From: Rhodocyclaceae bacterium
GTDB taxonomy: Bacteria; Pseudomonadota; Gammaproteobacteria; Burkholderiales; Rhodocyclaceae
Direction: 5' to 3'
DNA: 48,070 nt
Assembly: GCA_020445665.1 (NCBI GenBank)
Contig: JAGRGD010000318.1
Span: forward strand, 1 to 48,070
This document shows positions 1 to 48,070 of this stretch, piece after piece (within the stretch, counting starts at the first letter, position 1; the number at the start of each line of letters is the position of its first letter). The notes under the pieces are model-generated. The model did not search any database, was not told the DNA's origin, and worked only from the letters and a program-made list of their open reading frames with translations. The translations under genes and the position numbers were made by a program.

Positions 1-204
1 ACCGTACCGCCCGCCATGGACCCAGCCATGGGCGAGCAGGACGGCGTTCATCGCACCGGCACTGGTACCGGAAATGCCGTCGAAGCCAAAGTCGCCATAC
101 TCGAGCACGGCATCGAGCACGCCCCAGGTGAAGGCACCATGGGCACCGCCCCCCTGCAAAGCCAGACTCAGGCGCTTGCGCCGGGCCCGTGTTGGGAACA
201 ACAT
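1..204 (-). CDS. Patatin-like phospholipase, N-terminal part (runs off the window)
   Basis: Reading the minus strand from an ATG at 204 gives 68 codons that continue past the window edge. The start follows a good Shine-Dalgarno (GGGAGGA, about 8 bases upstream). The protein shows the two patatin signatures: the glycine-rich oxyanion-hole stretch GGGAHG at residues 18-23 and the nucleophile elbow GTSAG at residues 46-50, with Ser48 as the expected catalytic serine. The catalytic Asp-Gly lies outside the window. Patatin-like proteins are serine acyl hydrolases acting on phospholipids or other lipids; substrate and location cannot be read from this fragment. There is no signal peptide, so it is probably cytoplasmic. 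Confidence 0.85.
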   Translation of the reverse strand, partial: MLFPTRARRKRLSLALQGGGAHGAFTWGVLDAVLEYGDFGFDGISGTSAGAMNAVLLAHGWVHGGRYG

Positions 205-329
205 CTCGGAGTCCTCCCTGGCATGCTGCGTCTGCAGCACTTGATCAAGGCTTCAAGCATGCCATTGCCGGAAAATGCATGCGGCGGCGCAACATGCTTG
301 TTTTCGATTTATCAGGAACGCTTACACGG

Positions 330-626
330 ATGACACATTTCGCCCATTTCGATCAGGACCTCGACCAGATCGCGCTCGAACTGGCAGGCCTCGGCGCCCT
401 GTGCAACGTGCGCCTGCGGGACCCCGGCATGGTGACGGCGATCCTCGATGGCCACACCCCGGTCGACTGCAACAATCACGCCGCCTTCGAGAAGATGCGC
501 GGGCTTCTGGCGCTGGCCTTCAAGACAATCCAGGAGTCGAGCCGCTACGAGGGCGCCGAAGCAACAGCGCGGATGATCCACCATGCGGTGCAGATCGCCG
601 CCGAGCGCCGCGACCGCTACTCGTAG
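330..626 (+). CDS. Small conserved-looking protein of unknown function (98 aa)
   Basis: A 98-residue soluble protein, divergent from the patatin-like gene. I chose the ATG at 330 because an AGGAA stretch lies upstream and because the residues before it in the same frame look like untranslated leader; an in-frame ATG at 279 is the alternative. The protein is acidic to neutral, probably helical, with no membrane segment and no motif I recognise. It contains one pair of asparagines followed by histidine (CNNHAAF, about residues 51-57) and ends in a basic helix. The base composition at the third codon position fits a real gene. Function unknown. Confidence 0.6.
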   Translation: MTHFAHFDQDLDQIALELAGLGALCNVRLRDPGMVTAILDGHTPVDCNNHAAFEKMRGLLALAFKTIQESSRYEGAEATARMIHHAVQIAAERRDRYS

Positions 627-705
627 CGCCCACGGTCGGCGCCGCGCTCGCCATGGGGTCTGAGGACATGCGCCTGACGGTCCGCCATGCACATGTCCGC
701 AGGCC

Positions 706-1653
706 CTAGAACGCGCGCTGGAGGTCCATGCCGGAGTACATCGCGGCCACCTGATCCGCGTAGCCGTTGAACATCTGCGTCGGCCGCTTGAGGAACTCGC
801 CGATCCGGCGTTCGCGGCGCTGGTCCCAGTGGGGATGCTCGAGGGCCGGATTGACGTTCGCGTAGAAGCCGTAGTTTCGGTGATCCGCGCGCGGCCAGCT
901 GGTCAGCGGTTGTTCCTCGACGAGGCGGATGCGGACCACCGACTTGGCACTCTTGTAGCCGTACTTCCAGGGCACGACGAGACGGACCGGCGCACCGTTC
1001 TGCCGCGGCAGGGTCTCCCCGTAGAGGCCGAGGGTGAGCAGGGTCAGCGGGTGCAGCGCTTCGTCCAGGCGGAGACCCTCGATATACGGGAACTCGAGGA
1101 AGCCGAAGAAGTGGGGATGGACCACGGCCGGGTCGTAGTAGCTCTCGAAGACGACATAGCGCGCCGATCCCAGCGGTTCAACCTGCCGCAGCAGGGCCGC
1201 CAGCGGATAACCGACCCAGGGCACGACCATCGACCACGCCTCGACGCAACGCAGGCGGTAGATGCGCTCCTCGAGCGGCGCGAGGGCCAGCAGGTCATCG
1301 ATGTCGAAGCGCCGCGGCCGGGCCACAAGACCGTCCACCACGACCGACCACGGCCGGATCGGCAGGGCGTGGGCATAGAGCGACGGATCCCCCTTGCCCG
1401 CGCCGAACTCGTAGAAGTTGTTGTACGACAGGATCCGGTCCAGGGCCGTCGGCGCCTCATCGGTCGACAGCGGACTCGCGGCAAGGGGGGCCAGGGGCCG
1501 GGTATCCGCCGCATGGCGCCCGCGGGCGGCGCCACCCCAGGTGGCGGCGGCCAGCATGCCCACCCCGCGCCGCAGGAAGGCGCGCCTGCGTTCGAACACC
1601 TCGCGCGGCGTGATCCGCGACGCAGGGATATCGGCCGGCCGGCGGATCAGCAT
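706..1653 (-). CDS. msrP: Protein-methionine-sulfoxide reductase catalytic subunit MsrP (YedY family molybdoenzyme)
   Basis: A 315-residue protein of the sulfite-oxidase/YedY fold. MsrP reduces oxidised methionines in periplasmic proteins using a molybdopterin cofactor. The molybdenum-ligand cysteine lies in RLRCVEAWSMVVPW, near residue 135, followed by the family segments ESYYDP and NGAPVRLVVPWKYGYK. The N-terminus carries RRRAFLRRG followed by a small-residue stretch, a plausible Tat export signal. The start was set at the ATG at 1653, which has GGGAGGG a few bases upstream; a TTG four codons earlier is less likely. Members of this family usually sit next to msrQ, the haem membrane partner, but no msrQ is present on either side here. 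Identity is firm; the electron donor is not. Confidence 0.9.
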   Translation of the reverse strand: MLIRRPADIPASRITPREVFERRRAFLRRGVGMLAAATWGGAARGRHAADTRPLAPLAASPLSTDEAPTALDRILSYNNFYEFGAGKGDPSLYAHALPIRPWSVVVDGLVARPRRFDIDDLLALAPLEERIYRLRCVEAWSMVVPWVGYPLAALLRQVEPLGSARYVVFESYYDPAVVHPHFFGFLEFPYIEGLRLDEALHPLTLLTLGLYGETLPRQNGAPVRLVVPWKYGYKSAKSVVRIRLVEEQPLTSWPRADHRNYGFYANVNPALEHPHWDQRRERRIGEFLKRPTQMFNGYADQVAAMYSGMDLQRAF

Positions 1654-1733
1654 CTGCCCTCCCAAGCATGGCGCCTCGCACGGCGAGGACGACGCCCCCA
1701 GCTTAGCAGGCGCGCAGGCGTCCGATGTCCGCC

Positions 1734-1762
1734 TTGGTCAGGCGCCGCCGGCGCGCTACACT
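1734..1762 (+). promoter_or_regulatory. Possible sigma-70 promoter for the 1893 gene
   Basis: TTGGTC (1734-1739) and TACACT (1757-1762) are separated by 17 bases in the divergent gap between msrP and the 1893 gene. The match is 3/6 and 4/6, so this is a weak prediction based only on spacing and position. Confidence 0.3.
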
Positions 1763-1892
1763 GGAGGCGGGCCGCAACGGACGCCCCCTCGCGAAAGCGC
1801 CAGCACCGTGTTTCACCCCTGTTGGCAAGCGCTTCTGCTTGCATACCCACTCCCGGGCCCAGCGCGAGGTCGCCCGACTTGAAGGAGATGGT

Positions 1893-2339
1893 ATGCCATC
1901 CGCTGACACGTTCCACCCACGCCATCGTGCCGACCGAACGGCCGTCGCGCGCCTCCTGCGCGAGGCCAGGCGCCTCCAACGGGCTGCCAGGTCCGACCAC
2001 CTCAGCCAGTCGCTTCCCGTGCTGCGGCGGCTCCTGCGCAGCCGGTCGATCACCGCAGCATCCCTGCCCGAGTTGCACCGTCACCGTGAGACGGTGCGGC
2101 GCAAGCACATCCTGTGCATGCTGGCGCGAGAGGCTGGCCAGCCGGGCTGGGAGGCCTACCGCCCCTGGCTCGAAAGCCAGCGGGGCGACGCACCGCCCGA
2201 GCACTTCGACGTCCTGCGCGTCGGTGCAGGACACCTCAACCTCTGGTTCTCGACACCCGAACAGGCCCGGCAGCATGCGGCCTGTCATGGCGGCCGCGCG
2301 GTTGCGGTCGGCGCCCAGGGGGTCGTGCTGATCGATTGA
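1893..2339 (+). CDS. Conserved hypothetical protein (148 aa)
   Basis: A 148-residue soluble protein. The ATG at 1893 is preceded by a strong Shine-Dalgarno (AAGGAG, 6 bases upstream), which decides the start although the frame is open further upstream. The N-terminal half is rich in arginine and leucine and likely helical (several LRR/LRRL segments), with the segment LPELHRHRETVRRKHILCML near residues 54-73. The C-terminal half contains GWEAYRPWL and ends in a hydrophobic GVVLID. It resembles short uncharacterised proteins found in many Betaproteobacteria, but I cannot assign a function. It is transcribed divergently from msrP. Confidence 0.7.
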   Translation: MPSADTFHPRHRADRTAVARLLREARRLQRAARSDHLSQSLPVLRRLLRSRSITAASLPELHRHRETVRRKHILCMLAREAGQPGWEAYRPWLESQRGDAPPEHFDVLRVGAGHLNLWFSTPEQARQHAACHGGRAVAVGAQGVVLID

Positions 2340-2656
2340 AGCGGCAACCAGACAGGCGCTTCCAGTCCAGGCACGACGGGGGCCTCCCGCGCCCTCCCCT
2401 TCGAGGCGCAAGGGCGGGGATTCGCAAGGCATTGCCTCGCGCCGCCAGAACGGGCCGGCTGTGCCAGGCCGGTACTGGACGAGCTTTGCTCGGCCAGTGC
2501 GTTCTGCGGGCGCGAAGCCGTGCTTCGCGAATTCCCCGGTTCGCCCCCCGGTGAAGGGGGCGGAAGCGCTGCCTGCAAACCTTACCTGTTTGATTGCCGG
2601 GCCAGGCGTCACCCCGGCCATTCGCCGGGCGCGGCGCGTCCGCCGCCCGGCCGGAT
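2340..2656. other. Gene-poor gap between convergent genes
   Basis: No convincing coding region in 317 bases. It holds two GC-rich inverted repeats: CGCCCCC at 2542-2548 pairing with GGGGGCG at 2556-2562 around a 7-base loop, and the hairpin at 2624-2651 listed separately. Neither has a T-run. The region lies between the ends of the 1893 gene and the GGDEF-EAL gene, so both may help terminate transcription. Confidence 0.6.
2624..2651 (-). terminator. GC-rich hairpin just after the GGDEF-EAL gene
   Basis: On the minus strand GCCGGGCGGCG (2651-2641) pairs with CGCCGCGCCCGGC (2636-2624) around GACG, with a two-base bulge. It begins 6 bases after the stop codon of the upstream gene. There is no U-tract, so it could be a terminator or an mRNA 3' end stabiliser. 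Confidence 0.4.
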
Positions 2657-5600
2657 CTAGTTTGGCCTGGATCCCGGCGGGGGCGCCTCCCGCAGGGCGT
2701 CGAGGTGGCCCTGCATGGCCGCACGCACGCTGCCAAGCCCGGCCAGGAGCGCCTGCGACCGGTCGGACTCACCGCTACGGGCCATCTCGGCGAGGGAGCG
2801 CGCGCTCTGGTGCAATGTGCCGTGATCCCGCCCCAGGTCCGGATAGCGGGGATGGTGACCGTAGCGGGCCATCCCGTGGCCGTGGTACCAGCGCGTGAAG
2901 CGCCGGGCCATGTCGTGCAGATCCGGCAGGTCACGGACCTCGGGGTCTTCCAGGTGTGCACAGAGCCGCTCGACCCAGCGATCCAGATGGCGTTCGATCA
3001 CCTGCAGCGCCGGGTCACCGGCGGCCCCGTTCCAGCCCTGGATCTTCCAGGGTCGATCGCGGGTCCAGGCCGCCATCCAGTCCGGGAATGCCTCGGCCGG
3101 CATCGGCCGTGCAATGCCGAAGCCCTGCCCATAGCGACAGCCCAGGTGAACCAGGGCTTCGCCCAGTTCCGGCGACTCGACCCCTTCGGCGATGACCGGC
3201 CGGTTGAAGGCACCCGCCAGTCGCACCACGCTCTCGACGATCCCCAGATCGCTGGGATCTTCCAGCATCGAGCCGACGAAGCCCCGATCGACCTTGAGCA
3301 CGTCGATCGGCAGGCGCTGGAAATAGAGCAGCGACGCGTAGCCCGTGCCGAAATCGTCAAGGGCGAAACGGACGCCCATCGAGAGACACTCGGCGACCAC
3401 GTTGGCAGCCCGGTCGAGGTCAGTCAGCGCCGCCGTTTCGAGGATCTCCAGTTCGAGCAGGCCCGGTTCGACACCGGAATGCGCGTCGAGCAGCTGACGC
3501 AGCCGCTCGCTGAAGCCCTGCGTGAGCAGGTGCTGGGCACTGACGTTGGCCGACAGGGGCACGCGCAACTCCATCCTGGCCCAGGCCTCGATCTGCGCGA
3601 GCACCGACGAGATGACCCACTCGCCGAGTTCCACCTCGAGTTCGCTGCCCTCGATGAGCGGCAGGAACTCAGCGGGCGGGAGCAGGCCCCTGCCAGGATG
3701 CTGCCAGCGCGCCAGGGCCTCGGCGCCGATCACGTCACCGGTCACGAGATCGATCTTGGGCTGGTAGTGAAGGGTCAGCTCCCCCTCCCGCAGGCCGCGC
3801 ACGAAGCGCTTGCGCGCACTGCGGCGGGCGATCACCTCCCGGTCATAGGAGGGGTCGAAGAGGTGATACCGGTTCTTGCCGCCCTCTTTCGCCCGGTACA
3901 TGGCCTGATCCGCGTGGCGAAGCAGGGTATCGGGGTCCGAGTTGTCTTCCGGAAAGACCGTCACACCGATGCTCGCCGACACGCCGAGGGTCGTCCCCTG
4001 AATGCTGACCTTGCCGGCGACGGATGCCAGCACCCGCTCGAGGACGGCCACCAGTGAGGATGGATCGGCCAGCTCGCCGATCAGGAGCACGAACTCGTCG
4101 CCGCCCAGGCGGGCCACCGTGTCCGCATCGCGCAACAGGGCCTTGAGCCGGCTGGCCACCTCGACCAGCAAGGTGTCACCGCCCGCGTGACCCAGGTGAT
4201 CGTTGATCGCCTTGAAGCCGTCGAGGTCGAGGTAGCAGATGGCCATCGAGTGGCCCGAGCGCCGCGACAGCGCGACCGCCCGCTCGAGACGGTCGCCCAG
4301 CATGCGGCGGTTCGGGACACCGGTCAGTTCATCGAAGTGGGCGATCCGGTCGAGCTCGGCCTGGTGCGCCTTGTCCGCGGTGATGTCGGAAAACACGCCG
4401 ACATAGCGGATCACATCGCCGTCGGGGCCCCGGACCGCATCCACCTGCAGGCGCTCCGCATAGACCGAACCGTCCTTGCGCCGGTTCCACAGTTCGCCCT
4501 GCCAGCTGCCGGTCTGCTCCAGCGAGGCGAACATCGCGGCGTAGAAGGCCTCGTCCTGCCGGCCTGAGGAGAGCAGCCGCGGGTTGGCGCCGACGACCTC
4601 CTCGCGCGTGTAGCCGGTGATCCGCTCGAAGGCCGGATTGACGTCGATGATGTTGCGGGCAGCGTCGGTGATCAGGATGCCTTCCCGGCTCGCGGTGAAG
4701 ACGCTTGCCGCCTGCTGCAGCTTGGCCTGCCCCTCCTCCCGCCCGGTGACGTCGAGCACGATCGAGAACAGCAGGCGCCTGGCCCCCACCTCCACCGGCG
4801 TGGAATGGACTTCGACCATGCGCAGCGCGCCGCTGCGCAGGCGATGGGGGAACACGAAGCGGTTGCGCGCATGGCTGTCGGCGCGTGCCCTTTCACGGGC
4901 CACGACCTCGGGCGGCAAGGCATTGATCTGTGCGATGTTCATCTCGCACAGGCTCGCCATGTCATAGCCGTAGAATGCCGCGGCGGCCGGGTTGGCATCG
5001 ACGATCCGGCCGTTCGAGGGATCGACCATCAGGAACACGTTGTCGTTGTTCATGAACAGCTGGCGGAACGTGGCTTCGCGCTCGCGCAGCTGCTGTTCGG
5101 TCCGCTTGCGATCGTCGATGTCCTCGATCACGCCGACCAGCCCGGCGTGGTCGCCGGCGCTGGTGAAGAAGCGATTGCCGGTCAGCCGTCCCCAGAAGGC
5201 CTGCCCGTTGCCACGCCAGTAGCGCCGCTCCAGGTCGACCGAGTCGATCCGGCTGGCCAGCAGTTGCCGCATTTTCAGGCGCCCCTCCTCCCGCTCGGAA
5301 GGATGGACAAGCGTGACGTATTCGGCCCCTTCCAGGCCGCCTTCGGGCACATCGAACATGCGCTCCATGCGGCGATTGGCGCGGGTGATCCGGCCCTCGA
5401 GGTCGACCAGGAAGATCGCCACGCTGGAGGTGTCGAGGATCTGGCGGAGGAGGGATTCCCGCGCTGCCAGGTCGGCGTTGACGCGACCGAAGTCGCTCGC
5501 CTGCGCCGTCACCCGGGCCTGCAACGCGTCGCGCTCGGCCTTCGCCTCGGCCAGGGCCGCCTCCAGATCACGGACACGCGACGCCGCAACACGGCTGGCG

Positions 5601-5824
5601 ATCTGTTCGGCCAGCAGGGCCAGCCCCAGAGGGGCCGTCTCGGGCAGCGGCGGGCCGTCTTCGGCCCAGTCGACCCTGCCAAGCCCTTCGGCACCGAGAC
5701 GCACCTCGATCGCCCCTGAGCCGCCCCTTCCCGGGGGTTCCCCGCCCGCCGGCCACCACAGGATCCGGCGGCCGAACGTGTGCTCGGCGGTCAGCAACAG
5801 ATCCTGGATGAGGGCGTTGTCCAT
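2657..5824 (-). CDS. Cyclic-di-GMP turnover protein with PAS, GGDEF, EAL and CZB-like domains
   Basis: A 1055-residue protein with no clear membrane segment. In order: N-terminal region and coiled coil (about 1-125), three PAS domains (about 125-245, 245-365, 365-490), GGDEF (about 500-660), EAL (about 675-925) and a C-terminal helical domain. RLGGDEF is intact, so diguanylate cyclase activity is possible. The EAL side keeps GAEALARW, ALDDFGTGY and IAEGVES, so phosphodiesterase activity is also likely. The last 120 residues match the chemoreceptor zinc-binding (CZB) pattern (ERHLDRW, then WYHGHG, then DHGTLH) but the usual zinc-ligand cysteine appears to be arginine. The start has no good Shine-Dalgarno, so the exact N-terminus is uncertain. 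It lies 209 bases downstream of hoxA on the same strand, so co-regulation with the hydrogenase locus is possible but not shown. Confidence 0.88.
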   Translation of the reverse strand: MDNALIQDLLLTAEHTFGRRILWWPAGGEPPGRGGSGAIEVRLGAEGLGRVDWAEDGPPLPETAPLGLALLAEQIASRVAASRVRDLEAALAEAKAERDALQARVTAQASDFGRVNADLAARESLLRQILDTSSVAIFLVDLEGRITRANRRMERMFDVPEGGLEGAEYVTLVHPSEREEGRLKMRQLLASRIDSVDLERRYWRGNGQAFWGRLTGNRFFTSAGDHAGLVGVIEDIDDRKRTEQQLREREATFRQLFMNNDNVFLMVDPSNGRIVDANPAAAAFYGYDMASLCEMNIAQINALPPEVVARERARADSHARNRFVFPHRLRSGALRMVEVHSTPVEVGARRLLFSIVLDVTGREEGQAKLQQAASVFTASREGILITDAARNIIDVNPAFERITGYTREEVVGANPRLLSSGRQDEAFYAAMFASLEQTGSWQGELWNRRKDGSVYAERLQVDAVRGPDGDVIRYVGVFSDITADKAHQAELDRIAHFDELTGVPNRRMLGDRLERAVALSRRSGHSMAICYLDLDGFKAINDHLGHAGGDTLLVEVASRLKALLRDADTVARLGGDEFVLLIGELADPSSLVAVLERVLASVAGKVSIQGTTLGVSASIGVTVFPEDNSDPDTLLRHADQAMYRAKEGGKNRYHLFDPSYDREVIARRSARKRFVRGLREGELTLHYQPKIDLVTGDVIGAEALARWQHPGRGLLPPAEFLPLIEGSELEVELGEWVISSVLAQIEAWARMELRVPLSANVSAQHLLTQGFSERLRQLLDAHSGVEPGLLELEILETAALTDLDRAANVVAECLSMGVRFALDDFGTGYASLLYFQRLPIDVLKVDRGFVGSMLEDPSDLGIVESVVRLAGAFNRPVIAEGVESPELGEALVHLGCRYGQGFGIARPMPAEAFPDWMAAWTRDRPWKIQGWNGAAGDPALQVIERHLDRWVERLCAHLEDPEVRDLPDLHDMARRFTRWYHGHGMARYGHHPRYPDLGRDHGTLHQSARSLAEMARSGESDRSQALLAGLGSVRAAMQGHLDALREAPPPGSRPN

Positions 5825-6033
5825 GGGCGTCGGGTGGGTGCGCCGGACCGGCGGCGCAAGTGTTCGCTATCTGCCGCTCTACGGCAGCCACGCCGTCACC
5901 TTAAGAACGCCTTCATCGATTTTCACAATGTCATGCACCGGCGGCGGCGATCGTCACCCTGTCGCTCACCCCTGCGCCGGTCCCACCGGGTGCGCGCCCG
6001 ATGGAGATCCGCCCCGCCGCGCTGCCGCAGCGC

Positions 6034-7485
6034 TCAGTCGTCCCTCTCCAGGCCGTAGCGCGACAGCTTCGAGCGCAGTCCGACACGGGACAGGCCCAGC
6101 TCGCTGGCGGCGCGGGTCTTGTTCCAGCGGTGGCGGACCAGGGTCTCCTTGACGATCCGCGCCTCGAGCGACTCGAGGCGGGTCTTGAGGTCGCCATCAA
6201 GGCCAGCCAGCAGGTTCAGGGCCGGCTCCTGCTCCTCGGCACCGGCGCGCAGCACACGCGGCGACAGGTCGGCGGCGCGCAGCTCGGCGCCATCGGCCAG
6301 CGCCACCATGCGCAGGATCTCGTTGCGCAGCTCGCGCACGTTGCCAGGCCAGCGGTATGCGGTCAGGCAAGCCATCACCTCGCGCCCAAGGGGCTGGAAG
6401 CTGGTACCGAGGGAGCGTCCGATGCCATCGAGGAAGCTCTGCGCGATCAGCGGGATGTCCATCGGCCGCTCCCGCAAAGGCGGCACCGCGATCGTCACCG
6501 CCGCGAGGCGGTAGTAGAGGTCCTCGCGAAAGCGGCCGGCGGCCACCTCGGCCTCGAGATCTCGGTTGGTCGCCGTCACCGTGCGCACGTCGCAGGCCAC
6601 CGGCCGCGGTGCCCCAAGCGGCCGCACCTCGCCCTCCTGCAGGACCCGCAGCAGCTTGACCTGGAAGGCGGGTGAGGTCTCGCCGATCTCGTCGAGGAAG
6701 ATCGTGCCGCGGTCGGCCTGCTTGAACAGGCCCACCCGGTCCTCGAAGGCGCCGGTGAAGGCGCCCCGCTTGTGACCGAAGAGCTCCGACTCCAGCAGCT
6801 GGTCGGGCAGCGCGCCGCAGTTCTCGACGATGAAGGGCTCGTCGGTGCGGGAGCTGTGGTAGTGCAGGGCCCGCGCGAGGAGTTCCTTGCCCGTGCCCGA
6901 CTCGCCGGTCAGCAACACCGGGATGTCGTAGCGGGCCACCTTGGCGAGCAGGTCACACAGGGGGTTCATCGGCGAGTCCGCCGCCCGCACCAGGGCGTCC
7001 ACCATGTGACGGCGGCGGGACTCCTGGCGTTTGGCGGCGACGGTGTCGCGCAGTTCGGGTGCCGACGAGCGCAATTCGAGGGACAGGCGCTGGTTCTCGC
7101 TCTGCAGCCGCTGCAGCTCGACGGCCCCCTTGAGGGTCAGCAGCAGCTGCTCGGGTTGCCACGGCTTGAGGATGTACTGGTAGATGCCGCCATCGTTGAT
7201 GCCGGCGATGATGTCCTCGGATTCGGTGTAGCCCGAGATGATGATCCGCACCGTCTCCGGCCATTGCCGCCGAACCCGCTTGAGGAATTCCACGCCCGAG
7301 GTCTCGGGCATGCGCTGGTCACACAGCACCACCTGGATCCACTCCCGCTCCATGACCTCGGCGGCGGTGGCGGCCGAATCGGCGGTGAATACCTCGAAGT
7401 CCTCGTCCAGCGTCCGGCGCAGGGATTCGAGGGAGCGGATCTCGTCGTCGACGACCAGCACGGTGGGCAGCCGGTTCGCGTTCAT
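6034..7485 (-). CDS. hoxA: HoxA, NtrC-family sigma-54 activator of hydrogenase genes
   Basis: A 483-residue response regulator and the last gene of the long hup-hyp operon. The receiver domain (1-125) has the acidic pair near residue 13 and phosphorylatable Asp56 in CDQRMP. The central AAA+ domain has Walker A GESGTGKE (194-201), the sigma-54 contact loop GAFTGA (241-246) and Walker B TIFLDEIG (261-268). The C-terminus is a Fis-type helix-turn-helix ([19 protein letters not shown]). In known hydrogen oxidisers HoxA activates sigma-54 promoters of hydrogenase operons. Its ATG overlaps the hypX stop codon (ATGA) and sits behind AAGGAGG in the hypX 3' end. No cognate kinase (hoxJ) or sensor hydrogenase (hoxBC) is present in the window. 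Confidence 0.93.
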
Positions 7486-9215
7486 GCCGCAGCCTCCTTC
7501 CGATCGGCCCAGCCCAGCTCCCGGTGTCGGGCCAGGTGCCGGGGGGTCCAGGACTGGGGCGTCTTGCTGACGAAGTGGTAGCGGGCCACGTGGTAGCTCG
7601 GATCGAAGCCGTAGAAATTGCGCCGCATCCGGGCCAGCTCGTCCTCCCGGTAGGCCGCCAGCGGCCGCTCGGCTTCGTCGGTGGCGCGACGCGCAGCCTT
7701 GGCCTGCAACCGGCTGGCCAGGTCGGGATCGTCGGCCAGGGCGGCGGCCCGGTCCGCCAGCGCGGTCTCGAAACCGGCCGCATTGCCGCCAAAACAGGCA
7801 TCGATCAGCCCGATCTCCCGGGCCCGAGGCGCCACCAGCGGCAGGCGGTCGGCCATCACCCGGGCGGCCATCTCGGCCGGCAGGCGTCTCGGCAGCAGGT
7901 AGGTCCAGTATTCCGAGCCGAAGAGGTTGCCCATGTTCTTGTAGTGGGGGTTGAGGACCACGCCGGGGTGGGCCCAGACAAGGTCCGCGGCCAGGGCCAG
8001 GAAGCAGCCGCCGGCGCCCGCGTTACCACGGAGTGCCGCCACCGTGACCCGGTCCGTCAGGCGGATCAGGGCCTCGCAGACGTCGTCCATGGCGTTGATG
8101 TTGTCCCAGGATTCGTCTGCTGCCGAGTCGGCGGCCTCGATCCGGTTGAGGTGGATGCCGTTGGACCAGAACTCCGGCCCGCCGGAGAGCACCAGCACCC
8201 GTGTCGGCCGGGCCGCGACGGCGTCGATCGCCGCGCGCAGGCGGCGGCACTGGGCCGTCCCCATCGCGCCGTTGTAGAAGGCGAACTCGAGGGTGCCGAC
8301 CCGACCGTCCTCGCTCTCCCGGTAGCGCAGCTCGCCGTATTCGCCGTCTTCGCGCATCAGCGCCACCGGCCGCTCGGGCAGCGCGGCGGCCTGCTCGGCG
8401 AAGGCCTCCGTCGCAGGCAGCTTGAAGGCCTGCTCGCCCTCGACACGACGCGCATGGCCGATCCACACCGAACCATCCACGGTCACCCGCAGGATCGCGC
8501 CGTCGCGTCGCGCCACGCAGGCACCCGGCTCGCCGGTAATCCCGGCCGGGCCGGGGTGGGCGTCGAAGAGGTGACAGGCCTCGCCGAAAAGGCGGTCGGC
8601 GACGCCGGGGAAGCCATCCGCCGCGCGGATCTTCGCCAGCACCGTGGCGGTGTCGTCGCGGGCCCAATCGATGGCCCGGTCGGTCTGGCGCATCAGCGGG
8701 CGCTCGCGACCCTGGCCGGCCGCCTCGGCGAGCGGCGTCGGCCGCCAGGCGCCGTCGCGCCAGGCCGGAACCTGCGCCAGCGCCTCGCGCACGCAGGCCA
8801 GGGCCGCCTCGGTGACCTCGCGCCGGTAGAGGCTGGCCTTGGTGGCGGCGCGCATCGGGAAGCGGCGCGAGGCCCAGATGTCGCCGGCGTCCATTTCGGC
8901 GTTGGCCTGCAGCAGGGTGACGCCCCACTCGGCTTCGCCCTCGGCCACCGCCCAGTCGAGGGCCGACGGCCCGCGGTCGCCGACGATGCCCGGGTGCACC
9001 ACCAGGCACAGGTGGCGCGACCAGATCGACTCGGGGATCGCCCGCTTCAGGAACGGCGCGAGCACCACGTCTGGCGCAAACAGCGCGACCGCCTCCTCGG
9101 CGACCGAGTCGCGGATGTCGAACTCCACCGAGAGCGCGTGGCCGTCCCGGGCGAGCTCGGCGTGGAGGCGCTGGGTCAGGCTGTTGAAGCTGTGGGTCAG
9201 GATCAGGATGCGCAT
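7482..9215 (-). CDS. hypX: HypX (HoxX), formyl-dependent CO-ligand synthesis protein
   Basis: A 577-residue two-domain protein. The N-terminal half resembles formyl-tetrahydrofolate transferases (HPGIVGDRGPSALDWA around residues 85-100, then a dinucleotide or folate-binding fold). The C-terminal half resembles enoyl-CoA hydratase/isomerase (LSGGPEFWSNGIHLNRIEAA, AALRGNAGAGGCF). In the family, HypX makes the active-site CO of [NiFe] hydrogenases from formyl groups under oxic conditions. The ATG at 9215 shares its A with the hypE stop (TGATG), so it is translationally coupled; the frame is open further upstream but those residues are the hypE shadow. Its presence fits an oxygen-tolerant hydrogenase matured in air. 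Confidence 0.93.
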   Translation of the reverse strand: MRILILTHSFNSLTQRLHAELARDGHALSVEFDIRDSVAEEAVALFAPDVVLAPFLKRAIPESIWSRHLCLVVHPGIVGDRGPSALDWAVAEGEAEWGVTLLQANAEMDAGDIWASRRFPMRAATKASLYRREVTEAALACVREALAQVPAWRDGAWRPTPLAEAAGQGRERPLMRQTDRAIDWARDDTATVLAKIRAADGFPGVADRLFGEACHLFDAHPGPAGITGEPGACVARRDGAILRVTVDGSVWIGHARRVEGEQAFKLPATEAFAEQAAALPERPVALMREDGEYGELRYRESEDGRVGTLEFAFYNGAMGTAQCRRLRAAIDAVAARPTRVLVLSGGPEFWSNGIHLNRIEAADSAADESWDNINAMDDVCEALIRLTDRVTVAALRGNAGAGGCFLALAADLVWAHPGVVLNPHYKNMGNLFGSEYWTYLLPRRLPAEMAARVMADRLPLVAPRAREIGLIDACFGGNAAGFETALADRAAALADDPDLASRLQAKAARRATDEAERPLAAYREDELARMRRNFYGFDPSYHVARYHFVSKTPQSWTPRHLARHRELGWADRKEAAA

Positions 9216-10273
9216 CAGCAGATCCGGGGCAGCTGTTCGCCGGACAGCCAGTCCACCATCCGCCGGCCGCCGAAGCCGGTGCGGATTTGGACGAAGTGGT
9301 TGGCGTCCTCGGTGATCTCGCCGATACGGGCCGCGTTCGCGCCGAGGGGGTGCGCGCGCAGGGCGGCGAGGGCCGCCTCCGCGCACTCGGCCGGCACGAT
9401 CGCGACCAGCTTGCCTTCATTGGCCACGTAGAGGGGGTCGAGGCCGAGGAACTCGCAGGCGGCCTCGACCTGCGGATCGACCGGGATCGCCGCCTCCTCG
9501 AGGGTGATGCCGACGCCGGACTGGGTGGCGATCTCGTTGAGGGTCGTGGCGAGCCCGCCCCGGGTCGGGTCGCGCAGGACGTGGACGTCGGGCACCGCAG
9601 CCAGCAGCGCCTCGATCAGGCCGTGCAGCGCCGCGGTGTCGGAGACGATTTCGGTCTCGAAGGCCAGCGACTCGCGCAGCGACAGGATCGCCGTGCCGTG
9701 GTCGCCCATGGTGCCGGAGACCAGCACCGCGTCGCCCGGCCGGGCTCGGCGCCCGGAGATGTCCCGCGCCGCGGCCAGCGCACCGACACCGGTGGTGGTG
9801 ATGAACACCCCATCGCCCTTGCCCTGCTCGACCACCTTGGTGTCGCCGGTGACGACCGGCACGCCGGCCTCGCGTGCGGCGGCGGCCATGGAATCGACGA
9901 TGCGCTTGAGCTCGCCGAGCGGGAAGCCTTCTTCGAGAATGAAGCTGGCGGCCAGATAGAGGGGGCGGGCGCCCATCACCGCGACGTCATTCAGCGTGCC
10001 ATGCACCGACAGACAGCCGATGTCGCCGCCGGGGAAGAACAGGGGCGACACGACGTGGGCGTCGGTCGCGATCACCAGCCGCTCGCCTGCCGCCGGCGCC
10101 GGCAGCACGGCGCCGTCGTCGCCCTGGCCCAGGTATTCGTTGGCAAAGGCCGCGGCGAACAGCTCGTCGATGAGCTGGGCCATCGCCCGCCCGCCGCCGC
10201 CGTGGCTCATGTCCACCCGCCCCTGCTTCAGGTCGAGGGGGCGGATGTAGCCCTTCTTGACACTCCCGCTCAT
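9215..10273 (-). CDS. hypE: HypE, hydrogenase cyanide-ligand dehydratase
   Basis: A 352-residue protein of the PurM/AIR-synthase fold. It dehydrates the thiocarbamate on its C-terminal cysteine to thiocyanate, giving the CN ligands of the NiFe site. The conserved C-terminus PRIC is present and ends with the catalytic cysteine. Other family landmarks are the ATP-binding glycine-rich segment GQGDDGAVLP near residue 50, GDTKVVEQGKGDGVFI and DPTRGGLATTLNEIA. The start at 10273 is preceded by GGAGAAGAAAG. It follows hypD by 42 bases, the loosest junction in this part of the operon. Confidence 0.97.
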   Translation of the reverse strand: MSGSVKKGYIRPLDLKQGRVDMSHGGGGRAMAQLIDELFAAAFANEYLGQGDDGAVLPAPAAGERLVIATDAHVVSPLFFPGGDIGCLSVHGTLNDVAVMGARPLYLAASFILEEGFPLGELKRIVDSMAAAAREAGVPVVTGDTKVVEQGKGDGVFITTTGVGALAAARDISGRRARPGDAVLVSGTMGDHGTAILSLRESLAFETEIVSDTAALHGLIEALLAAVPDVHVLRDPTRGGLATTLNEIATQSGVGITLEEAAIPVDPQVEAACEFLGLDPLYVANEGKLVAIVPAECAEAALAALRAHPLGANAARIGEITEDANHFVQIRTGFGGRRMVDWLSGEQLPRIC

Positions 10274-10315
10274 GGGTCTTTCTTCTCCGCTTGTTATTCT
10301 CGTCGGGTTGTTGCG

Positions 10316-11455
10316 TCAGGCCGCCACGACCGGGATGTCGCGGAAGCGCCCGAAGTTGTAGTGGGCCGCGCAGGCCCCTTCGGAGCTCACCATGCAGGAG
10401 CCCATCGGATTCTCGGGCGTGCACACGGTGCCGAAGATCTTGCAGTCGGTCGGCTTCTTGACCCCGCGCAGGATCGCGCCGCACTCGCAGGCCTTGTTGT
10501 CCGGCACGCTCTGGTAGGCAAGCCCGAAGCGGGCCTCCGCGTCGTGCTCGGCGAAGGCCTTGCGGATCTTCAGGGCCGAGTACGGCACCTCCCGCAGGCC
10601 CCGCCATTCGAAGCTTCGGCGCAGTTCGAAGACCTCGGAGACGAGGGCCTGGGCCTTGCGGTTGCCGTCCTCGGTGACGGCGCGGGTGAACTCGTTCTCG
10701 ACCTCGGCGCGCCCCTCGTTCACCTGGCGCACCAGCATGCGGATGGCCTGCATCACGTCGAGGGGCTCGAAGCCGGCGATGACCACCGGCTTGCGGTACT
10801 CCTCGGCGAAGAAGGCGTAGGGCCGCGAGCCGATCACCGTGGACACGTGGGCCGGTCCGATGAAGCCGTCGAGCGGCACGGTGCCGAGCTCCCGGACCTC
10901 GGGCGACTCGAGGATGGTCATGATCGCCGACGGGGTCAGCACGTGGTTGCACAGCACGCTGAAGTTGGCCAGGCCCAGGGCTTTCGCCTGCCGGATGACC
11001 AGTGCGGTCGGCGGCGTCGTGGTCTCGAAGCCGATCGCGAAGAACACCACCTGACGCTCCGGCTCGCGCTGGGCCAGGGCCAGCGCGTCCGCGGCAGAAT
11101 AGACCATCCGGATGTCGGCGCCCCGGGCCTTGGCCTTGAGCATCGACTGGCCGTTGGAGGCCGGCACGCGCAGGCAGTCGCCGTAGGTCAGGATCGTCAC
11201 GTTCTCGGCCAGCGCGAGGCGGATCGCCATGTCGATGCGCCCGATGGGCAGCACGCAGACCGGGCAGCCGGGGCCGTGGATCATCCGCACGTTGGCCGGC
11301 AGCAGATCCGTCACGCCGTAGCGGGAGATGGCGTGGGTGTGACCGCCGCAGAACTCCATGAAGGCGTAGTTGCGCGCCGGGTCGGCCTCGACGCGGATCG
11401 CCGCGGCGAGCTTGCTGGCCAGCGCGCCGTCGCGGAACTCATCCACGTACTTCAC
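10316..11455 (-). CDS. hypD: HypD, Fe(CN)2CO assembly scaffold
   Basis: A 379-residue protein, normal for HypD. It carries the iron with its diatomic ligands together with HypC. Conserved cysteine motifs are FCGGHTH near residue 36, GPGCPVC near residue 66, and a C-terminal [4Fe-4S]-binding set (ACECG, CKIFGTVCTPENPMGSCMVSSEGAC, quoted in parts: CECGAI, CKIFGTVC, GSCMVS). The start is the GTG at 11455 overlapping the hypC stop (GTGA); the longer open frame upstream is the shadow of hypC. The overlap implies coupled translation of the HypC-HypD pair. Confidence 0.95.
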   Translation of the reverse strand: MKYVDEFRDGALASKLAAAIRVEADPARNYAFMEFCGGHTHAISRYGVTDLLPANVRMIHGPGCPVCVLPIGRIDMAIRLALAENVTILTYGDCLRVPASNGQSMLKAKARGADIRMVYSAADALALAQREPERQVVFFAIGFETTTPPTALVIRQAKALGLANFSVLCNHVLTPSAIMTILESPEVRELGTVPLDGFIGPAHVSTVIGSRPYAFFAEEYRKPVVIAGFEPLDVMQAIRMLVRQVNEGRAEVENEFTRAVTEDGNRKAQALVSEVFELRRSFEWRGLREVPYSALKIRKAFAEHDAEARFGLAYQSVPDNKACECGAILRGVKKPTDCKIFGTVCTPENPMGSCMVSSEGACAAHYNFGRFRDIPVVAA

Positions 11456-11703
11456 GGTGCAGCGCCCTCCTCGGCCGCCGCGGCGACGTCGATACCGGCC
11501 TCGGCGAACAGGGCGAGGGTGCGTTCGGCCTCCTCGGCATCGAGCAGCGACAGGGCGTAGCCGACGTGGACGATGACGTAGTCGCCCACCGCCGCCCCCT
11601 CCACCAGCGCGAGGGAGATCTCCTTGCGGACACCGCCGAGGTCGACACGGGCGTTGTCCTCCCCGGTCAGTTCGACGATCCGGGCGGGAATGGCGAGGCA
11701 CAT
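11452..11703 (-). CDS. hypC: HypC, hydrogenase assembly chaperone
   Basis: An 83-residue OB-fold chaperone starting MCLAIPARIVEL, with the essential N-terminal Cys2 that holds the iron group during transfer to the large subunit. VDLGGVRKEISLALVE and VGDYVIVHVGYAL are family segments. It sits 4 bases downstream of hypF and overlaps hypD. It is one of three HypC-family genes in the window, the others being the hupF and hybG types, which have longer C-termini. Confidence 0.96.
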   Translation of the reverse strand: MCLAIPARIVELTGEDNARVDLGGVRKEISLALVEGAAVGDYVIVHVGYALSLLDAEEAERTLALFAEAGIDVAAAAEEGAAP

Positions 11704-11707
11704 CGGT

Positions 11708-14062
11708 TCAGCTTCCTTCGGTCAGTTGGTGGATCGCGACCCAGGCCTGGCCGAGGGAGACGCCGCCATCGTTGGGCGGCGCCTGACGGGCCGACAGGAC
11801 CTTCAGGCCACGGGTCGCGAGGCGACGTGGCAGATCCCGGGCGAGGATGCGGTTGAGCATGCAGCCACCGGACAGGGCCACGGTGCGCACCCCGGTCTCC
11901 CGCGCTGCACGGCCGATCCATTCGTCGAGGGCGGTCAGCAGCGTGGCGTGGAACTGGGCGGCGCCTCGCGCGGGATTGGTTTCGTCGGCGAGGCGGGCGA
12001 GCATCGCGGTGAGATCCAGCTCTCCGCCGTCGATCGTCCAGCCGCCGGACAGGGCCATCGCCGGGCCGTAGGCTGCTGCGGCGCTTTCGAGCCGCATCGC
12101 GGCTTCGGCCTCGAACTCCATCGTCTCGCAGATCCCGAGCAGGCCCGCCGCGGCGTCGAACCAGCGCCCCAGGCTGGTACAGGTCGGCGACAGGTTCGGT
12201 CGCTCAATCAGCGCGGCGAGGCGGTCGGCGCCTCGATGGTGGCCGAATCGCGCGGCGATCTCGTCGGCGCGCCCCAGACTGTGCAGCATCGCCGCCGCCA
12301 TCCGCCAGGGCTCCCGCGCCGCCCGGTCGCCGCCGGGCAGGACGAGCCGGCTGAGGTGGCCGAGGCGTTCGAAGCCACCGCCTTCCAGATGCAGCAGTTC
12401 GCCGCCCCAGGCCGTGCCGTCGGTACCCATGCCGACGCCGTCGAGGGCCACGCCGAGTGCCGGGCCGACGTGCCGGTGCTCGGCCAGCACCGCGGCGACA
12501 TGGGCGTGATGATGCTGGACGCCGATGGCCGGGATGCCGAAGCGCTCGGCCAGCGCCGCCGCGGCGCGGGTGGAGTGGAAGTCGGGGTGAAGGTCATGGG
12601 CGACCACCTCCGGGCGAACCGCGAGGATCGCCATCAGGTGTTCGACCGCTTCGTCCATCGCGAGGCAGGTGGCGCCGTTGTCCAGGTCGCCGATGTGCTG
12701 GGAGAGGAAGGCCTCGTCGCCCCGCGCCACGCAGACCGTGTTCTTGAGCCAGGCGCCAAAGGCGACCACCGCCGGACCCTTGGCGCCGAGCTTGATCGCG
12801 CGCGGCGTGAAGCCCCGGGCGCGCCGTACGAAACGGTAGGCCGGCACCCGCTCCTGCAATTGCGGCTCGTCCACGATCACGACCGAATCGTCGGCGCGTA
12901 CGAGGATGTCCCGGTCGTGCAGCAGATAGGCGTCGGCGATCCCGGCCAGGCGCTGGACCGCGTCCTGGTTGTCGATGACCAGCGGCTCGCCGCCGGGGTT
13001 GGCGGAGGTCATGACCAGCGCCAGTTCCTGGGGCAGATCGAGCCAGGTGGTGCCGGAAGGGCGACCCGCATCGTCGTGGAAAAGGAGGTAGTGGAGGGGT
13101 GTGTAGGGCAGCATCAGCCCGATGTGGGCCAGCCCGGGCGCCACGCCCCACAGCTCATGGTCGACCACCTCGCGCTTCTCGGCGATGACGATCGGGCGCT
13201 CGGCGGTGACGAGAATCTGCTCCTCGCGACGCGACAGGTAGGCCCATTGGCGGGCCGAGGCGAGATTGGAGACCATTACCGCGAAGGGCTTGGCGTCGCG
13301 GTCCTTGCTGCGGCGCAGGCGCTCGACCGCCTCGGGGTTGCGCGCGTCGCAGACCAGATGGAAGCCCCCCAGGCCCTTGATCGCGACGATCTCGCCGGTC
13401 AGCAGGCGCAGCAGGGTGTCGGCCACCGGGTCGCGGGTGGCAACCCGAACGCCGGAGGACTCCAGCAGCGCCAGGGTCGGCCCACAGGCCGGACAGGCAT
13501 TGGGCTCGGCGTGGAAGCGCCGGTCGGCCGGCGAGTCGTACTCGTCCTGGCAGTCCGGGCACTGATCGAAACCCGCCATGCTGGTCAGCGCCCGGTCGTA
13601 GGGCAGCCCGCGGGTGATCGTGTAGCGCGGACCGCAGTGGGTACAGTTAATGAAGGGGTAGCGCCAGCGCCGGTCGGTCGGATCGAACATTTCGTCCAGA
13701 CAGGACGGACAGACGCCGGTGTCGTGCCCGATCGCAGTGGTCACCGCGCCGGTGCCGCTCGCCTCGATCGTGAAGCCCCGGTCTTCCAGATCCGGGGCGC
13801 CCACTGCCGACATGACGGAGTCGACCCGTGCCAGCGGCGGTGCCTCGCCGACCAGCCGCGCCATCAGGGCCGAGATGTCGCCGCGCGGCCCCTGGGCCTC
13901 GATTTCCACGCCCTCGCCATCGTTGCGCACCCAGCCCGACAGGCCCATTTCCTGGGCCAGCCGGAATACGAAGGGGCGGAAGCCGACGCCCTGGACCACG
14001 CCCCGCACACGAATGCGGCGGCGCTCCAGGCCAGCCTGGCGGGCGAGGCGCTCGTCACTCAT
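11708..14062 (-). CDS. hypF: HypF, carbamoyltransferase for hydrogenase maturation
   Basis: A 784-residue multidomain protein. In order: acylphosphatase domain ([12 protein letters not shown], about residues 21-32), two zinc-finger units (CPSC...CTHC and CPDC...CPAC, about 115-195), YrdC-like domain (about 210-390) and a Kae1-like carbamoyltransferase domain with HHHAH ([12 protein letters not shown]). HypF uses carbamoyl phosphate and ATP to carbamoylate the C-terminal cysteine of HypE. The start overlaps the hypB stop codon (ATGA). The length and all domains are intact. Confidence 0.96.
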
Positions 14063-15048
14063 GGCGCGTTCGCTGCCAGCCGGGACTCGAGCTCGGCGAT
14101 CCGGCGCTTGAGGGCATCCACGGTCTCGACGCGGGAGGCGGACACCCGCCCCAGCCCGCGCCCGATCCAGCCGAGCCAGGCATCGAAGCCCTCGCCGGTC
14201 GTCGCCGAGGTCCGGATCACCTCCAGGCGCGGATTCACGCGGCGTGCAAAGTCGATGGCCCGCTCGGCGTCAAAGGTCAGGTGTGGCAGCAGATCCACCT
14301 TGTTGAGCAGCATCAGGTCGGCCGCAGCGAACATGTCGGGATACTTCAGGGGCTTGTCCTCGCCCTCGGTGACCGACAGGATGACCACCTTGTGAGCCTC
14401 GCCCAGGTCGAAGGCCGCCGGACAGACCAGGTTGCCGACGTTCTCGATCAGAAGCAGGCTGTTCTCGGCCAGTTCGAGGCGCGGCAACGCCTGTCCGACC
14501 ATGTGGGCATCCAGGTGACAGCCCTTGCCGGTATTGATCTGCAGGGCACGGGCACCGGTTTCGCGGATGCGCTCGGCATCGAACTCGGTCTGCTGGTCGC
14601 CCTCGATGACCGCCACCGGCGTCCGGCCGGCCAGCTCGCGGATCGTGCGGCACAGCAGGGTCGTCTTGCCGGAGCCGGGACTGGACACCAGATTGAGGGC
14701 AAGAATGCCCCGCTCGGCCAGCCAGGTCCGGTTTGCGCCGGCGAGGCTGTCGTTCTTGCCCAGGATGTCCTGCTCGATGCGCACCATCTGGCCCTGGCTG
14801 AGGCCCGGCGCGTGGGCCCGGGCCGGCCCTTGACCGAAGTGCAGATGGTCTTCGCCGGCATGGACATGCCCCGGCGCCGATGCGCCGGCCGGGCCATGCC
14901 CGTGCGCAGGGTCGTGTTCGTGATGGGCGTGATGCCCGCCGCCCGCCGCCGGCCGCCACGCCACGGTCGCACCGGGTGCCGGGCGCACCGCGGGGCGCGC
15001 GCCGCCAATCGTCACTTCGCCACTACCGCAACCACATACCGTACACAT
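14059..15048 (-). CDS. hypB: HypB, nickel-insertion GTPase
   Basis: A 329-residue G3E GTPase that delivers nickel to the large subunit with HypA. The N-terminus starts [10 protein letters not shown], the high-affinity nickel motif CxxCGCG. A histidine-rich segment follows ([14 protein letters not shown], then [10 protein letters not shown], about residues 39-70), which in relatives stores nickel. The P-loop is SSPGSGKTT near residue 125; NKVD is near residue 245. I took the ATG at 15048 directly before Cys2, with GGAG about 10 bases upstream; a GTG three codons earlier is possible. It is separated from hypA by 39 bases and overlaps hypF. Confidence 0.95.
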
Positions 15049-15087
15049 CGCTTCCACTCCTGCTGCACCGGAGCCACCGGCCAGCGC

Positions 15088-15429
15088 TCATTCGACTTCC
15101 AGTTCGCGAACCCGCATCTCGGTGCCGGCCGTGGCCTGCACCTGATAGCTGCCGCATTTCGGGCAAGGGTCGTACAGGGCCGCAATCGGCACGGTCTCGC
15201 CGCAAGGCATGCACCAGCCGGCGCCGGGCACATCGACCACTTCCATGGTGGCTCCGTCAGCCACCGTATCACGCATTACCGCATCGAAACAGAAGCGCAG
15301 TGCCTCCACTTCGACCGATGACAGGGCCCCGATCTCGAGCACGATGCTCTTCACGCGTGCGAAGCCACCCTCGGTGGCGGCCTGCTCGACGATGCCCCGG
15401 ATGCCCTCGGCCAGCGACATTTCATGCAC
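15088..15429 (-). CDS. hypA: HypA, nickel metallochaperone
   Basis: A 113-residue protein starting MHEMSLAEGI, with His2 as nickel ligand, and two zinc CxxC motifs (WCMPCG and DPCPKCGS, about residues 72-93). HypA works with HypB in nickel insertion. The start is a GTG at 15429 that lies inside the end of hupK (8-base overlap), since the GTG CAT GAA reading gives the invariant M-H-E N-terminus. Translational coupling to hupK is therefore likely. Confidence 0.95.
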   Translation of the reverse strand: MHEMSLAEGIRGIVEQAATEGGFARVKSIVLEIGALSSVEVEALRFCFDAVMRDTVADGATMEVVDVPGAGWCMPCGETVPIAALYDPCPKCGSYQVQATAGTEMRVRELEVE

Positions 15430-16507
15430 GGATGGCTTCCTCCCCTTCCAGGTCCGCGACGTCCCATGCCACGCACGGATCGAGCGCCAGTGCGAGGCAC
15501 TGCACCTGAGACCTTGCAGCGTCGTCCCCGGTCGCCTTCAAGCCGAGAGTCTCCCTGAAGAACACCCCGGCGGGGTGGAAATTCCATTCGGTCGGGGCAA
15601 CGATCCGGTAGTCGGTCACCACGCCCGCCTCGACCCGCACGCCATGCATCAGCAGGCCGCGGGCGGTCTCGACGCAGGCCAGGCCCACGCCCGCAGACGC
15701 CGAGGCCGCATCCGCCACCGGACCGGCCGCCGGATCAGCCAGGACGCTGGCCACCCGCGCCAGTTCCACCACCCGCGCCACCACCCGGGCAGCGCAGCGC
15801 CGCCCGGCCGCCAGCAGGGACGCGACCACGGGCACCTTCGCCTGCCGGGCCAGCGCCCCGGTTTCGGCTGGCGCGTCATCGAAGACGGGCTGGCGGCAGA
15901 AGGCGGCGTCCGGCATCCCGTCCGTCAGCCTTGCGCTCCATGCCCCGGCGCCTACCTGGGGCAGGAGCGCGGTGCACTCGACGGCGACCGGCGCCGCGTC
16001 GATCAGCCGGGCAAGGACCTCACCCAGCGGACCTCCGCGGCGGCACGCGTCGCGCAGGGCAGCCGTATCCATTGCGGCATCGACCGCGAAACCACTCTCC
16101 GCCACCAGCGCGCGCAGGCCCGCGACAGCCGTTTCGGGCGCTTCCGCCGCGCCTGCCAGACGCCGGTGCAAGTCGGCGAACGCTTCACGGCGGTCCGTCA
16201 TCCCCAGACGCTGGGGCCAGTCGATCATCAGGCGCCACAGGTGCTCCTGGGCCAGCTCGACCAGGGTGGCGCGGTGGCGTGATCGCGGGGCAGACGGCGC
16301 GAGCCCCTGCGCCGCATCGACCGCCAGGCGGGCGGCCAGCCCCTGGGCCTGCCCGCACAGGCTGAAGAGGTTCGAGGCAAGCGTCACGGCCTCGTCGACG
16401 CGCCGGCCGTTCAGCAGATGCGCCGCCAGCGGACGGCCGTTCTCGACCCGCACGCGCCGGACGCAACCATGCTCGACGCCGACCCGCAGTTGCAGCCGCC
16501 CGGCCAT
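15422..16507 (-). CDS. hupK: HupK (HoxV), large-subunit-like assembly scaffold
   Basis: A 361-residue protein related to the hydrogenase large subunit but not an enzyme. The two active-site motifs are degenerate: RxCGxC becomes SLCGQAQG, and DPCxxC becomes DPCVAWDV. Each keeps its first cysteine and loses its second. In relatives HupK/HoxV serves as a scaffold for the Fe(CN)2CO group during assembly of oxygen-tolerant hydrogenase. I placed the start at the ATG at 16507, two bases after the hupJ stop; the long open frame upstream is the antiparallel shadow of hupJ. The gene also overlaps hypA. Confidence 0.88.
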   Translation of the reverse strand: MAGRLQLRVGVEHGCVRRVRVENGRPLAAHLLNGRRVDEAVTLASNLFSLCGQAQGLAARLAVDAAQGLAPSAPRSRHRATLVELAQEHLWRLMIDWPQRLGMTDRREAFADLHRRLAGAAEAPETAVAGLRALVAESGFAVDAAMDTAALRDACRRGGPLGEVLARLIDAAPVAVECTALLPQVGAGAWSARLTDGMPDAAFCRQPVFDDAPAETGALARQAKVPVVASLLAAGRRCAARVVARVVELARVASVLADPAAGPVADAASASAGVGLACVETARGLLMHGVRVEAGVVTDYRIVAPTEWNFHPAGVFFRETLGLKATGDDAARSQVQCLALALDPCVAWDVADLEGEEAIRA

Positions 16508-16509
16508 GC

Positions 16510-17043
16510 TCAACCGCCGCCGCCCGGCAGAACGGCGCGCAGGAAGCCGCGCCGCGAGACCGGCTGCGCCGCCACCGAGCGCCCCTCGAGGCGCGCCGTC
16601 TCGCGGGCGCGGGACGCATCCGCCGCCGCGTCGCCGTCCGCCATCAGGGCCGCCAGCGCTTCGCGGGCGACGTCGAGGGCCAGGGTCTGGTTGTCGAACT
16701 CGAAGACCGGCGAGTACAGGGAACAGGCCTGATAGTCGCCGAGCACCTCGCAGTGGTGCGCGATGAACGGGTAGTCGCCCGACGGGAAGGCCCACCACTC
16801 GGATTCCCCCACCTGCCGCTGGCAGTCGCAGTCGGCATCGGGCAGCAGCATCAGGTTCATGCACCAGGGTGTCAGGAGGATACCCACCCACGCCTCGCCG
16901 TGGCGGAAGAAGCCCTCGGTCGCCACCGCCAGCGCGGGGTTGCACAGTGGCACGTCGGTCATCGTCGTCGCGGCCACGGTGTCGAAATGCGCGCGAATCC
17001 GCGCCGAGGGGTCGGCCGGCACGCCGGCGTGCTCACTCGCCAT
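16510..17043 (-). CDS. hupJ: HupJ (HoxT, HybE family), hydrogenase small-subunit assembly factor
   Basis: A 177-residue HybE-family protein with the family core CNPALAVATEGF and GILLTPWCMNLMLLP. HybE-type chaperones act on the Tat-exported small subunit. The start at 17043 overlaps the rubredoxin gene by 11 bases. The protein ends in SRRGFLRAVLPGGGG. This resembles the Tat motif of the substrate HupS (TRRSFLKF) but at the C-terminus, where it cannot be an export signal. A second HybE-family gene lies in the hyb operon. Confidence 0.9.
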   Translation of the reverse strand: MASEHAGVPADPSARIRAHFDTVAATTMTDVPLCNPALAVATEGFFRHGEAWVGILLTPWCMNLMLLPDADCDCQRQVGESEWWAFPSGDYPFIAHHCEVLGDYQACSLYSPVFEFDNQTLALDVAREALAALMADGDAAADASRARETARLEGRSVAAQPVSRRGFLRAVLPGGGG

Positions 17044-17281
17044 CGGCGAGCACCATGAACTTGTGGCGGGGGGCGTCGCAGTTGGGGCAGGTCCAGTGGT
17101 CCGGCAGCTGCGAGAACGGCGTACCGGGCGGAATCTGCCACACCGGGTCGCCCTCGGCCGGGTCATAGACCTGCCAGCAGATCCCGCACTCCAGCCGGGC
17201 ATCGTCGGCAATGCGGCCATCGTCGCCCAGATAGCTGCCCTCGAACCAGCTCTCGCCATGCCGGTGGGCGCCGGTGCTCAC
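17033..17281 (-). CDS. hupI: HupI (HoxR), rubredoxin of the hydrogenase operon
   Basis: An 82-residue rubredoxin with the iron-ligand pairs CGIC (32-35) and CPNC (65-68) and the DP-x(3)-GDPVWQIPPGTPF core. Relatives support maturation of oxygen-tolerant hydrogenase in air, probably by electron transfer at the iron-sulfur clusters. It has an N-terminal extension of about 25 residues before the rubredoxin core (SWFEGSYLGDDG), common in this group. The start is a GTG at 17281 overlapping the hupH stop (GTGA); the long open frame upstream is the shadow of hupH. Confidence 0.93.
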   Translation of the reverse strand: MSTGAHRHGESWFEGSYLGDDGRIADDARLECGICWQVYDPAEGDPVWQIPPGTPFSQLPDHWTCPNCDAPRHKFMVLADGE

Positions 17282-18132
17282 GATGCCTCCCAGGCCCGCA
17301 GTGTCTCGACCCACTCGCCGAGGCGCTCGATGCTGTCGGCGAAGTCGTCCGCCGCCGCCGGCACCACATCGGGCACGTCGGTGACCTCGATGGTGCTCAG
17401 GATCACCGTATCGACGCTGTTGAAGTACTGGACCCACCAGGTGTTCTCGAGGGCCGTGCTGGTGACACGGCAGTTGCCGTAGCCCCGCGACAGCACCGTG
17501 ACGGTGCCGCCGCCGAGGGCGCTGCCGAGATAGCCGTGGTCCGCCGGCGACATGGGCAGCAGGGTCAGGTTCACGATGTGCGCTTCGTCGCCCTCGCGAT
17601 AGTTCGTTGCCCGCTCGGCGAGTTCGGTCAGCACCGCCGGCGCGTTCATGACGCCGTCGGGCAGCGCCGGCGCCACCAGATCGCGCCGGCTGCCCGCGCG
17701 GGCCCGGGCGATGGCCTCCTCGGGCAGCGCGCAGGCACATACCACGTCCTGGATCACCCCGTCGTCGGCCTCCCCCAGCACCCGCCAGACGCCGGCGAAG
17801 ACGGTCTCCTGGATCCGCAGCCGCGGCGTACCCTCGACGATCAGGCTGACCTCCCCCTCGCCAAGCAGTTCGTTGATCGCCGCGCGAACCGGCGGCCTGA
17901 GCGGCAGAAGGTCGATGCGGGGTGCAGACGGGGCGCCGAAGGTCCAGGCCTTCATCGCGTCGAGCAGCTGCTCGAGGACGTGGAAGGCCTCTGCCCGCAC
18001 CGCCGGGTCGGCATCCTCGTCCACCCGGGGCACGGCGAAGGTGCTCATGTCCTTCGGCATGTCGATGTACTCGAGGGCTTCCTCTTCGACATGGCTGCCG
18101 GCACCGACGACGGGGATCGGGAAGGGTTTCAT
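17278..18132 (-). CDS. hupH: HupH (HoxQ), hydrogenase expression/maturation protein
   Basis: A 284-residue soluble protein of the HupH/HoxQ/HyaF family. The N-terminus MKPFPIPVVGAGSH and the C-terminal block GYGNCRVTSTALENTWWVQYFNS (quoted in parts: SRGYGNCRVTST and NTWWVQYFN) are typical. In relatives HupH and HupG act together on the small-subunit precursor before export and are needed for iron-sulfur cluster integrity under oxygen. It follows hupG by 18 bases and overlaps hupI. Confidence 0.93.
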   Translation of the reverse strand: MKPFPIPVVGAGSHVEEEALEYIDMPKDMSTFAVPRVDEDADPAVRAEAFHVLEQLLDAMKAWTFGAPSAPRIDLLPLRPPVRAAINELLGEGEVSLIVEGTPRLRIQETVFAGVWRVLGEADDGVIQDVVCACALPEEAIARARAGSRRDLVAPALPDGVMNAPAVLTELAERATNYREGDEAHIVNLTLLPMSPADHGYLGSALGGGTVTVLSRGYGNCRVTSTALENTWWVQYFNSVDTVILSTIEVTDVPDVVPAAADDFADSIERLGEWVETLRAWEAS

Positions 18133-18150
18133 GGTGGGCTCCTGGTTTCG

Positions 18151-18612
18151 TCAGTGGCAGCTGCCCGCCGGCGCGGCGGACGTCACGGGAATGCCGACGC
18201 TCGGCGCCCGCCCGGCGGGGGTCTCGAGCAGGCGCGACACCGCGGGCCCGAGCACCTGCCAGTCGTACACGCCCTCCAGCACCCCGACGTAGGCGCCGCC
18301 GCGCACGAAGAGCAGGCTGGGGTAGCGCGTCACGCCGTAGCGGCGGGCCAGTTCTCGGGACACCTCCGGCATCGCGGCGACCGCGGTCAGGTGGCCCTCG
18401 AAGTGCTTCAGCACTTCGGGCAGGATCACTGCCATGTCCCAGCTCTCCGGGCTGCGTGCCGGGTCGTCCGTGAGCAGCAGCGCGAGATCGCCGCAGGCGG
18501 CGGCGAGGGGCTCGAAGTCTTCCGCGGCATGGCAGCGACCGAGGCCGGCGTCCGTCTGGCGCGCCAGCAGTTGGTCGAGGCTGTCCAGCGTGGGGCTGGC
18601 GAAGGTGCTCAT
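18151..18612 (-). CDS. hupG: HupG (HoxO, HyaE family), small-subunit chaperone with thioredoxin fold
   Basis: A 153-residue protein with a thioredoxin-like fold (LALLLTDDP strand, YGVTRYPSLLFVRGGAYVG) but no CxxC active site. HyaE/HoxO proteins bind the Tat signal of the small subunit and hold it back until assembly. Cysteines at about residues 27, 40 and 152 are not arranged as a redox pair. It lies 4 bases after hupF and 18 bases before hupH. Confidence 0.9.
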   Translation of the reverse strand: MSTFASPTLDSLDQLLARQTDAGLGRCHAAEDFEPLAAACGDLALLLTDDPARSPESWDMAVILPEVLKHFEGHLTAVAAMPEVSRELARRYGVTRYPSLLFVRGGAYVGVLEGVYDWQVLGPAVSRLLETPAGRAPSVGIPVTSAAPAGSCH

Positions 18613-18616
18613 CGCG

Positions 18617-18919
18617 TCATCCTTGTTTGAGAAATTCGGGCAGTTCGGGCTCCCGCCCGATCAGGTCGGCGAAGGCCGACTCCAGGTCCGGTGCCGCGCC
18701 GCTGGCGATCTGCTCCAGGGCCGACAGGGCGCGGCCGATGTCGGCGGCGCGGGTGGCGTCGATCACCTCACGGGCGGCCCCCAGATAGGTCAGGAGCCAG
18801 GTGCCGACCGGCTGCTCGCCGACCAGCAGCATGTCGATCCAGTGCGCCTCGCCATGGGCATCGTGGCAGAGCGACTGCATGCCCGCAGCGACGACCTGCA
18901 TCGGGATGCCGAGACACAT
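18617..18919 (-). CDS. hupF: HupF (HoxL), HypC-family chaperone for HupL
   Basis: A 100-residue HypC-family protein starting MCLGIPMQVV with the functional Cys2. Compared with HypC it has an extra C-terminal region of about 20 residues. Relatives protect the large subunit's Fe group during assembly in air. The ATG at 18919 is one base after the hupD stop. A 38-base stretch inside the gene is identical to the hybG-type gene at 34952-34989. Confidence 0.93.
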   Translation of the reverse strand: MCLGIPMQVVAAGMQSLCHDAHGEAHWIDMLLVGEQPVGTWLLTYLGAAREVIDATRAADIGRALSALEQIASGAAPDLESAFADLIGREPELPEFLKQG

Positions 18920-18920
18920 C

Positions 18921-19541
18921 TCAGCCGGCCCCGCCGGGCATGAAGCGCGCGTCGCCGATTCGGCAGGCTTCTGCCTCCGAAGGACGCCCTGCCTCGTAAT
19001 CGTGGATCGACAGGGGTGCCGCATTGAGCCGCTCGGCGCCGCCATCGCGAGGGCGGACATCGACGCCCCATTCGCGAAGGACCGTCACGGCGGCCTCCAG
19101 CACCCGGGGCAGGCAGGCGCGCACCGGCTCCCGCAGGCTGCCGCCGAAGTCCTCGAGTTCGGCCGGCTGAACCCCGATCAGCACCATCTCGGCGGGCAGG
19201 CCCTCCACCAGCGCAGCCGACGCGATGACCTCCTGGAAGCCGGTCTGGTGCAGGCTCATCTTCTTGGCGCCCATGAAGCGGGGCACTTCGTCATCCCGCA
19301 CCAGCTTCATCGTGCCCGGCGGCAGGCCGTAGTCGATCGCGTCGAAGACCAGCAGGTGCGTGGCTTCGGTCACGTAGGGCAGCAGGTAGAGGCCCTGGGT
19401 GCCGCCATCCATGACCGTGACCGATTCGGGCAGTTCATAGGACGCGGCCAGTGCCTCGGCGCAGCGGATGCCAAACCCTTCGTCGGCCCATAGCAGGTTG
19501 CCGATGCCGAGGATCAGGACCCGGGGGGTGGATGGGTGCAT
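18921..19541 (-). CDS. hupD: HupD (HoxM), endopeptidase for the HupL precursor
   Basis: A 206-residue nickel-dependent maturation protease. The N-terminal LILGIGNLLWADEGFG carries the first metal-ligand Glu; FDAIDYG and SLHQTGFQEV provide the Asp and His ligands. It removes the C-terminal 15 residues of HupL after nickel insertion. The start at 19541 follows GGAG by 6 bases. It is the first gene of a new transcript: a terminator lies upstream at 19736-19762 and a sigma-54 type promoter at 19574-19589. Confidence 0.95.
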   Translation of the reverse strand: MHPSTPRVLILGIGNLLWADEGFGIRCAEALAASYELPESVTVMDGGTQGLYLLPYVTEATHLLVFDAIDYGLPPGTMKLVRDDEVPRFMGAKKMSLHQTGFQEVIASAALVEGLPAEMVLIGVQPAELEDFGGSLREPVRACLPRVLEAAVTVLREWGVDVRPRDGGAERLNAAPLSIHDYEAGRPSEAEACRIGDARFMPGGAG

Positions 19542-19573
19542 GGCGACTCCGTGTAACGGTTCGCGTAACACAA

Positions 19574-19589
19574 CGCAGGGTCCGTGCCA
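19574..19589 (-). promoter_or_regulatory. Sigma-54 type promoter upstream of hupD
   Basis: On the minus strand TGGCACGGACCCTGCG matches the -24/-12 consensus TGGCACG-N4-TTGCW except for one base in the -12 box. The GG and GC doublets are both present with correct spacing. The expected start of transcription lies about 20 bases before the hupD ATG. The same TGGCACGG core occurs upstream of hupS and the chemoreceptor unit. Confidence 0.75.
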
Positions 19590-19735
19590 GCGCCCCCGGG
19601 AATGCCCATGGCGCGCCAGCATTGACGATATGACGACCGTGCGACCAAGCCCCCTTCCCCGGTGGGGACACTTCCGCCGCAGCTCGGAAGCCGAAGTGGA
19701 AAGCCCGCTTCCACCGCGCTCACCGAGGCGGACGC

Positions 19736-19762
19736 AAAAAGGCCCCGCACTCAACGGGGCCT
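19736..19762 (-). terminator. Rho-independent terminator after the chemoreceptor gene
   Basis: On the minus strand AGGCCCCG (19762-19755) pairs perfectly with CGGGGCCT (19747-19740) around a 7-base loop, followed by four more Ts. It starts about 50 bases after the chemoreceptor stop codon and separates that unit from hupD. Confidence 0.9.
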
Positions 19763-19811
19763 GGCAGGCTCGGGTCCGGGCAGCGCGGCGGGCCCGGTCG
19801 GTCCGTCGCAA

Positions 19812-21098
19812 CTATTTCATCTGGCTCTCGATGCTGGCGAACAGGCTGTCGTAGATCTCGATCAGCGCCTCGCGGTCGGTGCCGCCCTTGATCCACTTGC
19901 GCTCGCTGGCGATCTGCACCGCCTGGCGCTCCATCTCGGACAGGCTGCGGCTGTCGATCTCCTCGCCGTGGATGATCAGGTTGGCGTCGGCCCGGGCCTT
20001 CTGGGCGAGACTGACGAGATTGACCGACGACTCCATGGCGCGGGCGCCCCCGCCGATGGTTCCGGCCAGGGCGTTGACCTGTTCCCCGGCGTCCGCCGAA
20101 CCGGCCAGACTGACCACCACTTCCTCGGCGGTACCACGGGCACCGGCCACCGAGTCGGAGAGGGTGCCGATCTGGCCCGTCGCGGCCTGCATCGCGCCGC
20201 TCATCGCCGAGATGGCCTCGGCGATCTCTTCGGCGGAGCGCTGGGCCTGGTCGGCCAGCTTGCGCACCTCGTCGGCGACGACCGCGAAGCCCCGGCCCGA
20301 CTCACCCGCGCGGGCCGCCTCGATGGCGGCGTTGAGGGCCAGCAGATTGGTCTGCTTGGCAATATTGTCGATGTGGGCGGTGATCTCGTTGATCGCGCCG
20401 GCCTTCTCGGCCAGTTCGGCCAGGGCGCTGACACCCGCCTCGGCCAGGCCATGGGCATCGCCGAGGGAGGTGGACATCCGCTCGGCGGCCTCCGACATGG
20501 AGCGCGCAGTGACCGCGAACTTGCCGGAGAGGGACTGGGATTCCTCTGCCTCGCGGGCGACGTCCGCGAGGGTCGTCGTGACGTGCTCGATGGCCATCGA
20601 GAGGCCGCGCTCGGAGCGCACGAAGATACGCGACAGCAGCGCTTCCCGGGCGACGGACTCCTGTGCCGTCGTGACCTGGTCCAGCATGATCTGGATCTGC
20701 TCCAGGACCCGCGCGAAGATGCCGTGCAGGCCGGTCGTCTGGAGTCGGCGCCACGGCCTGCCGTTGGCCACCGCGTCCATGGCGCCGAGGATCTCGCGGA
20801 AGGCGGTTTCGGTCTGGTCCAGCGCGGAGTTGAGGTCGACACGGATCGACTCGAGCACCGGATCGGAGAACTCGCGGGGCATCCGCTCCTGCAATTGCCC
20901 CTGCCCGACCTGGTGCATCAGCCCGTCGAGCTGGTTCAGCGCGTCGTCGCCGCGACGTGCAGGAGCAAGCAGCACGACAGCGGCCAGGGCACAGGCGGCC
21001 AGGGCCGCCCAAGGCGTCCAGAAAGCCAGGCCCGCCGCCGCAACGACCGCCACGAGCGCCAGGTGGCGCCGTTCAAAGCGCGAAGACAAGCTCTTCAT
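19812..21098 (-). CDS. Membrane-anchored methyl-accepting chemotaxis protein without sensor domain
   Basis: A 428-residue chemoreceptor. Residues about 12-46 form two closely spaced membrane helices, with no periplasmic domain between them. The cytoplasmic region ends in a signalling domain whose tip is [20 protein letters not shown] followed by [15 protein letters not shown]. There is no PAS domain in the protein itself, but the upstream gene encodes one, with a 26-base overlap. The pair looks like an Aer aerotaxis receptor split in two. No C-terminal CheR/CheB pentapeptide is seen. It is the last gene of the unit ending at the 19736 terminator. Confidence 0.9.
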
Positions 21099-21591
21099 AG
21101 CCCATTCCCATCTGTGTCATCACATCCACCAGGACCTGCGTGCCGGCACCGATCGCCTCCCGCGCTCCGGCGGCCTTCTCGGCCGCCAGCATCTGCGCAT
21201 AGACGGGGGTGATCGTTTCAATGGCACTGCGCTTCGGGCAGCGGCGAACCGAGGTGTAGCCGACGATGCCGCCGCTGGGGTCGAAGTCCGGCGTGATATG
21301 GGTGAATACCCAGTAGTAGCCCCCGTCCTTCGACATGTTCTTGACGTAGGCGAAGAACTCCTTGCCCGACTGGATGGTGTCCCAGGCGAGCTTGAAGGCG
21401 GCCCGCGGCATGTCCGGGTGGCGAATGATGTTGTGCTGGGAGCCGATCAGCTCGTCCTCGGAGTAGCCCGAGAATTCAACGAAGATCGGATTGCCGTAGG
21501 TGATGATGCCCTTCGGGTTCGTCTTGGAGACGATGAAGTCATCCTCGCGCATCAGCCGCTCGACCTGGGTCGGCGTGATGGCCCGTTTCAT
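21073..21591 (-). CDS. Soluble Aer-type PAS domain protein
   Basis: A 172-residue cytoplasmic protein. Residues about 8-125 form a PAS domain of the Aer class ([51 protein letters not shown]), the type that binds FAD and senses redox state in aerotaxis. The remaining C-terminal helix probably contacts the partner receptor. The ATG at 21591 follows AGGAGGG; the open frame before it is leader. It overlaps the chemoreceptor gene by 26 bases, so the two are probably made together. FAD binding is inferred from motif similarity. Confidence 0.87.
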
Positions 21592-21643
21592 GTGCCTGCC
21601 CTCCTGGTAACAACCGGTGTATCGGCGCGGAGAGCGGTGGCCT

Positions 21644-22012
21644 TTAGGAAATATGGCCCTGTCGTGGGTCGGCTTCGTCGCGCGACATGCGCGAAATGGC
21701 TGCATGTGTCTCCCAGGCCACCTGCAAGGCCACCCAGAAGCGGGGGTCGGTGCCGAAATAGCGCGCCAGCCGGACGCTGGTATCGGGCGAGATGCCCCGC
21801 CGGCCCCGGATCAGCTCGTTGACCCGGCGGCGAGAGACACCCAGCGCGCGCGCCAGGGCGTCCTGCGTGATGCCGGCGGGACGCATGAAGCGCGATTCGA
21901 GGAAGTGACCGGGCCGCAAGGGCCGCCGCCCCGGGGACGGGCGAACCGGCGCGTGCCGGGGCAGGAAAAAAGTCGGGCGGGACTTGCCGTCGCCGCCCAT
22001 CGTCGCCGTCAT
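21644..22012 (-). CDS. XRE/HigA-family DNA-binding protein without adjacent toxin
   Basis: A 122-residue protein whose C-terminal 80 residues match the HigA/VapI antitoxin helix-turn-helix (GITQDALARALGVSRRRVNEL, RGISPDTSVRLARYFGTDP, FWVALQ). About 40 residues of basic, proline-rich sequence precede it if the ATG at 22012 is used; the start could instead be the ATG at 21887, which gives the compact HigA form. No HigB-type toxin gene is next to it. It lies 52 bases before the PAS gene and behind a sigma-54 type promoter, so it may be a regulator of this unit. Confidence 0.75.
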   Translation of the reverse strand: MTATMGGDGKSRPTFFLPRHAPVRPSPGRRPLRPGHFLESRFMRPAGITQDALARALGVSRRRVNELIRGRRGISPDTSVRLARYFGTDPRFWVALQVAWETHAAISRMSRDEADPRQGHIS

Positions 22013-22083
22013 GTCGTCGATCGATAAAGGGAAGTGAGCACACGCCCGGGGGCCGGGGTGGACCCGCCGGGCGAGAGAACCAA

Positions 22084-22099
22084 TACAAGGTCCGTGCCA
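22084..22099 (-). promoter_or_regulatory. Sigma-54 type promoter upstream of the XRE-PAS-chemoreceptor unit
   Basis: On the minus strand TGGCACGGACCTTGTA matches TGGCACG-N4-TTGCW at every position but one (T for C in the -12 box). The 11 bases TGGCACGGACC are shared exactly with the hupD element. The expected transcript would start about 60 bases before the 22012 ATG. Confidence 0.75.
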
Positions 22100-22204
22100 G
22101 CCGCCCATGCCGCGCCACCCCGCGGGAATCGGGCCGACGCTTACGGCGCCACCGCAACGCCGCCTTCCGGCGCGGCGCGCAAAGCGGAAGGGCGCCATGC
22201 GGCG

Positions 22205-22225
22205 CGCTCAGCGCTCAGCACTCAG
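22205..22225 (-). repeat. Three tandem 7-base repeats at the end of the unknown gene
   Basis: On the minus strand CGCTGAG, TGCTGAG and CGCTGAG follow each other directly, and the first copy contains the stop codon of the upstream 223-residue gene. An imperfect hairpin (CGGAAGGGCG at 22185-22194 with CGCCTTCCG at 22161-22169) lies just beyond. Together they may form the 3' end of that transcript. Confidence 0.6.
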
Positions 22226-22893
22226 CGCTTCCAGAACGCGAACCGGCTGCGCGACGCAGGCAGGGGCGCGATCGGCCGACCCTCTTCATCGACCAGCTGT
22301 CCGCCCCTGGCGGCATGATTCAGGACATCCCTCAGCATGTCGCGGTCGAGCGGCAGCGTTCCGTCGATCAGGTCGAAACTGACCGCCTCACGGCCCATGC
22401 GCTCCAGCCAGCCCATCAACTCGACCGAAACCGGGAAACGCGCCAGGTTGGGGGCCTTGAGGAAGCGGACGCGGCGCCCCGCCCATGGCACCGTGTCGGT
22501 ACCCGGCGCGGTCTCGCCGGGCGCTTCGTCAGCGGGTTCCTCAGTGGCCGTCAGTGGAACGGCAGGTGGCACCTTGACCCGGGCACGGGCGGGGTCGAGG
22601 GTCGGCAACATTGCGTCGATGTAACGCATCAGGTGGCTGGCCTTGAGGGGCTTGGCCAGCGTGCGGCTCGCCCAGCCGGAGCTCGCGGCGGATTCATCCA
22701 GTCGACAGATGGCCGGCGCGCCGAGCATCTCCAGCGGCGTGACGACCAGGTCCTGGGTCAGGTCGATGACCCACAGGTCAGCCGCACGGACGTCCTCCAC
22801 CCAGCGCCAGGCCTCCGCGCGCAGCCGGACCGTCGACTTGAGGACGAGCAGGTCCCGTGACGCCAGGTTGTCTGCTCCGAATGTCAGCTCCAT
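22222..22893 (-). CDS. Unknown protein with a receiver-like N-terminal domain (223 aa)
   Basis: A 223-residue soluble protein, start ATG at 22893 with GGGAG 8 bases upstream. The N-terminal 105 residues look like a degenerate response-regulator receiver: LWVIDL ends a predicted strand where the phosphorylated Asp would sit, and TLAKPLKASHLMRYIDAML resembles the conserved Lys-Pro end of receivers. A proline-rich acidic linker (about 110-145) follows, then a C-terminal domain of about 75 residues (RVRFLKAPNLARFPVSVELM) that I do not recognise. It lies directly downstream of hupC behind a strong hairpin. Function unknown; a regulatory or scaffolding role for the adjacent receptors is a guess. 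Confidence 0.7.
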   Translation of the reverse strand: MELTFGADNLASRDLLVLKSTVRLRAEAWRWVEDVRAADLWVIDLTQDLVVTPLEMLGAPAICRLDESAASSGWASRTLAKPLKASHLMRYIDAMLPTLDPARARVKVPPAVPLTATEEPADEAPGETAPGTDTVPWAGRRVRFLKAPNLARFPVSVELMGWLERMGREAVSFDLIDGTLPLDRDMLRDVLNHAARGGQLVDEEGRPIAPLPASRSRFAFWKR

Positions 22894-22945
22894 ATGCACT
22901 CCCGATTGCCGTGGCTGCATGTTCCGCCCCCGACGTATCGGACGC

Positions 22946-22978
22946 ACGACGGGCGACGCTGATCGCGTCGCCCGTCGT
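22946..22978 (-). terminator. Perfect 14-bp hairpin after hupC
   Basis: ACGACGGGCGACGC (22946-22959) and GCGTCGCCCGTCGT (22965-22978) are perfect inverted repeats around a 5-base loop. The hairpin lies about 30 bases after the hupC stop codon. It has no T-run, so it may be a rho-independent-like stop, a partial terminator or a barrier that stabilises the hupSLC mRNA. Confidence 0.6.
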
Positions 22979-23010
22979 CGCTCGACCCGGGGCCGACGCC
23001 CGGGCTGCCT

Positions 23011-23736
23011 TCAGTTCTTGAACATGCGATAGCCACTGATCATGGTGCTGATGATGCTCTGGCGTCCCATGATGTCTTCACGGATCGCCGCGTAGACATG
23101 AAGAATCACAAAACACACGATCGCCCACATGCCCAGGTGGTGCCAGGTGTGGACATCCTGCGACTGCCCGAACAGGGGAATCACCCAGGTGGTGAACAGG
23201 GTGTGCGACCAGTGCCCGGCCTGGGCGCCTTCGCCGTACAGCGCAAAGCCGGTGGCGATCATGAACAGCGCCATGAACAGGAAGCCGAAGACCATGGCGA
23301 AACGCGCCAGCGGGTTGTGTCCCACATAGCGGTTCGGGTAGGGCCGGGTGAAGGTGTACCAGCGCAGCATCGAGAACAGTTCGCGCCAGTACGCGCCGGT
23401 GAAGATCGGCACGCTGAACAGCTCCCGCGAGTGGTGATTGCCGACGATCGCCCAGTACATCCGTCCCAGCAGGCCGATCGCCAGGACGTAGCCCGCCGCG
23501 AAGTGCACGAATCGGATGTAGCCCATCAGGAAGTTGGCGCTGGCCTCGCCCGGCACCGACGGCAATGGCGAGCCGATGAAATAGCCGGTGACGGAGAGCA
23601 CCGTGATCGCCAGCGCATTGACCCAGTGCCAGATGCGCACCGGCGCCTCATAGACATAGATCGACTTGATGCTGGCGGCGTGGGCGACGGCGTTGTCGTC
23701 GACGCCGGTCGCCGTGGCATGGCTGTGGTCTGACAT
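23011..23736 (-). CDS. hupC: HupC (HoxZ), membrane cytochrome b subunit of hydrogenase 1
   Basis: A 241-residue di-haem cytochrome b that anchors HupSL to the membrane and passes electrons to the quinone pool. Four membrane helices are visible; haem-ligand histidines are in WHWVNALAI (about residue 37), VHFAAGYVLA (about 78), and DVHTWHHLGMW plus VILHVYA in the C-terminal part. The start at 23736 has AGGAGGA upstream. It lies 21 bases after hupL and completes the hupSLC core. Confidence 0.95.
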   Translation of the reverse strand: MSDHSHATATGVDDNAVAHAASIKSIYVYEAPVRIWHWVNALAITVLSVTGYFIGSPLPSVPGEASANFLMGYIRFVHFAAGYVLAIGLLGRMYWAIVGNHHSRELFSVPIFTGAYWRELFSMLRWYTFTRPYPNRYVGHNPLARFAMVFGFLFMALFMIATGFALYGEGAQAGHWSHTLFTTWVIPLFGQSQDVHTWHHLGMWAIVCFVILHVYAAIREDIMGRQSIISTMISGYRMFKN

Positions 23737-23757
23737 GAATGTCCTCCTGTAGGCGCC

Positions 23758-25548
<1,791 letters not shown>

Positions 25549-25550
25549 GA

Positions 25551-26639
25551 TCACTTGTCTCCCTTCGGCATGTCGGAACCCGGCTTGTGACGCACGCGGG
25601 TCAGCGCGGATACGGCGGCGTGGGCAGCCACCACGGCACCGACGGTGCCGGCCACCGCCATGCCGACCTCGTCGGCGTTCTTCTCGACGCCGAACTGCTT
25701 GATGTCGGTGAGGCGGTCATAGAAGCCGCCCTTATCCCAGAAGCCATCCTCGGAGCAGCCGATGCAGCCGTGGCCGGACTGGATCGGGAAGGACACGCCC
25801 TCGTTCCAGCGCACCGTCGAGCAGGCGTTGTAGGTGGTCGGGCCCTTGCAGCCGACCTTGTAGAGGCAGTAGCCGCGGCGCGCGTTCTCGTCGTCCCATT
25901 CCTCGACGAACTGGCCGGCGTCGAAGTGGGGCCGGCGGTAGCACTTGTCGTGGATGCGCTGGCCGTAGAACATCTTCGGCCGGCCCTGGCGGTCGAGCTC
26001 GGGGATCTTGTCGAAGGTCAGCATGTAGGTGACGACGCCGGTCATCACCTCGGCGATCGGCGGGCAGCCGGGCACCTTGATGATCGGCTTGTCGTGGATC
26101 ACCTTGTGCACCGGCGTCGCCTGGGTCGGGTTCGGCTTGGCGGCCTGGACACAGCCCCAGGACGCGCACGAGCCCCAGGAGATGATCGCCTTGGCGTCGG
26201 CGGCGGTCTCCTTGAGGATCTCGACGAAGGGGCGGCCGCCGTGGATGCAGTACATGCCGTCCTCGTTGAGCGGCGGGTTGCCCTCGACGGCGAGGATGTA
26301 GTTGCCCTTGTACTTGTGCTTGACCTCCTCGATGATCGCTTCGGCCTGGTGGCCGGCCGCCGCCATCAGCGTGTCGTCATAGTCGAGGGACAGCATCGAC
26401 AGCACCACGTCCTTGGTCAGCGGATGCGCCGAGCGGATGAAGGACTCGCTGCAACAGGTGCACTCGAGGCCGTGCAGCCAGATCACCGGCGTGCGCGGCT
26501 TGTTTTCCAGCGCGTGGGCGATCTTCGGCGCTGCAGCAGAACCGAGGCCGAGCGAGGTGGCGGTGAGCGAGCAGAACTTCAGAAAGCTGCGCCGCGTGAT
26601 GCCCTGGCGGCGCAGAACGTCGTAGAAGGTTTCAGTCAT
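25551..26639 (-). CDS. hupS: HupS (HoxK), small subunit of hydrogenase 1, oxygen-tolerant type
   Basis: A 362-residue precursor. A Tat signal (ITRRSFLKF, Arg16-Arg17) ends near AHA at residue 43. The proximal cluster site has six cysteines: Cys60, Cys62, Cys63 (ECTCCSES), Cys158 and Cys163 (GSCASWGC) and Cys192 (PGCPP). Subtracting the signal gives 17, 19, 20, 115, 120 and 149, the canonical positions of the 4Fe-3S cluster of oxygen-tolerant hydrogenases. Further cysteines and a histidine bind the medial and distal clusters. A C-terminal hydrophobic helix (about 325-345) anchors it. The ATG at 26639 has GGGAG upstream. First gene of locus 1. Confidence 0.97.
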
Positions 26640-26690
26640 GGAGCGGTCTCCCTGTGGTCTCATCCCTCGAGAGGGGCTGACGGGAGCTTG

Positions 26691-26706
26691 TCCAAGAACC
26701 GTGCCA
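26691..26706 (-). promoter_or_regulatory. Sigma-54 type promoter upstream of hupS
   Basis: On the minus strand TGGCACGGTTCTTGGA has a perfect -24 half (TGGCACG) and TTG in the -12 half with correct spacing, but GG where GC is usual. It lies about 50 bases before the hupS start codon and 22 bases from an FNR-type box. It shares TGGCACGG with the hupD and chemoreceptor-unit elements. Confidence 0.72.
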
Positions 26707-26727
26707 CGCAAGGCCAGCGAGGAAAAC

Positions 26728-26741
26728 TTGATTGAAATCAA
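26728..26741. promoter_or_regulatory. FNR/ANR-type box upstream of hupS
   Basis: TTGATTGAAATCAA is a perfect TTGAT-N4-ATCAA palindrome. It lies 89 bases upstream of the hupS ATG and just upstream of the sigma-54 type promoter, so an FNR, ANR or FixK-type regulator could modulate it or drive a separate promoter. Confidence 0.72.
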
Positions 26742-27173
26742 CACCGTCGCCGGACCATCTCCCGGCCTTCCGATTCTGCGACTGGCAGGGCGCTTTCCAC
26801 TTTGCAAACCGACATGTCGACCCGTGGCACGCACCCCGGCCCGGGCGGACGGTCGCCGCGGCCCACCGGCCGGCGCCCGTGGACACACCCAGGACACACA
26901 ATCTCCGCCGGCATCATGCCCTTGCCATACCGGCAGATGCCGCAATGGCGCGCCTTTTGCGGCGCAACATCGCGTCGCCGGAGAAGCCCCCCTCCGTAGG
27001 CAACAGCGTTGCCGGCAAGCGGCGCAGGCGAGGTCGGTGCGAACCCACCCGCGTCCGGCCCGGGTGGCTGGCCACTTTCCAGTGCACCGGGAGATCCCGG
27101 GCCGTGCCCCCGTCGTTCGCAACCGTCCGCGCACCGCGGCGGGCCCGGTCGCAGCGGCGCATTTACCCTGGCC
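26742..27173. other. Non-coding region between hupS and the YCII gene
   Basis: About 430 bases with no ORF that I can support; open frames on both strands lack a Shine-Dalgarno and recognisable sequence. It is where upstream HoxA-binding sites for the hupS promoter would be expected, but I cannot identify one. A 10-base palindrome CGACATGTCG lies near 26812. Confidence 0.55.
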
Positions 27174-27200
27174 TGTCGAAATCCGGCAGGCTCATCCGAC
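27174..27200 (+). promoter_or_regulatory. Possible ECF42-type promoter upstream of the YCII gene
   Basis: TGTCGA (27174-27179) and CGAC (27197-27200) are 17 bases apart and about 40 bases before the YCII start codon. ECF42 sigma factors are reported to use TGTCGA at -35 and a CGTC/CGAC-like -10, and an ECF42-type gene lies two genes downstream. This is a match by eye to short motifs. Confidence 0.4.
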
Positions 27201-27241
27201 GACCCGGCAAGACCCCTGACCCACAACGCTGGAGACCGACC

Positions 27242-27595
27242 ATGCCGTTCCTGATGCTGATCATCGAACCCCGGGGCCAACGCGCTGCGCGCAGCGCCGA
27301 CGAAGCCCAGGCCCGCTACGACGAAATGAGCGCCTTCGCCGGGCAACTCAACGAACGCGGCGTGCTGCGCGCCGCGGAATCCCTCCGTGCAGACGAGCAC
27401 GGCGTGCGGGTCGGGCAGGTGGACGGCCGCCTGCAGCTCCGCGACGGTCCGTTCGCCGAAGCCAAGGAAATGGTCGGCGGCTTCTTCCTCCTCGATGTCG
27501 CGAGCCTCGATGAGGCCCTCGAGATCGCCCGCCAGTGCCCGGCGGCCCGCTTCGCCACCGTCGAAGTGCGCGAATGCGCGCCGTGCAACGCCTGA
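27242..27595 (+). CDS. YCII-related (DGPF domain) protein
   Basis: A 117-residue protein of the YCII/DGPF family. The segment RDGPFAEAKEMVGGFFLLDV near residues 66-85 contains the DGPF signature. The fold is a ferredoxin-like alpha/beta barrel and is often encoded next to ECF42 sigma factors; its chemistry is not established. The ATG at 27242 follows GGAG by 8 bases. It begins a three-gene cluster with the DUF1428 protein and the sigma factor, in the opposite direction to hupS. Confidence 0.9.
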   Translation: MPFLMLIIEPRGQRAARSADEAQARYDEMSAFAGQLNERGVLRAAESLRADEHGVRVGQVDGRLQLRDGPFAEAKEMVGGFFLLDVASLDEALEIARQCPAARFATVEVRECAPCNA

Positions 27596-27619
27596 CGCCC
27601 CCCCACACGGAGAACACCC

Positions 27620-27979
27620 ATGGAACAGTATGTAGACGGCTACCTGATCCCGGTCCCGGCAGACCGGCTCGATGACTACCGCGAGCTGGCCCGCAAGGCC
27701 GGGGCGATCTGGCGCGAACATGGCGCGCTGGCCTTCTGGGAGTGCGTCGGCGACGACCTCGACGCGCCGGGCATGGTCTCGTTCCGCGCCGCCGCCGCGG
27801 CGGGGCCGGACGAGGTGGTGATGTTTTCGTGGATCGTGTTTGCGTCCCGTGCGGATCGCGACCGGATCAATGCCGCGGTGATGGCCGACCCGCGCATCCA
27901 GGCCATGCCCCCCGAAGATATGCCCTTCGACTGCCAGCGCATGGCTTTCGGCGGGTTCATCCCGATCGTCGTCGGGTGA
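27620..27979 (+). CDS. DUF1428 family protein
   Basis: A 119-residue protein matching the DUF1428 (YbaA-like) family: MEQYVDGYLIPVP at the start, then WREHGALAFWECVGDD, and DPRIQAMPPEDMPFDCQRMAFGGF (quoted in parts: MPPEDMPFD and RMAFGGF) at the end. Members have a ferredoxin-like fold and an unknown function. GGAG lies 8 bases before the ATG. It sits 24 bases after the YCII gene and is probably in the same transcript as the sigma factor. Confidence 0.88.
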   Translation: MEQYVDGYLIPVPADRLDDYRELARKAGAIWREHGALAFWECVGDDLDAPGMVSFRAAAAAGPDEVVMFSWIVFASRADRDRINAAVMADPRIQAMPPEDMPFDCQRMAFGGFIPIVVG

Positions 27980-28047
27980 GCGTGGGGGCACTGGACCGCA
28001 TCCGGTACCCGGCGCATGATCAACCCGACTGAACTGCCGGACCGCCG

Positions 28048-29379
28048 ATGCCCCATCCGATACGGCCACCCTCCCCTGACCGACCCGGCAGCACCGTGAC
28101 CGGGCGGGACGCAGTGCGGCGCCGACTCGAAGGCGTGTGGCGGCTCGAAGCGGCCCGCATCATCGCGCGGGTCGCGCGGGTGGTGCGGGATGTCGGCCTG
28201 GCAGAGGAGTGCGCCCAGGATGCGCTGGTCGCCGCGCTGGAGCAGTGGCCCCGGGATGGTCTGCCCGACAATCCCGCGGCGTGGCTGCTGACCACCGCCA
28301 AGCGACGCGCGGTGGACCAGATCCGCCATCGCCGGATGGCCTCCGACAAGGCCGAGGCGATCGGCTACGAATGGGACTTCCAGCACGCCAGCCGGAGCGA
28401 TGCCCTGGTCGAGCAGGTGGACCTGGCGCTCGACGACGAGATCGGCGACGACCTGCTGCGCCTGATCTTCACCGCCTGCCACCCGGTCCTCTCGGCGGAC
28501 GCACGCTGCGCCCTGACCCTGCGCGTGATGGGTGGCCTGACCACGGACGAGATCGCCCGCGCCTACCTCCGCTCCGAGGCCACGATCGCCCAGCGCATCG
28601 TCCGCGCCAAGCGCAGCCTCGCTGCGGCGCGGGTCCCGTTCGAGGTGCCCCGCGGCGCCGAACTGGGCGAACGGCTGAGCTCGGTGCTCGAGGTCATCTA
28701 CCTGATCTTCAACGAGGGCTATGCCGCTACCTCGGGCGAGGACTGGATGCGCCCCGCCCTGTCGGCCGAGGCCCTGCGCCTGGGCCGGGTGCTGGCCGCC
28801 CTGATGCCGGCCGCAGGAGAGGTCCAGGGGCTCGTCGCGCTGATGGAGATCCAGGCCTCCCGCTTCGCCGCCCGGGTCGACAGCGCCGGCCGGCCGGTGC
28901 TGCTGATGGACCAGGACCGCAGTCGCTGGGACCCGCTCCTGATCCAGCGCGGCCTCGAGGCGCTCGCCCGCGCCGACGAGGCCCCCGGGCCGATCGGGCC
29001 CTACGCGCTGCAGGCCGCCATCGCGGCCTGTCACGCCAAGGCGCGCCGGGCCGACGATACCGACTGGCACGCCATCGCCACGCTCTACGACGTGCTCTCC
29101 CAGGTGGCGCCCTCGCCGGTGGTTACCCTGAACCAGGCGGTGGCGGTCGGCATGGCCTACGGCGCAGCGGCCGGCCTCGAGGTGGTCGAGCCCCTGCGGC
29201 ACGAGCCCACGCTCGCCGACTACCACCTGCTGCCCAGCGTCCGGGGCGACCTGCTGGCCCGCCTGGCGAGGCACGATGAGGCCCGCAGCGAGTTCGAGCG
29301 CGCGGCATCGATGACCCGCAACGCAAGCGAGCGGGCTATGCTGCTGGAACGGGCAGCCGGCTGCCGGCCGCCGCAGTGA
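28048..29379 (+). CDS. ECF-type RNA polymerase sigma factor, ECF42 group (DUF6596)
   Basis: A 443-residue sigma factor, much longer than a normal ECF sigma. The sigma2 region (VWRLEAARIIARVARVVRDV, LAEECAQDALVAALEQWP) is followed by sigma4 (LTLRVMGGLTTDEIARAYL, RIVRAKRSL) and then about 230 residues of a helical, TPR-like C-terminal domain (EVIYLIFNEGYAATSGEDW, GPYALQAAIAACHA, TLNQAVAVGMAYG). In this group the C-terminal domain is required for activity and there is no anti-sigma factor. None is seen here either. The start at 28048 has no clear Shine-Dalgarno; a GTG at 28096 closer to the sigma2 region is possible. Confidence 0.9.
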   Translation: MPHPIRPPSPDRPGSTVTGRDAVRRRLEGVWRLEAARIIARVARVVRDVGLAEECAQDALVAALEQWPRDGLPDNPAAWLLTTAKRRAVDQIRHRRMASDKAEAIGYEWDFQHASRSDALVEQVDLALDDEIGDDLLRLIFTACHPVLSADARCALTLRVMGGLTTDEIARAYLRSEATIAQRIVRAKRSLAAARVPFEVPRGAELGERLSSVLEVIYLIFNEGYAATSGEDWMRPALSAEALRLGRVLAALMPAAGEVQGLVALMEIQASRFAARVDSAGRPVLLMDQDRSRWDPLLIQRGLEALARADEAPGPIGPYALQAAIAACHAKARRADDTDWHAIATLYDVLSQVAPSPVVTLNQAVAVGMAYGAAAGLEVVEPLRHEPTLADYHLLPSVRGDLLARLARHDEARSEFERAASMTRNASERAMLLERAAGCRPPQ

Positions 29380-29462
29380 GCCTGGCGGCCGACGCCGGGA
29401 GCGCCGCGCCGAAGATCGCGTACTTCGTGCAGGCGCTCCACGTAGAAATACGCAGAAAAATC

Positions 29463-29491
29463 CTCAAGTGCCCCTGCGCCTGACCGTTCTC
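29463..29491 (+). promoter_or_regulatory. Possible sigma-28 (FliA) promoter upstream of the 29563 chemoreceptor
   Basis: CTCAAGT at 29463-29469 resembles the flagellar -35 element; the following CCGTTC near 29484 is a partial match to the GCCGATAA -10 element. The position, 70-100 bases before a chemoreceptor gene, is suggestive, but the -10 match is poor. Confidence 0.3.
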
Positions 29492-29562
29492 AATTCAGGC
29501 CGCGGTGCAGCATCTGCCCCCACTCACCCGTTTGCCGTGGCCCCGGTCAGGAGGCTTCTCCC

Positions 29563-31197
29563 ATGGTTCAGCGATTCACCATCAAGGCACGGCTGCTGCT
29601 CAGCGCCGTGATCTCGGTCCTCATCGCCACGGCGGTCGGCATCATCGGCTACGTCGGGCTGCAGGGCATGGAGCGGGCGAACCGGGCCGCCGCCGTTTAC
29701 GCCGAAGCGATCCGCTACCAGGTCGAGGTGGACATGTTCCACGACGGCCTGGCGAGCGTCGTCAACGCGGCCCTGATCGCGGGTCTGCGGCGCGATAGCG
29801 CCCTCTACGAGCAGGCCCGCGCCGACCTGGCGGAGCAGTCGAAGACCATGCAGGAAGACCTGGCGATCGTCGCCGGGCTGCCCCTCGAAGCGAGCGTGAT
29901 GACCCAGGTCGAGGCAGCACGCCAACCCCTCGAGGCCTATATCACCGGCGCCCGCGAGATCGTTGCCGAAGCCTACGACAACACCGATGCCGCCTTCGAA
30001 CACAAGCCGCGCTTCGACGCCCTGTTCGATCGCCTCGAGACGGAACTCGAGGCCCTGGGCGATACCATGCTGGCCCGCACCCAGGAAGCGCAGCTGCTGG
30101 CCGAGAGCGAAGCCGCCACCGACCAGCGGGCCATGGTCCTCGCCCTCGCTGTCGCCCTCCCCGTCATGCTGCTGCTGGCCTGGCTCACGGCCAACAGCAC
30201 TGCCCGGCGGATCGGCCAGCTCACGCGCTTCACCGAAGACCTCGCCCGGGGCGACGCCGACCTGACCCGCCGGCTGCCGGAAGACGGCCACGACGAAATC
30301 GCCGCCACCGCGCGTGAGTTCAACCGCTTCATGACCACCCTGGCGTCCCTGGTGGCGAATACCAAGTCCGCCGCCGAGCGGGTGGCGCTGACAACCCGCG
30401 CCCTCGCCGCCAGCTCGACACAGCTGGCCGCCAGTTCCTCGGAGCAGAACGACACCGCCGAATCGACCGCCGCGACGATCGAGCAGCTGACGGTGAGCAT
30501 CGGCTCGATCGCCGAGAGCGCGGAGCAGGTCCGCGAACTGGCCCAACTGAGCCTCTCCCGCACCCGCTCGGGGCGGCAGGGCATCGATGCGCTGATGACG
30601 GAGGTCCAGGCCGTCACCGCGGCCGTCAGCGACCTGTCGGAGTCGGCGACCCAGTTCATCCGCAGTACCGATGTCATCTCGACCATGACCCGACAGGTGC
30701 GCGAGATCGCGGACCAGACCAACCTGCTGGCCTTGAACGCGGCCATCGAGGCAGCCCGGGCCGGGGAACAGGGCCGCGGGTTCGCCGTCGTCGCGGACGA
30801 GGTCCGCGGACTGGCCGAGCGCTCGGCGGATTCCGTCGGCCAGATCGACAAGGTCACGAAGGATCTCGGCGCCCGCTCCGGGCTTGTCGAGGCCGCCATC
30901 CAGCGCGGGCTCTCGGCCCTCGAATCCAGCCGGGCCTGCGCCCAGCAGGTCCTCGACACGCTGGCCCAGGCCGACACCGCGGTCGGCGAATCGACGGACG
31001 GCATCGACGAGATCAGCCGGTCGGTGTCCGAGCAGCGCACCGCCAGCCAGGACCTCGCCAATTCGATCGAGCGGATGGCCCGCATGACCGAGCAGGGGCT
31101 CAACGCCGTTCGCCAGTCCGAGCGCTCGACGGCCGAACTCAACACGACGGCTGCGCAGCTGTCGGAACTGGTGAGTCAGTTCAGGACCGCCGCCTAG
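29563..31197 (+). CDS. Methyl-accepting chemotaxis protein with periplasmic helical sensor domain
   Basis: A 544-residue chemoreceptor. Membrane helix about 10-32, periplasmic region about 33-187 (predicted helical bundle, rich in acidic residues), second membrane helix about 190-208, HAMP domain about 210-262 ([22 protein letters not shown]), then the signalling domain with tip [26 protein letters not shown] lies about 14 bases before the ATG. The ligand is unknown. The stop codon TAG is the first three bases of a 12-base repeat shared with the end of the next gene. It faces the same way as the hybrid kinase downstream. Confidence 0.93.
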
Positions 31198-31206
31198 GGT
31201 CTGTGG
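31195..31206 (+). repeat. 12-base direct repeat, copy 1 (TAGGGTCTGTGG)
   Basis: TAGGGTCTGTGG begins with the stop codon of the chemoreceptor. An identical copy at 33855-33866 begins with the stop codon of the hybrid kinase. Confidence 0.7.
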
Positions 31207-31256
31207 ACACCCGACTCCGCCTGCCGCTCGTGCCGACAAGGCCATAAAGGAATCAA

Positions 31257-31324
31257 GGCCAATGCCGAAATAAGGTGTTCGGCCATGGCCTTCGTTCGCC
31301 GCTCCGGGGACGAAGCCCATGGCC
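31257..31324 (+). promoter_or_regulatory. Two overlapping, mutually exclusive hairpins before the hybrid kinase gene
   Basis: GGCCATGGCC at 31281-31290 can pair upstream (31257-31269 with 31278-31290, 11 of 13 positions) or downstream (31281-31295 with 31310-31324, 14 of 15 positions). GGCCATGGCC is itself a palindrome. The layout could be an attenuator-like switch, a terminator for the chemoreceptor, or a protein-binding site. Confidence 0.5.
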
Positions 31325-31355
31325 CGGTCTGCCGATACCCTTTGTGGAGTCGCCC

Positions 31356-33854
<2,499 letters not shown>

Positions 33855-33857
<3 letters not shown>

Positions 33858-33866
33858 GGTCTGTGG
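33855..33866 (+). repeat. 12-base direct repeat, copy 2 (TAGGGTCTGTGG)
   Basis: Identical to the copy at 31195-31206 and again supplies the stop codon (TAG) of the preceding gene. The repeated bases continue past the gene end into the gap before the 33887 gene. Confidence 0.7.
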
Positions 33867-33886
33867 GCATTTGTCTGGCGTGGCGT

Positions 33887-34183
33887 TCAGCGCTGGCCGG
33901 CTGCCATCTCCGCGCGGCGCGTGGCCAGCAACTGGCGGATCGCCCACACTTCAAGGCCGACGCCTACCGCAAACAGGGTCAGCATCACCGGTTTCGCGGC
34001 CAGCGCGGGGAAGCTGTCGGGGAAGCCGAGGCCGACCATCGCCGCGGTCAGGTTCAGGGTCGCGGCGAGACTCGTGAGCACGAACTTGACGGACATGCCC
34101 TTGCGGACCGGCAGCACCGGATCGGGCATCGCTGCGCTGGCGGTGGGCTGCGTGGATCGCTTACGGGACGAGCGCTTTGACAT
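33887..34183 (-). CDS. Small two-helix membrane protein of unknown function (98 aa)
   Basis: A 98-residue protein with a basic N-terminus (MSKRSSRKR) and two predicted membrane helices (FVLTSLAATLNLTAAMVGL near 33-51 and MLTLFAVGVGLEVWAI near 66-81). The start is uncertain; no clear Shine-Dalgarno precedes the ATG at 34183, and an ATG before SVKFVLTSL would give a shorter protein. It lies 67 bases after hybE on the same strand, so it may be the last gene of the hyb transcript. I do not recognise it. Confidence 0.6.
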   Translation of the reverse strand: MSKRSSRKRSTQPTASAAMPDPVLPVRKGMSVKFVLTSLAATLNLTAAMVGLGFPDSFPALAAKPVMLTLFAVGVGLEVWAIRQLLATRRAEMAAGQR

Positions 34184-34250
34184 GGATGTGGGCAGGGCTT
34201 GGGACCCCGCCATTCTATCCGCCCCGGTCCAGGACGGCGCGGCCACGCGA

Positions 34251-34799
34251 TCAGCGCCGACGGCCCATTCCGAAAAGCGCACGCCGGCCGCGGTCCACTG
34301 CCGGACTGGCCGGCTCTGGCGATGCAGCGTCCGGGGCCCCGGGGGGCGGGGCCATGACGGTGGCGAGGGCCTCGGCGACGAAACACCGGGCGGCCGCCTG
34401 ATCCGGGAATCCCTCGGTGCTGGTGCCCAGCGCGCAGTACTGGTAGGCCTCAAGCCCCTCGTCGCCCGCGTCGGCCAGGAACCACAGTTCACCGACCGGC
34501 AGCGCGACGCGGCGGCGCACGCCCGCTGGCGTGTCCACCCAGAGGGTGCCGCCCCCCGGCAGCAGGACGAGCTGGACGCTCCACGGCGTGACCAGCCCGC
34601 CCAGCCAGTCCCCGTCGACCCGCCGTACGCCGATCACCTCCACCGACAGAAGCGGGTTCAGAAATGGCAGGCCGGCCATCCGCTCGGCGAACACCCGTGC
34701 AAACCAGTCTCCGATGAGCCGGCTCGGGTCATCAAGGTGGGGGCCCGCATGGACGACCGGCGGCGGGGTCCAGGCGGGCTTGCGCAGGGTCTCGCTCAC
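34251..34799 (-). CDS. hybE: HybE-family assembly protein of hydrogenase 2
   Basis: A 182-residue HybE/HupJ-family protein. The core FLNPLLSVEVIGVRRVDGDW, then GGLVTPWSVQLVLLPGGG, matches the family. It probably acts on the HybO Tat precursor. The C-terminus is RGRRALFGMGRRR, again an arginine-pair motif as in HupJ. The start is a GTG at 34799 overlapping the hybG stop (GTGA). It differs clearly from HupJ at 16510, so the two are distinct partners for the two hydrogenases. Confidence 0.88.
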   Translation of the reverse strand: MSETLRKPAWTPPPVVHAGPHLDDPSRLIGDWFARVFAERMAGLPFLNPLLSVEVIGVRRVDGDWLGGLVTPWSVQLVLLPGGGTLWVDTPAGVRRRVALPVGELWFLADAGDEGLEAYQYCALGTSTEGFPDQAAARCFVAEALATVMAPPPGAPDAASPEPASPAVDRGRRALFGMGRRR

Positions 34800-35080
34800 A
34801 CGGGGCTCCGGGCGGCGTCCAGATCGGCGAAGTAGCGATCCGGGTCGTAGTCGTCGTCGAGGGTCGCGGCGAGCGCCTCGAGGGCCTCCTCGATCTGCGC
34901 CCGCTCCGGCTCGTCGAGCACCTCCTTGGCAAAGCCGAGGGCCACCAGCACCCAGGTGCCGACCGGCTGCTCGCCGACCAGCAGCATGTTCACCTGCTCG
35001 CGCCGATCGCCCCGGACGACCCACGCCAGGGCGCCCCCCGCCTCGAGCGACTCGACCTGCATCGGCACCGACAGGCACAT
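34796..35080 (-). CDS. hybG: HypC-family chaperone of hydrogenase 2 (HybG/HupF-like)
   Basis: A 94-residue HypC-family protein starting MCLSVPMQVES with Cys2. The segment MLLVGEQPVGTWVLVALGFA is nearly the same as in HupF. The long C-terminus makes it HupF-like rather than a plain HypC. It sits 13 bases after hybD and overlaps hybE. It shares 38 identical bases with hupF. Confidence 0.9.
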   Translation of the reverse strand: MCLSVPMQVESLEAGGALAWVVRGDRREQVNMLLVGEQPVGTWVLVALGFAKEVLDEPERAQIEEALEALAATLDDDYDPDRYFADLDAARSPV

Positions 35081-35093
35081 GGCGACGAATCCC

Positions 35094-35612
35094 TCAGGCG
35101 GCCGCGCGCCGCTCGCGCGGCGGGCAGGCGTAGCCGTATTCGGCCAGTGCCGCATGGATGGCCGCCAGCGCCTCGGGCATCACCGCGCGCACCGCCTCGC
35201 TCTGCTCGAGCCCGAGGGAGACGTCGACCGGCTGGACGCCGACCACCACCACGTGGTTCGGCGCCCGCTCGGTGATCTCGAGGGTCGCCAGCACGTCCGA
35301 CAGGCCGACCTGGTGCGGCGACAGGCGGGCCCGGAAGAAGCTCGGCACCGCGTCGTCCTTCAGCACCACCACGCTCGCCGGCGGCTGACCGACCCGCACG
35401 CAGTCGGCGATCACCAGCAGGTCCAGATCCTCGAGGTCTTCGAGCAGCTCCATCGCGGCGGTGCCGCCATCGAGCACCACGAGGCCCGGTGCGAGCCGGC
35501 AGTCGCGCTCGAGCTGTTCGACGAGTCGCACGCCAACCCCTTCGTCGGTCAGCAGGATATTGCCGACGCCCAGCAGCACCGCGCGACGGCTTGGATTCGT
35601 TTCATTCGACAT
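35094..35612 (-). CDS. hybD: HybD, endopeptidase for the HybC precursor
   Basis: A 172-residue nickel-dependent protease. LLGVGNILLTDEGVGV carries the first metal-ligand Glu, VIADCVRVG and SPHQVGLSDVL the others. It cleaves the C-terminal extension of HybC. The ATG at 35612 was chosen because it has GGAG behind it; the open frame extends further upstream into the hybC side. It is distinct from HupD at 18921. Confidence 0.93.
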   Translation of the reverse strand: MSNETNPSRRAVLLGVGNILLTDEGVGVRLVEQLERDCRLAPGLVVLDGGTAAMELLEDLEDLDLLVIADCVRVGQPPASVVVLKDDAVPSFFRARLSPHQVGLSDVLATLEITERAPNHVVVVGVQPVDVSLGLEQSEAVRAVMPEALAAIHAALAEYGYACPPRERRAAA

Positions 35613-35754
35613 CTGATGCTCCGCTCCCACGACGGCCAGCCACGATGCGGTGGCGCTCGGCGAGGGAAATTCGAGAATCGGAGTGGCCGGCTCGCGCGGG
35701 CTTGCCTGTGCGGGCAAGACCGGCGCAAGCGGCTCCAGGCAGGTGGCCGTCATC

Positions 35755-37467
35755 TCAGGCCGCCCGGACCTTGACCACCTCGTGCTCCTCGGTATCGAGG
35801 ATATGCACGGCGCAGGCCAGGCAGGGGTCGAAGGAGTGCACCGTGCGCAGCACCTCGAGGGGCTTCTCCGGATCGGCCACCGGGTTGTCGATCAGGCACG
35901 CCTCGTAGGGCGCCATCTCGTCCTTCTCGTTCTTCGGCGCCGCGTTCCAGGTGGAGGGCACCACGCACTGGTAGTTCTTGATCTTGCCCTTCTCGATCAC
36001 CACCCAGTGGGACAGCGCGCCGCGGGGCGCCTCGTGGAAGCCGACCCCGGCGATCTCGCCCTGCGGGAAGTCCGGCGCGTTGAAGGTGTCGAAGTCGCCG
36101 CTGGCCATGTTCTCCATCAGGCGGCTCCACTGGCTGGCGAGGGTGTCGGTCTCGACCGCGCACATGATGGCGCGGGAGGCGTGACGGCCGATGGTCGAGT
36201 GCATCGCGTCGAGGCCGACCTCGATCTTGGCCAGCGACGAGACGGTGTCGAGCATCCCGGTGGCGTAGCGGGTGATGCCCTCGTGCTTCGAGGCCAGGCC
36301 GCACAGCACCCGCGCCAGCGGCCCGACCTGGGCCGGCTTGCCGTGGAAGGTGGGCGACTTCAGCCACGAATACTTGCCCTCGTCCTGGAAGTCCGTGTAG
36401 TTCGGCGTGGTCTCGCCCTCGAACGGGTGCAGCGAGGTGGCGTCGCCGCCGCCGTACTGGTACCAGGAGTGCTTGACCGCCTCGGAGACGCCGTCGCGGA
36501 AGTACGGGTCGCCGAAGGCCGTGATCGGCTTGAACTGCGACAGGTCGCCGTTCGGGATGTAGCCGCCGGGGATGTCGAAGATCGTGCCGGCGGCATCCTG
36601 CGGGATGTCGGGCACCGCGAGGTAGTTCACCACGCCGCGGCCCACCTGAGTCCACTCCGGGTAGAAGGCGCCGATCGCCGCCACGTCGACCAGATAGACG
36701 TTCTTGACGAAGTCGTCGAGCTTCTCCATCCAGGTCTTGATGGCCATCAGCCGCTCGACCGTCAGCACCGACTGCGAATCGGTGGACAGCGGGTTGGCGA
36801 CGCCGCCGACGGCCACGTTCTGGATGTGGGGCGTCTTGGAGCCGAGGATCGAGACGATCTTGTTGGCGTAGCGCTGGATCTCCAGGGCCTGCAGGTAATG
36901 GGCGACGGCCAGCAGGTTCACCTCCGGCGGCAGCTTCATCGCCGGGTGGCCCCAGTAGCCGTTCGTGAAGATGCCGAGCTGGCCGGTGCCGACGAAGCCC
37001 TTGAGCTTCTCCTTGACCTTGCGCATCTCGTGCTTGCTGTTGCCCGACCAGCTGGACAGGCTCTCGCCCAGCGCTGCAGCCTTGTCCGGATCGGCGTCGA
37101 GGGCCGAGACCACGTCCACCCAGTCGAGCGCCGACAGGTGATAGAAATGGACGATCTGGTCGTGCACCGCGTGGGCCAGGATGATCATGTTGCGGATCAG
37201 CTGGGCGTTGACCGGGATGTCGAGCCCAAGGGCGTTCTCCACCGCCCGCACCGAGCAGATCGCGTGCACCGTCGTGCACACGCCGCAGATGCGCTGGGTG
37301 ATCGCCCAGGCGTCGCGCGGGTCGCGGCCGAGCAGGATGTTCTCGACGCCGCGCCACATGGTGCCGGAAGACCAGGCCTTGCTGACCTTGCCGTTGTCCA
37401 CCTCCACGTCGATGCGCAGATGGCCCTCGATGCGGGTGACCGGGTCGATGGTGATGCGTTGACTCAT
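35755..37467 (-). CDS. hybC: HybC, large subunit of [NiFe] hydrogenase 2
   Basis: A 570-residue large subunit. Nickel ligands are in RICGVC (Cys61, Cys64) and DPCLAC (Cys549, Cys552); the 15 residues after His555 (starting ILDTEE) are removed by HybD. RIEGHLRIDVEV lies near residue 12. The ATG at 37467 follows GAGGAG. The N-terminus is shorter than that of HupL, as is usual for HybC. It lies 13 bases after hybB. Confidence 0.96.
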   Translation of the reverse strand: MSQRITIDPVTRIEGHLRIDVEVDNGKVSKAWSSGTMWRGVENILLGRDPRDAWAITQRICGVCTTVHAICSVRAVENALGLDIPVNAQLIRNMIILAHAVHDQIVHFYHLSALDWVDVVSALDADPDKAAALGESLSSWSGNSKHEMRKVKEKLKGFVGTGQLGIFTNGYWGHPAMKLPPEVNLLAVAHYLQALEIQRYANKIVSILGSKTPHIQNVAVGGVANPLSTDSQSVLTVERLMAIKTWMEKLDDFVKNVYLVDVAAIGAFYPEWTQVGRGVVNYLAVPDIPQDAAGTIFDIPGGYIPNGDLSQFKPITAFGDPYFRDGVSEAVKHSWYQYGGGDATSLHPFEGETTPNYTDFQDEGKYSWLKSPTFHGKPAQVGPLARVLCGLASKHEGITRYATGMLDTVSSLAKIEVGLDAMHSTIGRHASRAIMCAVETDTLASQWSRLMENMASGDFDTFNAPDFPQGEIAGVGFHEAPRGALSHWVVIEKGKIKNYQCVVPSTWNAAPKNEKDEMAPYEACLIDNPVADPEKPLEVLRTVHSFDPCLACAVHILDTEEHEVVKVRAA

Positions 37468-37480
37468 GGGGGGATTCTCC

Positions 37481-38650
37481 TCAATGGGCGGCCGCGGGGG
37501 CGGCGTGGTCTTCACGCGGCAGCACCGGGAAGCGACGGGTAATGACGATGTAGCCGAGCACCTCGATAGCGAACATGCCGATGGTGACCAGCAGCTCGGG
37601 TACGGACGGGAAGTAGCTCCAGCCTTCGCCGGTGTCGTAGCCGACCAGGAAGGCGTTGATGCGCAGCAGGCTGCCGCCCAGCATCAGCAAGGCGCCGGCG
37701 GAGAAAAGCCGGGCCGGGTTGCGGCGTTGCTCGACGCTACGCAGGAGCGCCAGCGGGGCGATGAAGCAGGCCGTCTCGAGCCAGAACATGACGCTCTGCA
37801 GGTTGGCCTCGAAGGCGTGGCCGAGGGCGCCGCGCACCAGGAGATCGCCGAAGCGCAGCACCAGGAACACGCCGAGCATGCCCAGCATGACCTTGGCCAG
37901 CGGGGTCAGCAGGTGCATCTCGATCTTGCGACGGTAGCCGGCTGCGGCAAGGCAGGACTCGAACAGCACCACCGCGTAGCCGATCGTGATCGCCGAGATC
38001 AGGAAGATCGCCGGCAGCGCCATGGTCTGCCACAGGGGGTGGATCTGGGTGCCGAACACCACCAGCAGGGAGCCGAGCGAGCTCTGGTGCATCATCGGCA
38101 GCACGGTGCCGAGGCCGATCAGGAAGAACATCGCCTTGCCGACCCGGCGCCGGGCGTTCTTCATGCCGAACTTCTCGAACACCGCCGGCGAGAACTCCAG
38201 CCACATCACCAGGATGTAGAGCGAGATGCAGGCCGCCACCTCGAACATCACCGAGTTGGGTGAGGCGTAGCCCGGCCACAGGATGTGCCAGAAGTTCCAG
38301 TAGCGACCGAGGTCGAAGATCACGCCGACCCCGGCCAGGGTGTAGCCGAACAGGCTCGCCAGCAGGGCCGGGCGCACCAGCGGGTGGTACTCGCCCTTGT
38401 TGAAGATGTAGACCAGCATCGCGACCGAGAAGCCGCCGCAGGCGAAGGCCGAGCCGATCACCACGTCGGCCACCACCCAGATGCCCCACGGGTAGCCGTC
38501 GTTGAGGTTCGTCACCGCGCCGAGGCCGGCGCTGAAGCGGATCGCCAGCACCGCCAGGGCCGCGAGGATCAGCACCGCGCAGACGAAGGTGGCCGGGCTC
38601 AGCAGGCGCCCGCCGACCGGCGCCGGGCTGGCATGGACATGCGCACTCAT
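37481..38650 (-). CDS. hybB: HybB, NrfD-family membrane subunit of hydrogenase 2
   Basis: A 389-residue integral membrane protein with about ten predicted helices, of the HybB/PsrC/NrfD family. It links HybA to the quinone pool and has no haem. PWGIWVVADVVIG near residue 54 and GYDTGEGWSYFPSVPELLVT (quoted in part) near the C-terminus are family features. The ATG overlaps the hybA stop codon (ATGA). Confidence 0.95.
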   Translation of the reverse strand: MSAHVHASPAPVGGRLLSPATFVCAVLILAALAVLAIRFSAGLGAVTNLNDGYPWGIWVVADVVIGSAFACGGFSVAMLVYIFNKGEYHPLVRPALLASLFGYTLAGVGVIFDLGRYWNFWHILWPGYASPNSVMFEVAACISLYILVMWLEFSPAVFEKFGMKNARRRVGKAMFFLIGLGTVLPMMHQSSLGSLLVVFGTQIHPLWQTMALPAIFLISAITIGYAVVLFESCLAAAGYRRKIEMHLLTPLAKVMLGMLGVFLVLRFGDLLVRGALGHAFEANLQSVMFWLETACFIAPLALLRSVEQRRNPARLFSAGALLMLGGSLLRINAFLVGYDTGEGWSYFPSVPELLVTIGMFAIEVLGYIVITRRFPVLPREDHAAPAAAH

Positions 38651-39633
38651 TGATCACCTCCGTCGTCCGCGTCGTGGTCACCGATGTGACGCTTGGCGAA
38701 CCAGGTCATGGCGCCCAGCGCCACCAGCGGCAGCACCAGCCCGCCGTACAGGGTGTGCTGCAGGGTCTCGGACTTCGACGAGAACGACTCGTCGGGCAAT
38801 GGCTTGTGGCCGAGCTTCTCGAAGGGCACGGCGGCGAGCTTGATCATCTGGGTGCCGCCGACCTCGGTCTCGCCATAAACGTGCTGCACATAGTTGGCGG
38901 CCGCGCCCTCCCAGGACGGCTGGTCGCCGGTGGAGAGGTTGCCGCGGGGGAAGCGGGTGATCTCGCCGGGCTTCAGCGCCAGGCGACGCCGCGCCTCGGC
39001 CATCAGCTCATCGACCTTGCCGTAGAGGGTCGCGCCGGTCGGGCAGACCTCGGCGCAGGCCGAGTACTTGCCTTCCGGCAGGCGGTGGCGGCACAGCTCG
39101 CACTTGCCGATCTCGCCGGTCGCCGACTGGTAGTCGTACTTGGGAATGCCGAAGGGGCAGGCCGCCACGCAGTAGCGACAGCCGATGCAGGCGTCCGGGT
39201 CGTAGCCGACGATGCCGGTGACCGGGTCCTTGGTCATCGCCGAGACCGGGCAGGCCGAGACGCAGCTGGGATCGACACAGTGCAGGCACGAGGCCTTCAT
39301 GAAGGCGAACCCGTCCGTCTCGGCGTCCTTCTGCGTCGCCTTGCCGTCGCGGAAGACCTTGATCACGTTGTAGGTGCGGGCGGTGGTGTCGACCGGGGTG
39401 TCCCACGGCGACTCGGGCCGGGTGCTGATGTCGAGCGGCAGGTCGTTCACGTCCTTGCAGGCCGTGACGCAGGCCTTGCAGCCGATGCACAGGGTCGAGT
39501 CGAAAAGCAGGCCGAGCGCTTCGGGCGAGCGCTCGGCATTGCCGCGCGCGGCGGCGGGCGGGACGACGGCGCAGGAGGCCGCCGCCGCACTGCCGGCCAC
39601 CGCGCGCCGGAGAAAGTCGCGTCGCGTGCTCAT
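38647..39633 (-). CDS. hybA: HybA, periplasmic four-cluster ferredoxin subunit of hydrogenase 2
   Basis: A 328-residue protein with a Tat signal (STRRDFLRR, Arg4-Arg5). Four cysteine groups bind four [4Fe-4S] clusters: CIGCKACVTAC, CLHCVDPSCVSACP, CIGCRYCVAACP and CELC...CAEVCP. A C-terminal membrane helix (LYGGLVLPLVALGAMTW, about 295-312) anchors it. It passes electrons from HybO to HybB. The ATG at 39633 is two bases after the hybO stop, preceded by AAGGAG; the open frame upstream is the shadow of hybO. Confidence 0.95.
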   Translation of the reverse strand: MSTRRDFLRRAVAGSAAAASCAVVPPAAARGNAERSPEALGLLFDSTLCIGCKACVTACKDVNDLPLDISTRPESPWDTPVDTTARTYNVIKVFRDGKATQKDAETDGFAFMKASCLHCVDPSCVSACPVSAMTKDPVTGIVGYDPDACIGCRYCVAACPFGIPKYDYQSATGEIGKCELCRHRLPEGKYSACAEVCPTGATLYGKVDELMAEARRRLALKPGEITRFPRGNLSTGDQPSWEGAAANYVQHVYGETEVGGTQMIKLAAVPFEKLGHKPLPDESFSSKSETLQHTLYGGLVLPLVALGAMTWFAKRHIGDHDADDGGDQ

Positions 39634-39635
39634 GC

Positions 39636-40820
39636 TCACTCCTTCGCGCTGTCGGCCGGCGCGGCCGGCTCGCTCTCGTGGGACCTGCCCAGGTTGCGCG
39701 CCACCATCGCGCCGGCGCCGGCGGCAGCGCCGGCGACTGCCGCGAGCACTGCGGCGGAACCGAGGCTCGCGCCCTGGCCCTGCTTCTCGTGGATGCCGGG
39801 ATAGACCGCCGGCGGCTCGATGTTCTTGACCCGGGCGAGGGTGTGGATCGGCTTGGTGAAGCCGACACCCTGCTCCGTGCAGCCGATACAGGGGTGGCCA
39901 CAGCCCACCGGCCAGGTGCCGGCGCCGGCGTCGCCGAACAGCGCGGTCGGGCAGTTGGCGTAGGTCTCCGGGCCCTTGCAGCCGAGCTTGTAGAGGCAAT
40001 AGCCCTTGCGATGGCCCTCGTCACCGAAGGCCAGGGCAAAGCGGCCGGCGTCGAAGTGGGCGCGGCGCTCGCAGTTCTCGTGCACCAGGCGCGAGTAGGC
40101 GAACTTGGGGCGCCCCTGGGCATCGACCGCCGGCAGCGTGCCGAAGGTCAGGAAATGCACCACCGTGGCGAGGAAGTTGTACGGGTTGGGCGGGCAGCCC
40201 GGAATATTCACCACCGGCCTGCCGAGGACCTCGGCCACGCCGGACGAGCCGGTGGGGCTCGAGTCCGCGCCGTCGATCGACGGAATCGTCGAAGGCATGC
40301 CGCCCCAGCTCGCACAGGAGCCGATCGCGATGACCGCGGCCGCATCGGCAGCGCATTCCCGGGTCATGTCGATCGCGGTCTGGTTGCCCACCTTGCAATA
40401 GATGCCGCCGTCCTTGGTCGGGATCGCGCCCTCGACCACCAGCAGGTACTTGCCCTTGTGCTTCTCCATGGCCGCCTTGCGGGCGGCTTCGACCTGATGG
40501 CCGGCCGCGGCGAAGAGGGTCTCGTGGTAATCCAGCGAGATCACGTCGAGGATCAGCTTCTCGATGGTCGGGTGCTCGGCCCGCAGCATCGACTCGGTGC
40601 AGCCGGTGCACTCCTGGAAGTGCAACCAGATCACCGACGGCCGCTCGGCCGACGTCATGGCCTCGGCCACGGCGGCCTCGGCGCCCTTGGGCAGACCCAG
40701 GGTCGTGGCCAGCGTGGCGCAGAACTGCAGGAAGCTCCGCCGGCTCATCTCCAGGCGTGATTCGACCGAGCGCGGCGCGGCCGTCGGCTCACCGGACTCC
40801 GAAAATTGGCGCGATCCCAT
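39636..40820 (-). CDS. hybO: HybO, small subunit of [NiFe] hydrogenase 2, standard (oxygen-sensitive) type
   Basis: A 394-residue precursor with a Tat signal (MSRRSFLQF, Arg27-Arg28, long N-terminal extension). The proximal site reads ECTGCTES (Cys71, Gly73, Cys74) and GSCASWGG (Cys169, Gly174), so both extra cysteines of the oxygen-tolerant type are glycine. This is the ordinary [4Fe-4S] site. A C-terminal alanine-rich hydrophobic stretch (about 350-372) probably anchors it. The ATG at 40820 has GGGAGAGAG upstream. First gene of locus 2. Confidence 0.96.
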   Translation of the reverse strand: MGSRQFSESGEPTAAPRSVESRLEMSRRSFLQFCATLATTLGLPKGAEAAVAEAMTSAERPSVIWLHFQECTGCTESMLRAEHPTIEKLILDVISLDYHETLFAAAGHQVEAARKAAMEKHKGKYLLVVEGAIPTKDGGIYCKVGNQTAIDMTRECAADAAAVIAIGSCASWGGMPSTIPSIDGADSSPTGSSGVAEVLGRPVVNIPGCPPNPYNFLATVVHFLTFGTLPAVDAQGRPKFAYSRLVHENCERRAHFDAGRFALAFGDEGHRKGYCLYKLGCKGPETYANCPTALFGDAGAGTWPVGCGHPCIGCTEQGVGFTKPIHTLARVKNIEPPAVYPGIHEKQGQGASLGSAAVLAAVAGAAAGAGAMVARNLGRSHESEPAAPADSAKE

Positions 40821-40876
40821 CGCTCTCTCCCTCGACTGTTTGACTGTGCGGGTGTCAGTGCCCCGGCAGTGGACAC

Positions 40877-40892
40877 CTCAAGATCCGTACCA
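40877..40892 (-). promoter_or_regulatory. Sigma-54 type promoter upstream of hybO
   Basis: On the minus strand TGGTACGGATCTTGAG resembles the other three elements (TGGYACGG-N3-TTG) with one change in the -24 half (T for C) and GA instead of GC at -12. It lies about 57 bases before the hybO ATG. It is the weakest of the four. Confidence 0.6.
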
Positions 40893-41034
40893 GCCGCCGC
40901 AGTCCTCTGAAAGCGCTGAGATATCAGTTAGATGACTTGCACGACCCGCCGCCGGCTTGGGTAGCGGGCTCCCGGACCCGACGGCAAAGTGCAAACCTTC
41001 TTTTCACTGAAGAATTTCACGTCAATTAAATTTT

Positions 41035-41048
41035 GTGATTTGCATCAA
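41035..41048. promoter_or_regulatory. FNR/ANR-type box (one mismatch) upstream of hybO
   Basis: GTGATTTGCATCAA differs from TTGAT-N4-ATCAA in one base. It is about 215 bases upstream of the hybO ATG and overlaps an IHF-like site. Confidence 0.55.
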
Positions 41049-41125
41049 TGTTTTACTGTAGCTCTCGCAGATGCCCCGATTGTTAACGCCGAAAATCGGA
41101 ATTGAACTGGAAACCTGGATTCCAC

Positions 41126-41151
41126 AAACGTTGATACAGATCAATGTTTGT
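41126..41151. promoter_or_regulatory. Extended perfect FNR/ANR-type palindrome between hybO and the GST gene
   Basis: TTGATACAGATCAA at 41131-41144 is a perfect box, and it is flanked by CAAAC and GTTTG in inverted orientation, giving a 26-base dyad. It could act on either divergent promoter. Confidence 0.72.
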
Positions 41152-41234
41152 GGCCCCGGCCCGATCGCCGAATGATTGGCCCCAGCCCGGCCCGAGCGCC
41201 TAGAATCGCGGTCTGAGATCGAATCCGAAGTCCT

Positions 41235-41876
41235 ATGAGCCAGGCATTGACGTTGTACGGCTGCCCCAACACCCGGAGCCTGCGGGCCGCCTGGGCACTT
41301 GAGGAGGCGGGCGCCGAGTATGCGTACCACCCCATCGACCTGTTCCGGGGCGAGGGCCGCAAGCCGCCCTTCCTCTCGCTGAATCCGGGGGGCAAGGTGC
41401 CGCTGCTCGTGACGCCGGACGGGCCCCTCTCCGAATCGGGTGCGATCCTGATGTGGATCGGCGAGCGATTCCCGGCGAGCGGCCTGCTCCCGACGGCGCC
41501 AGGCCCGCGCGCCCTGGCCCTGCAGTGGTCGATGTTTGCCCTGACGGAGCTTGAACAACCCCTCTGGACCATCGCCAAGCACCGCTTCGCACTCCCGCCC
41601 GAGCACCGGGTGGCAGGCATCGAGCCCACGGCAGCGTGGGAATTCCAGCGCGCCGCCAGCCTGCTCGCTGGCCGCCTTGCGTCGGAAGAGACCCTGGCCG
41701 GCATCTTCAGCATGGCCGACATTCTGGCCGCCCATTGCCTCGCCTGGGCGGCATCCGCACGCATTCCCCATGGCCATCCGGCGCTCGACGCCTATCGCGA
41801 CCGGATGCTCGCCCGCCCGGCTGCCCGGCAGGCCATCGCCCGCGAGGGCAGACTCGAACGGACCTCCGCCCCATGA
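41235..41876 (+). CDS. Glutathione S-transferase family protein
   Basis: A 213-residue protein with an N-terminal thioredoxin-like domain (LTLYGCPNTRSLRAAWALEE, NPGGKVPLLV, LSESGAILMWIGERFP) and a C-terminal helical domain (about 90-210). The Ser-Glu-Ser segment is the usual glutathione-binding place. The substrate is unknown. It is divergent from hybO, and its stop overlaps the next gene (ATGA), so it is co-translated with the HDOD protein. Confidence 0.92.
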   Translation: MSQALTLYGCPNTRSLRAAWALEEAGAEYAYHPIDLFRGEGRKPPFLSLNPGGKVPLLVTPDGPLSESGAILMWIGERFPASGLLPTAPGPRALALQWSMFALTELEQPLWTIAKHRFALPPEHRVAGIEPTAAWEFQRAASLLAGRLASEETLAGIFSMADILAAHCLAWAASARIPHGHPALDAYRDRMLARPAARQAIAREGRLERTSAP

Positions 41877-42673
41877 CCCCGACCGACGAATCCCTGGTTG
41901 ACGCCATCCTGGCCAGCGGTATTACGCTGCCCGCCCCCGACCCCCAGCTGCTTGAGCTGATGCGCATCGCCGGCAACGAGGACAGTGGCCTGGACGAGGT
42001 CGCGGCGGCCGTCTCGCGCACCCCGGCCACCACCGGTGCGGTCTTCCGTGTCGCCGCATCGCCGGTCTTCGGCCAGATCCGTCCCAAGAAGACGGTGCTG
42101 GAAGCGGTGGTCTTGCTGGGCAAGACCAAGGTCCTGGCGATTGCCAGCAGCACCGGACTGCGCGCAAAGCTCAGCGACGTGCCGCCGCGCGTCATCGGCG
42201 CGATCTGGGACGCCTGTTTTGAGGTCGCCCAGGAGAGCTGGGGGCTGATGCACGCCTCGTGCCAGCCCACCCTGGCCGACGACGCCTTCCTCGCAGGCCT
42301 GATGCACGACGTGGGCATCGCCCTGATCCTGCGGCGCAACCCGGAGTTTCTGCGCGATTTCGAGATCGAGGCCGGCAATGTGGACGAGGCCGGCCTGCAC
42401 GTGGACGGCCTGATCGAGGTCAACCACGCCGCCATCGGCGCCCATGTCGCCCGCAACTGGAAGCTGCCCGAAGCGGTCTGCGACGCCATCGCCCTGCACC
42501 ACACCCCCCCGTCACCCGATCTGGAGATTCCGAGCGGAGCCCAGCTGCTGAGCGCCGCCGTCGCCGCCGGCCGCCGGCGGGCCGGCACGATCCGGCCCGA
42601 GGAGTGGGCCTGCTGGGCGCCCTTCGTGGAGCGCCACCTCAAGATTCCCGACGACATCCTGAACGGGGGCTGA
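41873..42673 (+). CDS. HDOD domain protein
   Basis: A 266-residue protein in which residues about 15-210 form an HDOD domain (SRTPATTGAVFRVAASPVFG, AFLAGLMHDVGIALIL, EVNHAAIGAHVARNWKLP). It is related to HD phosphohydrolases. The histidine-aspartate pair and later histidines remain, but the overall pattern is the HDOD regulatory type and enzymatic activity is doubtful. The start at 41873 lies within the GST stop. A second HDOD protein is encoded at 45163. Confidence 0.87.
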   Translation: MTPTDESLVDAILASGITLPAPDPQLLELMRIAGNEDSGLDEVAAAVSRTPATTGAVFRVAASPVFGQIRPKKTVLEAVVLLGKTKVLAIASSTGLRAKLSDVPPRVIGAIWDACFEVAQESWGLMHASCQPTLADDAFLAGLMHDVGIALILRRNPEFLRDFEIEAGNVDEAGLHVDGLIEVNHAAIGAHVARNWKLPEAVCDAIALHHTPPSPDLEIPSGAQLLSAAVAAGRRRAGTIRPEEWACWAPFVERHLKIPDDILNGG

Positions 42674-42674
42674 G

Positions 42675-44684
42675 ATGAGGGCGACCGACACGCTGATCCG
42701 CCTCCTGGCCGGACTGATTTTCGGCCTCCTGGCAGCGGCCTCGATCGCGGCCGAGCCGGTGATGCTCGACATGCAGCTCAGGCTGATTCCCGCCAAGCGC
42801 ATGCTGGAAGGCAGCGCGAATCTCAAGCTGCCGGCCATCGCCAACCGCCGCATCGCGATCGATCGGCGCGCCAGATTGGCCACCCTCACGGTCGATGGTC
42901 AGCCCGTGCGCCTGCGTCGCTGGTGGCGGGGAGACCTGGAGATCCGCGCCATCCCGGACGGCGCCAGCAGTGTCGAAATGAGCTGGCAACTGCCCCTTTC
43001 GCCCGTGCCCGAGGAGGCGAGTCACCGCGACACCCTCGGCGACGACCGTGCCACGGCCGGCTCCGACGGCAGCTTTCTGCCGGCCTCGGCACGCTGGTAT
43101 CCGGGCCTGCAGGTGGGCCAGGACGATGGCCTGCAGCGCTGGCGGGTGACCATCGACGTGCCGGCAGGACAGCGCGCGATCGTGCCGGGCAGGCTGGTGG
43201 AGGAGGCCGAGGCATCCGGCTACACGCGGACGGTGTACCGGATGGACGTTCCGGCCGCGGGGATCGACCTGATGGTCGGCCCCTACGTCGTCCTCGAGCG
43301 CGCGATCAAATCCGTGGATGGCCGGACGCTCAAGCTGCGCACCCTGTTCCATCCGCGCATCGCCGACCTCGCCGAGGGCTACCTCGACGCCCTCGGCGCC
43401 TACTTCCAGCGATACGAGCAGTGGATCGGCCCCTACCCCTACGACGACTTCAGCGTGGTCTCGAGCCCGACACCCACCGGCTTCGGCATGCCGAGCCTGA
43501 CCTACCTCGGGGTGGACGTCCTGCGCCTGCCCTTCATCCGGGGGACCTCCCTCGGCCACGAAGTGCTCCACAACTGGTGGGGCAACGGGGTGTACCCGGA
43601 CATCCGCCAGGGCAACTGGAGCGAGGGGCTGACCACCTTCATGGCGGACTACACCTACGCCCTCGACGAGGCGCCCGAGAAGGCCCGGGTCATGCGCATG
43701 GGCTGGCTGCGCGACCTGTCCGCGATACCGCCCGGCAAGGGGCTCGCGCTTAACCGTTTCACCGCCCGCCGACATGGCATTTCGGCGGCGGTGGGCTACG
43801 GCCGGGCGGCGATGGTCTTCGTGATGCTGCGCGACCGCATCGGCAATGCGGCCTTCGACCGGGCGATCCGGCGCTTCTGGCGACAGCGCCGCTTCCAGGT
43901 CGCCAGCTGGGCCGACCTGCAGGCCGCTTTCGAGGCCGAGGCGGGGGAGTCCCTCCAGGCCTTCCTCACCCCTCTTCTGACCGCCCGTGACCTGCCGACG
44001 CTCGCGCTGTCCCATGGCGACGCCGGCGTGATGCTGCACCAGAGTGCGCCCCACCATGCCCTGCGGGTCCCCGTCGTGGCCGATCCTGCCGCGGGCAAGC
44101 AGACGCTGATGGTGGGCATCAGTGGCCCCGAGGTGCGGGTGGAACCCCCGGCCGGCACCCGCACGCTGACCCTCGATCCCGACTTCCGCGTGCTTCGCCG
44201 CCTCGCCAGGAACGAGGCCGCACCGGTACTAAGAGAGATCAATCTGGCCGGAGTGGCCAGCCTGATGGTTCTTGGCGACGAGCGGGTGGAGGCGGCGGCC
44301 GAACACCTCGCCGAACGCCTGCTCGACCGGACGCCACGCCGGCGCTCGCCGGAGGCCCCGCCGGGTGACGGGCCGCTGCTTGTAATCGGCACCGCCACCG
44401 AGGTCGACGCCTGGCTGGCGGCGCATGGCCACCCCGCCCGTCCCCAGGCCGTGTCGGGTCGTGGCGACGCCCAGGCCTGGGCCGGCCTGACCGCTAGCGA
44501 CAAGCCGATGCTGGTGGTATCGGGGAGCAACGCCGACGCCCTGGAGGCAGCGGCCCGCTCCCTGCCACACCTCGGACGCTACGGCTGGGTCGTGATCGAA
44601 GGCGGTCGCAGCATCGACCGGGGACAGGGCGCTGCGAAGCCGCAGGTCATGTCTGTGCCGACCGCGGCGCCCCAGGCCCGCTGA
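42675..44684 (+). CDS. M1-like zinc peptidase, probably exported
   Basis: A 669-residue protein with an N-terminal signal peptide (hydrophobic about 8-24, ending SIAAEP). The peptidase core has the zinc motif HEVLHNWWGN (His295, Glu296, His299) and the third ligand Glu317 in NWSEG, spaced as in M1 aminopeptidases. The catalytic region spans about 220-440. The usual GxMEN substrate motif is not evident; TGFGMPS lies in its place. The C-terminal 210 residues are unrecognised. It begins one base after the HDOD stop (TGAGATG). Its 3' end overlaps the convergent 44647 gene by 38 bases. Confidence 0.85.
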   Translation: MRATDTLIRLLAGLIFGLLAAASIAAEPVMLDMQLRLIPAKRMLEGSANLKLPAIANRRIAIDRRARLATLTVDGQPVRLRRWWRGDLEIRAIPDGASSVEMSWQLPLSPVPEEASHRDTLGDDRATAGSDGSFLPASARWYPGLQVGQDDGLQRWRVTIDVPAGQRAIVPGRLVEEAEASGYTRTVYRMDVPAAGIDLMVGPYVVLERAIKSVDGRTLKLRTLFHPRIADLAEGYLDALGAYFQRYEQWIGPYPYDDFSVVSSPTPTGFGMPSLTYLGVDVLRLPFIRGTSLGHEVLHNWWGNGVYPDIRQGNWSEGLTTFMADYTYALDEAPEKARVMRMGWLRDLSAIPPGKGLALNRFTARRHGISAAVGYGRAAMVFVMLRDRIGNAAFDRAIRRFWRQRRFQVASWADLQAAFEAEAGESLQAFLTPLLTARDLPTLALSHGDAGVMLHQSAPHHALRVPVVADPAAGKQTLMVGISGPEVRVEPPAGTRTLTLDPDFRVLRRLARNEAAPVLREINLAGVASLMVLGDERVEAAAEHLAERLLDRTPRRRSPEAPPGDGPLLVIGTATEVDAWLAAHGHPARPQAVSGRGDAQAWAGLTASDKPMLVVSGSNADALEAAARSLPHLGRYGWVVIEGGRSIDRGQGAAKPQVMSVPTAAPQAR

Positions 44685-45081
44685 ACCGGCTGCCACCTGG
44701 CCGGCGCGGCGACGGGCGGCCATGGCGACGGAGGCGCGCCGACCCGCGCTGTCCGGCATAGTCGGCATGGATGGGCAGGCGCATGAAGCCGCGCAGATGC
44801 CGCAGTGGGCGCGAGCCCGGCTCGGTGCGCGCTCGCAGGCGCCAGCGCAGCACGACAAGCAAGCCGGCGTGCGCCAGCAGACCCAGGCCCGTGACAAGGA
44901 ACAGCAATGCGGCATCGGGATCGGAAAACAGCGGATGCAGATCTCCGCCCCCCATCTTGACGACCACGGCGAGCACCAGGTTGGCGCCACCGAGGGCCAG
45001 CAGCAAGGACTCGGCGCGCTGCCACAGGGAGACGATCAGCGGGTCATCGGGCCAGGTCGGATCGGCATCGTTCGATCGCAT
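44647..45081 (-). CDS. Small two-helix membrane protein of unknown function (144 aa)
   Basis: A 144-residue protein with a strong Shine-Dalgarno (GGAGGT) directly before the ATG at 45081. Two membrane helices are predicted (about 26-43, SLLLALGGANLVLAVVV, and about 58-80, ALLFLVTGLGLLAHAGLLVV). The C-terminal third is highly basic and low-complexity. It lies 81 bases downstream of the EAL-HDOD gene. Function unknown. Confidence 0.65.
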   Translation of the reverse strand: MRSNDADPTWPDDPLIVSLWQRAESLLLALGGANLVLAVVVKMGGGDLHPLFSDPDAALLFLVTGLGLLAHAGLLVVLRWRLRARTEPGSRPLRHLRGFMRLPIHADYAGQRGSARLRRHGRPSPRRPGGSRFSGPGAPRSAQT

Positions 45082-45162
45082 TGGAGACCTCCGCGCACTG
45101 GGACAATACCGGATCGACCTCGGCCCGTCGCCGGATGTTCCCGCCGGGAGTCGCGGTAGCGC

Positions 45163-46596
45163 TCAGCGCGCCGGCGTGCTCACTTCTTCTGGCGACTCGC
45201 TCGAGGCCTGCACCCACAGCAGCGCGTCGATCTGACGGCGGTTGATGTCGTCCATGGTGAGGCCCAGCCCGGTGGCGGCCTCTTCGACGACATCCGCCTG
45301 ACCCAGTTCGAGCGCTTCGGCGATCTGCAGATAGGGGAGCCACGGCCCCTCGCGGCGCAGCAGTGCATCCGAGACCGTGTCGGGCACCTTGACGGGCTTC
45401 AGGGCGTCGGGCAACGGCACCCGCATGATGACGTCAAGCAGGGAGAACAGACCGGTCATGAACAGCTGCTCGCATTCGTCCTTGCCGACCCGGTCGGCAC
45501 CCAGCAGCTCCATGAAGCGCGCCCGCGTCAAGGCCACCTCCATCAGGGCATTGGACCCCCCGTCCTTGCGCGCACTGCCGAACAGCAGCAGCGCCAGCCA
45601 GCGTCGGAGCGGCATCCGACCGAGCACCACCAGCGCGTGCTCGATCGAGGTGATCGGGTTGTTGATGCCCCAGGCCGCGGCATTGACGTAGCGCAGCAGC
45701 CGGTAGGTGAGGGCCACGTCGTGCTTGAGCACCGCGGCCAGCTCCCGCGTCTCGGTGTCCTCGCGCAGCCGGTTCAGCAGCATCGCGACCCGCATCGAGT
45801 GCGGCTGCAGGCGGTGGCCCTGCCAATCCTCGCGGTGGGTCACGAAGCCGCCGTGGAAGGCCTCGCAGCCGAGGCGGTGGAGGTGCTCGAAGTCCTCCTC
45901 GGTGGCGACGTTCCAGGCCAGCCAGTTCACGTTCGGCGCCACCCGCACGAGGCGCGACCCGAGCTGGCGCAACTCTTCGGGCGAACGCCTCGCACTGTCC
46001 AGCACGAAGTGGTCCGCGACCTGCGCAAAGCCGTCGAACCAGGGCGACTCGCTGTGATCGTCGAGGGCGATGCGCAGGCCCGCGTCGCGCAACTCGGCGG
46101 CCCGGCGCACGAGGGCCGGGTCCGGCGCCGCGTCGAGCCGTTCCGGCTGAAGGATGAGTACGCTGCCTGTCGGCGCCAGGCGCTCGAGCATCGGGTTCGG
46201 CAAAAAGCCGTCCCACACCGGGATGTAGCCGGTACGGGAGCGCAGCAGCCGCACCGCACCGCCGAGCAAGGTGCCGACCTTGAGTTCGTCGAGAAACTCG
46301 CGAGATCGGCGGGTACGCGCGCGCACCTTGCCGGCCGCCGATTCGTGCAGGCTGAAGACAAAGCCGTTGAGCGCCCGCCCTCGATCGAGGACATCGGCGC
46401 GGGCGAGCAGTGCACCGCCGTCGTCGCCACGCATCTCGGCGGGCGTCGAAACGGCCTCCGGCGCCAGGCCGGTGGCAGCCGCCGGCGCCGGCTCCACGGC
46501 TGGCGCGGGGTCGGCCACTGGCCGGGGTTTCGCCGGCGCCGCAGCGGGCGGCGCGTCCGGGGTGCCGGTCAGGAAGTGGAGCAGGCGTTTGAACAT
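45163..46596 (-). CDS. EAL-HDOD (YuxH-type) regulatory protein, catalytically degenerate
   Basis: A 477-residue soluble protein. Residues about 15-60 are an alanine-proline-rich linker. Residues about 70-265 form an EAL-like domain that keeps LRIALDD but lacks the catalytic EAL triad and DDFGTGY, so it is not expected to cleave c-di-GMP. Residues about 265-465 form an HDOD domain (LKHDVALTYRLLRYVNAAAWG, SIEHALVVLGRMPLRRWLAL). Such proteins usually act as c-di-GMP-linked or stress-related regulators. It lies 43 bases downstream of ilvD on the same strand. Confidence 0.88.
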   Translation of the reverse strand: MFKRLLHFLTGTPDAPPAAAPAKPRPVADPAPAVEPAPAAATGLAPEAVSTPAEMRGDDGGALLARADVLDRGRALNGFVFSLHESAAGKVRARTRRSREFLDELKVGTLLGGAVRLLRSRTGYIPVWDGFLPNPMLERLAPTGSVLILQPERLDAAPDPALVRRAAELRDAGLRIALDDHSESPWFDGFAQVADHFVLDSARRSPEELRQLGSRLVRVAPNVNWLAWNVATEEDFEHLHRLGCEAFHGGFVTHREDWQGHRLQPHSMRVAMLLNRLREDTETRELAAVLKHDVALTYRLLRYVNAAAWGINNPITSIEHALVVLGRMPLRRWLALLLFGSARKDGGSNALMEVALTRARFMELLGADRVGKDECEQLFMTGLFSLLDVIMRVPLPDALKPVKVPDTVSDALLRREGPWLPYLQIAEALELGQADVVEEAATGLGLTMDDINRRQIDALLWVQASSESPEEVSTPAR

Positions 46597-46639
46597 CGCT
46601 CAGTCCGTGATCATGTCATGGAAGCCCGTGCCGGGCGGC

Positions 46640-48070
46640 TCAGCCCTCGACCTGGCTGACGTCGCGCACCGCGCCGGTGTCGGCGGAGGTCGTCAGGGCC
46701 GCGTAGGCCCGCAGCGCCGGCGACACGTAGCGCTCGCGGGCGAGCGGCTTCCAGGCGTCGGCGCCGCGCGCGTTCATCGCCGCGCGGCGGGCGGCCAGGG
46801 TATCGGCCGTGACGTCAAGGTGAATGCGCCGGTTGGGGATGTCGATGTCGATCATGTCGCCCTCCTCCACCAGCCCGATCGCGCCACCGCAGGCCGCCTC
46901 AGGCGAGGCGTGGCCGATCGACAGGCCGGAGGTGCCGCCCGAGAAGCGCCCGTCGGTGAGGAGGGCGCAGGCCTTGCCGAGCCCCTTGGACTTGAGATAG
47001 CTGGTCGGATAGAGCATCTCCTGCATGCCCGGGCCGCCCTTCGGACCTTCGTAGCGGATGATCACCACGTCTCCCGCCTCGATGCGGTCGGCGAGGATGC
47101 CCTCGACCGCGGCGTCCTGGCTCTCGAAGACCCGCGCGCGGCCGCGGAAGGTCCAGATCGACTCGTCCACCCCGGCGGTCTTCACGATGCAGCCCTTCTC
47201 GGCGATGTTGCCGTACAACACGGCGAGCCCGCCGTCGCGCGTGAAGGCGTTCTCCCTGTCGCGGATCACGCCGGTGGTGCGGTTCATGTCCAGCTCATTC
47301 CAGCGGCGGTCCTGGCTGAAGGCGACCTGGGTCGGCACCCCGCCCGGCGCAGCCTTGTAGAAGTCGAACACGCTGGTGTCGTGGGCGTCGATGATGTCCC
47401 AGCGGGAGAGGGCCTCGCCGAGGGTCTTGCTATGCACGGTGGGGACATCCCGGTGCAGCAGGCCGCCGCGGGCGAGCTCACCCAGGATGCCCATGATGCC
47501 GCCCGCGCGGTGCACGTCCTCGATATGCACATCGGGCACTGCCGGTGCCACCTTGCACAGGCAGGGCACGCCACGGGAGATGCGGTCGATGTCCTTCATC
47601 GTGAAGTCCACCCCGGCCTCGCGTGCCGCCGCCAGCAGGTGCAGCACGGTGTTGGTGGAGCCACCCATCGCCACGTCGAGGCTCATCGCGTTCTCGAAGG
47701 CGCGAAAGCTCGCGATGGTCCGCGGCAGCACCGTCTCGTCGTTCCCCTCGTACCAGCGGCGTGCCAGGTCCACGATGCGACGGCCGGCCTCCTTGAAGAG
47801 ACGCTCCCGGTCGGCGTGGGTCGCGACCACCGTGCCGTTGCCCGGCAGCGACAGGCCGAGGGCCTCGGTCAGGCAGTTCATCGAGTTGGCGGTGAACATG
47901 CCGGAACAGGAGCCGCAGGTCGGGCAGGCCGAGCGCTCGATCGCCGCGACCTCCTCGTCCGAGCAGTGGGTGTCGGCGGCCTTGACCATGGCGTCGACCA
48001 GATCGAGGGCGATCACCTTGTTTTCCCACTTGACCTTGCCGGCCTCCATCGGCCCGCCGGAGACGAAGAT
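46640..48070 (-). CDS. ilvD: Dihydroxy-acid dehydratase IlvD (5' part beyond the window)
   Basis: The frame runs to the window edge, where it reads [12 protein letters not shown], so the N-terminal part is missing. The 476 visible residues include the iron-sulfur cysteine region [31 protein letters not shown] and the C-terminal core [20 protein letters not shown]. IlvD makes 2-oxo acids in valine, leucine and isoleucine synthesis. The visible part is intact to its stop codon. Confidence 0.97.

Follow-up and report, generated by a model that had tools for sequence, protein, structure and literature searches.

Bipartite receptors are a recognised class in the accessible part of a review (PMC13401364). 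In C. jejuni, according to the accessible text of the description, the stand-alone PAS protein CetB and the membrane receptor CetA are encoded by adjacent, co-transcribed genes, which follow each other in the order cetA-cetB with a 17-bp gap and whose levels are independent of sigma-28 and sigma-54 (PMC2628428). In M. gryphiswaldense, the CetBA2 system is encoded by overlapping genes, and FAD binding, interaction and an effect on aerotaxis were shown for it; several pairs occur per genome, and the accessible part of the report describes no hydrogenase context for CetB2/CetA2 (PMC12442639).

The pair reported here lies in a stretch of 48,070 nucleotides from a Rhodocyclaceae bacterium (GCA_020445665.1, contig JAGRGD010000318.1), which is referred to as a whole as the window (Table 1). 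We regard it as very likely that the pair is a CetB/CetA-type redox-taxis receptor located in a variable slot of a hup hydrogenase cluster, with its own sigma-28-like promoter and with probable read-through from a sigma-54-type promoter. As in CetB/CetA, the PAS and the receptor genes are adjacent, and their conserved 26-base overlap predicts that they are co-transcribed. In contrast to C. jejuni, the order is cetB-cetA with an overlap instead of a gap, and sigma-28-like as well as sigma-54-like sites are present (PMC2628428). With CetB2/CetA2 the pair shares the overlapping cetB-cetA arrangement and FAD-pocket residues at the same spacing, and, similar to M. gryphiswaldense, the window's genome contains several pairs, a second PAS-receptor pair being encoded on contig C201 (PMC12442639). 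A preliminary description of this DNA had proposed a split Aer-type receptor composed of a PAS protein and a receptor without sensor domain, with a 26-base gene overlap and a position between hupC and hupD; all of this is borne out by the match to the Aer PAS domain, the receptor's anatomy, the open reading frame coordinates and the TIGR02125 and TIGR00140 matches on either side. Its statement that no established description of such an arrangement exists has to be withdrawn in view of CetA/CetB, CetBA2 and the bipartite class (accessible parts of PMC2628428, PMC12442639 and PMC13401364), and the CetA/CetB precedent likewise rules out a new kind of receptor.

Table 1. Positions of the pair, its control elements and its neighbours in the window.
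Feature	Position	Strand	Basis
CetA-like chemoreceptor gene	19812..21098	-	428 aa; MCPsignal Pfam E 8e-30
CetB-like stand-alone Aer-type PAS gene	21073..21591	-	172 aa; PAS_3 E 1e-14
PAS stop region / receptor start overlap, 26 bases	21073..21098	-	ORF coordinates
Sigma-28 (FliA)-like promoter motif TAAA-N16-GCCGATA, directly 5' of PAS gene	21620..21646	-	motif match
HigA-like HTH gene	21644..22012	-	TIGR02607 83 bits (cut-off 47.7)
Sigma-54-like promoter motif 5' of higA-like gene	22086..22099	-	motif match
orfX, ORF between hupC and higA promoter	22222..22896	-	ORF call; without Pfam/NCBIfam match
Intrinsic terminator 3' of receptor gene	19740..19762	-	stem-loop and T run; hairpin also in G358
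Sigma-54-like promoter motif 5' of hupD	19576..19589	-	motif match
Sigma-54-like promoter motif 5' of hupS	26693..26706	-	motif match
hupD (context)	18921..19541	-	TIGR00140
hupC (context)	23011..23736	-	TIGR02125
HoxA/HupR-like sigma-54 activator beyond hyp genes	6034..7485	-	receiver, Sigma54_activat and Fis HTH

On the minus strand, the cluster reads hupS-hupL-hupC-orfX-(sigma-54-like site)-higA-like-(sigma-28-like site)-PAS-MCP-(terminator), followed by (sigma-54-like site)-hupD-hypC-hupG-hupH-rubredoxin-hupK-hypA-hypB-hypF-hypD-hypE-HoxX-like-HoxA-like. The names rubredoxin, hupK, HoxX and HoxA are presumed, and the sigma-54 activator at the end of the cluster is what we take to be HoxA/HupR. 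The higA-like gene and orfX were absent from the earlier feature list. The higA-like gene recurs in related hup clusters, whether or not they hold the pair, and is perhaps a hup-cluster regulator; a HigB-type toxin gene was not noticed beside it. D. aromatica RCB has the same hup order, likewise followed by a second, Hyb-type cluster, and its hydrogenase-1 cluster is given as hupSLCDFGHI..hypABF; in the accessible part of that work hupC (VIMSS581360) is followed by hupD (581361), and higA and the pair are absent from its table (PMC2907700). In the window the second, Hyb-type hydrogenase cluster extends over 34820-40769 (HupL 45%, HupS 44%, NrfD-like protein). Moreover, a 4HB-type chemoreceptor is encoded at 29563-31197 divergently from hupS, and a 58% relative of it stands at the same place in a genome of the same genus, G357 (L190:3877-5505, minus).

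The PAS protein is a separate, soluble protein related to the PAS domain of Aer. The PAS domain of E. coli Aer (8dik) was its top match in a profile search of solved structures (E 2e-33), and Foldseek aligned its AlphaFold2 model (pLDDT 93.6) to 8dik with a TM-score of 0.94 by target length. The PAS fold is shared and the pocket is similar, while E. coli Aer is one protein and the window's pair is two. The FAD pocket of CetB2 is reported, in the accessible part of its description, to comprise His54, Asn55, Arg58, Phe67, Trp71, Asn86, Arg117 and Val100 (PMC12442639). Seven of these eight residues have counterparts at the same spacing and at an offset of one in the window's PAS protein (H53, N54, R57, F66, W70, N85 and R116), as judged by residue numbering and spacing only, and Val100 is replaced by Ile99. 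The seven matching residues are invariant in 18 of 18 aligned PAS sequences. By analogy with CetB2, the PAS protein is predicted to bind FAD.

The receptor contains a membrane segment and an MCP domain without a sensor domain, as expected of a CetA-type partner. Its AlphaFold2 model (mean pLDDT 82, pTM 0.44) begins with two short helices, residues 7-25 and 29-44, which are followed by HAMP-like helices and the signalling rod, and neither the model nor the Pfam scan revealed a periplasmic or sensor domain. The HAMP family of CetA is reportedly defined by specific residues. In the window's receptor the linker is HAMP-like, with two HAMP-like helices in the model and with the conserved motifs N..LDQ.E..FRE and GLHG in the alignment, while Pfam finds no HAMP domain in it; C. 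jejuni CetA, by contrast, is described with one in the accessible text (PMC2628428). In the second pair of the window's own genome and of G060 (L058 and L060), the receptor seems from the alignment to be without the membrane hairpin and is perhaps a soluble partner.

Directly 5' of the PAS gene, 27 nt from its ATG, stands the motif TAAA-N16-GCCGATAC, the -35 box of which overlaps the stop codon of the higA-like gene, which itself ends 52 bases before the PAS ATG. The motif is identical in G358, a genome of the same genus, while the spacer differs. The pattern TMAA-N15/16-GCCGATA has 17 exact sites in the window's own genome, including the one in the window, compared with three for a backward control. 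Pfam searches on the frames behind ten of the 17 sites returned motA, three HD-domain proteins and one HDOD protein, a Cache-domain protein whose frame agrees with that of a receptor found in another search, a PAS protein and a periplasmic binding protein, while two frames gave no family; several of the remaining sites had no convincing gene behind them. Scored against a sigma-28 consensus, 19 of 99 PAS upstream regions reached at least 10/12 (1.7% of shuffles), and 6 of 31 type-1 pairs, the window and G358 included, reached at least 9/12 (5% of shuffles). A promoter of the sigma-28 type is likely for this pair and for some of the receptor family, and the motif points to the flagellar regulon as the pair's presumable basic control. 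The spacer of 16 (one of 15 is more common in sigma-28 promoters), the missing Pfam HAMP match and the lack of a good sigma-28 match in most other type-1 pairs count against the explanation that we prefer, as do the C. jejuni gene order with its 17-bp gap and the independence of cetA/cetB levels from sigma-28 and sigma-54 (PMC2628428). In Dechloromonas, the pairs have another recurrent, unassigned upstream stretch. The perfect rho-independent terminator proposed earlier behind the receptor gene stands as far as its 9-bp perfect stem and the following TTTT are concerned, and the bare stem-loop folds at -18.3 kcal/mol with a z-score of -4.6; for the 43 nt that include the flanks, the z-score reaches only -1.8. 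In G358 the hairpin is kept, with fewer Ts after it.

The DNA between the higA-like gene and hupD varies among related clusters. For comparison, 25 clusters of the window's type in which both hupC and hupD were read were used (10 + 13 + L181 and L182), the set being exclusive of L051, L090, L189 and L201-L203, which are of another type with adjacent hupC and hupD. The pair lies between hupC and hupD in one of the 25, in G358, where the order hupC-orfX-higA-PAS-MCP-hupD is identical to that of the window; a conserved place in hup clusters is not observed for it. Fifteen of the 25 (16 of 26 window-type clusters with the window) have a higA-like gene between hupC and hupD. In the window, L082, L091, L181 and L200, hupC and higA are separated by orfX, which matches neither a Pfam nor an NCBIfam family. 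In the 15 clusters, the stretch from higA to hupD holds the pair once, other DNA of 1.3-4.6 kb ten times and nothing much four times (L082, L088, L190, L200). The three slots that were annotated differ in content, with a glutathione-peroxidase-like gene and an AAA ATPase gene in L081, a TonB-like gene in L086 and, in L091 of G060, the gene of a protein of 1287 aa whose middle domain matches hydrazine synthase alpha (12098-15961; E 1e-7). Such a collection of unrelated genes and nearly empty slots would be expected if the pair were a neutral passenger, one of several genes taken up by the slot with no tie to hydrogen. We give this reading somewhat less than an even chance, the kept gene order and terminator hairpin in G358 and a second, separate closeness to hup in G029 speaking against it. 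The order and the hairpin are kept at a dS of about 0.6 per site for the pair, within 0.44-0.82 between the window and G358. Purifying selection acts on the pair, with dN/dS values of 0.079 for the PAS and 0.139 for the receptor gene, compared with 0.052 (hupC) to 0.271 (hypC) in nine neighbouring genes.

In a receptor tree of 33 rows, the window and G358 are grouped (100/100), and the deeper forks are without resolution, naming no donor. G049, of the same genus, has its pair elsewhere, and this pair groups with that of G060 (100/98). In G357, hupC, higA and hupD follow one another without the pair, and this genome, which is 89% complete, gave no receptor match at E 1e-60; its slot offers a natural comparison. 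The pair seems to have landed at hup within a single lineage, in two species of one genus. The case illustrates how a metabolic cluster can take in a portable two-gene redox receptor that carries a promoter motif of its own.

Across genomes, the pair is mostly not linked to hup. The receptor was detected at E <= 1e-70 in 46 of 395 family genomes, and HupL, which was sought in all 46, lies within 10 kb of it in three (G000, G029, and G358 by reading at a contig end), drafts with HupL on another contig being compatible with a link. In G029 the pair is 3 kb from HupL, and this is also the single one among 33 stretches around family PAS relatives that has hup genes (L051), where the 33 include the second pair of the window's own genome and several end at contig ends. 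No hup cluster was found near the pair at 80 database loci, many of which have flanks of less than 10 kb and at least six of which repeat genomes of the family survey; weak single matches, namely HupL with 52 bits at L163 and HigA alone at L124, were not counted. In nine genomes of genus g61 (G675, G628, G606, G658, G492, G512, G649, G275, G169) the pair and HupL share a contig but are 23-33 kb apart, measured edge to edge. This spacing was not counted as linkage, because hup queries against the whole intervening stretch of one of them, G275, gave no hup gene beyond the cluster. Together with the single occurrence among the 25 related clusters, these counts exclude hydrogenase linkage as a general rule. 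No description of a hup-embedded receptor was recognised among the open-licence papers listed, on hydrogen taxis and otherwise, most of which were judged from titles and the starts of abstracts.

The sigma-54-like pattern TGGCAC-N5-YTG occurs three times in the window, 5' of hupS, the higA-like gene and hupD, versus 0.74 sites expected, and 2 of 100 shuffles reach three. The -12 box of sigma-54 promoters has the consensus TTGCW, and that of the higA site is TTGTA. Counting sites with at least 11/13 consensus positions within 250 nt (about 1% in mononucleotide shuffles), 12 of 24 clusters have one 5' of hupS, 5 of 16 5' of higA and 15 of 25 5' of hupD, the window included. The higA sites occur in exactly those five clusters that have orfX, and G357 has a good site at hupD only, with none at hupS or higA. 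In the window, a sigma-54-type motif is present upstream of the pair on the same strand, but in front of higA. Because the higA-like gene stands between this site and the PAS gene, the site is assigned to higA, and because L082, L091 and L200 have it there in the absence of the pair, it does not depend on the pair.

These observations bear on hydrogen-coupled taxis, in which the pair would belong to the hup regulon and would be induced together with the hydrogenase by HoxA and sigma-54, letting cells that oxidise H2 navigate by redox state. The location inside hup on the same strand, with no terminator-like site reported on the minus strand between higA and PAS, the sigma-54-like core common to hupS and hupD and enriched there in relatives, the HoxA-like activator in the same cluster, the arrangement kept in G358 and the proximity to HupL in G029 would all fit. 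Nevertheless, we consider this reading rather improbable in the face of the linkage counts across genomes and clusters, the small share of clusters with a higA site, the lack of sites at hupS and higA in G357 and the pair's own sigma-28-like motif. Of the proposals in the preliminary description, the sharing of the sigma-54 core with the hydrogenase genes is confirmed, the promoter called the pair's own belongs to another gene, and a general coupling to the hydrogenase, with pairs mainly next to hup genes, is contradicted, the pair being found mainly away from hydrogenases. What survives of hydrogen-linked energy taxis is the lineage-specific placement at hup and possible read-through, by which a pair in a hup cluster may come under the control of that cluster. 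A wiring through two regulons, with basal sigma-28 transcription, HoxA/sigma-54-dependent read-through from higA raised together with the hydrogenase and H2 oxidation resetting the redox level that is sought, might follow from this, and we hold it to be improbable.

The overlap of 26 bases characterises the receptor family, and its exact length and frame are a rule across Beta- and Gammaproteobacteria at the database loci. Beside the window, the overlap of the longest open reading frames is exactly 26 bases in 14 of 24 family PAS loci, and the others show overlaps of 116, 35, 53, 8 and 62 bases (five loci), gaps of 21, 12 and 12 bases (three) or no receptor (two); two of these others, L053 and L054, also have an ATG at 26. 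Of the 80 database loci fetched, 12 had no readable receptor frame or ended; in the remaining 68, a receptor ATG exactly 26 bases before the end of the PAS stop is present in 56 and absent in 12. Counted without choosing, the ATG at 26 occurs in 21 of 33 family loci, 66 of 80 database loci and 8 of 8 others (the window, L181 and L183-L188). It sits inside a Tyr codon of the PAS gene. Where Tyr is encoded at this place, TAT, which provides the ATG, is used in 21 of 26 family, 66 of 69 database and 8 of 8 other loci, whereas TAT makes up 24%, 48% and 17%, respectively, of the remaining Tyr codons in these genes. Because TAT is enriched at this codon, the receptor start codon appears to be kept, and the overlap speaks for translational coupling of the PAS protein and the receptor. 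A programmed frameshift at the overlap, giving a fused one-piece Aer besides both proteins, would also fit the length and frame kept across both classes, but it is very improbable given that the kept element is the receptor ATG itself and that translational coupling explains the overlap more simply. As a recurrent feature, the overlap offers a simple mark for finding such two-gene receptors.

With the pair read as a CetB/CetA-type receptor, the FAD-bound soluble PAS protein would sense the redox state of the respiratory chain. Contacting the membrane receptor directly at its HAMP-like linker, it would pass on the signal, and the receptor would then drive CheA as any chemoreceptor does. Redox sensing and docking to the linker are proposed here because of the analogy to the CetA/CetB and CetBA2 precedents. 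Both proteins would be made in step by means of the translational overlap, from a transcript that would start at the pair's own sigma-28-like promoter and end at the terminator before hupD, and to which read-through from the sigma-54/HoxA-type higA promoter would probably add.

A better candidate for taxis tied to hydrogenase is another receptor, whose gene looks bound to a hydrogenase operon: it is encoded directly after hupD in a second type of hup cluster (HupL 67-69% to that of the window in the six clusters read). As read from its sequence, two membrane helices enclose about 150 periplasmic residues, and HAMP and MCP domains are present. With its N-terminal 275 residues as query, it was found at E 1e-40 in 10 of 395 family genomes from eight genera, and hupC-hupD stand immediately upstream in all ten (L224-L233; further loci are L051:6146-7777, L090:11088-12731, L189:4291-5931 and L203:9769-11418). 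It had no match in the window-type clusters searched and none at E 1e-30 among 369 genomes drawn from the class. Because G094, of another family of the same order, has it as well (L189), this receptor is not necessarily confined to the family. It makes the idea of taxis tied to hydrogen oxidation testable. In G401, genes that are 27-28% like hydrogenase small and large subunits follow this receptor (L203:11429-13931) and possibly encode a hydrogen-sensing regulatory hydrogenase.
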